Assembly (NCBI GenBank): GCA_016235345.1
Contig: JACRLG010000008.1
Span: forward strand, 1 to 50,551
Source: Deltaproteobacteria bacterium
GTDB lineage: Bacteria > Desulfobacterota > Desulfobacteria > Desulfobacterales > Desulfatibacillaceae
DNA: 50,551 nt
Direction of reading: 5' to 3'
Positions 1-50,551 of this stretch are shown here, piece after piece. A model generated the notes under the pieces. That model did not search any database. It was not told the DNA's origin and was given only the letters and a program-made list of their open reading frames with translations. Position numbers and translations under genes: made by a program. How positions within the stretch are numbered: the stretch's first letter is position 1; every line of letters begins with the position of its first letter.

Positions 1-327
1 AAGCTTGCACTCGCCCGCCTGGTCGCAGATGGGACAGTCCAGCGGGTGGTTGGCCAGCATGATTTCCAAGACTCCCTGCTGGGCCTTCTTCACCTTGTCG
101 GTGGTGGTCCTGACAACCATTCCGTCCATCACCGTGGTGTTGCAGGCAATGGCCAGCTTGGGCATCTTTTCCACTTCAACAAGGCACATCCGGCAGTTGC
201 CCGCTATGGACAGGGCCGGATGGTAGCAGAAGAAGGGGATGCGGACCTTGGCTTGCTCGCAGGCCTCAAGGATGGTGGCTCCTTTCGGAACCTCGATTTC
301 CAGGCCATCTATGGTTACTTTCGGCAT
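1..327 (-). CDS. nuoG: NADH-quinone oxidoreductase subunit G, N-terminal part (partial)
   Basis: The first 109 codons of complex I subunit G, cut by the left edge of the window. NuoG is the large peripheral-arm subunit that carries several Fe-S clusters between NuoF and NuoB. Visible are the ferredoxin-type [2Fe-2S] cysteines C34, C45, C48 and C62, and then the His-Cys3 motif of cluster N5 (H94, C98, C101, C107, in [14 protein letters not shown]). The ATG at 327 lies 27 bases after the nuoF stop, in operon with nuoA-F. The remainder of the gene, and presumably nuoH-N, lies to the left. The C-terminal molybdopterin-like domain cannot be assessed. Confidence 0.95.
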
Positions 328-354
328 CCTTCACGAATCCTGTATTTAAGACCT

Positions 355-1614
355 TTAACCCTTGATTCTGGCTTCGAACTCGGGGCGGAACTTTTTCAAA
401 AAGCCCTGGATGGGCATGGCCGCCGCGTCGGACAGGGGGCAAACAGTCGTTCCCATCATATTGGCCGTGACTTCGAGCAGGGTTTCGATGTCGCCCGGCT
501 GGCCCTTGCCCTCGTTTATGCGCTTCAATATCTTGTAGCACCAGTCGGTGCCCCAGCGGCAGGGGGTGCACTGACCGCATGACTCGTGGGCGTAGAAATG
601 GGCCAGGGTCGTGATGGCGTCCACCATGTCGGTTTTATCGTCCATCACGATGATTGCGCCGGAGCCCAGCATGGTGCCTGCGGCCTGGCAGCACTCATAG
701 TCGAGGTTCAAGGTCTCGACCTCTTCCGCCGTGAGAATCGGGGTGGAAGACCCGCCGGGGATGACGGCCTTCAACTTGGAGCCGGCCTTCATTCCGCCGC
801 ACAGTTCATCTATGAACCTCTTGAGCGGAAAACCAAGCTCCACCTCGTAGACGCCCGGCTTGTTGACGGGGCCGGATATGGAGAAAAGCTTGGTGCCCTT
901 GCTTTTTTCGGTGCCCAGCTTGGCGTAGGCCTCGCCGCCGTTCTTCAGAATCCAGGGAACGGTTGCCAGCGACTCCACGTTGTTTACTATGGTGGGGCAG
1001 CCGAACAGGCCCACCACCGCCGGGAAGGGCGGCTTCAACCTTGGCTGGCCCTTTTTGCCCTCTATTGACTCTATGAGGGCCGTTTCCTCGCCGCACACGT
1101 AAGCGCCCGCGCCGGAATGGACGATGATATCCAGCGCAAACCCGGTGTTGCCGAAAACGTCCGGGCCGAGAATGCCCGCCGCGTATGCCTCGTCTATAGC
1201 GCCCTGGAGCCTTTCGATGGGAAACACGAACTCGCCGCGAACATAGATGTACGCCTCGTGGCAACCGATGGCGTAGGAGGCGATGATCATGCCCTCGATC
1301 AGCATGTGGGGCGAAAGCTCAAGAATGTAGCGGTCCTTGAAGGTACCGGGCTCGCCCTCGTCGGCGTTGCAGCACAGATAAACCGGCTTGCCGTGGTCCT
1401 TGGGGAGAAAGCTCCACTTAAGGCCAGTGGGGAAACCCGCGCCGCCGCGCCCGCGAAGGCCGGAAGCCTTAACCTGGGCCGTCACGTCTTCGGGCTTGTA
1501 CTTGGAAAAGACCTCGCGCGCCGTTTCATACCCGCCGCTTTCGAGGTACGTGGCAAGAAGATGGGAATCCTTCCTGCCCCAATCCGCCGTAAGTATTTTG
1601 ACCGTATCAGCCAT
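355..1614 (-). CDS. nuoF: NADH-quinone oxidoreductase subunit F (NADH/FMN-binding)
   Basis: The 419-residue flavoprotein of complex I. It oxidises NADH through FMN and passes electrons to cluster N3. The Gly-rich nucleotide-binding stretch GRGGAGFPTGLKW is near residue 55 and the FMN-site stretch NADEGEPGTFKDR is near residue 85. The C-terminal [4Fe-4S] ligands are in SCGQCTPCR near residue 345, with the last cysteine near 390 (TTVCPL). The length is normal for the family. The ATG at 1614 shares its A with the nuoE stop (TGATG), which implies translational coupling; a GTG one codon upstream is possible but less likely. Confidence 0.96.
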   Translation of the reverse strand: MADTVKILTADWGRKDSHLLATYLESGGYETAREVFSKYKPEDVTAQVKASGLRGRGGAGFPTGLKWSFLPKDHGKPVYLCCNADEGEPGTFKDRYILELSPHMLIEGMIIASYAIGCHEAYIYVRGEFVFPIERLQGAIDEAYAAGILGPDVFGNTGFALDIIVHSGAGAYVCGEETALIESIEGKKGQPRLKPPFPAVVGLFGCPTIVNNVESLATVPWILKNGGEAYAKLGTEKSKGTKLFSISGPVNKPGVYEVELGFPLKRFIDELCGGMKAGSKLKAVIPGGSSTPILTAEEVETLNLDYECCQAAGTMLGSGAIIVMDDKTDMVDAITTLAHFYAHESCGQCTPCRWGTDWCYKILKRINEGKGQPGDIETLLEVTANMMGTTVCPLSDAAAMPIQGFLKKFRPEFEARIKG

Positions 1615-2090
1615 CACTTGAGCCCGTCGAGAATCCCATCCACCTTTTGGGGGGTGAGGTCCTCATAATAGCGGTCGTTGATCTGCATCATGGGCGCCGT
1701 GCCGCAGGAGCCGAGACATTCCACCTTGGTGAGCGTAAAAAGCCCGTCCGCAGTGGTTTCCCCCGCCTTGACGCCCAGCTTCTTTGAAAGGTAGTCCACG
1801 ATGTGCGAGCTTCCCATGAGGGAGCAGCTTAAATTGTTGCACACCTGGACATGGTACTTGCCCACCGGCTTGCGATTGTACATGGTGTAGAAGCTCGCCA
1901 CTTCCATCGCGCGGGTGGGAGCGACTCCGCAGACGGCCGCAGCTGCGGCCATCGCGTCTTCACTCACCCAGCCGTCCTGGGCCTGGCACACGTAGAGAAC
2001 CGGCATTAAGGCCGCTTCCTTGTGGGCCGCGTACTTTTTCATTATGGCCGAGATTTTGTCCTCGGACTCTTTGGTGAACGAAAACGCCAT
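1614..2090 (-). CDS. nuoE: NADH-quinone oxidoreductase subunit E (thioredoxin-like 2Fe-2S)
   Basis: A 158-residue complex I subunit carrying the off-pathway [2Fe-2S] cluster N1a. The four ligands are visible as C84-x4-C89 and C125-x3-C129 in a thioredoxin-like C-terminal domain, after an N-terminal helical domain. It lies between nuoCD and nuoF, 20 bases after the nuoCD stop, and its own stop overlaps the nuoF start by one base. Length and motifs are typical. Confidence 0.95.
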   Translation of the reverse strand: MAFSFTKESEDKISAIMKKYAAHKEAALMPVLYVCQAQDGWVSEDAMAAAAAVCGVAPTRAMEVASFYTMYNRKPVGKYHVQVCNNLSCSLMGSSHIVDYLSKKLGVKAGETTADGLFTLTKVECLGSCGTAPMMQINDRYYEDLTPQKVDGILDGLK

Positions 2091-2110
2091 TTTCCCTCCG
2101 TCTCGCGGAC

Positions 2111-3790
2111 TTAGCGGTCCAGCTCGCCCGCGATAACGTTTAGGCTTCCAAGCACCACCACCGCGTCGGCGATGAAGCTTCCCTCGGCAAGATACGGAAA
2201 CGCCGAGTAGTAATAGAAACAGGGCGGCCTCACCTTGATGCGGTAGGGCTTGGGGCCGCCGTCCGAAACGATGTAAAAGCCGAGCTCGCCGTTGGCGGCC
2301 TCGGTAAGACCGTAGACCTCGCCCACGGGCGGCTCAATTCCGTGCATGATGTGCTTGAAATGAGCCATGAGGCCTTCGATGGAGCCGTAAACCGCAGACT
2401 TGGGCGGCAAGGCGATCTTGTAATCGCTTACCATCACAGGCCCGCCGGGGATGTCCTTCATGGCCTGCTCGATTATGCGCTGGGACTGGCGGATTTCCTC
2501 AACCCGGACAAAGAAGCGGTCCCAGGTGTCGCCCTTTTCCCCAAGGGGAATGTCGAAATCGAACTGGTCGTAGCCGTTGTACGGGTGGGCCTTCCTGACG
2601 TCGTACTCCACCCCCGCCGCCCGAAGGTTGGGGCCGGTGAAACCGTAGGAGATGGCCAGTTCCTTGTCTATCATGCCCACGTCGCGCACGCGCTCGTTGA
2701 AGATGCGGTTTTTCTTCAAAAGGGCCATGATGTCGCCGATGGCCTCGTTGAGCGCCTTGTTGAAGCCCTTCACATCGTCGACAAACCCGTCGTAAAGATC
2801 GTTGGAAAGGCCGCCGATGCGGGTGTAGGCCGTGGTGAGGCGCGCACCGCAGAGCTTGGTGAAGATGTCGTAGGCAAGCTCGCGGGGCCAGAAGGCGTAC
2901 CAGAAATTGGTGAAAGCGCCCATGTCCATGGCGTTGACGCCCAAGGCCACGCAGTGGTCTATGATGCGCGTTATTTCGTCGATGATGACCCGGATGCGCT
3001 GTGCCCTGGGAGTGGCTTCTATGCCCAGAAGCTTTTCCACGGCCATTGCGTAACAGGTGTTGTTCATGGCACAAGAGCAGTAGTTCAGCCGGTCGGTGTA
3101 GGGGATGACGTGCTGGTAGGGAACCTGCTCGCTCATGATTTCGAAACCGCGATGGAGGTACCCTATTTCGGGCACCAGCTTCACGATTATTTCGCCGTCC
3201 AACAGCACCTTGGAGCGAAGGGTTCCGTGGGTGGCCGTATGGGCCGGGCCCATGTTGATTTCCACGAAATTGCCCACGCCGTCGCTCTGTTCCAGGCCCT
3301 GGCGGGAAATATCGTAATCGACGGTTTCCTTCAGGACCTGGCGGCCTTCCACCGGATAGTCCTTGCGCAGGGGATGCCCCACGAAATCCTCGTGATTGAG
3401 GATTCTGCGCAGAAACGGATGCCCGGTGAAAACCACGCCGTACTGGTCCCAGCATTCCCGCTCGCCCCAGTCTGCGGACTTCCACAGGTCGGTGGCTGTG
3501 GGAAGCGCAAGATCGCTCTCCGGCACCTTCACCCGCAAAAGCAGCCGGTGCTTGTGGATAAGGCTGTAAAGGTTATAGACAACCTCGAAACGGGGGTCCT
3601 GGCCCAGAAAGTCAACGCCTGCGATATCCATGAGAAAATCCATGGAAAGATCGGGGTTGTCCTTGCAGAAAGCCAGGATTTCGTGGATGCGGTCCTTTTT
3701 TACAACAAGGGGACCTTCCGGCCACGCTTCATTGACGCCAAGAACCTCATCTGCGAACTTGGCCCTTACGATGTCTAAAGGTCTTGCCAT
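2111..3790 (-). CDS. nuoCD: NADH-quinone oxidoreductase fused subunit C/D
   Basis: A 559-residue fusion of the two complex I subunits that sit near the quinone site. Residues about 1-170 are the NuoC-like part, with the late motif WGERECWDQYGVVF and the HPLRKDYP block. Residues about 185-559 are NuoD, beginning around NMGPAHTATHGTLR (the His-containing quinone-site loop) and ending in the conserved YYYSAFPYLAEGSF and DAVVVLGSLNVIAGELDR segments. I chose the ATG at 3790, five bases after the nuoB stop. The frame stays open upstream into nuoB, but that extension (GKHSEVGYQASGKD) does not look like protein. C/D fusions are known from Escherichia coli and many Desulfobacterota. Confidence 0.95.
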   Translation of the reverse strand: MARPLDIVRAKFADEVLGVNEAWPEGPLVVKKDRIHEILAFCKDNPDLSMDFLMDIAGVDFLGQDPRFEVVYNLYSLIHKHRLLLRVKVPESDLALPTATDLWKSADWGERECWDQYGVVFTGHPFLRRILNHEDFVGHPLRKDYPVEGRQVLKETVDYDISRQGLEQSDGVGNFVEINMGPAHTATHGTLRSKVLLDGEIIVKLVPEIGYLHRGFEIMSEQVPYQHVIPYTDRLNYCSCAMNNTCYAMAVEKLLGIEATPRAQRIRVIIDEITRIIDHCVALGVNAMDMGAFTNFWYAFWPRELAYDIFTKLCGARLTTAYTRIGGLSNDLYDGFVDDVKGFNKALNEAIGDIMALLKKNRIFNERVRDVGMIDKELAISYGFTGPNLRAAGVEYDVRKAHPYNGYDQFDFDIPLGEKGDTWDRFFVRVEEIRQSQRIIEQAMKDIPGGPVMVSDYKIALPPKSAVYGSIEGLMAHFKHIMHGIEPPVGEVYGLTEAANGELGFYIVSDGGPKPYRIKVRPPCFYYYSAFPYLAEGSFIADAVVVLGSLNVIAGELDR

Positions 3791-3795
3791 GAGCC

Positions 3796-4332
3796 TTAAA
3801 GCTCCACCTTCATGCCGCGCGGAAAATCCGCACCGGCCTGAATCTTTTCCTGAAGCCTGATAACCGACCTCAGAATGTTTTCCGGATGGGGAGGGCATCC
3901 GGCCACGTAAACATCCACCGGAATTATCTCGTCAATTCCCTGAACCGTGCAGTAGTTGTTGTAGAAGCCGCCCGACGAGGCGCAGGCTCCCACGGAAATC
4001 ACCCACTTGGGGTCGCACATCTGGCCGTGAATCTGCTTCAAAACCGGGGCCATTTTGTAGCTTATGGTTCCGGCCACCACCAGAAGGTCGGCCTGCCTGG
4101 GGGAAAACCTCACCAGCTCCGCGCCGTAGCGGGAAATGTCGTAACGCGACATCAGAACCGCCATGTACTCGATACCGCAACAGGCCGTGCCGAAGGGATA
4201 TGGCCAGAGCGAGTACTTTCTGCCCCAGTCCGCCAGATAGCGCAGGTTGGTGGTGACGAAAGGCTGCCAGCCTTCCTGCCCCTTGGCGAAGAATTCCTTG
4301 ATTTCAGATTTTGCCTCGGAAAGATTGCTCAT
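3796..4332 (-). CDS. nuoB: NADH-quinone oxidoreductase subunit B (cluster N2)
   Basis: A 178-residue complex I subunit that carries the terminal [4Fe-4S] cluster N2, the direct electron donor to quinone. The characteristic adjacent cysteines are C51 and C52 (GTACCGIEY), with the other ligands at C117 (VGACASSGG) and C146 (AGCPPHPE). It follows nuoA after an 81-base gap and leads into nuoCD five bases later. Confidence 0.96.
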   Translation of the reverse strand: MSNLSEAKSEIKEFFAKGQEGWQPFVTTNLRYLADWGRKYSLWPYPFGTACCGIEYMAVLMSRYDISRYGAELVRFSPRQADLLVVAGTISYKMAPVLKQIHGQMCDPKWVISVGACASSGGFYNNYCTVQGIDEIIPVDVYVAGCPPHPENILRSVIRLQEKIQAGADFPRGMKVEL

Positions 4333-4413
4333 TGGCGCCGCGCTCTTTGAACCTTTAAGGTTTCCGGCCTTTTCCCAAAAGGATTGCCCCCCTGGAATCG
4401 GCCGGGTTTTATC

Positions 4414-4824
4414 CTATTGCACTTTTCTGCCCTGGGTGCGGGCCCTGGCAGGCCAGTCAAAAATACCCTCTTTCCAGATGTACGCCAGGGCAACCACCAG
4501 CAGAACGGTGAAAGTCAGCATGGATACAAGGATGGGAGTTCCGAACTCCTTGGCCAGGCTTTGGAAGGAATGAGCCCAGGGATAAAGAAGGGCCGTTTCC
4601 ACGTCAAAGATCAGAAAGGCCAGGGCTATCATGTAGAAACCCACGGTAAACCGCTGCTTGGCATTGGTTTTGGGCGGGATGCCGCACTCGTAGGTAGTGT
4701 ATTTGATGGGGTCTGGCTGATTCTGTCCCTGAATCCAGGACACGAACCATGAAAGGGCCATGAACCCGCCCGAAAGCGCAACACCGAAACCCAATGCGGC
4801 CAATATGGCAATATAGCTTTCCAC
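4414..4824 (-). CDS. nuoA: NADH-quinone oxidoreductase subunit A
   Basis: A 136-residue membrane subunit and the first gene of the nuo operon. It has three predicted membrane helices (about residues 5-30, 63-85 and 97-117). The signature YECGIPP loop and the following RFTVGFYMIALAFLIFDVE stretch identify NuoA. It starts with GTG at 4824, preceded at good distance by GGAGG (around 4830-4835); no ATG lies nearby. The 81-base gap to nuoB holds no obvious terminator. The C-terminus is basic (RARTQGRK) and slightly long. Confidence 0.95.
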   Translation of the reverse strand: MESYIAILAALGFGVALSGGFMALSWFVSWIQGQNQPDPIKYTTYECGIPPKTNAKQRFTVGFYMIALAFLIFDVETALLYPWAHSFQSLAKEFGTPILVSMLTFTVLLVVALAYIWKEGIFDWPARARTQGRKVQ

Positions 4825-4853
4825 CAGTCGCCTCCATGTTCAAAGTCGGAAGG

Positions 4854-4882
4854 TTCGTAATACCCGCCTGCCCTTCTGTCAA
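4854..4882 (-). promoter_or_regulatory. Candidate sigma-70 promoter of the nuo operon
   Basis: On the minus strand a perfect -35 TTGACA (4882-4877) is followed after 17 bases by TACGAA (4859-4854), 4 of 6 matches to the -10 consensus. A start would fall near 4847, about 23 bases before the GTG of nuoA, leaving room for the GGAGG site. This is inferred from sequence only. Confidence 0.5.
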
Positions 4883-4949
4883 GAAAAATCATCAAAGTTT
4901 TACTCATCCACGGCCCTGCCCGCGCTTGTTTTACATCATCCATCCTTTA

Positions 4950-4981
4950 TGTTGTGGTATAAATTTCAGTAGGCCACAACA
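4950..4981. promoter_or_regulatory. Perfect inverted repeat between nuoA and mtaB
   Basis: TGTTGTGG (4950-4957) and CCACAACA (4974-4981) form a perfect 8-bp inverted repeat with an AT-rich 16-base spacer. It lies in the 306-base divergent gap between nuoA and mtaB, about 70 bases upstream of the nuo -35 box. There is no T-run, so an operator is more likely than a terminator. No matching regulator is recognised. The remainder of this gap shows only the nuo promoter and no gene. Confidence 0.35.
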
Positions 4982-5130
4982 TGAGACAGCCTTCAAAACG
5001 GCCTCGCGGATGGAGGAATTTCTCAAATTTTCTTGCGGCCAGAACCACAAACTCTTTCTTGCTTTCCTCGGCCAAGAGTCGGAAAATACGGCTTTAATCT
5101 GATCAAAATCATTTGAGGCATCAGCTCAAC

Positions 5131-6480
5131 ATGTCGAAAACCTTTTCCGTCATAACCCTGGGATGCAAGGTCAACCGCTACGAATCGGACAGCATCGCCT
5201 CGGAACTGGCCGCCAACGGCCTGATTGAGGCCCGCCGTGGCGAGCCCCCCGATTTCATAGTGGTGAACACCTGCACCGTCACGGGCAGGGCGGGCCAGCA
5301 GTCCAGACAGGCTGTGAGGGCGGCCATAAGGGCGAATCCCAGGGCAGTGGTTATCGCCACAGGCTGCCACGCCCAGACCGACCCGGATTCCCTTTCGGGA
5401 ATCGAAAACCTGTGCGCGGTGTGCGGCAACTCCCACAAGGACAAGATCGCAGCACTTGCCCAAGGCATCCTGGCTTCAGGCGCGATCCCCCCCCAAGCCC
5501 TGGTTTTTCGGGACCCCATAGAGGATGGTCGCAAGCCCGGCTCCCCGGAAAGGCCGGTCACGGGCCTGAGGTCCAGGCCCGTTCTGCGCATCCAGGACGG
5601 ATGCAACCAATGGTGCAGCTATTGCACGGTTCCAAGGGCGCGGGGAAAAAGCCGCAGCATGGACCCTGAAGCCGTGGCCCGCCACCTTTCCGGCCTTTCC
5701 GAATCCGGCTCTTGCGAGGCCGTTTTAACCGGCATCCACATAGGGGCCTGGGGGCTCGACCTTGATCCGGCCTCCTGCCTCACACGGCTTTTGACCGGGC
5801 TTTCGGAAATGCCCGGCCTTCCGAGGCTGCGCATAAGCAGCCTTGAGCCCAACGAGCTGACGCCGGGCATCCTGGGCCTCGCCCGAAAGGGCTTTCTTTG
5901 CCCGCATTTCCACTTGCCCCTTCAGAGCGGCGACGACGGAATCCTGAAACTCATGGGCAGGCCCTACACATCGGCTCAATACGCCGATATAGTAAGGGGG
6001 ATTAACGAGGCCCTGCCCTTCGCCGCAGTGGGGGCCGACGTGATGGTGGGCTTTCCGGGCGAGAGCGAGGAAGCCTTCCGAAATTCGCTGGAACTTGTGG
6101 AAACGCTTCCTCTGGCATACCTCCACGTTTTCCCGTTTTCGCCCAGAGAGGGCACGGCGGCCTTTTCCATGCCCGGCAGAATAGAGCCCTGGGTGATGAA
6201 GGAGCGGACGGCGGCGCTTCGGGAGATTTCCGGGAAAAAGAGGGCCGCTTTCCACGCAAGCCTTACGGGGAAAAGCGCAGTCATCTGCGTGGAAGGCCCT
6301 TCGTCCGCGCCTTCCATCTGGAAGGGGCTTACGGAAAACTACGTTTCGGTGGAATTTGAATCGATTTCCCCCCTAAGGCCCGGAAGCCTTGTAAAGGGCC
6401 GGATCGCCCCAGGCCCCGCCGAAGGGCCGGTAAGGGCCGTATTGGAACCCCCGCCGCCGGAACCGGAGGTCGCGGTTTGA
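5131..6480 (+). CDS. mtaB: tRNA t6A37 methylthiotransferase (MtaB-like)
   Basis: A 449-residue radical SAM methylthiotransferase that should add a methylthio group to N6-threonylcarbamoyl-adenosine 37 of tRNA. The N-terminal UPF0004 domain carries cluster cysteines C12 (LGCKVNRYES), C48 (NTCTVT) and C79 (TGCHAQ). The radical SAM triad is C158, C162 and C165 (CNQWCSYC). The LGCKVN and NTCTVT signatures and the VGFPGE block fit MtaB (YqeV) rather than MiaB or RimO. I start at the ATG at 5131 before SKTFSVITLGCKVN; a TTG six codons upstream is in frame. The C-terminal TRAM-like region is followed by a Pro/Glu-rich tail. Its stop overlaps the next gene. Confidence 0.88.
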   Translation: MSKTFSVITLGCKVNRYESDSIASELAANGLIEARRGEPPDFIVVNTCTVTGRAGQQSRQAVRAAIRANPRAVVIATGCHAQTDPDSLSGIENLCAVCGNSHKDKIAALAQGILASGAIPPQALVFRDPIEDGRKPGSPERPVTGLRSRPVLRIQDGCNQWCSYCTVPRARGKSRSMDPEAVARHLSGLSESGSCEAVLTGIHIGAWGLDLDPASCLTRLLTGLSEMPGLPRLRISSLEPNELTPGILGLARKGFLCPHFHLPLQSGDDGILKLMGRPYTSAQYADIVRGINEALPFAAVGADVMVGFPGESEEAFRNSLELVETLPLAYLHVFPFSPREGTAAFSMPGRIEPWVMKERTAALREISGKKRAAFHASLTGKSAVICVEGPSSAPSIWKGLTENYVSVEFESISPLRPGSLVKGRIAPGPAEGPVRAVLEPPPPEPEVAV

Positions 6481-8315
6481 CGGAAAATCCGGCCACATAC
6501 GCCCCGGAAAGCGGGTGCCTTAAAGGGGTGTGGAACTCCTGGCAGCCCTATGCCTGCCTGTTCGGGCTGGCCCTTCTGATCCGGCTGGCCTTTTTATGGC
6601 AGGCCAGGGACTATCCGCTTTTTTACATACCCATAGGCGACGCCGAGGGCTACGACCTCTGGGCCCAAAAAATCGCGGCTGGCAACGCCCTGGGCGATTC
6701 GGTTTTTTACCAGGCTCCCCTTTACCCCTATTTTCTTGGGCTCATCTACTCGATTTTCGGGCGGGACCTGGTTATCGTGCGGATTTTTCAGGCCCTTCTG
6801 GACTCGTCATCCTGCATCCTGTTCGCCCTTGCCGGAAGGCGCTTCTTCAACCGGCCATCGGGCCTTGCCGCAGGGCTTCTTCTGGCCTTTTACCCCATGA
6901 GCCTCTTTTTCGTTCTGGTGATGCAAAAGGCCGCTCTCACCGTTTTCTGCCTTGGGCTTTTCCTGTACTTTCTGGGCGAGGCCCTTTACGGCCCGCGCCC
7001 CCGGCTCGACTGGCTCCTGTGCGGCGCGGGCCTGGGGCTCCTGGCCCTTGTGCGGGAAAACGCCCTGGCCTTCATTCCCCTGGCGGCGGCCTGGTTTCTG
7101 GTTTCCGAAAAATTCAACAGGGCCGCCCGGATAAGAGTCTTGGCGTTCCTCCTGGGCCTTTTCCTCGTTCTTTTTCCCGTGGCCCTTCGGAACCTTATAG
7201 TGGGCGACACCTTCGCCCTTACCACCAGCCAGTTCGGGGCCAATTTCTATTACGGCAACAACAGGGCCGCCACGGGCCTTTACGAGCCCCTGAAATGGGG
7301 CCGCTCCTCCTGGCGCTACGAGCAGGAGGACGCAAGGCAGCTTGCGGAAAAGGCCCTTGGCCGGAAACTTTCCCCGTCGGAAATCTCGCATTACTGGACG
7401 AAAAAGGCCCTTGCGGAAATCGCGGAAAACCCGAAGGGCTGGCTTTTCCGCAGCTTTGGCAAGTGGCTCCTTCTGTGGAACCGGGTGGAGGTGGCCGATT
7501 CCGAGGACGTGGCCACCCTTGGGCTTTTTTCGGGCGTCCTGCAAGCGTCTGGGGCGCTCATTCCCTTCGGGGTCCTGTGCCCCCTTGCGGCCTTCGGGCT
7601 GGCCCTGTCCCTTGGAAACATCCGCCGCCACGGGATCATCCTGATCCTTCTTTTCACCTACGCGCTTTCCGTGGCCGCGTTTTTCATCTTCGACCGCTAC
7701 CGCCTGCCCCTTGCTGCCTTTCTCTGCCTTTATGCCGGGTTCGGCCTTTACGAGGGCTTCCGGCTTCTGCGCGAAAGGCGGAAAAAACCCCTTGCGTGGG
7801 CCTTGGGGTCCGCGCTTGCGGCAGTGTTCGTGGTCATGGTTCCCCTGGTGCCCGAAGGGATCATGAGCGCCAACACGGCCTTCAACATCGGAACCGTCAT
7901 CGGGGAAAAGGGCGGTGACAGGGCGGAAAGCATGAAGTGGTATCAAAGGGCTATCGAGGAAAACCCGGCCCACGTGAAGGCAAGGATGGCCATGGCAGAT
8001 GAGCTTTTACGGCAAAACAGGGCGGACGAGGCTCTCGGCCATCTTTATGAAGCCATAAGGTTCAAGCCGGGCTTGGCTTCCGCCCACAGGCTCCTTGCCA
8101 GGATAACGGCAAGGACGGGCAGGGCCGAGGCTTCGACGGCCCACTACCTTGCCCTTCTGGAACAGGAGCCCGGAAACGCGGAGGCCATGAAGGCGGTCAG
8201 AAGCGCCCTTGCGGAGGATGGAGGCCCGGGGCGGGTCAGAAAACTGGCGGAGATGGCCTTCGTTGACCCGAAGAGGTATCAGGCCATTGAAAAGGCCCTG
8301 ATGAGCGGCCCTTAA
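6477..8315 (+). CDS. GT-C family membrane glycosyltransferase with C-terminal TPR repeats
   Basis: A 612-residue polytopic membrane protein. Residues about 20-465 hold roughly ten hydrophobic segments. An Asp-containing first extracytoplasmic loop (GDAEGYDLWA) and the YQAPLYPYFLGLIYSIFG stretch recall the ArnT/PMT-type (GT-C) transferases that use polyprenyl-phosphate sugars. Residues about 475-600 are soluble TPR-like repeats (ESMKWYQRAIEENPAHVKAR and following). It starts with TTG at 6477, overlapping the mtaB stop by three bases. No closer in-frame ATG precedes the first membrane segment, so the TTG is plausible but not certain. Sugar and acceptor are unknown, and no glycan gene cluster is adjacent. 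Confidence 0.7.
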   Translation: MTENPATYAPESGCLKGVWNSWQPYACLFGLALLIRLAFLWQARDYPLFYIPIGDAEGYDLWAQKIAAGNALGDSVFYQAPLYPYFLGLIYSIFGRDLVIVRIFQALLDSSSCILFALAGRRFFNRPSGLAAGLLLAFYPMSLFFVLVMQKAALTVFCLGLFLYFLGEALYGPRPRLDWLLCGAGLGLLALVRENALAFIPLAAAWFLVSEKFNRAARIRVLAFLLGLFLVLFPVALRNLIVGDTFALTTSQFGANFYYGNNRAATGLYEPLKWGRSSWRYEQEDARQLAEKALGRKLSPSEISHYWTKKALAEIAENPKGWLFRSFGKWLLLWNRVEVADSEDVATLGLFSGVLQASGALIPFGVLCPLAAFGLALSLGNIRRHGIILILLFTYALSVAAFFIFDRYRLPLAAFLCLYAGFGLYEGFRLLRERRKKPLAWALGSALAAVFVVMVPLVPEGIMSANTAFNIGTVIGEKGGDRAESMKWYQRAIEENPAHVKARMAMADELLRQNRADEALGHLYEAIRFKPGLASAHRLLARITARTGRAEASTAHYLALLEQEPGNAEAMKAVRSALAEDGGPGRVRKLAEMAFVDPKRYQAIEKALMSGP

Positions 8316-8316
8316 C

Positions 8317-8474
8317 GGCCCGTTGAAAAAAGATGGATATGAAGCCTGCCTACCTGCCTGAATATTGGCGATGAAGAGCGAGGGTTGGCTGGCTTGCCCG
8401 GGGAGGCCGTGTACTAAATGTACATAACGAGCCGGCCAAGCCAGCCTGACACAGTCGCGTTTTTAGACAGGCTG
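8317..8474 (-). repeat. Dispersed hairpin element, copy 1
   Basis: This fills the gap between two convergent genes. Read on the minus strand it begins one base after the stop of the cyclic-nucleotide/PilZ gene. The inner stem pairs GGCTGGCTTG (8387-8396) with CAAGCCAGCC (8437-8446), and the apex is GTAC-TAAAT-GTAC (8411-8423). The conserved outer arm on the gene-proximal side reads GCCTGTCTAAAAACGCGA. The far end has CTTCATCG and then diverges, with TTTTTTCAACGGGCC at its limit. It belongs to the same family as the elements at 29536, 30697, 32459, 41609 and 43532. Confidence 0.8.
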
Positions 8475-9161
8475 CTAGTAGGGCTTTTCCAGGGCGTGAA
8501 GTAACTTTTCGTGGTCTTCCTGGGACATCTCCACGAACTTGACCCCCATTCCAAGGGGAAACTGCTCCGGGTCGTCGGTGCGCTTGCGGTTCCAGGCCAC
8601 CTCGCAAAGAAGGCCCAGCGGACCTGCGTCGTCCGGCAGTTGGAGATTCAGCTTGAACCTCTCCCCACGGGAAAGGGGGGAAGGGGTCTTGATGAAAAGT
8701 CCGCCGCAGGACGCGTTCTGGGAATATGCCTCAAGGTGCAGGTCACCGTGCTCGTACATTACGAACCAGGTCTTGGAAACACGAGGCTCGCGGCGGACCA
8801 GGCTTATTCCGGCAGCTGCGTCGGTGGTCTTTTTCAGGCGAAGGGTGAGGCACTCGAAAAGCTGGTAAAGCTCCGGGGAGAGGCCGTTGATCTCGTCCTC
8901 CAGTTGCTTCCGGTCCAGAACCGATAAAACGGTGTGGCCCACCGCCCTGGCGGTGGCGGAGCGCGGGGAGTCTGAAATAAAGGCCATTTCACCGAAAATC
9001 TCCCCCACCCGCAAGACCTCCAGGATCAGGCTGCGGCCTCCCACGTCCTTGCAGATCACCACGGCCCCGGTCTTCACCCGGTAGATGTCCCGGCCCAGGC
9101 TCCCTTCGGCGAAGATGACCTCTCCGTCAGCGAACGACTCCTCTCCGATTATTCTATACAC
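8475..9161 (-). CDS. Cyclic-nucleotide-binding domain plus PilZ domain protein
   Basis: A 228-residue soluble protein. Residues about 1-110 are a CRP-type cyclic-nucleotide-binding beta-roll, with the phosphate-cassette-like stretch GEIFGEMAFISDSPRSATAR. Residues about 120-228 form a PilZ domain with both c-di-GMP motifs: RxxxR (R123 to R127, RREPR) and (D/N)xSxxG (N149, S151, G154). It therefore looks like a two-input second-messenger sensor with no output domain. It is monocistronic, convergent with the upstream glycosyltransferase and divergent from trmO. Whether the first domain really binds a cyclic nucleotide is not established. Confidence 0.82.
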   Translation of the reverse strand: MYRIIGEESFADGEVIFAEGSLGRDIYRVKTGAVVICKDVGGRSLILEVLRVGEIFGEMAFISDSPRSATARAVGHTVLSVLDRKQLEDEINGLSPELYQLFECLTLRLKKTTDAAAGISLVRREPRVSKTWFVMYEHGDLHLEAYSQNASCGGLFIKTPSPLSRGERFKLNLQLPDDAGPLGLLCEVAWNRKRTDDPEQFPLGMGVKFVEMSQEDHEKLLHALEKPY

Positions 9162-9325
9162 TTAACGCCTCCTTTGATAGAGCGCGAACCAGGCGCGGTA
9201 ACGCCGGTTTTTAAAGCAATCCGTTTGATGATAGGAATCCACCATATCACAAGCCGCACGCCATACTCAACAGCCGGTTGCGACAATATGTTATAGACGG
9301 CAAAAAAAAGAAAAGGACCCCGCCC

Positions 9326-9724
9326 ATGAACTATTCAATGAAGCCCATAGGCGTCGTCAGGCACGAGTCCCAAACGGTTCCGCGCCACTGGTCGGTTTCG
9401 GACGTTTCAGGCAGGCTTGTCATAAACCCGGAATACACCACGGGGCTAAAGGACATCAGGCCCGGCGACAAGATAACGGTGCTTTTCGTTTTCCACCGCG
9501 CCCCGGAATTCGATCCCTCCCTCCTCATCCAGAAGCCGCCCCACACTGGAATCGAAACCGGCGTTTTTTCCATCTGCTCCCCGGTACGCCCGAATCCGGT
9601 GGGGCTTTCGGTGCTCACCGTTGGCAGGGTGGAGGAAAACGTCATTTTCGTCACGGGCCTCGATATGTTCGACGGTACGCCCATAATCGACATCAAGCCG
9701 TCATTTCCGCCGCCCGCAAAGTAG
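9326..9724 (+). CDS. trmO: TrmO-like tRNA (t6A37) N6-methyltransferase
   Basis: A 132-residue SAM-dependent methyltransferase of the TsaA/TrmO (YaeB) beta-barrel family. It methylates N6 of threonylcarbamoyl-A37 in certain tRNAs. Recognisable family blocks are KPIGVVRHE at the N-terminus, VLFVFHRAPEFD and the active-site loop SICSPVRPNPVGLSV. The ATG at 9326 has AAAGGA eight bases upstream; the open frame extends further, but into Lys-rich non-family sequence. It ends seven bases before the convergent MBL gene, with no terminator visible between them. It is short compared with E. coli TrmO (about 235 residues), as is common for single-domain members. Confidence 0.85.
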   Translation: MNYSMKPIGVVRHESQTVPRHWSVSDVSGRLVINPEYTTGLKDIRPGDKITVLFVFHRAPEFDPSLLIQKPPHTGIETGVFSICSPVRPNPVGLSVLTVGRVEENVIFVTGLDMFDGTPIIDIKPSFPPPAK

Positions 9725-9731
9725 GGCCGCC

Positions 9732-10415
9732 TCAAAGCCCGGAATCAGCGCCCGGATTCAGGAAGCGGCGGATGAACCGGGCCACCTCGGCCTTTCCCTC
9801 CACCACGCCGTAATGGCCCTCGCACAGGACGTCCGCGTTGAGGGAAAGAAGAAGGTTCAAGGAGCGCACGTAATCCTCCCGGTTTGAAAGAAAGGACGCC
9901 ACAAGGGGGCCGTGGACGTCCTGGCCGAAGAGTATCTTTTTGCCGTCAAGATGGGTGACGTAGGCCACCGAACCGGGGGTGTGGCCGGGGCAGTGGATGG
10001 CCTGGATTTTTAGGCTTCCCACAGAGAAAAGCTCCTGGCCTCCGGAAATTTGGTGATCAACGCGGACCGGAGGCATTTCCGCCCCGTACCAGGAGGCCGC
10101 TGTAACGGCTTTATCGCCGGACTCCAGAAAGGCCGAGTCCTTTTCATGGGCCACCACGGGGATGCCGAATTCCCGGCTCAAAAGGGCCGCTCCCGCCGCG
10201 TGGTCGTAGTGGCAGTGGGTGAGAAAGAGGAAGGAAAGCGAGGCTTCGGCTGGCAGAACGGCGCGTATGTTTTTCGAAAGCCGCTCGTGTTCGCGCCCGG
10301 TTCCGGCGTCGATCAGGGCGGCCCTGGTCCCGCCGCACACAAGATAAGCGGCGGCGTCCTCGTCGCAGGTGAGCCCCGGACCCGCCACCATCCACAGACC
10401 GTCGGATATTTTCAT
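9732..10415 (-). CDS. MBL-fold metallo-hydrolase (glyoxalase II-like)
   Basis: A 227-residue metallo-beta-lactamase-fold hydrolase. The dinuclear metal motif HxHxDH is complete (H67, H69, D71, H72 in THCHYDHAAG). It is followed by a later His in HCPGHTPGS, the bridging Asp in FGQDVHGP, and the final EGHYGVV. The substrate cannot be read from sequence; thioester or lactone hydrolases share this pattern. I start at the ATG at 10415 (MKISDGLW), which has GGAGG upstream. The frame is open for 35 more codons, but these overlap the end of priA. It probably follows priA in one transcript. Confidence 0.75.
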   Translation of the reverse strand: MKISDGLWMVAGPGLTCDEDAAAYLVCGGTRAALIDAGTGREHERLSKNIRAVLPAEASLSFLFLTHCHYDHAAGAALLSREFGIPVVAHEKDSAFLESGDKAVTAASWYGAEMPPVRVDHQISGGQELFSVGSLKIQAIHCPGHTPGSVAYVTHLDGKKILFGQDVHGPLVASFLSNREDYVRSLNLLLSLNADVLCEGHYGVVEGKAEVARFIRRFLNPGADSGL

Positions 10416-10482
10416 CGCCCTTACATCTCCTCCACGGCTGGCCCGCGCTCCCAGGATGTTAGCCGACCCGGCCACAAGCATC

Positions 10483-12924
10483 TCAAAGCATTGAAACAGG
10501 ATCAACATCCAGATACGCACTGGCCTTCCCGCCCGTACAGCGCCTTCCTATGGCCCCGGAGAGCGCGGCCAGAAATTCCCGGAAGCTCCTTGTCTCGTAG
10601 CCCTTCAAAAGCATCTGCCAGCGGTAGACGTTGGAAAGCCTCGAAATGGGCGCGGGCACCGGCCCCAGAACCACTATCCTGCCGCCCGCGTTCGCGGCGA
10701 GCACCCGGGCGTCCTCCCCTATAACAGAGGCGGTTTCCTCGGCCTTCGCCAGCTCCTTCGACATTATCCTCACCTGGGCAAGGCGCGTAAAGGGCGGATA
10801 CCCAAGCCCTTTGCGCAGGGAAAGCTCGGTGCCGTAAAAACCTTGGGCGTCCGCCGTTCTTGCGGCCTTGATGGAAAAATGGTCGGGGCTATAGGTCTGG
10901 ATTATCACGGTTCCGGGTTTTTCCCCCCTGCCAGCCCTTCCCATCACCTGGCTCACAAGCTGGTAGGTGCGCTCTCCGGCCCTAAAATCCGGAAAACTGA
11001 GGGACAAGTCGGCGCACACCACCCCCACAAGGGTTATTCCGGGAAAATCGTGGCCCTTGGCAACCATCTGGGTGCCTATTACGATATCCAGTTCACCCTT
11101 TCGCAGACCCGTCAAAACCGACACCAGGGCGTTTTTTTTTGCGGTGGTGTCCCGGTCGAGCCGCGCCAGACGGGCTTCGGGAAAGAGCTTGGAAACCGCC
11201 GCCTCCAGTTTTTCCGTGCCCACCCCCACAAGCTGAATCTTCTGGCTGCGGCAGTTGGGGCAGCCTGCGGAAAGCTCGTGGCAATACCCGCAGTAATGGC
11301 AGAGGCAGGAGTTCTGGTCCTTGTGATAGGTGAGGCTTACATCGCAGTTGACGCACCTTATAGCCCCGCCGCAGTCGGCGCAGAGGGCGAGATTGGAATA
11401 GCCCCGGCGGTTCAGGAACAGGAGTACCTGCTCCTTGCGGGCCAGCGTTTCGGTGATGGCGGAAACCAGCGGGCCGGAAAGAAGGGCCCCGTGCTTTCCC
11501 GCCTTGTTGAACCGAAGGTCCACCAGCCGCACTTCCGGGAAGGGGCGATCCTCCACCCTTTTTGTAAGGGCGATTTCCACGGACTTCCCGTTCTGCGCGT
11601 TATGGAGGCTCACCACCGAGGGCGTGGCCGAGCCCAGAACCGCCACGGCCCCGGAAAAACGCGCCCGCACCACCGCAAGGTCGCGGGCGTTGTACCGAAG
11701 GCCGCTTTCCTGCTTGTAGCTTTCGTCGTGCTCCTCGTCCACCACGATGAGGCCCAGGTTCGCGTGAGGGGCGAAGATGGCCGAACGCGCACCCACTGTA
11801 ACCGACACCTCGCCGCGTGCGGCCCTTATCCACTGGTCGTGGCGCTCGCCTTCGCTAAGCCCCGAATGGTAAACCGCCACCTTCTCGCCGAAACGCGCCC
11901 GAAAGCGCCTTTCCGTCTGGGTGATAAGGGCTATTTCCGGCACCAGCACCAGGGCCGAGAGCCCCTTTTCAACGGCCATGCGGGCCGCTTCCAGGTACAC
12001 CTCGGTCTTGCCGCTTCCGGTGACGCCGTTCAGAAGAAAGCAGGAAAAACCGTTTCCCAGCGCCGCCCCCACCTTTAAAAGCGCGGCCTTCTGCTCGTCC
12101 ATGAGCGCGGGAGGGCCGCAATCAGGTGTTACCTCGCTTCCGAATGGGTCCCGGTAAACGGGCTTGTCAAAGGTCACGATTTCGCCCGCGCCCGCCATGT
12201 CGGCAAGATGGCGGCCCACTGACGGGACCAGGATTTTCAAATCCCGCAGGAGCATGGCCCCGCGTTCGGAAAGGATGGAAAGCGCCCTGTGGCGGCCCTT
12301 GAGTCTTGGGGATGCGGAGGAGACGGGAACAAGGCCAAGCACCCAGGACTCGGTCTTGGGGCCGAAGCGGTCCGAGACGGCCACGGGCCCGCATTTCACA
12401 AGGCCCCGGTCAAGGAGCCGGAAAACAGAGGCCCGCCTTTTCCGGTCGTCCCCGCAAAAATCGGAGAGCAGAACCGCGCCGGATTTTTCCAGAGCCTCAA
12501 GTACGCCCTGTTCCGGGCCGTCCAAACCGGATTTGGCCGCCCCGCCAACATTATCGGAAACGCAGACCTCAAGGGCCGCCCCGCAGTCGGCCCCGGTGGG
12601 CAGGGCCTCCTTGATTACGAGCCCCGTGGGATAAAAATAGTAGTCGGCCACCCAGCGGAAAAAGGGGATCATTGATTCGGGAAAAAGTGGACAGGGGTCC
12701 AAGACGTCGGCCACGGGCTTCAGGCTAAAACCTTCCACGGGTTCGCCCGGCCCCAGGACATAGCCCATTGACGCCCCCCGCCCAAGTGGGACCAGCACGC
12801 GCTTTCCGGCCAGGGCAAGCCCCGAAAGGCTCTCCGGCACCGAATAGGTGAGGGTGCGGGCAATGTTGGCCGCCACCGCCACCTCAACCAGTTCCGCATT
12901 GTCGAAAGACAAGGGCCGCCTCAC
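10483..12924 (-). CDS. priA: Primosomal replication helicase PriA
   Basis: An 813-residue superfamily 2 helicase that restarts stalled replication forks. The N-terminal DNA-binding domain (about 1-110) is followed by the helicase core: Walker A GVTGSGKT near residue 300, the DEAH-type box as DEEHDESYK, and LGSATPS. A Cys-rich zinc-binding insertion near residues 515-555 contains CADC, CVNC, CHYCGYC and CPNC. The later ATPase block GTQMVAKGHDF and VMGRAGRG are intact. The start is GTG at 12924, giving a GTGA overlap with the stop of the upstream aminopeptidase gene. Confidence 0.95.
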   Translation of the reverse strand: MRRPLSFDNAELVEVAVAANIARTLTYSVPESLSGLALAGKRVLVPLGRGASMGYVLGPGEPVEGFSLKPVADVLDPCPLFPESMIPFFRWVADYYFYPTGLVIKEALPTGADCGAALEVCVSDNVGGAAKSGLDGPEQGVLEALEKSGAVLLSDFCGDDRKRRASVFRLLDRGLVKCGPVAVSDRFGPKTESWVLGLVPVSSASPRLKGRHRALSILSERGAMLLRDLKILVPSVGRHLADMAGAGEIVTFDKPVYRDPFGSEVTPDCGPPALMDEQKAALLKVGAALGNGFSCFLLNGVTGSGKTEVYLEAARMAVEKGLSALVLVPEIALITQTERRFRARFGEKVAVYHSGLSEGERHDQWIRAARGEVSVTVGARSAIFAPHANLGLIVVDEEHDESYKQESGLRYNARDLAVVRARFSGAVAVLGSATPSVVSLHNAQNGKSVEIALTKRVEDRPFPEVRLVDLRFNKAGKHGALLSGPLVSAITETLARKEQVLLFLNRRGYSNLALCADCGGAIRCVNCDVSLTYHKDQNSCLCHYCGYCHELSAGCPNCRSQKIQLVGVGTEKLEAAVSKLFPEARLARLDRDTTAKKNALVSVLTGLRKGELDIVIGTQMVAKGHDFPGITLVGVVCADLSLSFPDFRAGERTYQLVSQVMGRAGRGEKPGTVIIQTYSPDHFSIKAARTADAQGFYGTELSLRKGLGYPPFTRLAQVRIMSKELAKAEETASVIGEDARVLAANAGGRIVVLGPVPAPISRLSNVYRWQMLLKGYETRSFREFLAALSGAIGRRCTGGKASAYLDVDPVSML

Positions 12925-14126
12925 TCGTTCATTGCGAACTGGCCGTTTTCGTAGATGATCTTCTTCTCGCCTGAAACAAGCGTTGCCGTGACGGTCTTTT
13001 TTTCGGTGTTTACAAGGTCCCAGTGAAGGGCCGAGTCGTTGAATCCGAGTTCCTTCTTGAGTGCCGGGGTAAATTGCTCCTGGTCGCCTGAAAAGGTGTC
13101 CGCGTAGGAGGAGCCAAGGGCCACGTGGCAGTTGCCGAAGCGCCCGCCGAAGTTCTCGTCGAAAAGGGTGTTGGCCATAAACCTGTCTATGCGGGAAAAT
13201 CGGCGGTCAGTAAGGGAGAACTCGCCCAGGCGGCAGGCCCCGGCGTCCATCTCCACCTGCTTTTTCAGGAATTCCTCGCCCTCGTCGGCGCGGGCATCGA
13301 TCACCCGGCCCTTCTCGAACACCAGGGTGACGCCCTTTATGTAGTTGCCGTAGCGGAAGGAGGGCTGGTCCGCGTGATAGACGCCTTCCGTGCCGTTATA
13401 ATCGGGCGAGATGAAAACCTCGAAACTGGGTATGTTGTGGCCGGACACGCCTGCCCAGCGCCGCTGTTTTCCTGGGGTGACGGTAAGGTCGCAGCGCTCG
13501 CTTTTTACTTGCAGGGATTCGATCTCCATCCCGTTCAGCCAGGCCTTCAGCTTTTGGGTCTTGTCGAAGATCCCCTTCCAGCGCGAGACCGGGTCCGGGT
13601 CGTCCAGAAAGCAGGCCGCCCGCCACTGCCTTCCGTAGGCCGCAAGGGTGGTTTTGGCCTGGGCCGCAAGGGCCTTGGTGGGCACTATCCCAAGGGTCCA
13701 GCCGAAGGAGCCCTTCTGCTCATGCCGGTCCAGAATGTCCCGCAAGGGCTTTCGGGAAAGGGACGCCGCCGAAAGAAGATCGGGCGGCGAGTCTTTCAGG
13801 TGGGTGAGGGATTCCGGGGCGATAAGGTAGATGGAGCCTTGGATTCCCTCGTAAAGCTCGGTCTCTCCGGGCGGGATGAAGGCCGCCTGGGCCTTGTCGG
13901 CCACGGAAAAGAACTGTCGTTCGAGGCCCGCCGTGGGCATGAGGCGCATGACCGGGTGAAATCCGTGTTCCAGCACCTTTTTCTGGACAACCTCGGCCAC
14001 CGAAAGCGCCGGAAGATCGAACCGCACCAGTATGATGTCGCCTTTGGCGTACTTTTCGGTGCGGGCGGTGAAAAGCCCCCACAGAAGCACGTCGGCGTAT
14101 CGTTCCATGATCTCTTTTGAAAGCAT
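12921..14126 (-). CDS. M29-family (thermophilic-type) aminopeptidase
   Basis: A 401-residue metallopeptidase of family M29 (aminopeptidase T/PepS/AmpS type). It should be a cytosolic enzyme that removes N-terminal residues using two metal ions. Family signatures are HNIPSFEVFISP (the catalytic Glu region), the stretch GEFSLTDRRFSRIDRFMANTLFDENFGG, the metal-ligand region GNCHVALGSSYAD, and LHWDLV near the C-terminus (HxD). The length is typical. Its stop overlaps the priA start in the same operon. A promoter-like sequence lies just upstream. Confidence 0.85.
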   Translation of the reverse strand: MLSKEIMERYADVLLWGLFTARTEKYAKGDIILVRFDLPALSVAEVVQKKVLEHGFHPVMRLMPTAGLERQFFSVADKAQAAFIPPGETELYEGIQGSIYLIAPESLTHLKDSPPDLLSAASLSRKPLRDILDRHEQKGSFGWTLGIVPTKALAAQAKTTLAAYGRQWRAACFLDDPDPVSRWKGIFDKTQKLKAWLNGMEIESLQVKSERCDLTVTPGKQRRWAGVSGHNIPSFEVFISPDYNGTEGVYHADQPSFRYGNYIKGVTLVFEKGRVIDARADEGEEFLKKQVEMDAGACRLGEFSLTDRRFSRIDRFMANTLFDENFGGRFGNCHVALGSSYADTFSGDQEQFTPALKKELGFNDSALHWDLVNTEKKTVTATLVSGEKKIIYENGQFAMNE

Positions 14127-14179
14127 CGGGCCTCCATGTATAAGGACGGATGAAAGCTAAAAAACCTCTACGGATGGGA

Positions 14180-14208
14180 TTCGTAACAGATAAGCGAAAG
14201 GTATTCAA
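14180..14208 (-). promoter_or_regulatory. Candidate promoter of the M29 peptidase-priA-MBL operon
   Basis: On the minus strand TTGAAT (14208-14203) and TACGAA (14185-14180) are separated by 17 bases, and the -10 is followed closely by the gene. The same -10 hexamer, TACGAA, occurs in the candidate nuo promoter. This is a sequence-only inference. Confidence 0.4.
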
Positions 14209-14253
14209 TGGCCGGGCGGGGAGTTTTACGGCAGGATACATGGAATCCGACGC

Positions 14254-14289
14254 AAAAAGGGGGTGGGAAACGCCCCTTGCCCCCCTTTT
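14254..14289 (-). terminator. Rho-independent terminator after the qrc operon
   Basis: AAAAGGGGG and CCCCCTTTT arms (about 14281-14289 and 14254-14263) flank a loop. On the minus strand the stem ends in a T-run at 14258-14254. It lies 30 bases after the stop of the small membrane-protein gene, so it would end the qrc transcript before the next operon. Confidence 0.6.
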
Positions 14290-14318
14290 GAAAAATCGGC
14301 CTTCTGGCGGCAAATACA

Positions 14319-14483
14319 TCAGTGATGCCCGTCTTCGCCCTCTTCGCCGGAAAGGGTGTCCTTCACCGATTTGGCCACAACATAGGTGACCCCGGCACCT
14401 ATGATGGCAAGGGCGTACCACAGGCCGCCCATGAAGATGATGTGGCTCGCGTCCCAGGCCCATTCAAAGATGAAGGGAAACAT
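14319..14483 (-). CDS. Small single-pass membrane protein at the end of the qrc operon
   Basis: A 54-codon open frame, ATG at 14483 and TGA at 14319. It has an unusually good ribosome-binding site (AGGAAGGA, centred about nine bases upstream). The protein starts MFPFIFEWAWDASH, then has one predicted membrane helix (about residues 15-38, rich in Gly/Ala/Ile/Val). It ends in a short acidic, His-containing tail (SGEEGEDGHH). It follows qrcD by 92 bases, and a terminator comes right after it, so it belongs to the qrc transcription unit. I do not recognise a family. It may be an accessory subunit that contacts QrcD. Confidence 0.7.
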   Translation of the reverse strand: MFPFIFEWAWDASHIIFMGGLWYALAIIGAGVTYVVAKSVKDTLSGEEGEDGHH

Positions 14484-14575
14484 GGAAAAGTCCTTCCTGT
14501 TGCGCTTTCAAAAAATATGGTAATAAATCAATTCGTTGGGCTTCGTTTCTCAGCCCAGCCTACAAGACTGCCTGC

Positions 14576-15874
14576 TCAATGACCGTCTTTTTCGCCGACC
14601 TCAAGGGGAAAAAGCGGCAGATAACGGTGCGACAAGGACACCAGGAGCACGCCGTAGGCCACGGGCAGGATGGTTGTTGCAATCTCCTGCCAGGTGGGGA
14701 CGTACATGGCCCACTTGTCGAAGCTCAAGACCGGTATCGCGTTGGTCTGGACCACCATGGCCCAGCGGTTGACGCACACCCCCATGACTGCCAGTACCAG
14801 GGCGAGAGTGAAGATCGCCCGATTTTCGCGGGCCTTGGGGATCAGAAGAACCGCCGCCGGAATTATTCCGCCGATGACAATTTCAAGGGCAAGGAACCAG
14901 TACCCGTAAAAGGGGCCGGATGCGTAGAAGTCCGAGAGCGAAAAGCCCGCCCCGGGAGCCGTAACCTGCGCCCAATAGACGGTGTCGATGATTTTGGCGA
15001 TGATGTAGGTGCCCATCATCCAGCCGGAAACCTTTGCCAGAAAGCGCATGGTTTCATCGGGCACCAGCTTCTTTTTTGTGACGGCCTCGATTATGCGGGT
15101 TAAAAGCATGGTGAAGCAGGGACCGTAGGCCGCCGCCGACCATGTGAAAAGGAAGAAGGTCCAGGGCCAGATGAACACTCCCTCGCGGGCCGCAAAGGGC
15201 CTGCCGTAGAGCACTCCGGCGAGTCCGCCCAGGCTTCCCTGGTGGAAAAAGGACAGGAAAACGCCGGTTGCCGCGAAAACCGCCATTGAGCCGTGGAAAT
15301 TTTTGACCAGGTTCCGGAAAAAGGGAACCTTGGAAAGCACCCGGTTTTCCAGGATGTTGGGAAAATATTCTATGGTCAGCACGATAAAGTAGCACGAAAG
15401 GCAGAAGGCCACTTCGGTCAGCATGGAATGCACGTTGGCGTGCCAGAAAATGAACCAGCCGCGAAGTGGCTGGCCTATGTCTATTGCAAGAATCAGAAGG
15501 GCCGAGCTGTAGCAGATGAAGCCGATCAAAACCGCGTAATTCACTATGTATTTCAGCGGTTTCTCGTGCCCCAGAACGTATTTCAGAAAGCCCGTGAAAA
15601 AGGCCCCGCCGCCCAGGGCGATTACGGCGAGATCCGCCCAAATCCACAGGGCGAATCCGTAGTAATCGTTCATACCGGTCTGGTTCAAGCCGAAAATCCA
15701 GCACAGGGCGGCGGCATAGACCCCCCAAAGGGCCACCACGCCCCAGAACCCCATCCACAGGGTAAACTTCCACAGGGGCGCGCGGGTGACGCCCTTTGGC
15801 TGAAGCGCCTCGTCCCAGGCCAGGATTGTTCCCGCAAGGCCCCTTTTTTCCCGGTTATCGAGCACGGCTTCCAT
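14576..15874 (-). CDS. qrcD: Menaquinone reductase integral membrane subunit QrcD (NrfD/PsrC family)
   Basis: A 432-residue membrane protein with about ten hydrophobic helices, of the NrfD/PsrC/HybB family. It should hold the menaquinone site of the Qrc complex. The charged residues in and beside helices (for example WADLAVIALGGGAFFTGF and AIDIGQPLRGWFIFWH) are typical of this family. It is the last known gene of the qrcABCD set, 17 bases after qrcC. The ATG at 15874 is preceded by AAGGAGAA. The C-terminus ends in a short cytoplasmic tail (EVGEKDGH). Confidence 0.9.
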   Translation of the reverse strand: MEAVLDNREKRGLAGTILAWDEALQPKGVTRAPLWKFTLWMGFWGVVALWGVYAAALCWIFGLNQTGMNDYYGFALWIWADLAVIALGGGAFFTGFLKYVLGHEKPLKYIVNYAVLIGFICYSSALLILAIDIGQPLRGWFIFWHANVHSMLTEVAFCLSCYFIVLTIEYFPNILENRVLSKVPFFRNLVKNFHGSMAVFAATGVFLSFFHQGSLGGLAGVLYGRPFAAREGVFIWPWTFFLFTWSAAAYGPCFTMLLTRIIEAVTKKKLVPDETMRFLAKVSGWMMGTYIIAKIIDTVYWAQVTAPGAGFSLSDFYASGPFYGYWFLALEIVIGGIIPAAVLLIPKARENRAIFTLALVLAVMGVCVNRWAMVVQTNAIPVLSFDKWAMYVPTWQEIATTILPVAYGVLLVSLSHRYLPLFPLEVGEKDGH

Positions 15875-15891
15875 TCACTTCTCCTTGGCCT

Positions 15892-16689
15892 CTACCCTGC
15901 TGTCTTCTCATCATTTACCGTGCGGTCAGCCGCTTTTCTAATCCACTCGTGCCGGGTGGTGTAATAAACCTTGGGCTCGGTGCCCAGCCGCTCCAGAAGG
16001 CGGAAAACGTAAAGGCCCTTCACCGGCTGGCGAAGGCGGTAAACCGCGTGTTTCGGGTCGTCCAGGTCGCCGAAGGCGATGGCCCCGGAAGGGCAGCTTT
16101 GGGTGCAGGCTGTCTGGTACTCGCCTTCTTCCAACTCCTTCCGCTTTTCATAGAAAGCCTTGTCCATGGCCTTTTGATAACGATGAAAGCAGAAGCTGCA
16201 CTTTTCCACAACGCCGCGCATTCTAAGGCTTACGTCCGGGTTCAGCATCTTTTCCATGCCCTTGGGATAAACCGGATCGAACCAGTTGAAGTACCGGGCA
16301 TGGTAGGGGCAGGCCGCCATGCAGTACCGGCACCCGAAGCAGCGGGTGGGTATCTGGCTCACGATTCCGGTTTCGGCGCTGTAATCCGTGGCCACAGCCG
16401 GGCAGACCGACACACAGGGGCTGTGCCCGTGGCCGCCCTTTCCGGCGCAGTGCATGCAGGGCCGGGGCAGGAAACAGGTGCGGGCTTCCGGGAAGCCCTT
16501 GCCGTTATCAAAGCTGTACACCCGCATCCAGGTTATTGATTTCTTCTTGTCCGTCTCGTCGGGCCGCGCGGTCACGTTGTTTTCAGCCATGCAGGCCACC
16601 ATGCAGGAGCCGCAGCCCGTGCATTTATCCAGATCGATGACCATGCCGTAGCGCCTGTGGCGGACGGATGTTTTTTCGGCTTCACTCAT
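15892..16689 (-). CDS. qrcC: Menaquinone reductase iron-sulfur subunit QrcC
   Basis: A 265-residue ferredoxin-type protein with four cysteine clusters. The first is C23-C26-C29-C33 (DKCTGCGSCMVAC). The second is around CMHC...CVSVCP, the third is RCFGCRYCMAACP, and the last is split between KCSFC and CTQSCPSGAI. It should carry electrons from QrcB/QrcA to the membrane subunit QrcD. No signal peptide is visible, as is usual for subunits exported together with a Tat partner. It lies between qrcB and qrcD. Confidence 0.9.
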   Translation of the reverse strand: MSEAEKTSVRHRRYGMVIDLDKCTGCGSCMVACMAENNVTARPDETDKKKSITWMRVYSFDNGKGFPEARTCFLPRPCMHCAGKGGHGHSPCVSVCPAVATDYSAETGIVSQIPTRCFGCRYCMAACPYHARYFNWFDPVYPKGMEKMLNPDVSLRMRGVVEKCSFCFHRYQKAMDKAFYEKRKELEEGEYQTACTQSCPSGAIAFGDLDDPKHAVYRLRQPVKGLYVFRLLERLGTEPKVYYTTRHEWIRKAADRTVNDEKTAG

Positions 16690-16759
16690 TTGAAACCTCT
16701 ATCGTAAAAACGCCTCAGTAGCGACAGGGATGTGCGTATAACCCCCAGCCCCTCGTAAT

Positions 16760-19030
16760 TTAATCCGACGGCCATGGCGACAGGCTGGCCCGTACCCCGT
16801 AGGCCGCATCCTGCCCGGTAACCGGGTCTATGGCGGGGGCGGCCAGGGCGCTGTAATTGACGCCCCTTATGTTCAAAAATGCGTCGTAGCCCTGATGGCC
16901 AAGGCCCCGTGGGATTCCCACCACGCCCGGCATGATCCCGTTGGAAAGGTGAATCATGACGCTTGCGGAACCTTTGGGCGTGGACAGTTCCGCAACGCGC
17001 CCTTCGGAAAGGCCGAGCTTTTTCGCGGTTTCCGGGTTCACCTCAACCAAAAGGCCGTTTTTCTTCAATACGGCGTCGGAAAGGGCTTTCACCATGTAAT
17101 TGGAGCCCGCCACCGGCCCCACGGCCAGGCGCAGGCTTTCAATCGGTACTGCGAGAAGCGGCCAATCTCCTTTTCCCGGAAGATTGGGACCCTTGTGGGT
17201 GGGGCCGAGCACCAGGGCGTTGTGAATGAACCTGTGGGTTACGGCGGGGGAGAAATCCACGCCTGCACCCGGCTCCACAATCGCATCCGCCGAAACATGG
17301 CCGTCATTTTTCAGGGCTTCCATGTCGTTTCCAAGGGCCTGGGCAAGGGCCGCAGAAAAATTGGCCCAGGCGAAACTCTGCCCCACTGTTCCGCCCACGG
17401 CCCTTGCTATTTCCATGATGGCCTGCCCGGCGGGCCGCGAGTTAACCACCGGGTTCAACAAAGGCTTTGAAAGGGAGACCTGCCTTTTTACCGATCCCGG
17501 AGGAGTGGGCGAGTACTGCCAGTCCTCCAGGAAGAAATTTATGGGAAACACCACGTCGCTCATCATGGCGGTGTCGTTTAAATGCGTGGCGAAAGAGGCT
17601 ATGAAGGGAATTTTCCCCAAAACCTCCCGCGCCTTTTTTGCGTCGGGAAGATCGTGGAAGGGGTCGGAATCCACCACCAGAAGGGCTGAGAGCCCGCCGC
17701 CCCTGGTTTCGGCCAGAAGGGCCGGAAGGTTCGAGAGGATGGATTCCGCAAGGGGAAAGCGCCTCGTTCCGGCGAAATCCGCCCTGCCTCTGGAAAGCCC
17801 CTTTATGGCAACCTGATCCAAAAAGGGCGCGGACCACCCGGCAAGGGAGTCCTCCCTTCTCAGAAAAAGGCCGCCTTGGGCGTTTATCCGGCCCTTAAGA
17901 ATATTTAGGGAGTGGACTGCCATGCATTCGGACAAAAGCCCCGCCCCGTCGCCCCGGCCACGGCCCCACACTGCAAGGGGCTTTTCTGCCTTTCCGAAGG
18001 CCCGCGCCAAATCCGTGATTGCCTTGGCCGAAAGCCCGGTGAGCCCGGCGACCTTTTCCGGGGTGTAATCGGCCAGAACCTTGCCCGAAAAGCCCTTCAC
18101 GGGCTTGCCGTCCGGCCCGGCGGCGTCGAGAAAACCGCGCGCAGCGGCAATCACGCCGGGGTCGGCCAGTTTTTCCTTGATAAGAACGTGGGCGATTCCA
18201 AGGGCCAGGGCCGCCTCCGAGCCGGGCTTGGCCGCGATCCACTGGTCCGCCTTGGCCGCCGTGTTGGAAAGCCTGGGCGAGACCTGGGCCAGGACTCCGC
18301 CCCTGTCCCGAAGGGCGCTCACGGCCTTTATGGTCGCCACAGGGCTTCCGAAGCCCTCCAGAAGATCGCTTCCGAAACTCAAGACAAAATCGGCGTTTTC
18401 GATGTCGAAACCCGGCTGGGCGTCGACGCCGTGCATGTATTTGATGGCCTTTGCGTAAGTATCGAAGGAAGTGACCGGGAAAAACACGTTGGATGAGCCG
18501 AAGGCCTGCATGAAGCGCTCAAACATCCTGGATGCAGGATTCAGCCTTTGACCTGTGATGACGCCCGCCCTGTGGGCGTCGCCCTTGGCGCGAAGGTCGG
18601 AGAGCTTTTTTGCGGCAAACTCCACGGCCTCCTTCCAGGAAACCCGCTTCCACTTCCCCTCGCCCCGCTTTCCAGCGTTGACCATCGGCCCGGTTATCCT
18701 GGTAGGGCCGTAGAGAAGCGCCAGGGCCGAGGCTCCAAGGGGGCACAGGCCGCCGTCGTTTACCGGATGACCTGGGGTTCCGGCCACGCCAGCGAGCCTT
18801 TCGCCGATCTTCCGAACCCTTAGGCCGCAGGAGCCCGGGCACAGGCGGCACACGGTATCGAGGGCGGTTTCCGGCCCGCCCGCCACAGCCGGGGTTCCGG
18901 GCCAGTTCTGGGTCCATATCGAAAGATCGTCGGCGAGCTTAAAGGGAAGAGGCGACAGCATGGTTCCCACAGCGCCGCCCGCCGCGACCCCCGCCCCAAG
19001 GGCGAGAAAATTCCTTCGGGAAAGCTTCAT
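16760..19030 (-). CDS. qrcB: Menaquinone reductase molybdopterin-oxidoreductase-like subunit QrcB
   Basis: A 756-residue periplasmic protein of the molybdopterin oxidoreductase superfamily. A twin-arginine signal is at the N-terminus (SRRNFLALGAG). An N-terminal [4Fe-4S] motif follows: C61-x2-C64-x3-C68 and C96. Characterised QrcB proteins have this fold but are reported to lack molybdenum; I cannot confirm the lack from this sequence. The gene order QrcA-B-C-D separates it from formate dehydrogenase or polysulfide reductase. It starts ten bases after the qrcA stop. Confidence 0.9.
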   Translation of the reverse strand: MKLSRRNFLALGAGVAAGGAVGTMLSPLPFKLADDLSIWTQNWPGTPAVAGGPETALDTVCRLCPGSCGLRVRKIGERLAGVAGTPGHPVNDGGLCPLGASALALLYGPTRITGPMVNAGKRGEGKWKRVSWKEAVEFAAKKLSDLRAKGDAHRAGVITGQRLNPASRMFERFMQAFGSSNVFFPVTSFDTYAKAIKYMHGVDAQPGFDIENADFVLSFGSDLLEGFGSPVATIKAVSALRDRGGVLAQVSPRLSNTAAKADQWIAAKPGSEAALALGIAHVLIKEKLADPGVIAAARGFLDAAGPDGKPVKGFSGKVLADYTPEKVAGLTGLSAKAITDLARAFGKAEKPLAVWGRGRGDGAGLLSECMAVHSLNILKGRINAQGGLFLRREDSLAGWSAPFLDQVAIKGLSRGRADFAGTRRFPLAESILSNLPALLAETRGGGLSALLVVDSDPFHDLPDAKKAREVLGKIPFIASFATHLNDTAMMSDVVFPINFFLEDWQYSPTPPGSVKRQVSLSKPLLNPVVNSRPAGQAIMEIARAVGGTVGQSFAWANFSAALAQALGNDMEALKNDGHVSADAIVEPGAGVDFSPAVTHRFIHNALVLGPTHKGPNLPGKGDWPLLAVPIESLRLAVGPVAGSNYMVKALSDAVLKKNGLLVEVNPETAKKLGLSEGRVAELSTPKGSASVMIHLSNGIMPGVVGIPRGLGHQGYDAFLNIRGVNYSALAAPAIDPVTGQDAAYGVRASLSPWPSD

Positions 19031-19040
19031 GGTTTTTCCC

Positions 19041-19760
19041 TTACTTGTGGCACACGAAACATGCTTCTTTTTCGTTTTTCACCTTGGCGTGGCAGTCGGC
19101 GCAGGTGTCCATCTTCATCCGGTCCCAAGGCTTGTCCGCGAAACCCGAAATATTCTTCCCGTAGATGTCCCGGCTTTCGCCGGTTATGCGGTTGCGGAAA
19201 AAGGGCCTGGAATGCTCGGTCTCGCCGTGCTTTCCGTGGCAGTTGACGCACACTGCGGCAGAATAGGCGCCTGGGTCCTCACCGGCCTCCCCCGGCTTCA
19301 TACCGGCCATTTTCTGCATTTTCTCCGAAAATACGTGGGCCGAATGGGAGAAGAAGGCGCACTGGGGCTGGCGGGAATAGACAAGCCAGGGTATGGGCTT
19401 TGACGGGGTTACGTAATCCGCCACGAGCTTCGCCTCGTTGGGGTCGGTTCCCTGGGCCTCGGAATGGCACTGGATGCAGTTAGAGAGGTCGGGAATCCCC
19501 GAAAAGCGGCCCTCCTCGTCAAAGGAGTGGCAACCCGCGCAGTCGCCCACCTGCTCCACGTGAATCTTGTGGTTGAAATCGATGGGCTGCCTCAACTCGG
19601 AATAAAGCAGCTTCGGAAAGGCCGCCCAGCCAACGGCGAGGCTTGCGGCAAGGCCCACCGCAAGGCCCGCGATTCCGAAGGCGATCCAGCTGCGGTCGGC
19701 CCTTTTTCCGGGCGGCTTGGTGGTTTCGGCTGTAATTCCGTCATGTTCCGGCTCGTTCAT
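19041..19760 (-). CDS. qrcA: Menaquinone reductase multihaem cytochrome c subunit QrcA
   Basis: A 239-residue multihaem cytochrome with an N-terminal membrane anchor (about residues 25-48). Five CxxCH haem-binding motifs are visible: C74-H78, C95-H99, C171-H175, C220-H224 and C234-H238. A sixth Cys-His pair (C134 to H139, CAFFSH) has abnormal spacing. It should accept electrons from periplasmic type I cytochrome c3, reduced by hydrogenases and formate dehydrogenases, and feed Qrc. I chose the ATG at 19760; the frame extends 27 codons further into the promoter region. It is the first gene of qrcABCD. Confidence 0.88.
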   Translation of the reverse strand: MNEPEHDGITAETTKPPGKRADRSWIAFGIAGLAVGLAASLAVGWAAFPKLLYSELRQPIDFNHKIHVEQVGDCAGCHSFDEEGRFSGIPDLSNCIQCHSEAQGTDPNEAKLVADYVTPSKPIPWLVYSRQPQCAFFSHSAHVFSEKMQKMAGMKPGEAGEDPGAYSAAVCVNCHGKHGETEHSRPFFRNRITGESRDIYGKNISGFADKPWDRMKMDTCADCHAKVKNEKEACFVCHK

Positions 19761-19811
19761 GCGTCCTGCCCGATTGACGTATTGGGTTTGCGTGGATGAC
19801 ACGGATACCCT

Positions 19812-19841
19812 GATATATTCCCTCATACCTTGAAAAGTCAA
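19812..19841 (-). promoter_or_regulatory. Candidate promoter of the qrc operon
   Basis: On the minus strand TTGACT (19841-19836) and TATATC (19817-19812) are separated by 18 bases, about 50 bases ahead of the qrcA start. It lies in the 303-base gap between qrcA and rpoH, where it is divergent from the rpoH promoter. Nothing else is recognisable in the gap. Confidence 0.5.
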
Positions 19842-19951
19842 TAATTCAGATAACCGGAAGGTTTCAAAAAGCCCGGTCTTAACCGCGCGGCCCGCAATTT
19901 ACCCGTTTTTGCAAATCCCGCGTTTCCGCCTGACGGCATCTTGGGTTTCAA

Positions 19952-19980
19952 TTGACACCGGTCGGCATCAATGAGATATT
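19952..19980 (+). promoter_or_regulatory. Candidate sigma-70 promoter of rpoH
   Basis: A perfect TTGACA (19952-19957) and GATATT (19975-19980) are separated by exactly 17 bases. A transcript would start near 19987 and leave a leader of about 75 bases before the rpoH ATG. I see no heat-shock sigma-32-type promoter here. Confidence 0.55.
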
Positions 19981-20063
19981 AGACATTTGGGAATGGGAAA
20001 CGCGCCGTTTTCCGGTCCAAAAAACCGCCGAAGCCAGGACTCAATAACAGGCGAAAGAACGAC

Positions 20064-21062
20064 ATGACCGAAGAAGACACGGACGATCCCTATTATTCCG
20101 AGCCGGATGACGAGCCGGAAAACGGGGCGGGAGACGGCGACTCCGAGGAAGCAGCCCCTGTCCCGGCTTACGAAAAATCCCTGGTACGGCTCGATCCGCT
20201 CCAGAGGTATCTGTCCGAAATCTCCAAGTACCCCCTTCTCACCCGCGACGAGGAACGCGAACTGGCCACCCGCATCCAGGAGTTCAACGACGAGGAGGCA
20301 GGCTTTCGCATGGTCACGGCCAACCTCCGGCTGGTGGTGAAGATCGCCCTGGAATTTCAAAGAGTCTGGATGCAGAACCTTCTGGACCTCATCCAGGAGG
20401 GCAACATAGGGCTCATGCAGGCGGCCCGGAAGTTCGACCCCTTAAAAAACGTGAAGTTCAGCTATTACGCCTCGTTCTGGATCAAGGCCTACATTTTAAA
20501 GTTCATCATGGACAACTGGCGGCTGGTGAAGATCGGCACCACCCAGGCCCAGCGCAAGCTCTTTTTCAAGCTGAAAAAGGAAAAGCAGCGCCTGATCGAA
20601 CAGGGCTTCGATCCCAAGCCGAAACTTTTAAGCCAGAACCTGGGCGTGTCCGAAAAGGACGTGGTGGACATGGACCAGCGCCTGGACAGCTGGGACCTTT
20701 CCCTTGACGCGCCCATCAAGGACGACTCCGATTCCGAGCGCATAGAGTTTCTATCCACCCCCGCCGAATCCGCAGAGGACAAGGTGGCGCGCAAGGAGAT
20801 GGAGCACATTCTACAGGAAAAAATCGCCGTGTTCCGAAAAAGCCTAAAGGAGCGGGAACTGGAGATTTTCGACTCAAGGCTTTTTTCGGATTCTCCCGCA
20901 ACGCTCCAGGAGATAGGCGACCGCCACGGCATAAGCCGCGAGCGGGTGCGCCAGCTCGAAAACACCGTCATAAAAAAACTCAAGGCCTTTCTTGAGTCCC
21001 AGATTCCCGACTTCGACACCTACCAGGGCGGTTTTGACCCATCGAACAGGGGCAGTGCCTGA
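20064..21062 (+). CDS. rpoH: RNA polymerase sigma factor RpoH-type (sigma-32)
   Basis: A 332-residue sigma-70 family factor. After a very acidic N-terminal stretch (residues 1-35) comes region 1.2 (DPLQRYLSEISKYPLLTRDEE). The region 2 core (NLLDLIQEGNIGLMQAARKFDP and FSYYASFWIKAYI) follows. Region 4 ends in a helix-turn-helix (TLQEIGDRHGISRERVRQLE). The segment QRKLFFKL (163-170) matches the RpoH box, which distinguishes it from the housekeeping factor. It should direct heat-shock genes. The acidic N-terminal extension is longer than in E. coli sigma-32 (284 residues). It has its own promoter upstream. Confidence 0.88.
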   Translation: MTEEDTDDPYYSEPDDEPENGAGDGDSEEAAPVPAYEKSLVRLDPLQRYLSEISKYPLLTRDEERELATRIQEFNDEEAGFRMVTANLRLVVKIALEFQRVWMQNLLDLIQEGNIGLMQAARKFDPLKNVKFSYYASFWIKAYILKFIMDNWRLVKIGTTQAQRKLFFKLKKEKQRLIEQGFDPKPKLLSQNLGVSEKDVVDMDQRLDSWDLSLDAPIKDDSDSERIEFLSTPAESAEDKVARKEMEHILQEKIAVFRKSLKERELEIFDSRLFSDSPATLQEIGDRHGISRERVRQLENTVIKKLKAFLESQIPDFDTYQGGFDPSNRGSA

Positions 21063-21160
21063 AACGCGGCCACAAGCGCCGGTTGAGCCAGGCAGTCGGG
21101 CCGCCCGCAGCATTCGCCAAATTTTCGCAACACGGCCTATAGGGCCGACAGAGGTTTTAA

Positions 21161-23029
21161 ATGAGACTTTTTCACCCGCCGAAAAATGGCCGCTTAAATC
21201 TCAGGGCTTCATCCCTGCCGCTTTTTTTCGCAATCGCGGCAGCGGTGTCGATTTTTGTGGGATGCCAGACCCTTCCGGCAAACAGCGCCCAGGCGGCCAC
21301 GCCTGTCGCGGCCCGGGACAAACAGCCCGTAAAAAGCGGCCAGGATGCAGCGCCCGTAAAAGCCAGGGACAAAAAATCCCCGAAAACACCGGAAACAACA
21401 GGACTCGGCCAGTCACGGGGAAACCGGATTTCCTACCACGCCTTTTTAAGCGGCCTTCTGGCGGAAATCGCGGGCGACAACGACCGGGCTTTCTTTTACC
21501 TGGAAAGGGCCCACGAGGCCGACCCGGACTCGTTCACCATATCCATGGAACTCGTTCGCCTTTCAATGGAAAGGAACGAGGACGGAAAAACCCTTGCCCG
21601 CGCCATCGACCTTGCCGCCAAGCATCCGGAAAACGCCGAAGCCCACTTTCTTCTGGGGGTGGCCAGGGCCCGCAACAAGGAATTCGAGGCCGCAGCCCGG
21701 TCCTACAAAAAATCCCTCGAAATAGAGCCCGGCGAGAAAGCCGTTTACGTGGCCCTCATGATGCTGGCAAGCCAGAGCGAAAAGATGGAGATCGCGGAAG
21801 ACATCTTAAAATCCCTGGCCGTGCGCTTTCCCGCAGAACCCCTGCCAAGGTATTCCCTTGGGGCCATCTACGCGGAAAAAAAGGAATGGGACAAGGCCGT
21901 GGCCGAATACGGCAGGGCCGCCGAGGCCGACCCGGAAATGGCCGAGCCGGCCAGGAGGGAAATCATACGGGTTCACCAGGCATCGGGGCAGACGGCGAAA
22001 CTCATCGAGGTCTACAAGGCCATGCTGGCGGAAGACCCTGCCGACATCGAGGCATCGGCTGGGCTTGCCGAGGCTTATCTGGCGGAAAAGGACCTTCCGA
22101 AAGCCAAAACCGTAATCGACGGCATAATAAAGGACAGCGGGGGGGAAGCCGCCATAATCCGATCGGCTGGGCGTCTTTATTACGGCGCGGGCTATCCCGA
22201 CGAAGCCATGAAGCTTTTCACCGCCCTTGCCGAACGGCCCGACTCAGGCCCGGAGGACTGGACCCTGGCCGCAACGGTCCTGGAGGATATGGGTAAAAAG
22301 GAAGAGGCTTACAAGATTTACGTCCGCGTCCCCCCCGACTCCAGGTTTTACGCAACCGCCCGGGTGAACGCGGCAAGCATCTCCAAAACCGCAGAAGACC
22401 GCGAAAAGGCATACGAGGCCGTTAAAACGGCATCGGGCAAGGGTGGGGCCGAGACCAACCTTTATATTTCCCTTGCGGCGGTTTTCGAGGACGCCAAGAA
22501 TTTCGCCAGGGCCGAGGCAATACTTAAGAAGGCCTTGACGGAACACGAGAACGAACCCCATCTTATGTTCCGGCTGGGGGTGCTTTACGACCGCTGGGGC
22601 AAGAAGGACGAGGCCATCAAAACCCTCAAGCAGGCGGTGGCCCTCATGCCGGATTCGCCCGAAGCCCTCAATTACCTCGGATACACCTACGCAGACCTTG
22701 GGGTGAACCTGGCGGACGCCAAGGCCCTGATAGAAAAGGCCCTGGAGAAAAAGCCCGGCGATGGATTCATCACCGACAGCCTGGGCTGGGTGTACTTCAA
22801 GATGGGCGATTTCAACAAGGCCCTGGAAATACTGAAAAAAGCCGTGGAGATAGTGCCGGACGAGGCCACCATCCTGGAGCACCTGGGAGACGCCTACCTG
22901 GCTTCGGGAAACGCGGCAAAGGCCCTGGAAACATACGAAAAGGCCCTTCCCAAACAGGAGGACCAGGAGGTTAAAAAGGGCCTTCTGAAAAAGATCGAGG
23001 AGCTTAAAAAATCGGGTAAAACACCCTGA
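21161..23029 (+). CDS. TPR-repeat outer-membrane-type lipoprotein
   Basis: A 622-residue protein with a lipoprotein signal (lipobox ending at C35, IFVGC). A low-complexity Ala/Lys/Pro linker (about 40-85) follows, then tetratricopeptide repeats to the C-terminus. Typical helices include HAFLSGLLAEIAGDNDRAFF, NYLGYTYADLGVNLADAKAL and DSLGWVYFKMGDFNKALEIL. Such lipoproteins act as assembly or scaffold factors in the envelope; the partner is unknown. AGAGG precedes the ATG at a spacing of eight. Downstream, the BI-1 family gene follows after 42 bases. Confidence 0.82.
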   Translation: MRLFHPPKNGRLNLRASSLPLFFAIAAAVSIFVGCQTLPANSAQAATPVAARDKQPVKSGQDAAPVKARDKKSPKTPETTGLGQSRGNRISYHAFLSGLLAEIAGDNDRAFFYLERAHEADPDSFTISMELVRLSMERNEDGKTLARAIDLAAKHPENAEAHFLLGVARARNKEFEAAARSYKKSLEIEPGEKAVYVALMMLASQSEKMEIAEDILKSLAVRFPAEPLPRYSLGAIYAEKKEWDKAVAEYGRAAEADPEMAEPARREIIRVHQASGQTAKLIEVYKAMLAEDPADIEASAGLAEAYLAEKDLPKAKTVIDGIIKDSGGEAAIIRSAGRLYYGAGYPDEAMKLFTALAERPDSGPEDWTLAATVLEDMGKKEEAYKIYVRVPPDSRFYATARVNAASISKTAEDREKAYEAVKTASGKGGAETNLYISLAAVFEDAKNFARAEAILKKALTEHENEPHLMFRLGVLYDRWGKKDEAIKTLKQAVALMPDSPEALNYLGYTYADLGVNLADAKALIEKALEKKPGDGFITDSLGWVYFKMGDFNKALEILKKAVEIVPDEATILEHLGDAYLASGNAAKALETYEKALPKQEDQEVKKGLLKKIEELKKSGKTP

Positions 23030-23071
23030 TTTCACAATTATGATTCAGCCCCCAACTTACAGGAGGAAAGC

Positions 23072-23785
23072 ATGGAAGACCGTTATATGGCTTACGCACA
23101 GCCGAGAACCCTGGACAAGGTGACAATCAACGCTTTCGTGAGAAGCGTTTACAACTGGATGGCAGTCGGCCTTACCCTTACGGCAGTGGTGGCCTTTCTG
23201 ACCGCCTCAAGCCCTGCCGCGCTGAAATTCATTTTCGGCAACCAGCTGGTGTTTTTCGGCCTCATAATCGCCGAACTGGGCATGGTGCTGTATTTTTCAG
23301 CCCGCATATACAAGATGGACGCAGGCACCGCCACCGGGGTCTTTCTGGGGTATTCGGCCCTAAACGGCCTCACCCTTTCGGCTATTCTGATTGTTTACAC
23401 CGGCAGCTCGATTTTCTCCACCTTCCTGGTCTGCGCAGGAACCTTCGCGGCGGTAAGCGTTTACGGCTACACCACCAAGAAGGACCTTACTTCCATGGGT
23501 TCCTTCATGATGATGGGGCTTTTCGGCATTATCATCGCCTCGGTGGTGAACATTTTCCTCAAAAGCTCCGCCATGGAGATGGTCATAAGCTACATAGGCG
23601 TGTTCGTGTTCGTGGGACTCACCGCCTACGATACCCAGAAGATCAAGAACATGGCCGAGACCCAGCCCCTGGAAGCAGGGTCGGGTGCCATGCGCAAGGC
23701 GGCGCTTTTCGGCGCTCTCAATCTTTACCTTGATTTCATCAACCTTTTCCTGATGCTTCTTCGCATCATGGGCGACCGCAGGTAG
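23072..23785 (+). CDS. Bax inhibitor-1/YccA family membrane protein
   Basis: A 237-residue integral membrane protein with seven hydrophobic helices. It has the BI-1 family pattern: an N-terminal NAFVRSVYNWMAVGL stretch, GVFLGYSALNGLTLS in the middle, and the conserved FVGLTAYDTQKIK near residue 185. Bacterial members (YccA, YbhL, BsYetJ) are pH-sensitive calcium-leak channels or modulators of FtsH proteolysis. AGGAGG lies ten bases upstream of the ATG. A strong terminator follows 45 bases after the stop. Confidence 0.9.
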   Translation: MEDRYMAYAQPRTLDKVTINAFVRSVYNWMAVGLTLTAVVAFLTASSPAALKFIFGNQLVFFGLIIAELGMVLYFSARIYKMDAGTATGVFLGYSALNGLTLSAILIVYTGSSIFSTFLVCAGTFAAVSVYGYTTKKDLTSMGSFMMMGLFGIIIASVVNIFLKSSAMEMVISYIGVFVFVGLTAYDTQKIKNMAETQPLEAGSGAMRKAALFGALNLYLDFINLFLMLLRIMGDRR

Positions 23786-23830
23786 GACGCCCAAAGGCAC
23801 AGCAAGGCATTACCGGCCCGCTGCGAGGCA

Positions 23831-23873
23831 ACCATGCCGGATTCAGGCGCAAGCAGGAATCCGGCATGGTTTT
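23831..23873 (+). terminator. Rho-independent terminator after the BI-1 family gene
   Basis: A 14-bp perfect stem pairs ACCATGCCGGATTC (23831-23844) with GAATCCGGCATGGT (23857-23870), has a 12-base loop and runs into TTT. It separates the rpoH-to-BI-1 block from the next gene. The GGATTC and GAATCC core resembles the palindromic repeat at 29838. Confidence 0.75.
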
Positions 23874-23915
23874 GAAACGGCAAAGCCAGGGGATTGCAAC
23901 CAGGACAGGCGGCCA

Positions 23916-25145
23916 ATGAGCATAATAGAGACGTTACAGGGCCGGGGCGTGGTTTTCCCCGATCCCGGCGCGGTTTACGTCGCTCCCGAAGTGGACCCTA
24001 TGCGGATTCTTCCCGGAGCGGTTCTCCACCCGTCAAGCCGCATCACCGGGAAACGCACCCTCATAATGGAAGGGGCCGAGATCGGCTCCGAAGGCCCGGC
24101 TGTGGTGCATGACTGCGCCGTTGGGCCGGGCGCACGCCTTAAGGGCGGGTCCTTTTCCGGCTCGGTTTTTCTTTCCGGGGCAAGCGTCGGCCCCGCCGCC
24201 CACGTGCGGCCCGGAACCATATTCGAGGAGGGCACTTCGGCGGCCCATGCTGCGGGGGTCAAGCAGACCATCCTTTTTCCCTGGGCCACCCTGGGAAGCC
24301 TGGTCAATTTCTGCGACTGCCTGATGAGCGGGGGAACAGGCCCGAAAAACCACTCCGAGGTGGGATCAAGCTACATTCACTTCAACTTCACCCCACAGCA
24401 GGACAAAGCCACGGCGTCCCTTATAGGCGACGTCCCGCGCGGTGTCATGCTTCGGGAAAACCCCATTTTTTTGGGCGGCCAGGGCGGGCTTGCTGGGCCG
24501 TGCAACATAGCCTACGGAAGCGTGATAGCCGCCGGAACCGTGTGGAGGCGGGATATCATCGAGGAGGACCGCCTCTGGGTCACCGGCCCTTTAAGCCGCA
24601 GCGCGGGGCTAAAGTTCACGCCCGGCCTTTACAAGTCCATCGCGGGCATAGTGGAGCACAATCTCGGCTACCTGGGAAACCTCGTGGCCCTTTTCAACTG
24701 GTACGTCCACGTTCGCAGCCTCTTTTTCGCCACGGAGCCCGAAAAGGCCCTTCACGCGGCCCTGGTCGAAACATGCAGGGAGGCTGTAACCGAACGCCTG
24801 AAACAAATGGCCCTTCTTGCCTCCCGGATGCCCAGATCCATAGCCCTTTACCGGGCCGCAGAAGGCAACCCGCCCGAACACCTGCTTTCCCAGAAGCAGG
24901 AACTTTTCGACAAGTGGCCAATCGTGGAGGAAGGAACAAGGGCGCGCCTGGACGAGACCGCAGACCAGCCGCCGGAAGCCTTTCTGGAAGCCGTGGCCGG
25001 GGCGAAGGAAGCCTCATCCGGCGACTACCTGAAGGCCGTGCTTCTTCTCGATGATAAAGACAGGACGGCTGGAACCGCCTGGCTTGACGGCATAGTGGCC
25101 GAAGTCATGGCGATGGGCAGGGAGGTTCTTTCCTCTTTCGCCTGA
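23916..25145 (+). CDS. Left-handed beta-helix protein related to sugar-phosphate nucleotidyl/acyltransferases
   Basis: A 409-residue protein. The N-terminal half (about 20-215) shows hexapeptide-repeat character (for example ILPGAVLHPSSRITGKRTLI and AVGPGARLKGGSFSGSVFLS) and a stretch recalling GlmU-type proteins (KQTILFPWATLGSLVNFCD, then GPKNHSEVGSSYIHFNF). The C-terminal half is alpha-helical with no motif I recognise. No N-terminal nucleotidyltransferase domain is present, so a full GlmU activity is unlikely; acyltransfer or a scaffold role is possible. It stands 41 bases ahead of the ebo-like cluster and may be co-transcribed with it. Confidence 0.6.
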   Translation: MSIIETLQGRGVVFPDPGAVYVAPEVDPMRILPGAVLHPSSRITGKRTLIMEGAEIGSEGPAVVHDCAVGPGARLKGGSFSGSVFLSGASVGPAAHVRPGTIFEEGTSAAHAAGVKQTILFPWATLGSLVNFCDCLMSGGTGPKNHSEVGSSYIHFNFTPQQDKATASLIGDVPRGVMLRENPIFLGGQGGLAGPCNIAYGSVIAAGTVWRRDIIEEDRLWVTGPLSRSAGLKFTPGLYKSIAGIVEHNLGYLGNLVALFNWYVHVRSLFFATEPEKALHAALVETCREAVTERLKQMALLASRMPRSIALYRAAEGNPPEHLLSQKQELFDKWPIVEEGTRARLDETADQPPEAFLEAVAGAKEASSGDYLKAVLLLDDKDRTAGTAWLDGIVAEVMAMGREVLSSFA

Positions 25146-25186
25146 CAGACAGTAAAAATTTTGATCGATTTTCCAAGGAGATTTCC

Positions 25187-25432
25187 ATGCCTCCGACACC
25201 CATAGTATCGCCCAAGTCAGCCCCGGAGCTTTTGAACATGTATTACCTGGACGTGCGGTGCGCCATTCTTGAAACCGCCGCAGCCCTGGACCGCATGGAC
25301 CGCGCCCCGGACGCCCCAAAAACCCTTTCGGACAAGCGCCGGGAAAATCTCAAAAAGGCCCTTTCCGTGTGCCTTTCCGATGACGCCGACAACCGGGTGG
25401 AGAGGATTCTCGTCCTCCTGTCCGAAACATAG
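25187..25432 (+). CDS. Small helical protein leading the ebo-like cluster
   Basis: An 81-residue soluble protein, probably all alpha-helical, with the core RCAILETAAALDRMDRA and a C-terminal helix VERILVLLSE. The ATG has AAGGAGA at good spacing, and the stop lies eight bases before the TatD-like gene, so it is likely real and co-translated. I do not recognise a family. It is too short to be a normal EboA but takes the place of eboA at the head of the cluster. Confidence 0.65.
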   Translation: MPPTPIVSPKSAPELLNMYYLDVRCAILETAAALDRMDRAPDAPKTLSDKRRENLKKALSVCLSDDADNRVERILVLLSET

Positions 25433-25440
25433 GGGGAATT

Positions 25441-26277
25441 ATGAAAGTAATAGAACCCCACATCCACATGATCGCCCGCACCACCCAGGACTACGAGCGC
25501 ATGGCCCGCATGGGCACGATCGCCTGCTGCGAGCCCGCCTTCTGGGCTGGCTACGACCGCACATCGGCTGCCGCCTTCCACGACTATTTCACACACATCA
25601 CCACCTTCGAGCCCACGCGGGCGGCCCAGTACCTTATAAAGCACTACTCCTGGATATGCTTGAACCCCAAGGAGGCCGACGATCTTGAGCTTGCCAGGGA
25701 AGTTTTGGCCATCATGCCGGAATTTCTCGATAAACCCACGGTTCTCGGAATCGGCGAGATCGGCCTCAACAAAAACACCAGAAACGAGATGAAGGTTTTC
25801 GAGGAACAGGTGGAGATGGGCCTTTCGGGCAAGCGCCTGATATGGATACACACACCCCACCTTGCCGACAAGTTGAAGGGCACGAAGATGATGCTGGATT
25901 ATCTCAAAGGCCACGGCGGCGTGGACCCCTTCCGGGTGGTTTTCGACCACGTTGAGGAGCACACGGTGGGGATGATCAGGGAGGCTGGTTTCTGGACCGC
26001 CATGACCATCTACCCCATTACCAAGAACTCGGCCACACGCGTTGTTGACACCGTGGAGCGCCACGGGCTTGAGCGGATGATAGTGGACGCCTCCGGCGAC
26101 TGGGGGCCAAGCGACCCCGGAACCCTCCACGACGCCATTTTCGAGATGAGAAAGCGCGGGCACCGGGAAGAGGACGTTGAGACCCTTTTCTACAACAACC
26201 CGTGCTACTTTCTGGGCCAGAACGAAAAATTCGAGCCCCGCCCCACAAGGCCCATGAAGGAGGCCTGGGGACTGTGA
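25441..26277 (+). CDS. TatD-like metal-dependent hydrolase (EboB-like)
   Basis: A 278-residue TIM-barrel hydrolase of the TatD/amidohydrolase superfamily. Metal-ligand candidates are H7 and H9 (EPHIHM), the Glu in GIGEIGLN near residue 105, His in WIHTPH and FDHVEEH, and Asp in VDASGDW. Unlike DNase TatD proteins it lies directly before a UbiA-family gene and a phosphodiesterase-like gene, the context of EboB in the ebo metabolite operons. The substrate is unknown. It starts at the ATG at 25441 with GGGGG upstream; its stop overlaps a possible GTG start of the next gene. Confidence 0.7.
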   Translation: MKVIEPHIHMIARTTQDYERMARMGTIACCEPAFWAGYDRTSAAAFHDYFTHITTFEPTRAAQYLIKHYSWICLNPKEADDLELAREVLAIMPEFLDKPTVLGIGEIGLNKNTRNEMKVFEEQVEMGLSGKRLIWIHTPHLADKLKGTKMMLDYLKGHGGVDPFRVVFDHVEEHTVGMIREAGFWTAMTIYPITKNSATRVVDTVERHGLERMIVDASGDWGPSDPGTLHDAIFEMRKRGHREEDVETLFYNNPCYFLGQNEKFEPRPTRPMKEAWGL

Positions 26278-26324
26278 CCGGGGAAAACGGAACAGGCTCC
26301 CCGGAAGAACAGGGTGGGCGATCG

Positions 26325-27215
26325 ATGGCCTGGATGCAGCTTCTGCGGCTCCCCAACCTTTTAACGGTTCCGGGCGACGCAATTGCAGGGTTCGCGGCGG
26401 CAAGCACCTTAACGGGCGCGACCCTGGATTCCGGGCTGGCCCTTGCCATCGGCGCGGGCCTTTGCCTTTACATGTTCGGGCTTGTGACCAACGACGTGCT
26501 GGACCTTGCCGAAGACCAGCGGGACCGGCCCTCGCGCCCGCTTCCTTCGGGGCTTGTTCCCGTGACCCACGCCTATGCGGCGGCGGCGGCCCTGGGGCTT
26601 TCCGGCGTCGTCCTGGCTTTTTTCGCAGGGCCGCTGGCAGGCTATACCGCCCTGGCCCTTTCCTGCGCCGTGGTTCTGTATAACGCCCTTTTCAAAAATA
26701 TCCCCGTGGCCGGCCCGCTTGTCATGGGCCTGTGCAGGGGCCTCAACGTGATGCTTGGAGCCGCAGCCACCCTGCCCGACTCTGCTTTTTCAACGCCGGT
26801 CCTTCTGTCCGCCCTTCTGGTTTCCTGCTACATAGCGGCTCTCACGGCAATCGCCGCAAGGGAGACGGAAGCCTTCCGGGGCCGGATGATAAGATTTCTG
26901 CCAGTTTGCGCCGCCGCCCTGGGCCTTGCCGCCATCTGGAGCTTTCTTCAGCCCCCGGAGGGCGACGACATTGTTCCGGCGGGAGTGCTCACGGCATGTG
27001 CGCTTCTGTGGCCATCCTTCATGGCCACCAGCCTTTCGGACGGAGCGCCACCCCAAATAATTCAGCAGGTCATAGGCGGCCTCATAAGGAACCTTCTTTT
27101 TCTGGAAGCCGCCCTTGTGGCTTTTTTCCGGCCCGATCTTCTGTACCTGTCAGCGGCCCTTCTGCTGGCCTTTCCCATAAGCCGCCGGATTTCAAGGCGC
27201 TTTTACGCGAGTTAG
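26325..27215 (+). CDS. UbiA-family prenyltransferase (EboC-like)
   Basis: A 296-residue membrane protein of the UbiA superfamily with about eight to nine helices. The first Asp-rich motif is intact: NDVLDLAEDQRDRPSRPLPSG near residue 60. This motif binds prenyl diphosphate through magnesium. The second Asp-rich region near ARETEAFRG is weak. In ebo operons EboC is the matching UbiA-like member. I start at the ATG at 26325, which has AGGGTGG upstream; a GTG at 26274 overlapping the previous stop (GTGA) would add 17 residues. It ends three bases before the next gene. Confidence 0.75.
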   Translation: MAWMQLLRLPNLLTVPGDAIAGFAAASTLTGATLDSGLALAIGAGLCLYMFGLVTNDVLDLAEDQRDRPSRPLPSGLVPVTHAYAAAAALGLSGVVLAFFAGPLAGYTALALSCAVVLYNALFKNIPVAGPLVMGLCRGLNVMLGAAATLPDSAFSTPVLLSALLVSCYIAALTAIAARETEAFRGRMIRFLPVCAAALGLAAIWSFLQPPEGDDIVPAGVLTACALLWPSFMATSLSDGAPPQIIQQVIGGLIRNLLFLEAALVAFFRPDLLYLSAALLLAFPISRRISRRFYAS

Positions 27216-27218
27216 ATC

Positions 27219-28511
27219 ATGACGAAGAACTTTTTGCCCAAAAAGCTCCTGGTGGTCCAGGCGGCGGCCTTGTCCCATCCTCCAGGCGTTTTCGGCTTTT
27301 TGCGGTCGGGCCTGATGGAGACCGTCTTCCCCGCCGTAACCTGCACGGCCTCAGCCAGTTTCCGCACGGGGCTCGCCCCTTCCGAACACGGCATTGTGGG
27401 CAACGGCCATTTTTTTAAAGCACTTTCGCGGCCCATGTTCTGGGAGCAGTCGGCAAGGCTTATAAACGGCCCGCGAATATGGGAGGATTTCCGCAAAAAT
27501 GGCGGAAAGGTTGGCATGTTCTTCTGGCAGCAGAGCCTTGGGGAGGCCCTTGACATGGTACTCTCCCCGGCCCCCATCCACAAGCACCACGGCGGCATGA
27601 TCGAAGCCTGCGCCGCAAAGCCCGCCGATCTTTACGACCGGGTGACCAAGGCCGTGGGTCGCCCTTTTCGCCTGCGCCACTACTGGGGGCCTCTCGCGTC
27701 AGCCAAGGCCGGAGACTGGATAGCGGAAGCCGTGAGCTGGATAATGGCCCAAAAGGACTTGGCCCCGGACCTTTGCCTCTGTTACCTGCCCACCCTTGAT
27801 TACGACCTCCAGCGCTTCGACCCCAAAGGCCCAGCGGCGCGCAAGGCCGCCCGTTTTCTCGACTCCCAGCTTTCGATGCTGATGGACGCCGCCGAGGCAA
27901 AGGGTTACGACGTTGTCGTCTTCGGCGATTACGCCATAGCACCCGTTTCCGGCGCGGTTTATCCCAACCGGGTTCTTTACGATTCCGGGCTTTTCGCAAC
28001 TCGCTCAGTAAAGGGGATGCTGTATCCCAATTTCCACGAAAGCCGCGCCTTTGCGGTGGTTGACCACCAGATCGCACACGTTTACGTGCAAAACGCCGCC
28101 GATCTGGCTGAAACCGCGCGGCTGCTGTCAAATCTTGAAGGCGTGAAAAGCGTGTTTGATAAAAACGCCCAGAAAGAGGCCGGAATCGCCCACGAAAATT
28201 CAGGCGATCTCGTTCTTGTGTCAACGTCAGACAAATGGTTCGCCTACCCCTGGTGGACGGACAAAGGCGAGGCCCCGGACTACGCCACCCACGTGGACAT
28301 CCACCAGAAGCCGGGCTACGACCCCTGCGAGCTTTTCTTCGGCTGGCCCCCTGTTTCGGTGGGCCAGAACCCGGGCCGCATAAGGGGCTCACACGGCATC
28401 GCGGGGCCAAATCGCAAGGTGTTCTGGGGCTCCACCATCAGTTTTCCCAAAGACCCGGAAGACCTTCTGGAGCTTGCGGCGATGGTCAGGGAGCATCTGA
28501 AACAAATCTGA
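27219..28511 (+). CDS. Alkaline-phosphatase-superfamily phosphodiesterase-like protein (EboF-like)
   Basis: A 430-residue protein of the type I phosphodiesterase/nucleotide pyrophosphatase superfamily. Near residue 35 it has the TVFPAVTCTASASFRTGLAP stretch, in which a Thr acts as nucleophile in the family. The late metal-site regions CYLPTLDYDLQRFDP and VFGDYAIAP and the C-terminal RGSHGI are visible. It lacks a signal peptide, so it is probably cytoplasmic. It lies three bases after the UbiA-like gene; together they match EboC and EboF. The phosphate-ester substrate is unknown. Confidence 0.7.
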   Translation: MTKNFLPKKLLVVQAAALSHPPGVFGFLRSGLMETVFPAVTCTASASFRTGLAPSEHGIVGNGHFFKALSRPMFWEQSARLINGPRIWEDFRKNGGKVGMFFWQQSLGEALDMVLSPAPIHKHHGGMIEACAAKPADLYDRVTKAVGRPFRLRHYWGPLASAKAGDWIAEAVSWIMAQKDLAPDLCLCYLPTLDYDLQRFDPKGPAARKAARFLDSQLSMLMDAAEAKGYDVVVFGDYAIAPVSGAVYPNRVLYDSGLFATRSVKGMLYPNFHESRAFAVVDHQIAHVYVQNAADLAETARLLSNLEGVKSVFDKNAQKEAGIAHENSGDLVLVSTSDKWFAYPWWTDKGEAPDYATHVDIHQKPGYDPCELFFGWPPVSVGQNPGRIRGSHGIAGPNRKVFWGSTISFPKDPEDLLELAAMVREHLKQI

Positions 28512-28536
28512 TACCTTACACCCAAGGAGACACCCC

Positions 28537-29535
28537 ATGCAGCCGGACCCCAAGCGCATAATGGACCTTGCCTGCGCGTTTTACGATTCCTGCGTGCTTT
28601 TTTCAGCCATTGATACGGGCCTTTTCGCGGCGCTTGCCGAAACCGGCGGCGCGGACGCCAAAACCCTGGCGGAAAAGCTCAAATGCGATCTGCGCGGCAT
28701 AACTCTATTGAGCGACGCGGCTGTCGCCCTTGGGCTTATTGAAAAGACCGGCGACACCTACAAAAACACCTTGGAAACATCCATCTTCCTGGTTCCCGGA
28801 AGCCCCGGAGACCTCTCGCGGGCCATTCGCTACAACCGGGACGTCTACCCGGCCTGGGGAAAGCTGGCCGATCTCGCCCGCACAGGCAGTCCCGTGGAGC
28901 GGCCCGAAATCCACTTGGGCGAGGATGCCGAGCGAACCCGCGCCTTTGTTCTGGCCATGCACGGAAGGGCAATGGGCATAGGCAGGGCTCTTGTCCCAAA
29001 CATGGACTTAAAAGGCTGCAAACAGCTTCTGGACATAGGAGGCGGACCCGGCACCTACTCGGTGCTCCTGGCACAGGCCAACCCGGAGCTTAATTCCACT
29101 GTTCTGGACCTTCCGGGCGTGGCCGCCATAGCGGCTGAGCTTATTGCCTTCCAGAACATGGCGGAACGCGTGAAGACCCTTCCGGGCGACTATCACACGA
29201 TCCCCTTTCCTGCCGGAAACGACGCGGTTGCCATTTTGGGCGTCCTCCACCAGGAGAACCCGGATTCCATAAAGGACATCCTGGCCCGCGCATACGAGAG
29301 CCTGAACCCCGGCGGGGTCATCTACATAATGGACATGATGACCGACGCCACTCACACCAGCCCAAAGTTTTCCGCCATGTTCGCCGTAAATATGGCTTTA
29401 ACCACCCAAAACGGCTGGGTTTTTTCGGACGCAGAGCTTTCCGGCTGGCTTACGGGCGCAGGCTTTACCGGAGTCGAAATCAGGCCCCTGCCGCCCCCGA
29501 TGCCGCACTGGCTTGCATCAGCAACAAAAGCGTAG
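28537..29535 (+). CDS. SAM-dependent O-methyltransferase (acetylserotonin/hydroxyneurosporene type)
   Basis: A 332-residue class I methyltransferase. The N-terminal winged-helix/dimerisation domain (about 1-120) is typical of O-methyltransferase family 2 (CrtF/TcmN-like). The SAM-binding motif is DIGGGPGTYSVLLA near residue 167, followed by the acidic loop TVLDLPGV and the catalytic region around GVLHQENPDS. It is the last gene of the ebo-like cluster, 25 bases after the phosphodiesterase-like gene, with AAGGAGA before its ATG. A methyltransferase of this type is not part of the standard ebo set. A family hairpin element begins one base after its stop. Confidence 0.8.
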   Translation: MQPDPKRIMDLACAFYDSCVLFSAIDTGLFAALAETGGADAKTLAEKLKCDLRGITLLSDAAVALGLIEKTGDTYKNTLETSIFLVPGSPGDLSRAIRYNRDVYPAWGKLADLARTGSPVERPEIHLGEDAERTRAFVLAMHGRAMGIGRALVPNMDLKGCKQLLDIGGGPGTYSVLLAQANPELNSTVLDLPGVAAIAAELIAFQNMAERVKTLPGDYHTIPFPAGNDAVAILGVLHQENPDSIKDILARAYESLNPGGVIYIMDMMTDATHTSPKFSAMFAVNMALTTQNGWVFSDAELSGWLTGAGFTGVEIRPLPPPMPHWLASATKA

Positions 29536-29660
29536 CGGCTGTCCAAAAACGCGAATCGCGGTGTCAGAGCAAAGCGGGCGGGGCATCATGTACGAAAAGT
29601 ACTATTCCTCCCCGCCCGCTTCACTCTTCCTTGCGCTTCATCGTTTTTGATCAGCCTTTT
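29536..29660 (+). repeat. Dispersed hairpin element, copy 2
   Basis: It begins immediately after the methyltransferase stop. The outer arms are GGCTGTCCAAAAACGCGAA and TTCATCGTTTTTGATCAGCC. The inner stem pairs AAGCGGGCGGGG (29572-29583) with CCCCGCCCGCTT (29610-29621), 12 bp perfect. The apex is GTAC-GAAAA-GTAC (29590-29602). It is about 93 percent identical to the copy at 41609. Confidence 0.85.
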
Positions 29661-29928
29661 GCCGACCCTAAGAAAAAAAGCGGGAAGCCGACAGGCTGCC
29701 TGTAAAACATAACGTGGCTCTATACAATTTTCAGCTTAGTCGCTGGGCATTTATAGAAAAGCCGAAGCGTTTCAAGTATCGTCACCAAGGCGTTGCGCCG
29801 GGGTCCAGGAAAATGTTGCAGAAGGAAAAAGAACTGGATTCCGGCCTACGCCGGAATGACGGACTGCGGGGATTTTCTTGTTTCTTCCCACATCGAAAAG
29901 CTTAAAATAGTATAGAGGCACATTTTTT
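29661..29928. other. Intergenic spacer before scpA
   Basis: This stretch holds no convincing gene. An open frame of 63 codons (29714-29905) runs through the palindromic repeat at 29838-29857 and lacks a ribosome-binding site. A short palindrome (ACAGG-CTG-CCTGT, near 29691) may be a remnant of another hairpin element. The scpA ATG at 29929 has AGAGG upstream. Confidence 0.6.
29838..29857. repeat. Short palindromic repeat (ATTCCGGC-N4-GCCGGAAT)
   Basis: Arms ATTCCGGC (29838-29845) and GCCGGAAT (29850-29857) form a perfect 8-bp hairpin with loop CTAC. The flanks CTGG and GACGG match the widely spread proteobacterial repeat seen as GGATTCC...GGAATGACGG. Such units are often mis-annotated as small proteins with a DSGLRRND motif, as happens here. 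Confidence 0.7.
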
Positions 29929-30690
29929 ATGACAGACGCAACTTCCCACAATCACGAAGAATCTTTCCTGGACGACGACGGGCGGTGGCGGGTGAACCTG
30001 CCCGTTTTCGAGGGGCCGCTGGACCTTCTGTACCACCTCATCAAAAAAAACGAGGTGGACATCTACGACATCCCCATTGCGGAAATCGCAGATCAGTACC
30101 TTGCTGCGGTTGAGCTTATGAAAGAGCTCAACATGGACGTGGCGGGCGAGTTTCTTGTGATGGCCGCAACCCTAATGCAGATAAAAAGCAAGATGCTCCT
30201 GCCCCGGCACGAGGAAATCGAGGGGCTTGAGGAAGACCCGCGCCTCATGATCGTACGGCCCCTTGAGGAGTACATAAAAATCAAGGAGGCGGCCAAGAAA
30301 ATCGCAGAAAGGCCCCTTCTGGACGACATGGTTTTCGCCCGCGCTCCAGACCCGGACGAAACCACCGTGGCCCGTGGCGATGAAATCATCGCAGCCGGGC
30401 TTTTCGAGCTGATGGACGCCTTCGCTAAACTCCTTTCCCGCTCCAGCGAGGAAAATGTCGTCACCCTCACCGCCGAAACGGTCTCGGTGCGGGAGCGCAT
30501 GGTGGAGCTTATGGACCTTCTGGCCCTTCACCAGACGCTAAGTTTCGACGAGCTTTTTACCGGCCTTCCCACCCGCACCGATCTTGTGGTCACCTTTCTT
30601 GCGATTCTGGAAATGGCAAAAATTTCAGCAGTACGCATAGTCCAGCATGTTCAGACGGGCCTGATCCGCCTCTTTCCCCAAGGCGCGTGA
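29929..30690 (+). CDS. scpA: Segregation and condensation protein A
   Basis: A 253-residue kleisin-type subunit that joins SMC and ScpB for chromosome condensation. The N-terminal signature VFEGPLDLLYHLIKKNEVDIYDIPIAEI is unmistakable (residues about 25-52). A mid-section (VMAATLMQIKSKMLLPR) follows, and the C-terminal winged-helix end VTFLAILEMAKISAVRIVQ. scpB is not seen in the window. AGAGG lies upstream of the ATG at suitable distance. A hairpin element follows six bases after the stop. Confidence 0.93.
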   Translation: MTDATSHNHEESFLDDDGRWRVNLPVFEGPLDLLYHLIKKNEVDIYDIPIAEIADQYLAAVELMKELNMDVAGEFLVMAATLMQIKSKMLLPRHEEIEGLEEDPRLMIVRPLEEYIKIKEAAKKIAERPLLDDMVFARAPDPDETTVARGDEIIAAGLFELMDAFAKLLSRSSEENVVTLTAETVSVRERMVELMDLLALHQTLSFDELFTGLPTRTDLVVTFLAILEMAKISAVRIVQHVQTGLIRLFPQGA

Positions 30691-30696
30691 CCATTG

Positions 30697-30830
30697 CGCC
30701 TGCGTAAAAACGCGAACTGCTGTGTTGCACTTCTAAGGCAATTCCATCACGTACAAAAAGTACGCGTACTCATTGCCTTTTCGTGCGCCTTGCATTTCAT
30801 CATTTTTACACAGGCTTGGCATAGAGCCTA
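30697..30830 (+). repeat. Dispersed hairpin element, copy 3
   Basis: It lies six bases after the scpA stop. The outer arms are GCCTGCGTAAAAACGCGAA and TTCATCATTTTTACACAGGC. The inner stem pairs AAGGCAAT (30735-30742) with ATTGCCTT (30772-30779), and the apex is GTAC-AAAAA-GTAC (30751-30763). It ends in AGGCT...AGCCT followed by TTTTT, a terminator-like hairpin also seen in the copy at 32459. Confidence 0.8.
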
Positions 30831-30898
30831 TTTTTATCGAACAGATATTTCTTTGTGTTTTTCCCTTCCATTCCCCCCGGTCCTGATAGGAATTTTTC

Positions 30899-30927
30899 TT
30901 GACACTGGTTCAGCGAACGAATTAGAT
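30899..30927 (+). promoter_or_regulatory. Candidate sigma-70 promoter of serC
   Basis: TTGACA (30899-30904) and TTAGAT (30922-30927) are spaced by 17 bases, about 60 bases ahead of the serC ATG. The leader contains AGAGGAAAA as ribosome-binding site. The gap before serC holds no gene. Confidence 0.55.
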
Positions 30928-30987
30928 GTTTGGATTACGATTCCCTTGGGGAATCTTGAACGAAAAAAACGATAAGAGGAAAAAGTC

Positions 30988-32070
30988 ATGGCAAACAGGG
31001 TTCACAACTTCAATGCCGGGCCTGCGGCGCTGCCGCTGCCGGTTCTTGAGGAGATGCAGGCCGAGTTTCTGGACTGGCAGTCAACGGGAATGTCGGTCCT
31101 GGAAGTAAGCCACCGCTCAAAGCCTTTCGAGGCCGTGGTCAACGAGGCCGCAGCCGGCGTCAAGCGCCTTCTGGGTCTTGGCGACGATTACACGGTTCTT
31201 TTCCTTCAGGGCGGGGCAAGCATGCAGTTTGCCATGATTCCAATGAATCTTCTGCCCGAAGGCGCAAGCGCGGATTACGTCAACACCGGCACATGGTCCA
31301 CCAAGGCCATCAAGGAAGCCCAGTTGATGGGTAAATCCGTCAAGGTCGTGGCCAGCTCCGAAGACCGCAATTTCTGCTACATCCCCAAAAACATCGCCTT
31401 CAACGCTGATGCGGCATACGTCCACATCACCAGCAACAACACCATAAAAGGCACCCAGTGGGCGGATTTCCCGGACACCAAGGGCGTTCCCATAGTGGCG
31501 GACATGAGCTCGGACATTTTAAGCCGCCCCTTCGACACCAAGCCCTTTGGCATGATCTACGCCGGAGCCCAGAAGAACCTTGGGCCCGCAGGCGTGACCC
31601 TGGTCATCATCCGCAAGGACCTTTTGGAAAGGACTCCCAAGACCCTTCCCAACATGCTCCGTTACACCACCTATGCGGACAACAACTCCCTTTACAACAC
31701 GCCCCCCTGCTTTTCCATCTACGCGGTGGGCAAGGTCATAAAGTGGCTTGAAAAGGACGTGGGCGGCCTTGCCGCCATCGCCGCCGCCAACAGAATGAAG
31801 GGCGATCTCCTTTACGGCTACATGGATTCCACCGATTTCTACAAGGCCACCGCAGACAAGGACAGCCGCAGCCTCATGAACGTGACCTTCAGGCTTCCCT
31901 CCGAGGACCTGGAGAAGCGCTTTGTGGACGAGGCCACCAAGGCCGGGCTGGTGGGCTTGAAGGGCCACCGCAGCGTCGGCGGATGCCGGGCTTCCATCTA
32001 CAACGCCACCGGGCTTGCGGCCATAAATGACTTGGTCGCGTTCATGAAGGACTTTGCCGCGAAAGCCTGA
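30988..32070 (+). CDS. serC: Phosphoserine aminotransferase
   Basis: A 360-residue PLP-dependent class V aminotransferase that converts 3-phosphohydroxypyruvate and glutamate into phosphoserine in the serine pathway (it may also serve pyridoxal synthesis). The start VHNFNAGPAALP is the family signature. K196 (GAQKNLGPAG) should bind PLP, and the phosphate-site stretch KGHRSVGGCRASIYNA is near the C-terminus. The length matches E. coli SerC (362). It appears monocistronic, with its own promoter upstream. Confidence 0.96.
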   Translation: MANRVHNFNAGPAALPLPVLEEMQAEFLDWQSTGMSVLEVSHRSKPFEAVVNEAAAGVKRLLGLGDDYTVLFLQGGASMQFAMIPMNLLPEGASADYVNTGTWSTKAIKEAQLMGKSVKVVASSEDRNFCYIPKNIAFNADAAYVHITSNNTIKGTQWADFPDTKGVPIVADMSSDILSRPFDTKPFGMIYAGAQKNLGPAGVTLVIIRKDLLERTPKTLPNMLRYTTYADNNSLYNTPPCFSIYAVGKVIKWLEKDVGGLAAIAAANRMKGDLLYGYMDSTDFYKATADKDSRSLMNVTFRLPSEDLEKRFVDEATKAGLVGLKGHRSVGGCRASIYNATGLAAINDLVAFMKDFAAKA

Positions 32071-32113
32071 CGCGGTTTTTTTCAGGGTTTTGCCGTAAAA
32101 GGCAATACCGCGC

Positions 32114-32142
32114 TTGACATGGCGGGTCGCTAAGGCTATAGG
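32114..32142 (+). promoter_or_regulatory. Promoter of tRNA-Pro
   Basis: A perfect TTGACA (32114-32119) and TATAGG (32137-32142) at 17-base spacing. The expected start is near 32149, a few bases before the tRNA 5' end. Confidence 0.65.
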
Positions 32143-32152
32143 AGGCTCGTGT

Positions 32153-32229
32153 CGGGGCGTAGCGCAGACTGGTAGCGCACTTGAATGGGGTTCAAGGGGT
32201 CGTTGGTTCAAATCCAATCGCCCCGACCA
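32153..32229 (+). tRNA. tRNA-Pro (anticodon GGG)
   Basis: A complete cloverleaf. The acceptor stem is CGGGGCG/CGCCCCG, the D stem GCGC/GCGC, the anticodon stem CTTGA/TCAAG and the T stem GTTGG/CCAAT with loop TTCAAAT. The anticodon GGG at 32187-32189 reads CCC and CCU. The 3' CCA is encoded. It is a stand-alone gene with its own promoter and terminator. Confidence 0.96.
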
Positions 32230-32243
32230 AATTTAGCCTTTTT

Positions 32244-32282
32244 AAACGGCGGGTTGGCCATAATGGTCGCCCGCCGTTTTTT
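32244..32282 (+). terminator. Rho-independent terminator of tRNA-Pro
   Basis: AAACGGCGGG (32244-32253) pairs with CCCGCCGTTT (32270-32279) and is followed directly by further T residues. It lies 14 bases after the tRNA. The remainder of the 394-base gap up to 32623 holds no gene, only a hairpin element. Confidence 0.8.
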
Positions 32283-32458
32283 GTTGCGGAAGGCCGCCCG
32301 GTTTGTGGAAGCCTGGAAGGGTTTCGCATTTGCCGATGTTTCGCGTAAAAACCGTTCAGGCTGCGATTGACTTTCGGGCCGCCCGGCCTCAGTATTGGCC
32401 GTTGGCCGACCTTTCTCGATTTTTTGACTTTAACCTCATGTTTCGGCAATATCGTTAG

Positions 32459-32608
32459 CAGCCCGTTGAAAAAGGCTGTATGCGCAGCCTGGATAAAAAC
32501 GATGAAGTGCAAGGAGTGCGAAAAACCAATGAGTAAGCGTACTTAATGTACGTGACGAAATTGGCTTTGAAGCGCGACAAAGCAATTCGCGTTTTTAAAC
32601 AGGCTGAT
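32459..32608 (-). repeat. Dispersed hairpin element, copy 4
   Basis: This copy is upstream of a plus-strand gene rather than directly after a stop codon. Read on the minus strand its arms are CAGCCTGTTTAAAAACGCGAA and TTCATCGTTTTTATCCAGGCTG. The apex is GTAC-TTAAT-GTAC (32539-32551). The inner stem includes CCAAT (32526-32530) with ATTGG (32560-32564). It ends with AGGCTGCGCATACAGCCTTTTT, a terminator-like hairpin, and then CAACGGGCTG. Its inner stem is the weakest of the six. Confidence 0.75.
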
Positions 32609-32623
32609 AGGGAAAAGAACCTG

Positions 32624-33625
32624 ATGGAACAAAAGAAATCAGCGCGCGCCCTGGGCCTGTGTTCGGGGGGCCTTGACAGCATATTGTCGGCCCTGGTCCT
32701 CAGGGATCAGGGCATAGACGTCACCTGGATCAGCTTCACCACGGCGTTTTTTTCGGCGGAAAAGGCCAGGAAGGCCTCGGACATGACCGGGGTTCCCCTG
32801 ATGGTGCGGGACATTTCGGACGTGTACCTCACCATGCTGCGAAACCCGCGCCTGGGCTACGGACGGAACATGAACCCCTGCCCGGACTGCCACGCCCTCA
32901 TGTTCCGCCTTGCCGGAAACATAATGACGGAGGAGGGTTTCGACTTTCTCTTTTCGGGCGAGGTCCTGGGCCAGCGCCCCATGAGCCAGACCCGCCCGGC
33001 CCTTAACTACGTGGCGAAAAACTCCGGCTGGGACGGGCTGATTCTGCGGCCTCTTTCGGGAAAACTGCTTGAGGCCACCAAGCCCGAAATCGCGGGCCTT
33101 GTTGACCGGGAAAGGTTGCTCGCTTTCAACGGGCGAAGCCGCAAGCCCCAGATGGCCCTTGCCGCGCAGTACGGAATCCGCGATTACCCGGTTCCGGCGG
33201 GCGGCTGCCTTTTGACCGACGAGAGTTTTTCGCACAGATTGAAAGACCTTTTCGCATACGAGGCGGACGCCCCCTTCAAGAACCGGGACCTTCACCTTTT
33301 GAAATACGGGCGGCACTTCCGCATAGACGCCAAAACCAAGGCCATCGTGGGACGGACCCAGGCGGAAAACGAGATCGTCGAAAGCTGGTTCGAGCCCGCC
33401 ACGGACGCCCTGATCGGCATTTCCGAGGTTCCCGGACCAAGGGTCCTTGTGCCGTATGGCGGCACGCCGGAAGGGATAAGGCAGGCGGTGGATATTTGCG
33501 CGGCCTACGCAAAAAAGGTGTCCCAGCCTGTCGTAAAGGCATGGATCAAAGGGCCGGGGGACGCCCGCCAGGCAATTGACGCCGCCCAGGGCGACAAGAG
33601 GGATTTCGAGGAAGTGCGCTTATAG
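32624..33625 (+). CDS. PP-loop ATPase fused to NFACT-R-like domain (putative RNA thiolation enzyme)
   Basis: A 333-residue protein. The N-terminal PP-loop ATPase motif SGGLDS (14-19) and a CPDC pair (C86, C89) recall ThiI/MnmA-type thiouridine synthases. The middle has GGCLLTD, with a further conserved Cys. The C-terminal third (about 225-315) resembles the NFACT-R RNA-binding domain: HLLKYGRHFRID, then IVGRTQAENEIVE and EVPGPRVLVPYGG. It is distinct from MnmA. The probable role is sulfur transfer to tRNA, but the target is unknown. The ATG at 32624 is preceded by GGGAAAAG; the frame runs upstream into the hairpin element. Confidence 0.7.
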   Translation: MEQKKSARALGLCSGGLDSILSALVLRDQGIDVTWISFTTAFFSAEKARKASDMTGVPLMVRDISDVYLTMLRNPRLGYGRNMNPCPDCHALMFRLAGNIMTEEGFDFLFSGEVLGQRPMSQTRPALNYVAKNSGWDGLILRPLSGKLLEATKPEIAGLVDRERLLAFNGRSRKPQMALAAQYGIRDYPVPAGGCLLTDESFSHRLKDLFAYEADAPFKNRDLHLLKYGRHFRIDAKTKAIVGRTQAENEIVESWFEPATDALIGISEVPGPRVLVPYGGTPEGIRQAVDICAAYAKKVSQPVVKAWIKGPGDARQAIDAAQGDKRDFEEVRL

Positions 33626-33655
33626 CTTCATCCACCGTTTCAATCGGGAAGCCTC

Positions 33656-35305
33656 ATGGAAAAAATCTTCGGCAACACAAGCGGCCTTTCGGCCCGCGAG
33701 GAAAACACCCTTCTGCGCTTCTACCGCAGGCAGACCCCGCCTGAGGCGATCATCCACTGGGATATGGCCTTAGCCGCTGGCCGCCTCTCCCGGGAGCTGA
33801 GGCGTCAGATAGGCTTTCTCATCGACAGGGCTGGCACGGTCCATTTCGTAATCGTGGGCGACTACAAGAGCATCCACATTCCAAGCCTCGCCGGCTACCG
33901 CTACGGCCTGGGACGCCTGAAGGGGCTTCGGTTCGTGCACACCCATCTCGACGGCGAGCCCCTCACCGAGGAGGACCTGACCGACCTCACCCTTTTGCGC
34001 CTGGATTTCACCTCTGCCATCGAGGTGGGCGACGACGGGATTCCCCGGCGCTTCCACGCGGCCCACCCGGTGCCGCACGCGGAGGGGCAGAAGCCTTACA
34101 GGGTGCTCGATCCCATACAACCCTCCGGCCTGGACCTTGGGGTAGCCACCCTGATTTCCGAGCTTGAAGGCGAGCTTGAGCGCGGTCGCCCCCAACGCGA
34201 CACGGCGGACACCGCCCGAAGGGCCATCCTGGTATCGGTGACAGGGGCCTCACGCACAGAGGCATCAACCCACATGGACGAACTCGTCGAGCTGGCCAAG
34301 AGCGCGGGAATCGCCGTTGCCGGAACCGTGATCCAGCACCGGGCCCACCCGGACCCCAAGACCTTCATGGGCCAGGGGAAATTGAAGGAAATCGGAATCC
34401 TGATCCAGATGAGGGAGGCGGATCTCCTGGTTTTTGACCAGAACCTTTCGCCCTCCCAGATAAGCGCGGTGTCTGACTTCCTGGACATAGCCGTTATCGA
34501 CCGCACCCAGCTCATTTTGGATATCTTCGCCCAGCGCGCCCACACCCGCGAGGGCAAACTCCAGGTGGAGCTTGCGCAACTGAAGTACCTTCTGCCCCGG
34601 CTGGTGGGCAAAAACCCGGCGCTTTCAAGGCTTGCGGGCGGCATAGGCACTCGTGGGCCGGGTGAATCCAAGCTCGAAATAGACCGCCGCAGGGCGCACG
34701 AGCGCATTGAGCGCATTGAAAAGGAACTTTCGCTTGTAAAGAAAAAGCGGGGCGTCCAGAGAGGCAAGCGTGAAAAAGCCGGGCTTCCGGTGGTCTCCAT
34801 CGTCGGCTACACCAACGCGGGAAAATCCACGCTTTTAAACGTCCTCACCGGCTCGGTGGTCATAGCCGAAGACAAGCTCTTCGCCACCCTCGATCCGTCC
34901 AGCAGAAGGCTCCGCTTTCCCCGCGAGCGTGAAATCATCATCACCGACACCGTGGGTTTCATAAGGGACCTTCCCAAGGACCTTGTGGCGGCCTTTTCGG
35001 CCACCCTGGAGGAGCTTATCCACGCAGACCTTCTTCTTCACGTGATGGACGCCGAAAACCCGCGCCTCGAAGAGCAGATAGCCAGCGTGGAAAAAATCCT
35101 TGCCCAACTGGAACTGGACCGGATTCCGGTCCTAAGGGTCCTCAACAAGTGCGACCTTCTGGACCAGGAGACCATCGAAACCCTTGTGCGGCGTCACGAG
35201 GGCATGGCCGTATCCGCCAAAAACCCTGAAACCCTGCCCCCGCTTCTTTTCCGCATGGAGGAGATGCTTTTTTGCACTGGCACCCTTCCGCCGGGCCACT
35301 GCTGA
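33656..35305 (+). CDS. hflX: GTPase HflX (ribosome-splitting), N-terminally extended
   Basis: A 549-residue HflX GTPase that splits stalled ribosomes. The GTPase domain has G1 GYTNAGKS near residue 382, G3 DTVGF near 430 and G4 NKCD near 495. The preceding HflX domain has DLVEL-type blocks, the glycine-rich GGIGTRGPGESKLE and the HRAHPDPKTFMGQGK motif. About 170 residues lie before the usual HflX domain, making it longer than E. coli HflX (426). The gene starts 30 bases after the PP-loop gene and is probably co-transcribed. Confidence 0.9.
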   Translation: MEKIFGNTSGLSAREENTLLRFYRRQTPPEAIIHWDMALAAGRLSRELRRQIGFLIDRAGTVHFVIVGDYKSIHIPSLAGYRYGLGRLKGLRFVHTHLDGEPLTEEDLTDLTLLRLDFTSAIEVGDDGIPRRFHAAHPVPHAEGQKPYRVLDPIQPSGLDLGVATLISELEGELERGRPQRDTADTARRAILVSVTGASRTEASTHMDELVELAKSAGIAVAGTVIQHRAHPDPKTFMGQGKLKEIGILIQMREADLLVFDQNLSPSQISAVSDFLDIAVIDRTQLILDIFAQRAHTREGKLQVELAQLKYLLPRLVGKNPALSRLAGGIGTRGPGESKLEIDRRRAHERIERIEKELSLVKKKRGVQRGKREKAGLPVVSIVGYTNAGKSTLLNVLTGSVVIAEDKLFATLDPSSRRLRFPREREIIITDTVGFIRDLPKDLVAAFSATLEELIHADLLLHVMDAENPRLEEQIASVEKILAQLELDRIPVLRVLNKCDLLDQETIETLVRRHEGMAVSAKNPETLPPLLFRMEEMLFCTGTLPPGHC

Positions 35306-35428
35306 TCTTTCGGACGAGCTGGTGGCGGGCGCATGACAAGCGCTTTGACCTTGCGGGAAAGCCTGTGATACTAGTAAGATGACAATAAGAAAAACCTCCC
35401 TTTTCCCAACCTTTTTTAAGGAAACATC

Positions 35429-37051
35429 ATGATTCGGGTCACCTGCCTAGGCGGAGCGGGGGGCGTTACCGGCTCCCAGTATTATCTCGAAACCAGCCGG
35501 GGGAAGAAGCTCCTGGTTGACTGCGGCATGTTCCAGGGCGGAAAGCTTCAGGAAGCCAAAAACTTCGCCCCCTGGGGATTTTCGCCAAAGGACATCCCCA
35601 CCCTCATTCTCACCCACGCCCACGTGGACCACTGCGGAAGAATCCCAAAGCTCGTGAAGGACGGCTTTAACGGGAAAATCCTTGCAACCGCCCCCACCAT
35701 AGACCTTTGCCGCATACTTTTGCTGGACTCGGCCCACATCCAGGAAATGAACGCCGAGTGGCAGACTATGAAAAACCGCCGCCAGGCCAAAAAGCCCGTG
35801 CCGCCCCTTTACACCACCGCCGACGCAGAACACTCCCTGGAGCACTTCAGCCCGGTGGAGCGCGACGTGGTAAAGGAAATCGAGCCGGGGGTGAGGCTAA
35901 GGCTCAGAAACGCCGGGCACATCCTTGGCTCGTGCATAGCGGAGCTTTGGATCGACGAAGGCGACGAAACCGTGAAGATCGTGTTTTCTGGCGATCTGGG
36001 CAAGGGCGACCAGCTCATCGTGCGCGACGCCCAGGAAATCTACAACGCCGATTACGTTTTCATGGAATCCACCTACGGAGACCGCTTCCACCGCTCCTTT
36101 GCCGAGAGCAAGGTCGAGCTTCTGGAGTGCATAGAATACGCGGCAAAAAACAAGGAAAAGGTGCTCATCCCGTCCTTTGCCGTGGAGCGCACCCAGGAGA
36201 TTCTCTACGTCCTTTCCGAGTTTTACCGGGAAGGAAAGCTGCCGGACATCCCGGTTTACCTGGACAGCCCCCTTGCCATAAAGGCCACGGACATCTTCCG
36301 GAAATACAGGAAGGAATACGACGAGGCGGCCCAGGCGATAGTAAGCACCGGCGTCGATCCCTTTGATCTTCCCAACCTGAAGGCCACCCTCACCCCCGCC
36401 CAGTCTGCAGCCATAAACGAAAAGGACGGCCCCGCCATCGTGATAGCCGGAAACGGCATGTGCACGGCGGGCCGCATCAAGTTCCACCTGAAGTACAACC
36501 TGTGGCGTCCGGGGGCCTGCCTGGTTTTCGTGGGCTTCCAGGCGGCGGGCTCCACTGGCCGCAAGATCATCGAAGGGGCCAAGTCGGTAAAAATATTGCG
36601 GGAAATGGTGGCCGTAAAGGCCAGGGTCTCCACCATCGGCGGGTTTTCAGCCCATGCCGACCAGAACGATCTTCTGGAATGGGTGGGGCATTTCACCGAG
36701 TGCAAGCCGCGCATCTTTCTTGTCCACGGCGAAACCGGGGCCAAGGAGGTCCTGTCCGAAAAGATCACCCAGCAGTTCGGGCTCTCCGTCCACGTGCCGG
36801 TCGCCGGGGAATCCCTCCTTCTTTCGCCCAGGGACCTCAAGGTTGAAAAGCCCGAACAGGTGGCGGTTGAGGAGGAAAGCATGGACACCATGCACAACGA
36901 GCTGGTGGACATGGAAAACCTCTTGCGCCAGATCAAAAAGGAGCTTCCCGAACGCTGGAGCCGGGTAAAGGATGGCGACCACGGCCTCGAGCGCCTCCAG
37001 TTCATCCACGAGGAGCTGAGAAGCCTCCTGAATCACGAAAACGGAGCCTGA
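35429..37051 (+). CDS. MBL/beta-CASP-fold ribonuclease-like protein
   Basis: A 540-residue protein of the metallo-beta-lactamase/beta-CASP/RMMBL family (YkqC/CPSF73-like, bacterial MBL exonuclease branch). It has the motif HxHxDH at 63-68 (THAHVDHCG), Asp in SGDLGKGDQ, and the beta-CASP motifs PSFAVERTQE and CTAGR. The C-terminal HGETGAKEVL belongs to the RMMBL segment. A helical tail of about 65 residues follows (ESMDTMHNELVDMENLLRQI). RNA cleavage is inferred from the family. AAGGAAA precedes the ATG. It ends six bases before the MCE operon. Confidence 0.85.
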   Translation: MIRVTCLGGAGGVTGSQYYLETSRGKKLLVDCGMFQGGKLQEAKNFAPWGFSPKDIPTLILTHAHVDHCGRIPKLVKDGFNGKILATAPTIDLCRILLLDSAHIQEMNAEWQTMKNRRQAKKPVPPLYTTADAEHSLEHFSPVERDVVKEIEPGVRLRLRNAGHILGSCIAELWIDEGDETVKIVFSGDLGKGDQLIVRDAQEIYNADYVFMESTYGDRFHRSFAESKVELLECIEYAAKNKEKVLIPSFAVERTQEILYVLSEFYREGKLPDIPVYLDSPLAIKATDIFRKYRKEYDEAAQAIVSTGVDPFDLPNLKATLTPAQSAAINEKDGPAIVIAGNGMCTAGRIKFHLKYNLWRPGACLVFVGFQAAGSTGRKIIEGAKSVKILREMVAVKARVSTIGGFSAHADQNDLLEWVGHFTECKPRIFLVHGETGAKEVLSEKITQQFGLSVHVPVAGESLLLSPRDLKVEKPEQVAVEEESMDTMHNELVDMENLLRQIKKELPERWSRVKDGDHGLERLQFIHEELRSLLNHENGA

Positions 37052-37057
37052 TGACGC

Positions 37058-38188
37058 ATGGCGGCGGAGTCATCATACGCCTTCCACAAGGAAGATGACG
37101 GCGGCATGGTCCTGGCCTTTTCGGGAAGCCTCGACCACGACGCCCACGGGCGCTTTTCGCTCGTTCTGCGCAAGGCCCTTGCCGCCAACAAAAAGGCCGC
37201 CGTAAGCCTGGACCTGACGGAGGTGACCCATCTGGATGATTTCGGGGCCCTTCTGGTGGATGACGCCATCAACACGATCTTGAAGGCTGGCGGCACCTGC
37301 CCGGAAATCAGGGCGTCGGGCGAGGTGCGGGACGTCTTGGACCTTTTCAAGCTCTCCGAGGCCAGCAAGGCCCCCCTGGCGCCCAAGAACCGCCTGCCCA
37401 ACCCTGTTATACGGCTTGGGGGCGCTGTTCTGGACGGGCTGGCCCAGTACCGGGACATCGCCCGCTATACCGGCTCCATCGTGTTCTGCCTTTTCTACGC
37501 CCTGGCCCATCCCCGCTCGGTGCGCTGGGGCGACGTCATCACCTCCATGCGCCAGGTGGGGGTGGACGCGGTCCCCATAGTGGGGCTCATCAGCTTTCTC
37601 TTGGGCTTCATCATAGCCTTCATGTCCTCGGCCCAGCTTGCCCCTTTCGGCGGCAACCTCTTTGTGGCGAGCCTCGTGAGCCTTGCCATGGTGCGCGAGC
37701 TTTCCCCCATCATGACCGCCATAGTGGTGTCCGGCAGATCGGGCTCGGCCTTCGCCTCGGAAATCGGCACCATGAAAATCAACGAGGAGGTTAACGCCTT
37801 AGCCGTGATGGGATTCGACCCGGTGCTCTTCCTGGTCATTCCCAAACTTCTGGGCTCCTTCGTGGTGGTTCCCATCCTGACTCTTTTTTCCTGCCTTTTC
37901 GGCGTGTTCGGGGGGCTGGTGGTGGGTCTTCTGGTGCTAAACCTCACCTATGAAACCTACATCAACCAGACCATCAAGTACCTTGAGATGAACCACATCA
38001 TCTGGGCCGTGGGAAAGGGCGCGTTTTTTTCGGTGCTGATTTCCTGGATAGGATGCCTAAGGGGCTTCCAGGTGCGCGGCGGGGCCGTGGCAGTGGGGGC
38101 CGCCGCCACAAGCGCCGTGGTTTCGGGAATTTTTCTCGTCATATTCTGGGACTCCATCTTCGCCTTTATCCAGCTTTACTGGGACTAG
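37058..38188 (+). CDS. mlaE: MlaE-type lipid ABC permease fused to STAS domain
   Basis: A 376-residue fusion. Residues about 1-105 form a STAS domain with the anti-sigma-antagonist pattern (GSLDHDAHGRFSLVLRKALA, then DLTEVTHLDDFGALLVDDAI), analogous to separate MlaB. Residues about 115-376 are the MlaE permease: QLAPFGGNLFVASLV, then MVRELSPIMTAIVVSGRSGSAFASEIGTMKINEE, the family signature. The protein should move phospholipids between inner and outer membrane with the following genes. The ATG at 37058 is six bases after the previous stop. Its stop is three bases before mlaF. Confidence 0.92.
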   Translation: MAAESSYAFHKEDDGGMVLAFSGSLDHDAHGRFSLVLRKALAANKKAAVSLDLTEVTHLDDFGALLVDDAINTILKAGGTCPEIRASGEVRDVLDLFKLSEASKAPLAPKNRLPNPVIRLGGAVLDGLAQYRDIARYTGSIVFCLFYALAHPRSVRWGDVITSMRQVGVDAVPIVGLISFLLGFIIAFMSSAQLAPFGGNLFVASLVSLAMVRELSPIMTAIVVSGRSGSAFASEIGTMKINEEVNALAVMGFDPVLFLVIPKLLGSFVVVPILTLFSCLFGVFGGLVVGLLVLNLTYETYINQTIKYLEMNHIIWAVGKGAFFSVLISWIGCLRGFQVRGGAVAVGAAATSAVVSGIFLVIFWDSIFAFIQLYWD

Positions 38189-38191
38189 ACC

Positions 38192-38953
38192 ATGAGCGGC
38201 GACCCGATAATAAAGGTGGAGAACCTGACTGCTGGCTACGGCGAAACCGTGATCTTAAAGGACGTCAATTTCACGGTGGAAAGGGGCGAGGTGGTGGTTC
38301 TGGTGGGGGGCTCAGGCTGCGGCAAGAGCACCCTTTTGAAGCACATGATAGGGCTTCTGCCCCCCATTTCGGGCAAAATCGTGATAGACGGCGTGGACGT
38401 GGCCCGGGCGGGTGAAAAAGAGTACCGGCTGCTTCTGAAAAGGATCGGCGTCCTTTTCCAGGGCGCGGCCCTTCTTGGGTCTCTGACCGTGGGCGAAAAC
38501 GTGGCTCTGCCCCTGGAATGGAGCGCCCGCATCGACCAGCACTCCAGGGACGAGCTGGTGAAGCTGAAACTGGCCGCAGTTGACCTTTCCGGCTACGAAA
38601 ACCACTTTCCGTCGGAAATTTCGGGCGGCATGGCCAAGCGGGCCGGAATCGCCAGGGCAATGGCCTTGAATCCGGCCATCCTCTTTTTCGACGAGCCCTC
38701 AGCAGGCCTCGATCCCATAACGTCGGCGGAGCTGGACGATCTCATCCTCACCATGAACCGGGTCTTTAAAACCACCATGGTGATAGTCACCCACGAGCTT
38801 TCCAGCATCCACACCGTCGCCGACCGCGCGGTGGTGCTGGACAAGGCCCGCAAGGGGATAGCGGCTGTGGGCCATCCGAAAACCCTTGCCGAATCGGGCG
38901 ACGACCCGGTGGTTTACCGCTTTTTCAATCCCCGTGGCGCAAGAAAGGAATAG
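38192..38953 (+). CDS. mlaF: MlaF-type lipid ABC transporter ATPase
   Basis: A 253-residue ABC ATPase. Walker A is GGSGCGKST near residue 42, the signature is SGGMAKRAGIARA and Walker B is ILFFDEPSAGLDP. The H-loop His is VTHELSS. It follows the permease by three bases and precedes the MCE gene by three bases, so the three are one operon. Confidence 0.94.
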   Translation: MSGDPIIKVENLTAGYGETVILKDVNFTVERGEVVVLVGGSGCGKSTLLKHMIGLLPPISGKIVIDGVDVARAGEKEYRLLLKRIGVLFQGAALLGSLTVGENVALPLEWSARIDQHSRDELVKLKLAAVDLSGYENHFPSEISGGMAKRAGIARAMALNPAILFFDEPSAGLDPITSAELDDLILTMNRVFKTTMVIVTHELSSIHTVADRAVVLDKARKGIAAVGHPKTLAESGDDPVVYRFFNPRGARKE

Positions 38954-38956
38954 GCC

Positions 38957-40105
38957 GTGGCATCAGTGCGAACCAAGTTTTCCGTGGGCCTTTTCCTCAT
39001 CGCCGGGGTGCTCATGCTTTCATTCGCCATCATCTGGATCGGAAGCCAGGGCTATCTGAAGCAGGGCAAGGATTTCGTCATCTATTTCGACGAGTCGGTC
39101 CAGGGCCTGGAAAAAGACTCCCAGGTGAAGTACAGGGGCGTGGCAGTGGGCCGCGTGGAGGACATAAGGGTTGCGCCGGACGGGCTTCTCATCCAGGTCA
39201 AGGTCCAGATAGACCCCACCCAGGTGGACCTGGACCTAAGCAGGGAAAACGTCCACCGCCTGGTGGCCCAGCTAAAAAGCGTGGGCATAACCGGCATCAT
39301 GTTCATCGAACTTGACCGCCAGACCCCGAAAACCGCAGCCCCTCCCATGCGCCTGGGTTTCAAGGCCCCACGCACCGTTATCGCCAGCAAGCCAAGCGAC
39401 ATGCGCCTTTTCTTCGCCGGGGCTGAGTCCCTTTTCCGGCGCATAGAAAAACTTGAAATCGAAAAGGTGATAGCGGGCGTGAACCGCGACCTGGACCACC
39501 TTGACCAGGCCATCGTCGCCGCCGACGTAAAGGGAATCTCGAACCGACTCACCACCTCCCTTGACCGGGCCAACGCCATGCTGGCAAAGGAGAACTGGAG
39601 CGGGATCATAAGCTCGGTCCAGAAGGCAGCCGCCGATCTCGAACTCGCCATGGCCGAGGCAAGGAAACTCGCGGAGGAAACCAACAAAACAGTGGCGTCC
39701 GCAACCGCCTCCGTTGACAAGGTGGGGGCCATACTGGATGAAAACAGGCCGGACGTCCGCGCCGCCATCACCGGCGTGCGCCATTCGGTTGAAAAGGTCC
39801 AGGCCCTTCTGGATGAAAACCGCAAGAGCCTTCGCTCCACCATGGCGGAGATCAACCGCGTGGTGGAGGAGGCCCGGAAAATGGCCGAAAGCGGCCAGCA
39901 GGCCATAGGCGACGGCTCGCGCCTTCTTGTGGGGGCGGACGTGCGCATGGCCGAGCTTACCAAGCACCTTCTGACCACGGTCCAAAACCTGGAAAGGGCC
40001 ACGGAAAACCTGAACCGGCTCCTGGAAAACACGGTGGAGGACCCCTCGGCCCTCATCTTCAGCCGCCCGGTGGACGAAAAGCCCGTGGCGAAAGAAAAAC
40101 AATAG
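38957..40105 (+). CDS. mlaD: MCE-domain (MlaD-like) periplasmic lipid-binding protein
   Basis: A 382-residue protein with one N-terminal membrane anchor (about 9-28) and a single MCE domain. The domain shows FDESVQGLEKDSQVKYRGV and VGRVEDIRV near residues 40-75. A very long coiled-coil C-terminus follows (about 155-365, repeated KSLRSTMAEINRVVEEARKMA-type helices). It is longer than E. coli MlaD (183), so the helices may span the periplasm like a tunnel, as in PqiB-type proteins. It starts with GTG at 38957, with AAAGGAAT upstream. Confidence 0.88.
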   Translation: MASVRTKFSVGLFLIAGVLMLSFAIIWIGSQGYLKQGKDFVIYFDESVQGLEKDSQVKYRGVAVGRVEDIRVAPDGLLIQVKVQIDPTQVDLDLSRENVHRLVAQLKSVGITGIMFIELDRQTPKTAAPPMRLGFKAPRTVIASKPSDMRLFFAGAESLFRRIEKLEIEKVIAGVNRDLDHLDQAIVAADVKGISNRLTTSLDRANAMLAKENWSGIISSVQKAAADLELAMAEARKLAEETNKTVASATASVDKVGAILDENRPDVRAAITGVRHSVEKVQALLDENRKSLRSTMAEINRVVEEARKMAESGQQAIGDGSRLLVGADVRMAELTKHLLTTVQNLERATENLNRLLENTVEDPSALIFSRPVDEKPVAKEKQ

Positions 40106-40159
40106 AATAGGACGGTTAACCCTGATGGGGTTTTGACGTCAGCCGGTGGAAGGTGCGCG

Positions 40160-40819
40160 ATGAAACTTGCCACGACGCGGATTTTGGGGGCGGCGGCCCT
40201 GTGCCTGCTTATAATTGCCCTGCTGGCGGCCCAGGGCTGCGGGCTTAGCCGCCCGTCACGGCCTTCGGTGCGGTATTATTCCCTGGATTACCCGACCCCG
40301 GCGGCCAGGGAGGGAACGCCGATTCCGGCGGTGATAAGGGTGGAGCGCTTTTCCGCCTCGCCCGCGCTTTCAGGAACCGCCATGCTCTACAGCGACGCGC
40401 CCTATGCCACGCGCGCCTACGCCCTGTACAGGTGGAGGTCCGCTCCCGCCGACATCGTGTCCTTTTTCCTGGCCCGCGACATGAAGGCCAGCGGGCTTTT
40501 TTCGGCGGCCCTTCCCTACGACACCAGGATTTCGCCCACTCACAGCCTGGAAGGCAGGGTGGAGGAGTTTTACGAGGCGGACCGCCCCAGGGGCGCGGTG
40601 TCGGCGGTGCTTTCGGTATCCGTAACCCTTGTCCGGGAAAGGGAGCCGGACGTGACCAAGAAGATCGTGTTCCAGAAAACCTACAGCGAGGTCCAGGAAG
40701 CCTCGGTGAACAACCCCCAGGCGGTGGCCGGGGCCATGAGCCAGGCCATGCAAAGGGTTTCCGCGAGGCTTATGGACGACGTTCAAAAGGCCCTGGCCAA
40801 GCCGCCAGCCGGAAAGTAG
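40160..40819 (+). CDS. ABC-type transport auxiliary lipoprotein (PqiC-like)
   Basis: A 219-residue lipoprotein (lipobox ending at C27, AAQGC). It has the YYSLDYP start and the RWRSAPADIVSFFLA block of the DUF330/PqiC auxiliary lipoprotein family, found next to MCE systems. It should sit in the outer-membrane inner leaflet and dock the MCE tunnel. The ATG at 40160 has GGAAGGTG upstream. It is in the MCE operon, 54 bases after mlaD. Confidence 0.8.
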   Translation: MKLATTRILGAAALCLLIIALLAAQGCGLSRPSRPSVRYYSLDYPTPAAREGTPIPAVIRVERFSASPALSGTAMLYSDAPYATRAYALYRWRSAPADIVSFFLARDMKASGLFSAALPYDTRISPTHSLEGRVEEFYEADRPRGAVSAVLSVSVTLVREREPDVTKKIVFQKTYSEVQEASVNNPQAVAGAMSQAMQRVSARLMDDVQKALAKPPAGK

Positions 40820-40855
40820 CTGACGGCCCAAGAGTTTCACGGAAGGAGAAGCATC

Positions 40856-41608
40856 ATGAAAAAAATCGCCCTGTCGGTAATTTTTCCGGCGGCCCTGGCA
40901 TTGATCCTGGCCGCCTGCGCCACGGCCTACGAGGCCAAGCCCCTTCCCTTCAAGGCCCCTTCGGCCTACGCCAACAGGGTTGAGGTAGCCGGGGCCCAGG
41001 TGGCGGCGGAAGCCTTCACGGACCCACAGAAGGCTAAGGAAGTCTTCGGTTTCGACGTTCGGGGGGCAGGATTCCTTCCGGTTCAGGTGGTTTTCGACAA
41101 CAGGGGGGACCATCGCATAAGGGTGGATGAGGCCCAGACCTTTCTGGAGGACGAGGCCGGAAACCTCTGGCCCATACTGGCCAAGGACCTGGCCGAGGAG
41201 CGCGCGGCGCGGTTTTCCGAAGGCAGGGCCATGATGAAGGAAGGCGCCAAGGACAGCCTGTACGGGGCCATCGGCGGAGCCCTGATCGGGGCGGCGGTGG
41301 GCATCGTCACGGGCGAGGGCGTGGGCGCAACGGCTGGCAAGGGAGCCGCAGTGGGAGCCGCCACCGGGGCCACCATGGGTGGGGCTTCCAAGTTGGGAGA
41401 CCGGGAGGCCAGGAACGCCATCGTGAGCGACCTTCACTCGAAAAGCCTGGAAAACCGGGTGGTTCCGCCCCAGGGACTTGCCTTTGGCGTGATCTTCTTT
41501 CCTGGCGAGGCCAAGACGGCCAAGGCCCTGAGGCTGAGACTGATTGACCTGGACGCCAGGACCGACCATGCGGTCACCATCTCACTCACCCCGCAACCGG
41601 CCGGTTGA
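40856..41608 (+). CDS. Lipoprotein with glycine-zipper segment
   Basis: A 250-residue lipoprotein (lipobox LAAC, C21). A central Gly/Ala-rich stretch (about 138-182) has the repeated GAxxGAxxG pattern of a glycine zipper, with a possible membrane-inserting role. The remainder contains FLPVQVVFDNRGDHRIRVDE, a beta-rich segment. AAGGAG lies upstream. It follows the MCE operon by 36 bases and may be its fifth gene. Its function is unknown. A hairpin element starts directly after its stop. Confidence 0.65.
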   Translation: MKKIALSVIFPAALALILAACATAYEAKPLPFKAPSAYANRVEVAGAQVAAEAFTDPQKAKEVFGFDVRGAGFLPVQVVFDNRGDHRIRVDEAQTFLEDEAGNLWPILAKDLAEERAARFSEGRAMMKEGAKDSLYGAIGGALIGAAVGIVTGEGVGATAGKGAAVGAATGATMGGASKLGDREARNAIVSDLHSKSLENRVVPPQGLAFGVIFFPGEAKTAKALRLRLIDLDARTDHAVTISLTPQPAG

Positions 41609-41731
41609 AGCCTGCCCAAAAACGCGAATCGCTGTGTCAGAGCAAAGCGGGCGGGGCATCATGTACGAAAAGTACTATTCCTCCCCACCCGCTTCACTCA
41701 ACCTTAGCGCTTCATCGTTTTTGAACAGGCT
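41609..41731 (+). repeat. Dispersed hairpin element, copy 5
   Basis: It starts at the first base after the lipoprotein stop. The outer arms are AGCCTGCCCAAAAACGCGAA and TTCATCGTTTTTGAACAGGCT. The inner stem pairs AAGCGGGCGGGG (41645-41656) with CCCCACCCGCTT (41683-41694), with one G-T step. The apex is GTAC-GAAAA-GTAC (41663-41675). The gap to 41827 has no gene. Confidence 0.85.
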
Positions 41732-41827
41732 TCATGTCCAGCCGTCTTGGACGCATTGTTCAACAATGGGGCCGTCTGAAGGACGCGCAATTTTACGCGG
41801 CGTCCCGGCCCTTGAAAATCACCCCGA

Positions 41828-43459
41828 TCACTTGTGCTCGATTACCATTGTGTCGCCGAACTTGTTGTGGAACTTGGTGCCCCGCGTGAGGATCGAGCGG
41901 TAGCGCTCGTCGGCGATCACCGCCTGGTTGGGAAATTCCTCGCTGGCCATCATGGTGCACAGCAAGGTTTCGTCGTCCAGGTGCTTTATGTGCTCCCAGT
42001 CCGCGTCCACCCACACCACCAGGGCCTTTTCCCCCAGTTTTTCCAGCGCCGCCCAGCGGGTGATCTCCTCCAGCGGTTTCACAGCCCCTGAAAACTCCGT
42101 AAGCAGGCTGAACAGAAGCGAGGGCTGGTTGAGTTTTTCCACGGCCAGGAGCCGCGCCAGACGGTTCTTGGCTGTTGTCGCCGCCTTGTAGAGAACCGGG
42201 GGGCTCTCGGAATCGAGAATTTCGTGGGCCTCCTGGTAGGCGTCCATTTCTGCGGCAGCGCCCTGAACAGCGGTGGCGTAAACCTTTTTCACCTCAGGAT
42301 GGGTGAACTCGGTGGGGGGCTTGTCCCGTAAAAGGGTGGGCAGTTTTCCCAAAAAGGCCGAGATGGTGATCTTTTCCATTTCAGCCATGAATGGCCTTTT
42401 TCCGATTTTGGCTTCCGCCGCCGCGCGCACCGCGCGGGCTGAATTTTTCGCGGCAAGGTGTTCGAGCGCTTCGGGGTCGCGTATCCTGGCCACTGCGGCA
42501 AGGCGCACCCGGTAATCCGGGTCGGTTTCGCATGTCCTCAGAATAAGGGCGAAATCGCCCGTGCGCGATACCGCCGCAATGCGCACCCGGTAGCTTAAGT
42601 CCCTTATGCAGGTTTTGGCGAGCACCTCGTCGCTTACCATCCGGGCCGCAGCAAGGCGCATTCTTGGGTCGGGATCCGACTGGGCGACGCTTTCGCAAAG
42701 TGTGGGGGCCGATACCCTGGTGAGGGCCTCCCAGCGGAAAAGGGTGTTGGCCCTGCTTTTGACTATGGCGTAAAGGGCCGCCGGGTCGGTTATGCGGGCA
42801 AGGGCGGAAAAGGCGTATGGGAGGACTCCGGGGTCCTCGATTTCCATGAACTGGGCAAAGGGTTCGGCCAGGGTCCTGGCAAGGCCCGGATCGCCCTTTA
42901 CGGGCAGGGACGCCAGCTTTTCCACCGCAGCCATTCGCAAGGGCACGTTTTTGCTTTTAAGCGCCACCTGGGACAATACGGCCGGGTCTTCCATGCGTTT
43001 TACGGCATTGATGCGCGTGGCCACCGTGACGCTCTTGGCCGCCACCTCCAGAAGGGCTTTCGAGTCGGTGATTCTTTTCACGGCGGCGGTGCGCACGTGT
43101 TCGTTGTCGTTTTGGCAGGCGATTTCCACCAGAAGCGTCTGGTCATTGGTGCGGTCAACGGCCCCTATGCGCACCTGGGTGTCAGGATGATCCGCAGCGA
43201 GTCCTTTAATGATCCGCTTGTCCCGTATCCGGCCAAGGGCGGCAAGGCGCACCTTGGGGTTGTCATCCTCCCTCACCATGCGGGTAAGCAGGCTCTCGTC
43301 CGTAAGCTTTGCCGCAACCGCCAGGCGCACCCGGAAAACGGGATCGGAAAAGGCGAGCTTTTCGAGAATCTCCGGCTCCGTTATCTCCTTCACCGAAGCA
43401 ATGCGGACCTCCGGGTCCGAGTGCTTCCACTTGGGTCTTATGCTGTCCAGAAGGCTCAT
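41828..43459 (-). CDS. HEAT/LRV-like repeat protein
   Basis: A 543-residue soluble protein. Residues about 10-350 are short alpha repeats of about 22-24 residues. Their core is D(P/x)xxxVRxAAVxRIxDxxxL (for example DNPKVRLAALGRIRDKRII, DTQVRIGAVDRTNDQTLL, DYRVRLAAVARIRDPEAL). This resembles leucine-rich-repeat-variant (LRV) or PBS-lyase HEAT-like repeats. No Fe-S cysteine cluster is visible. The C-terminal part (370-543) is helical. The partner is unknown. I start at the ATG at 43459 with GAGGAG upstream. It is monocistronic behind nadB and a hairpin element. Confidence 0.6.
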   Translation of the reverse strand: MSLLDSIRPKWKHSDPEVRIASVKEITEPEILEKLAFSDPVFRVRLAVAAKLTDESLLTRMVREDDNPKVRLAALGRIRDKRIIKGLAADHPDTQVRIGAVDRTNDQTLLVEIACQNDNEHVRTAAVKRITDSKALLEVAAKSVTVATRINAVKRMEDPAVLSQVALKSKNVPLRMAAVEKLASLPVKGDPGLARTLAEPFAQFMEIEDPGVLPYAFSALARITDPAALYAIVKSRANTLFRWEALTRVSAPTLCESVAQSDPDPRMRLAAARMVSDEVLAKTCIRDLSYRVRIAAVSRTGDFALILRTCETDPDYRVRLAAVARIRDPEALEHLAAKNSARAVRAAAEAKIGKRPFMAEMEKITISAFLGKLPTLLRDKPPTEFTHPEVKKVYATAVQGAAAEMDAYQEAHEILDSESPPVLYKAATTAKNRLARLLAVEKLNQPSLLFSLLTEFSGAVKPLEEITRWAALEKLGEKALVVWVDADWEHIKHLDDETLLCTMMASEEFPNQAVIADERYRSILTRGTKFHNKFGDTMVIEHK

Positions 43460-43531
43460 GGGACTCCTCGCCAAAAAAGGGTGATGCGGCTATCCCGACA
43501 GCGTTTTAACGGCGTTGACGATATATTTTGG

Positions 43532-43680
43532 CAACCTGTTGCAAACGGCACGCCGCGCAGCCTGATCAAAAACGATGAAATGCAAGGAAGCTGAGCGGCG
43601 CGGGGAGGAATAATACTTTTCGTATATGACGACCCGCGCCGCGAAACCTGACACAGCAGTTCGCGTTTTTGGACAGGCGC
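43532..43680 (-). repeat. Dispersed hairpin element, copy 6
   Basis: Read on the minus strand it begins at the first base after the nadB stop. The outer arms are GCGCCTGTCCAAAAACGCGAA and TTCATCGTTTTTGATCAGGCTG. The inner stem pairs GCGGCGCGGG (43595-43604) with CCCGCGCCGC (43633-43642). The apex is ATAC-TTTTC-GTAT (43613-43625), a compensated version of the usual GTAC/GTAC pair. The end has CAACAGGTTG, weakly related to the ends of copies 1 and 4. Confidence 0.85.
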
Positions 43681-45324
43681 CTAGTTAACGAACGGACGCC
43701 GCAATATGGAATCCTTACTCCAAAGCCTGTCATCCTTTGACGGATGATCTATGTTGTAATGAAGGCCCCTGCTCTCGCATCGCCGCTGTGCGCACTGGAT
43801 GATTAGATGGGCCAGAAGTGCTATGTTCCTTAGCTCCAGCAGGTCCGCCGTCACCTTGAAATCCCAGTAGTAGTCCCTTATTTCCTTCATGATGTTTTCC
43901 ACGCGGTTTCCGGCGCGGGCCAGGCGCTTGTTGGAGCGCACGATTCCCACGTAGTTCCACATGAAGCGCCTTATCTCGTCCCAGTTGTGGGTGACCACTA
44001 TGCCCTCGTCGGAATCCGTGGTGCCCACCTCGTCCCAGGCGGGCGGAGACGGGGCGCTTTCCACCGAGGCAAGGTCCTTCAGGGCTTGGGCTGCTGCCCG
44101 GTCCGCGTAAACCAGGGCCTCCAGAAGCGAGTTGGAGGCCAGCCGGTTGGCCCCGTGAAGGCCGGTGCAGGCGCATTCCCCAACGGCGTAGAGGTTGGCC
44201 ACGTCGGTCTTGCCCTCCAGGTCGGTGACAACCCCGCCGCACATGTAATGGGCCGCCGGGACCACCGGAAGGGGGTCCTTTGTCATGTCGTAGCCGAATT
44301 CCAGGCATTTTTCGTAAAGGTTGGGAAAGCGCTCCCGAACCATTCCGGGGTCCTCGTGGGAGATGTCCAGAAAGACCGATTCCGCGCCGCTTTTCTTGAG
44401 TTCAGCGTCAATGGCCCTGGCCACCACGTCCCGACAGGCCAGTTCCTTCTGAACCGGATCGTATTTTTCCATGAAACGTCGGCCCTTGTGATCAAGGAGA
44501 TAGGCCCCCTCCCCTCTCACCGCCTCGGAAATGAGGAAGTTCTTGGCCTGGGGGTGGTATAGGCAGGTGGGATGGAACTGCACGAATTCCAGGTTGGCCA
44601 CGCTGGCTCCCGCCCTGTATCCCATGGCTATGCCGTCGCCGGTGGCCACGTCCGGGTTGGAGGTGTAAAGGTAGACCTTGCCCGCTCCGCCGGTGGCCAG
44701 AAGGGTTATGGCTGCGGCGAAGGTGTGAACGGTGTTGGTTTCGGTTTCCAGCACGTAGGCCCCGCAGCAGGATTCCTGGTGGGAGGTCACCACCGAACCA
44801 CGGCGGATGCGGGTGGAATGGGTGACAAGGTCTACTGCCACGTGGTTTTCGAAGATGGTGATCCTGGGGTTGGCCTCCGCCGACTCCACCAGGACCCTCT
44901 CCACCTCCCGGCCCGTCATGTCAGCCGCGTGGACTATGCGGTTCATCGAGTGGCCGCCCTCCCGGCCTAGGTCGAGGCAGGGGCCGTCGTTTTCCGGCGC
45001 TTCGTCGGTGGGGCCGGCCAGGTTGAACCGGACCCCCATTTCCATTAGCTCCCGTATCCGGGCCGGGCCGTCCTTCACCACCATTTCCACCACGTCCGGA
45101 TGGCACAGGCCGTCTCCCGCCGCGTGGGTGTCGGTTATGTGAGCCTCGAAGGTGTCCGCCGCCGAGGACACCGAGGCTATGCCGCCCTGGGCCTGGCTGG
45201 TGTTGGTGTCGGATATGCCCCTCTTGGTGACCACGGCCACGGTGCCGAAATCAGCCACCTTGAGTGCGAAGGTGAGCCCCGCTACACCGCTTCCGATAAC
45301 CAGAAAATCGAACTTGTATTCCAT
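43681..45324 (-). CDS. nadB: L-aspartate oxidase
   Basis: A 547-residue FAD enzyme of the NAD synthesis pathway that makes iminoaspartate. The N-terminal FAD site is GSGVAGLTFAL (12-22), followed by TKRGISDTNTSQAQGGIA and the substrate region HSMNRIVHAADMTGREVE. Near residue 370 is the AHYMCGGVVTDLEG segment and then ECACTGLHGANRLASNSLLEAL. The long C-terminal helical part matches NadB rather than fumarate reductase. In anaerobes it is thought to use fumarate as acceptor. nadA is not in the window. A hairpin element abuts its stop. Confidence 0.95.
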   Translation of the reverse strand: MEYKFDFLVIGSGVAGLTFALKVADFGTVAVVTKRGISDTNTSQAQGGIASVSSAADTFEAHITDTHAAGDGLCHPDVVEMVVKDGPARIRELMEMGVRFNLAGPTDEAPENDGPCLDLGREGGHSMNRIVHAADMTGREVERVLVESAEANPRITIFENHVAVDLVTHSTRIRRGSVVTSHQESCCGAYVLETETNTVHTFAAAITLLATGGAGKVYLYTSNPDVATGDGIAMGYRAGASVANLEFVQFHPTCLYHPQAKNFLISEAVRGEGAYLLDHKGRRFMEKYDPVQKELACRDVVARAIDAELKKSGAESVFLDISHEDPGMVRERFPNLYEKCLEFGYDMTKDPLPVVPAAHYMCGGVVTDLEGKTDVANLYAVGECACTGLHGANRLASNSLLEALVYADRAAAQALKDLASVESAPSPPAWDEVGTTDSDEGIVVTHNWDEIRRFMWNYVGIVRSNKRLARAGNRVENIMKEIRDYYWDFKVTADLLELRNIALLAHLIIQCAQRRCESRGLHYNIDHPSKDDRLWSKDSILRRPFVN

Positions 45325-45438
45325 CGCAAGATAAAGGTCGGCGGATGAAAACGGCCTTTCGGATAAGCCGGTTGCACCCGTCCTCCCTCCCCTTTCAATT
45401 TATCTATAAACCTGTTGGGCGTTTTTGATTCGGCCCGC

Positions 45439-46098
45439 CTAAAACCTGCTTCGATGCTGTCTCGATTTTATGGCAAGGCCGAGAAATATCCCCGCCGCAA
45501 TGACCCCGGCTCCAGCCAGAAACCATTTTACGGGCTGCCCGTTTCGGGCGTCCTCAAGCCGTTTTTTCGCGGCATAGGCTTCCAGCTTAAGGCTTGCCAG
45601 TTCCGCGCGGGCCTTGTCGAGGTCCCGGCGAAGGGCCAGGGCCTGCCCGGAGTCTTTGGCCAGGGCCTCGTAAGCCGCCCGCGACCGGGAGGCCTGATTT
45701 TGGGCGTCGAAAAGTCCCTTTGCCAGGGCTTCCCTGGCGCGCAAAAGCTCCTGGGCCTTCTGTTCAAGCGCCGCAACTTTCGCCTTTTCCCCGGAAAGGG
45801 CCTTTGAAACGCCGTCGTAAAGGAGGCTCTTGGGCTCCTTGTCCGTAAGATAGCGGGATAACGCCCAGCCCTCCCTGCCGGGGGCCAGTCGGACGCGGGT
45901 CCAGCCGCCCTGTCGGGACACCGCCTCCAGGGCCTGGCCGCTTCCCACAACGGCAACTATGCGGTTCTGGGGGTCAGGGCCGGTGTGCAGGGTCACCGAA
46001 TTCTGGTCATCCACATAGAGGGTTTCGGCAAGGCAGGCCGGGGCAAAACCTCCCGATGCGGCAAGGAGAAGACTGAAAAACACGGAAAAAAACTTCAT
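45439..46098 (-). CDS. SH3b-coiled-coil membrane protein
   Basis: A 219-residue protein with a signal peptide (about 1-24). A bacterial SH3 domain follows (about 25-90; VTLHTGPDPQNRIVAVVGSG, then GWTRVRLAPGREGW), then a long coiled coil (about 105-185). A C-terminal membrane helix (about 193-212; FLAGAGVIAAGIFLGLAI) and a basic end complete it. The layout matches the TIGR04211-type SH3 and anchor proteins known in proteobacteria. It may bind cell wall. The ATG at 46098 is preceded by GGGTGTCTCCC with a weak ribosome-binding site. Confidence 0.72.
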   Translation of the reverse strand: MKFFSVFFSLLLAASGGFAPACLAETLYVDDQNSVTLHTGPDPQNRIVAVVGSGQALEAVSRQGGWTRVRLAPGREGWALSRYLTDKEPKSLLYDGVSKALSGEKAKVAALEQKAQELLRAREALAKGLFDAQNQASRSRAAYEALAKDSGQALALRRDLDKARAELASLKLEAYAAKKRLEDARNGQPVKWFLAGAGVIAAGIFLGLAIKSRQHRSRF

Positions 46099-46284
46099 GG
46101 GAGACACCCCGCGCCTTGGGTGCGAAGAGGCATGGCCCGTTCCGAATGGTCTTTCAGGAGCCGCCAGCGATGCCCCGGCAATGGCAAAACTGAGCCAAAC
46201 CACGTGAAAAGTCAAGGATAATGCGGCGGCGGCCCATTTCCCGCCATTCGTTCCGGGCTGGTTTTTCCGTAAATGAACGGGCCG

Positions 46285-46986
46285 TTACAGGATGGATGCA
46301 GCCAAACGCTCCCACAACGGCCCTGCATGAAAGGCCGCAAGCCGCCAGAGCTTTTCCAGAAAATGATGCCAGGGCGCTTCCGGGTTCATGGTGAGCAAAA
46401 AAACATGGGGCAAGATGATTGAATTGGCGAACGCCACGAAACCGTAGGAGAAAATCAATCCGTATTTTTTAAGGTCAGACTGGTGCGGACGGCACGAGTG
46501 GAGAAGGCAAAGCACGTGGTGCATCAGGGCCATTCCCACGAAAAAAGCCGTAAAGGGCAGGATGAAAGGCGCCGCGCGAACCCATACCAGAAGGCGGAAG
46601 GCGGCCAGGCCGAAAACGGCCCAGACGGGAAAAAAGTACGGGGCCAGAACAACGAAAATATTGGTACGCGTAAGGTGGGCGTATCCGCCCTGGTTTTGGG
46701 ACGCGTAAAACTTGAGGGGTTTGCCGCCGCTTAAAACGCAGGCGATGGTGTGGCAAAGCTCGTGGGTGAAGGTGCCGAAAAAATCCCCCACGCCTATGAA
46801 ACGGTGGATCAGAAGGTAGGCCCCGGCTCCGGCCAGAACTCCCAATCGTATATCATTGAGCGGCCTTGTTTGAAACGCTTCGAGCCCGGCTGCGTAAAAC
46901 AGGAAAATCCCCAAGGAAAAAAGGAGCACCCCGAAAAAGGACCGGGCAAGCGTTCCCCCCTCGCTTTTCGACCGTGGCGCGGCCAT
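46285..46986 (-). CDS. M50-type membrane metallopeptidase-like protein
   Basis: A 233-residue membrane protein with about five hydrophobic segments. The zinc motif HExxH is present (H75, E76, H79; THELCHTIA). A later Asp-containing LDG-type site is not seen; instead there is a His-rich NPEAPWHHF. It is short for site-2 proteases and lacks a PDZ domain, so peptidase activity is uncertain. The ATG at 46986 shares one base with the stop of the preceding kinase-like gene (TAATG). Confidence 0.6.
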   Translation of the reverse strand: MAAPRSKSEGGTLARSFFGVLLFSLGIFLFYAAGLEAFQTRPLNDIRLGVLAGAGAYLLIHRFIGVGDFFGTFTHELCHTIACVLSGGKPLKFYASQNQGGYAHLTRTNIFVVLAPYFFPVWAVFGLAAFRLLVWVRAAPFILPFTAFFVGMALMHHVLCLLHSCRPHQSDLKKYGLIFSYGFVAFANSIILPHVFLLTMNPEAPWHHFLEKLWRLAAFHAGPLWERLAASIL

Positions 46987-47750
46987 TATTCGCCGGTATG
47001 CCCGGTGGAAGGCAGCCCGAATTTTTCCCGGAAAGCCGTCTCGACAAGCCTTGCCGCCAGTTCCGTGGAGCGAAGGTGCTCCCGGTTGATGATCATGTCG
47101 AACTCGTAAGCCGAGGCTATGTCCACGTTGAAGATATTCTTGAAATAGTCCTTCTGCTCGGCGTCGATCTGGTCCAGCTTGGGCGAAGCCTCGTCCTCAG
47201 AAACGGAAAGGGCCTCGGCCAGCCTTTTGGTGCGAAATTCCTTTGAGGCGATGAATCTTACCGCCAAAACCCGCTCGCGGGGAAGCATGAGATGCGTTCC
47301 GCGTCCCACGAAAATGGTGGAACCCATGCCTGCCAGGGAGAACACCGTGCTGAAAAGCTGGCGGGCGAACTCGTTTCCGGCGAAGGATTTTTCGCCGTAG
47401 ATGGCCGAAAGCACCTCCTTCAGTCGTCCGGGATATTTTTCGTCAAAGGCCCGGAAGGTTTTTTTGCTCAATTCGTTTGAAGTTGCGATGTGCTCTAAAA
47501 CTTCCCGGTCAACCACCTTCAAGCCCGTGCGGTTTGAAACGATGTCGGCGATTTCAAGCGCCCCGACGCCAATCTTGCGGGAAAAGCAGATGCAAGGGGG
47601 GATGTTGACCGTGGAAAAACTGCGGCGCATCCTCTCAGGGGCCTTTTCCATGTCGGAGATGTATTTTTGGGCGACGCTTTCGGCTTCGGGCCTTTTTTTG
47701 GCGTAGGCTCCGGGCGTGTACTCCTTGCCGCCTATGAAATATTTTACCAT
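46986..47750 (-). CDS. Cytidylate-kinase-like protein
   Basis: A 254-residue protein of the cytidylate-kinase-like family. It has a modified P-loop (CFSRKIGVGALEIAD, residues about 55-70), then VVDREVLEHIA and FVGRGTHLML as further family blocks. An N-terminal 50-residue extension precedes the P-loop. The P-loop lacks the usual SGG tract, so nucleotide binding may differ. I start at the ATG at 47750 with AGGAGG upstream. It is translationally coupled to the M50 gene. Confidence 0.65.
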   Translation of the reverse strand: MVKYFIGGKEYTPGAYAKKRPEAESVAQKYISDMEKAPERMRRSFSTVNIPPCICFSRKIGVGALEIADIVSNRTGLKVVDREVLEHIATSNELSKKTFRAFDEKYPGRLKEVLSAIYGEKSFAGNEFARQLFSTVFSLAGMGSTIFVGRGTHLMLPRERVLAVRFIASKEFRTKRLAEALSVSEDEASPKLDQIDAEQKDYFKNIFNVDIASAYEFDMIINREHLRSTELAARLVETAFREKFGLPSTGHTGE

Positions 47751-47803
47751 CCCTCCTCCTTGGCCGTTTTGGACAGCGTATATGACGGGCTCTTTTAACA
47801 CCA

Positions 47804-47830
47804 GGGGCGGCCTTTTTCAAGGGCCGCCCC
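47804..47830 (-). terminator. GC-rich hairpin between the surface protein gene and the kinase-like gene
   Basis: GGGGCGGCC (47804-47812) pairs with GGCCGCCCC (47822-47830), a 9-bp perfect stem in the gap after the large surface-protein gene. On the minus strand only a loose T-rich tract follows, so termination is probable but not certain. Confidence 0.5.
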
Positions 47831-47857
47831 GGAAAGGTTCAACGGACTGCCTGTCTG

Positions 47858-50551
47858 CTATGCCTTAAAAAGCCGCCTGATAAAAAAGGCCGCCGCCAAA
47901 AGGACAAGCACCGGCAGTATAAGGCCTCTGTGCCCGGACCCGCCGGCCGTGACGGTTTCCACGAAACAACCGCCGCCGCTCTTGGCCACCGACTTGGGAC
48001 CGACGCCGATGGTTTCAGATGACGCGCCTGCGGCTCCCGGCGGATCCGGCGGAGTGTCGCCTGCCGAGGCGGCAATCGCCATGCCCACCGCGCCGCCCAG
48101 GCCCTTGTCCACCCACCGCGCCGCCGCCGATTTCAGGCTCTGCGGAATAAGGGCCTTGCACAAAAGGCTGTCCTCCTTGAGCGCCAGGCGTATGTAAACC
48201 GGCATTCCGGTCCTGTTCTTAAGCCAGTAGCCGGTCTGGGACTCAAGGCTGCCGCTTGCAAAGGCTATCTCCTCGTACCAGGCCCCCGGCTCGCCCTGTG
48301 CGCCCTTGAATTTCCAGAAGCTCTGGTCGGTGATTACGTTTTCGGGATCGGTTACGCCGGTCCAGGTCTCGCCATCCACGCTTATCTCGATCCTGTGGGA
48401 AACGAGGCCTGCCGCGCACTTCCACGGATGCGAAATCAGGTTCCATCCGGGGTACAGGACCGAGTAGAACGTTGAGCCCGCCGTGTTGGCTGCGGAAAGG
48501 GCCGCTTCGGACAGGGTGGTGTTGTTGCGGGCTATGAGCCAGTAGGCGAAGCCCTGGCCCTGGGCGAAGTCGTCATCGAAACGGCCAAGGTTGGCGTTGG
48601 TTGCTTCCACGTACTGGCCCGTGGCGGTGTCATAGGCAAAAAGCCGCCACATGCTGTCGTCGTACACGCCGAGAACCGCTTCAAGCGCCGTGCGGAGGTT
48701 TGCCTCCAGGGCCTGGCCCGCAAAGGCCATCATGCGGTAGGCGTTCACCGTGGAGCCGCCCGTGGCCGCGTAGGTCATGGTTTCGGGCACTGCCAGCGAG
48801 AACAGGCTGAACGAGCTTGTGGTAAAGGTTATGGTCCTGGCCGTGGTGTCAACGGTGAAGTCGCGTATCCACTCCCACCTGCCCGTGCGCTCGTTGAAAT
48901 GGACCATGACCAGATCGTGCGGATCATCGCCCTCCGCTAACAGGCCCTCATACGGAATGGTCACCGTGACCGGCCCGGTGAGGGGGTTTGACGATGTGAG
49001 ATGGAACACGAGGCCCCTCTGCTCGGAATCGTCAAGGAAGGGTCCGCCAGCGGTCACTTCGGCAAAGGATATGGTGGTTCCGTCGGGAACCGAACCTGGA
49101 GGCGCCTCTATGGTGGTGCCGGAATAGCCTCCGTGTTCCGCCCCCACGGTAAGCGTGCCGCCCGTGTCGCCATCCGGTATGTTGGAAAAGGCCGGGTCGG
49201 CCACAACGATGGTGCGAACGGAGATCACGCGGGTTGATGCCGTGAAGCCCCTTCCGTCGGTCACCTTCAGGAAATAGTCCCCGTCGGCGAGCCCGGTGGT
49301 TGTAAGGGTGTGGAGATAGAGGCCCGGGGATGCGCCGGATTCAAAAACCTGGACCGTCCTCAACACCTCGCCGTTTAGGATCACCTCCAACTGGTAGTAC
49401 GACCCGCTGATAAACAGGGTGCCGCCCTCGATGGTGAAATCCTCCTGGTCCTCTTCCGCGCCTACCGCAGAAAGTACGCGCAAGAGAGCCGCGCTTTCCG
49501 GCGTTATGGTGAGGTTGTCCGCCGCAATGACGGTGAAGGTTGGCATTGACGCGCTGTTGGTTCCGTCAGTCACGGTGATTGTGATCCCGTAGTTTCCGGC
49601 CACGGGCGGCACCAGGGTGAGAAGGCCGGTGGTGTTGCCCATGCCGTCGGTGAGGGTTTCCATGACCGCGCCTTCGGGCGGATTGATCAGGCCGTAGGTC
49701 AGGCCGGAATGGCTGCCGGTGCCTGTTGCGGCCACCACCTCGAAGGTCCAGGGGCGGGTTGCCATTGCGTAAAGAGCCTCGCCGGTCGGCGGATCGGTCT
49801 CGAAGCGCGGCGTTGTGGTATCCAGCAACCACGGGCCGTAGTGGTAGGTGGCGGTCCAGTTGCCGGCAGCGTCAACCGTGCGGACGTGAATCCAGTTCTC
49901 GCCTTCCTCAAGATTGATGGAGGCGGGAAGCGCTTCCGGGGTCTGGTCGGGAACCGTGCCGGGGTTCTGGTCCACGATCCAGGAGTAGCCCGCGACTCCG
50001 CTTCCGTCCGGGTCGCTTCCAAGGTTCCAGGTAAGATCAACGTCGCTTCCAAGGTTCCAGGTAAGATCAACTGTTGAAAGGTTCGTGGGCGTTATCGTTC
50101 CAGGATTCGCCGTGGCCACCGTCGGATCGAGCGGTGCCACGGTGTCCAGGAGGATCGACACGAAGGCTCCCGGGCTCTCGTTCCCGGCGGCGTCCCGCAC
50201 CGTCACGGTGTAGCCGTTTTCGCCTTCCGAAAGGGCCGCGTCGTAGGACCATACCGCTGCGGAGTCAAGAGCCGAGGCCAGCACACCATTTATATAGAGG
50301 GCCGTGAAGGCCTCCTTGCCGCCCGTAAGATTCTGGGCCGCAAGGTTCGTGGGCGTGGTGGCCGGGTTGAGAGTCGGAGCCGCCGGGGCCGTGGTATCCA
50401 GCAACCACGGGCCGTAGTGGTAGGTGGCGGTCCAGTTGCCCGCAGCGTCAACCGTGCGGACGTGAATCCAGTTCTCGCCTTCCTCAAGATTGATGGAGGC
50501 GGGAAGCGCTTCCGGGGTCTGGTCGGGAACCGTGCCGGGGTTCTGGTCCAC
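47858..50551 (-). CDS. Large repeat-rich surface protein, C-terminal part (partial)
   Basis: The last 897 codons of a longer reading frame; the right window edge lies inside it, so no start is given. The N-terminal part visible here has Ig/fibronectin-like modules of roughly 95 residues (LDTTAPAAPTLNPATTPTNL and VTVRDAAGNESPG). A putative-Ig cadherin-like block follows (PVAGNYGITITVTDGTNSAS), then a ZU5-like block (IEAPPGSVPDGTTISFAEV, then GPVTVTIPYE). A region with YPGWNLISHPW and YWLKNRTGMPVYIRL is next. It ends in a sorting-like tail, SGGGCFVETVTAGGSG, then a hydrophobic helix and RRLFKA. It is probably a surface-anchored adhesin or scaffold. Confidence 0.8.
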   Translation of the reverse strand: MDQNPGTVPDQTPEALPASINLEEGENWIHVRTVDAAGNWTATYHYGPWLLDTTAPAAPTLNPATTPTNLAAQNLTGGKEAFTALYINGVLASALDSAAVWSYDAALSEGENGYTVTVRDAAGNESPGAFVSILLDTVAPLDPTVATANPGTITPTNLSTVDLTWNLGSDVDLTWNLGSDPDGSGVAGYSWIVDQNPGTVPDQTPEALPASINLEEGENWIHVRTVDAAGNWTATYHYGPWLLDTTTPRFETDPPTGEALYAMATRPWTFEVVAATGTGSHSGLTYGLINPPEGAVMETLTDGMGNTTGLLTLVPPVAGNYGITITVTDGTNSASMPTFTVIAADNLTITPESAALLRVLSAVGAEEDQEDFTIEGGTLFISGSYYQLEVILNGEVLRTVQVFESGASPGLYLHTLTTTGLADGDYFLKVTDGRGFTASTRVISVRTIVVADPAFSNIPDGDTGGTLTVGAEHGGYSGTTIEAPPGSVPDGTTISFAEVTAGGPFLDDSEQRGLVFHLTSSNPLTGPVTVTIPYEGLLAEGDDPHDLVMVHFNERTGRWEWIRDFTVDTTARTITFTTSSFSLFSLAVPETMTYAATGGSTVNAYRMMAFAGQALEANLRTALEAVLGVYDDSMWRLFAYDTATGQYVEATNANLGRFDDDFAQGQGFAYWLIARNNTTLSEAALSAANTAGSTFYSVLYPGWNLISHPWKCAAGLVSHRIEISVDGETWTGVTDPENVITDQSFWKFKGAQGEPGAWYEEIAFASGSLESQTGYWLKNRTGMPVYIRLALKEDSLLCKALIPQSLKSAAARWVDKGLGGAVGMAIAASAGDTPPDPPGAAGASSETIGVGPKSVAKSGGGCFVETVTAGGSGHRGLILPVLVLLAAAFFIRRLFKA
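49815..49975 (-). repeat. Long direct repeat within the surface protein gene, copy A
   Basis: It is 160 of 161 identical to 50391-50551, with a period of 576 bp (192 codons, in frame). The only mismatch is at 49865/50441. The match continues to the window edge and probably beyond it. Confidence 0.95.
50011..50070 (-). repeat. 30-bp tandem duplication in the surface protein gene
   Basis: Two copies of a 30-bp unit (50011-50040 and 50041-50070) differ at a single base. In the protein this duplicates ten residues (VDLTWNLGSD). The duplication keeps the frame. Confidence 0.95.
50391..50551 (-). repeat. Long direct repeat within the surface protein gene, copy B
   Basis: The partner of 49815-49975, cut by the right window edge. 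It encodes the stretch beginning in DQNPGTVPDQTPEALPAS and ending in HYGPWLLDTT. Confidence 0.95.

Follow-up and report, generated by a model that had tools for sequence, protein, structure and literature searches.

The ebo genes are spread over many phyla and are present even in algal plastids. Five genes at positions 25,187 to 29,535 of the window, that is the whole 50,551-nucleotide stretch of DNA analysed here, resemble part of such a gene set, which raises the question of whether they encode a short pathway of their own or belong to a complete ebo system, and whether the methyltransferase at the end of the row takes part in it. We consider it rather probable that the host, which shares its order with Desulfobacula, carries a complete EboG-type ebo system distributed over two loci, which makes a membrane-held prenylated, methylated cyclitol by the steps proposed below.

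The gene row and its Ebo proteins

All five open reading frames, each on the forward strand, were confirmed in a tight row with intergenic gaps of 3 to 47 bp, as the preliminary description of this DNA had stated. The promoter and terminator scans returned about as many sites as shuffled sequences did (2 vs. 1.2; 9 vs. 7.3). The same five-gene order was found in a second genome of the genus (locus L008, contig C97 of genome G003), with 51-86% protein identity to the window, which indicates that the arrangement is not due to chance. The assembly of the host genome is 97.36% complete with 0.44% contamination.

The first gene (25187..25432, +) encodes an 81-residue helical protein whose start is preceded by AAGGAGAT. 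Profile searches assigned it to no Pfam or NCBIfam family. The profile of its relatives, however, matched the small open reading frame that separates eboD from eboB in two plasmid ebo operons of Deinococcus with 65.2 and 64.4 bits, whereas EboA of Azospirillum scored -1.0 bits, which rules out EboA as the identity of this protein. Judged by these profile matches, the 81-residue protein is assigned as EboG, a short protein that belongs to ebo operons of the Deinococcus type, so that the EboA-or-EboG position of the cluster is occupied by EboG. Tblastn detected relatives at 23 of 58 loci, always upstream of eboB and on its strand. The AlphaFold2 model (mean pLDDT 90.2) comprises helices at residues 12-39, 43-46, 50-62, and 70-79, and in the Foldseek comparison with the PDB nothing matched at E <= 0.001, whereas the looser threshold of E <= 10 let in 13 matches. 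The EboG identity of this protein had gone unrecognised in the preliminary description.

The three genes that follow had been described as relatives of EboB, EboC, and EboF, and the family comparisons agree, the assignment being more tentative for EboC. The 278-residue product of eboB (25441..26277, +), an amidohydrolase of the TatD type, matched PF01026 (TatD_DNase) with 31.8 bits and was 40-86% identical to proteins at the 58 loci in other genomes. It clusters with the EboB proteins of annotated ebo operons, and its six metal-ligand positions are conserved, as H7, H9, E106, H137, and H170 were invariant in 71 of 71 alignment rows and D220 in 70 (one row having a gap). The score of 21.1 bits against the TatD DNA exonuclease model TIGR00010 (cut-off 206) rules out a DNA exonuclease. 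The sole solved chain matched at E <= 0.001 was 3guw (AF_1765).

The product of eboC (26325..27215, +; best start ATG at 26325) is a UbiA-type membrane prenyltransferase (PF01040, 70.7 bits) in which the motif NDxxDxxxDxxDRPxRPLPSG was found. It scored about equally with the EboC model NF035940 (146.7 bits, cut-off 250) and the SCO3242 model NF045897 (157.5 bits, cut-off 260), reaching neither cut-off, and the Streptomyces SCO3242 control passed with 349.4 bits. Among the EboC controls, the Aureibacter protein passed with 342.5 bits, the proteins of two Deinococcus operons obtained 106.9 and 96.3 bits, and those of Azospirillum and Ketogulonicigenium gave no match at E <= 1e-25. The low or missing scores of the latter three genera indicate that some members of the family fall outside the EboC cut-off; that the window protein lies under the curated cut-off while another true EboC lies over it nevertheless counts against the preferred explanation. 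In a tree with six UbiA paralogues of the same genome, which was disturbed by long branches, the only firm placement of the window protein was its pairing with L008.

The 430-residue product of eboF (27219..28511, +) matched PF01663 with 144.8 bits and shared 33-38% identity with its counterparts in seven annotated plasmid operons. Its predicted model (pLDDT 82.4, pTM 0.87) has the phosphodiesterase/NPP fold, aligning with 7n1s at a Z of 31.1 and an rmsd of 2.8 over 327 positions. The ligand positions were placed from the metal-binding residues of solved PF01663/NPP enzymes. After removal of fragments shorter than 300 residues (L015, L022), and with L067 being the same contig as L008, 17 distinct EboF rows were aligned, and in all 17 three metal-ligand positions are replaced, so the usual two-metal active site is not retained. 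Because these three ligands are absent from all the proteins compared, EboF probably does not work as a phosphatase of the usual kind, which argues against the published proposal that it hydrolyses phosphate esters.

Location of eboD and eboE

EboD and EboE had been described as missing, which is true of the window only. The search elsewhere in the genome, proposed in the preliminary description, found both genes side by side on contig C13: eboD at 140210-141358 (NF004852, 514 bits, cut-off 333) and eboE, encoding a TIM barrel protein, at 141388-142464 (NF035939, 420 bits, cut-off 250). NCBIfam names the EboD family 3-dehydroquinate synthase, a name from the aromatic pathway; it was taken as EboD because it is present in the ebo operon of L011 and adjoins eboE on C13. 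A separate AroB-like gene lies on C31 (199 bits). The ebo set is thus complete in this genome and split over contigs C8 and C13. Split sets have been reported, a single locus being usual and not defining (PMC5133447). That eboD and eboE lie on another contig than eboG, eboB, eboC, and eboF, so that their co-expression is only presumed, counts against the preferred explanation. In the sister genome G003, eboE lies directly upstream of eboG; EboD was not found in that assembly, which is 83% complete, and the statement of completeness is made for the host genome.

The methyltransferase gene

The last gene (28537..29535, +), whose start is preceded by AAGGAGA, encodes a 332-residue SAM-dependent methyltransferase of the Methyltransf_2 type (PF00891, 92.8 bits) with a dimerisation domain (PF08100, 50.5 bits). 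It had been described as CrtF-like and added to the ebo genes. BchU is its nearest NCBIfam model, and the cut-off of that BchU/CrtF model (TIGR02716) is not reached (65.2 vs. 276.1 bits); that the gene belongs with the ebo genes is borne out by its distribution. In a survey of 291 genomes of the class, in which at most seven candidates per genome were scored, orthologues were found in four genomes (62-100% identity, next best 38%, among the matches listed), and all four are among the 12 EboB-carrying genomes. Besides the host these are G003 (75%), G007 (65%), and G125 (62%), and the motifs DxGGGPG and GVLHQE are conserved in all four proteins. The gene adjoins a core ebo gene in three carriers, eboF in two and eboE in G007, and in G125 it lies beside YdjY-like and squalene-cyclase-like genes. 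The methyltransferase is linked to the ebo pathway, and the ebo product in this lineage is probably O-methylated.

Comparison with known ebo systems

A close known counterpart is the EboG-type operon of Deinococcus (NZ_CP097151, NZ_CP140100), which by annotation and position has the same families as the window genome, from EboB to EboG. The small protein, for which the name eboG comes from PMC5133447, likewise directly precedes eboB, and EboB is 53-55% identical. In Deinococcus, however, the genes form a single operon (D-G-B-E-C-F), whereas here G-B-C-F and D-E are separated and the methyltransferase is added. The EboA-type operons of Nostoc, Bacteroidota, Azospirillum, and others share the EboB to EboF families and carry EboA where the window has EboG. 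In a quick, midpoint-rooted EboB tree, six EboB proteins from plasmid records, five of them with EboA annotated alongside, fall across a supported split from the window. A full operon (C-G-B-F-D-E) is present in L011, a member of Desulfobacteraceae, with 77% identity in EboB and 57% in EboF. The preliminary description had named scattering of the genes in relatives, or placement of the proteins in non-Ebo families, as findings that would refute its reading. The families are Ebo; many relatives do have the genes in another order or in part dispersed, which leaves the identification standing because EboD and EboE mostly lie elsewhere in those genomes.

In part of the relatives EboD gives way to inositol-phosphate synthase (MIPS). 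Several Desulfobacterota, in which EboD was not found, have MIPS in or near the ebo operon. Their operons (L015-L017, L089, L093) share EboG, EboB (74-77% identical), and EboC with the window, and carry MIPS and short xylose-isomerase-like TIM barrels where EboD and EboE would otherwise stand. EboF is part of the row in L017, L089, and L093 and, truncated by the end of the contig, in L015; the L015-L017 rows additionally encode a protein with a YdjY domain and one that resembles squalene cyclase. Two Streptomyces plasmid operons (NZ_CP108303, NZ_CP109116) have EboB, EboE, EboF, and a UbiA prenyltransferase (SCO3242) as in the window genome, but differ in the presence of MIPS, with no EboD found in the stretch, in EboA replacing EboG, and in having no methyltransferase annotated. 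Among 41 EboB genomes surveyed (the host and 40 of the 58 loci, the other 18 being mostly from Lentisphaerota and Kiritimatiellota), EboE and EboD each exceeded the cut-off in 30. With G007, G125, G253, and G267 added, and G250, G142, and others outside the tree, 45 genomes were compared: EboE was present in 0 of 10 MIPS genomes vs. 31 of 35 others (Fisher test, 3e-7) and EboD in 1 of 10 vs. 30 of 35 (2e-5). On the EboB tree this negative association amounts to one independent pair on supported branches and six on all branches, and with a single supported pair it may reflect shared descent. The replacement pattern is present in the relatives, and such a swap, seen in two phyla far apart, offers an immediate approach to the ebo product. 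One cyanobacterial plasmid carries EboB and 3-dehydroquinate synthase with no further ebo gene annotated for that stretch in the PLSDB gene tables, which are incomplete.

Proposed pathway and alternative explanations

For the reaction steps, product, and role of the pathway we infer the following scheme. EboD would cyclise a sugar phosphate to a cyclitol, which the TIM barrel EboE and the metal-dependent amidohydrolase EboB would reshape; EboC would prenylate it in the inner membrane, and the methyltransferase would O-methylate the product. EboG may serve as a small helical adaptor, and EboF may bind a phosphorylated or lipid-linked intermediate rather than act as a standard phosphodiesterase. 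The membrane-held prenylated, methylated cyclitol could then aid the passage of metabolites into the periplasm, by analogy with Nostoc, in which ebo genes serve the export of the scytonemin monomer (PMC6282210). A more specific version for the wider family is offered tentatively, as a possibility: a prenylated cyclitol lipid whose ring comes either from EboD or from a myo-inositol-phosphate synthase that has diverged, short TIM barrels resembling inosose epimerase as the substitute for EboE in Desulfobacterota, O-methylation in the lineage of the window by a dedicated ebo methyltransferase, and EboF as a repurposed, metal-poor fold handling a lipid-linked intermediate without phosphodiester hydrolysis. 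It counts against the scheme that the ebo literature consulted names no substrate or product for the six Ebo proteins except in the prenyltransferase assay of Ubi-297. Neither PMC5133447 nor PMC6282210 uses the word "inositol" in its main text. In the open-licence literature searched, none of the ebo papers listed presents an ebo product in its title or at the start of its abstract, and no paper pairs any two of SCO3242, EboA, metabolite traffic protein, and inositol-3-phosphate synthase.

Phenols are frequent substrates of Methyltransf_2 enzymes, and the product might instead be a prenylated aromatic or quinoline-type secondary metabolite, with no cyclitol involved and the methyltransferase capping a phenolic hydroxyl. 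The aromatic-pathway name of EboD and the ring methyltransferase BchU as nearest model are in line with this, as is Ubi-297, an EboC of a Maribacter ebo cluster, which farnesylates quinolines, an aromatic acceptor and not a cyclitol; with E. coli cultures and membrane fractions this was shown for 8-hydroxyquinoline-2-carboxylic acid (PMC9235831). In the same report, Ubi-297 does not accept phenols and catechols (PMC9235831). Moreover, no aromatic-biosynthesis gene was recognised in the scanned neighbours (23072-25145 and 29929-30690), and the occurrence of two unrelated cyclitol-forming enzymes, the EboD-type cyclases and MIPS, in one slot supports a prenylated cyclitol, so we regard the aromatic product as unlikely. 

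The preliminary description had read the window, in which eboD and eboE are absent, as a reduced cluster encoding a distinct, shorter pathway. With both genes on C13 and, in the sister genome, eboE immediately before eboG, this reading is rejected and barely tenable; for the host genome it is refuted unless C13 belongs to the small contaminating fraction of the assembly. It is also quite improbable that the methyltransferase is an unrelated neighbour standing downstream of eboF by chance. Methyltransf_2 proteins are common (a match at E <= 1e-20 in 224 of the 291 genomes), the G125 orthologue and eboB lie on different contigs, and three of the four carriers come from one family, so that the co-occurrence does not represent four independent events. 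The orthologue group was nevertheless confined to EboB carriers, among the matches listed, and occupies three settings, namely downstream of eboF, downstream of eboE, and next to the YdjY-like and squalene-cyclase-like genes known from MIPS-type operons, for which reason the chance neighbour was rejected. In this lineage the linked methyltransferase provides an additional mass shift by which the ebo product could be sought.

Results

The ebo system of the genome

Five genes form a tight plus-strand block in the window, which comprises the entire contig C8, with intergenic gaps of 3-47 bp. They encode an 81-residue protein (eboG, 25187-25432), a TatD-type amidohydrolase (eboB, 25441-26277), a UbiA-type prenyltransferase (eboC, 26325-27215, with ATG 26325 as the best start), a PF01663 protein (eboF, 27219-28511) and a Methyltransf_2 protein (28537-29535). 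Ribosome-binding sequences are clear 5' of eboG and of the methyltransferase gene. The cluster had been proposed to lack EboD and EboE; both genes were found adjoining on contig C13 of the same assembly (4.01 Mb, 36 contigs, 97.36% complete), eboD at 140210-141358 (NF004852, 514.3 bits, cut-off 333) and eboE at 141388-142464 (NF035939, 419.5 bits, cut-off 250). A second, AroB-like gene on C31 reached 199 bits. The system is the ebo system known elsewhere, here split over C8 and C13 and with a linked methyltransferase.

With the window EboB as query, 58 loci of 40-86% identity were obtained, with record names including Deltaproteobacteria/Desulfobacterota, Planctomycetes, Lentisphaerae, Kiritimatiellae and Verrucomicrobia, among others. 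In a Desulfobacteraceae locus (L011), UbiA, the 81-residue protein, TatD, PF01663 and matches to NF004852 (514 bits) and EboE NF035939 (441 bits) follow one another, a row identified by its gene content as a full ebo operon. Among 41 surveyed genomes (those of 40 of the 58 EboB loci and the own genome), EboE and EboD each exceeded the cut-off in 30. In the sister genome G003 (locus L008), eboE stands immediately upstream of eboG; EboD was not found in this 83% complete assembly. The eboD and eboE frames share 4 bases in locus L077, provided that eboE begins at TTG. About 1.7 kb 3' of this eboE lies a hydroxysqualene dehydroxylase/desaturase-like gene (12187-13689; HpnE 219.6 bits, cut-off 283), with a phosphohexomutase-like gene, judged by eye, between them.

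The 81-residue protein is assigned to EboG because a profile of its relatives matched the hypothetical protein whose gene separates eboD from eboB on two Deinococcus plasmids (65.2 and 64.4 bits) and not the Azospirillum EboA. PMC5133447 gives the name, without a function, and divides EboB into EboA-type and EboG-type sides. This split reappeared in a quick, midpoint-rooted EboB tree: the Deinococcus and window proteins are on one side, and the opposite side holds six plasmid records, of which five have EboA annotated next to EboB, and 16 Kiritimatiellota/Lentisphaerota rows. EboB is probably an active metalloenzyme, since all 71 rows keep H7, H9, E106, H137 and H170, and 70 keep D220; we take these positions to be metal ligands.

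Some EboB loci differ in their surroundings. In most Kiritimatiellota-type loci (L052-L060, L062-L065; EboB at 40-43% identity), EboB is followed by a protein of ~1000 aa (kinase-like by eye), one of ~257 aa and a UbiA prenyltransferase. The Lentisphaerota-type loci (L021, L027, L034, L037-L045, L048, L061) have EboB near a divergent ATPase gene, MoxR-like by eye, and mostly no EboC nearby; EboE and EboD occur elsewhere in most of the eight such genomes searched. In G007 (locus L091, contig C280), EboB is only 51% identical to that of the window, with a match reading through a stop, and groups weakly with Deinococcus (SH-aLRT 81, long branch), yet the methyltransferase is 65% identical, and parts of this ebo system may have mixed histories.

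The linked methyltransferase

EboB of the window type was matched (E <= 1e-20) in 12 of 291 genomes of the class, and the methyltransferase, at the same threshold, in 224. When the best candidates per genome (at most seven) were scored, four genomes reached at least 62% identity among the matches listed (G000 itself, G003 at 75%, G007 at 65% and G125 at 62%), the next-best relative listed having 38%. All four carry EboB, an overlap with a chance of 1.7e-6 assuming independent genomes, which these are not, three being of one family. The gene directly follows eboF in G000 and G003, and the order in G007 is eboF-eboD-eboE-methyltransferase. In G125, where eboB is on a different contig, the methyltransferase gene has as neighbours homologues of the YdjY and squalene-cyclase-like proteins found in other ebo operons. 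Genomic distribution and position thus link the methyltransferase to ebo. The SAM motif DxGGGPG and the GVLHQE stretch, presumably the place of the catalytic His, are kept in all four orthologues. The protein, called CrtF-like in the preliminary description, falls short of the curated BchU/CrtF cut-off (65.2 of 276.1 bits).

EboF and EboC

The window EboF was confidently modelled (pLDDT 82.4) with a phosphodiesterase/phosphonoacetate-hydrolase fold (Z 31.1 to 7n1s, 30.2 to 1ei6). Three sites, located by profile alignment to 1ei6 and, for the last two, 3szy, are altered in all 17 distinct EboF sequences compared, which come from Desulfobacterota, Lentisphaerae, Verrucomicrobia, Deinococcus, Azospirillum, Aureibacter, Streptomyces and Ketogulonicigenium. 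Ala or Val replaces Asp in the Asp-Gly of the first strand, Gln replaces His of DYxxH, and Asp-Tyr or Glu-Tyr is found instead of the Asp-His pair. Thr, one Asp and the late His persist. In the solved enzymes these residues bind metal. EboF thus probably does not work as an ordinary phosphodiesterase, contrary to what PMC5133447 suggests. Of the two Asp-rich motifs, EboC keeps the first; the other was not recognisable by eye, and a Glu is kept there in ebo rows. The window EboC scores under the curated EboC cut-off, and so do the EboC proteins of operons from Deinococcus (two), Azospirillum and Ketogulonicigenium (one each); that of Aureibacter passes.

Proposed replacement of EboD by inositol-phosphate synthase

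The most interesting part lies outside the window: position and presence/absence support the replacement of EboD by inositol-phosphate synthase (MIPS) in relatives. In three loci (L015, L016, L017) the row begins with MIPS, a YdjY-domain protein, a squalene-cyclase-like protein and two xylose-isomerase-like TIM barrels and ends with EboC, EboG and EboB. EboF comes next in L017 and, truncated by the contig end, in L015, but not in L016. The L017 MIPS matches PF07994 (178 bits) and PF01658 (117 bits). In G125 (L089) and G267 (L093), EboG-EboB has a row of MIPS, a single TIM barrel, EboC and EboF nearby. In L017 and L089, the short TIM barrels match the keto-sugar epimerase model IolO best, below its cut-off. 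On two Streptomyces plasmids MIPS accompanies an SCO3242 prenyltransferase, a TIM epimerase, EboA, EboB, EboE and EboF, with no EboD within the plasmid stretch.

Among the 41 surveyed genomes, MIPS (PF07994) was present in seven, and in none of the 30 with EboE. EboD and EboE were both absent over cut-off from eight, six of which have MIPS (G014-G018 and G022, deltaproteobacterial, four named as Desulfobacterota); G037 and G042 lack all three. The seventh MIPS genome, G039, has EboD and no EboE, and G020 and G032 lack MIPS and a full EboE over cut-off. Support from G014 is weaker because its MIPS is encoded on a contig longer than the one with EboB and, at 326 bits, far exceeds the operon copies (145-184 bits). 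Within the class, five of the 12 genomes with EboB have EboE over cut-off (G000, G003, G007, G093, G213), none with MIPS; MIPS was matched in six of the remaining seven (in G142 as a 173-aa fragment only), not in G237. The single-contig genomes G250, G253 and G267 carry EboB and MIPS and no EboD or EboE over cut-off; MIPS lies ~3 kb from eboB in the first two, and its row with EboC was seen for G267 only. A short TIM barrel directly precedes EboD in G090 (C12:3634-5543) and G142 (C1:623419-625325), an arrangement that mixes the two ebo variants. A tree-corrected test gave no support to the replacement. No report of it was found in the literature searched, and the word 'inositol' does not occur in the main text of either PMC5133447 or PMC6282210.

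YdjY-domain and short squalene-cyclase-like proteins occur in or near MIPS-type operons (L015, L016, L017, L022, L088, L093); the starts of those inspected by eye resemble signal peptides.

Discussion

Most likely, the window genes are part of a complete ebo pathway whose product would be a prenylated cyclitol, here O-methylated, that is held in the membrane and helps metabolites to pass to the periplasm. Its role in export is drawn from the Nostoc mutants described in PMC6282210, which also states the link to nematode repellence. An aromatic product is a less likely alternative to the cyclitol, suggested by the sole prenyltransferase assay found (PMC9235831), which used aromatic acceptors.

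Repeats were also observed in the window. A dispersed family of ~100-150 bp has copies at 8323-8473, 29535-29658 (directly 3' of the methyltransferase gene), 30698-30836, 32456-32616, 41604-41733 and 43535-43680, and others on L077, L002, L003, L006 and L007; the copies are ~71-93% identical, and those viewed look intergenic. A 161-bp direct repeat (99% identical) occupies 49815-49975 and 50391-50551, its second copy stopping at the contig end within a long minus-strand open frame.
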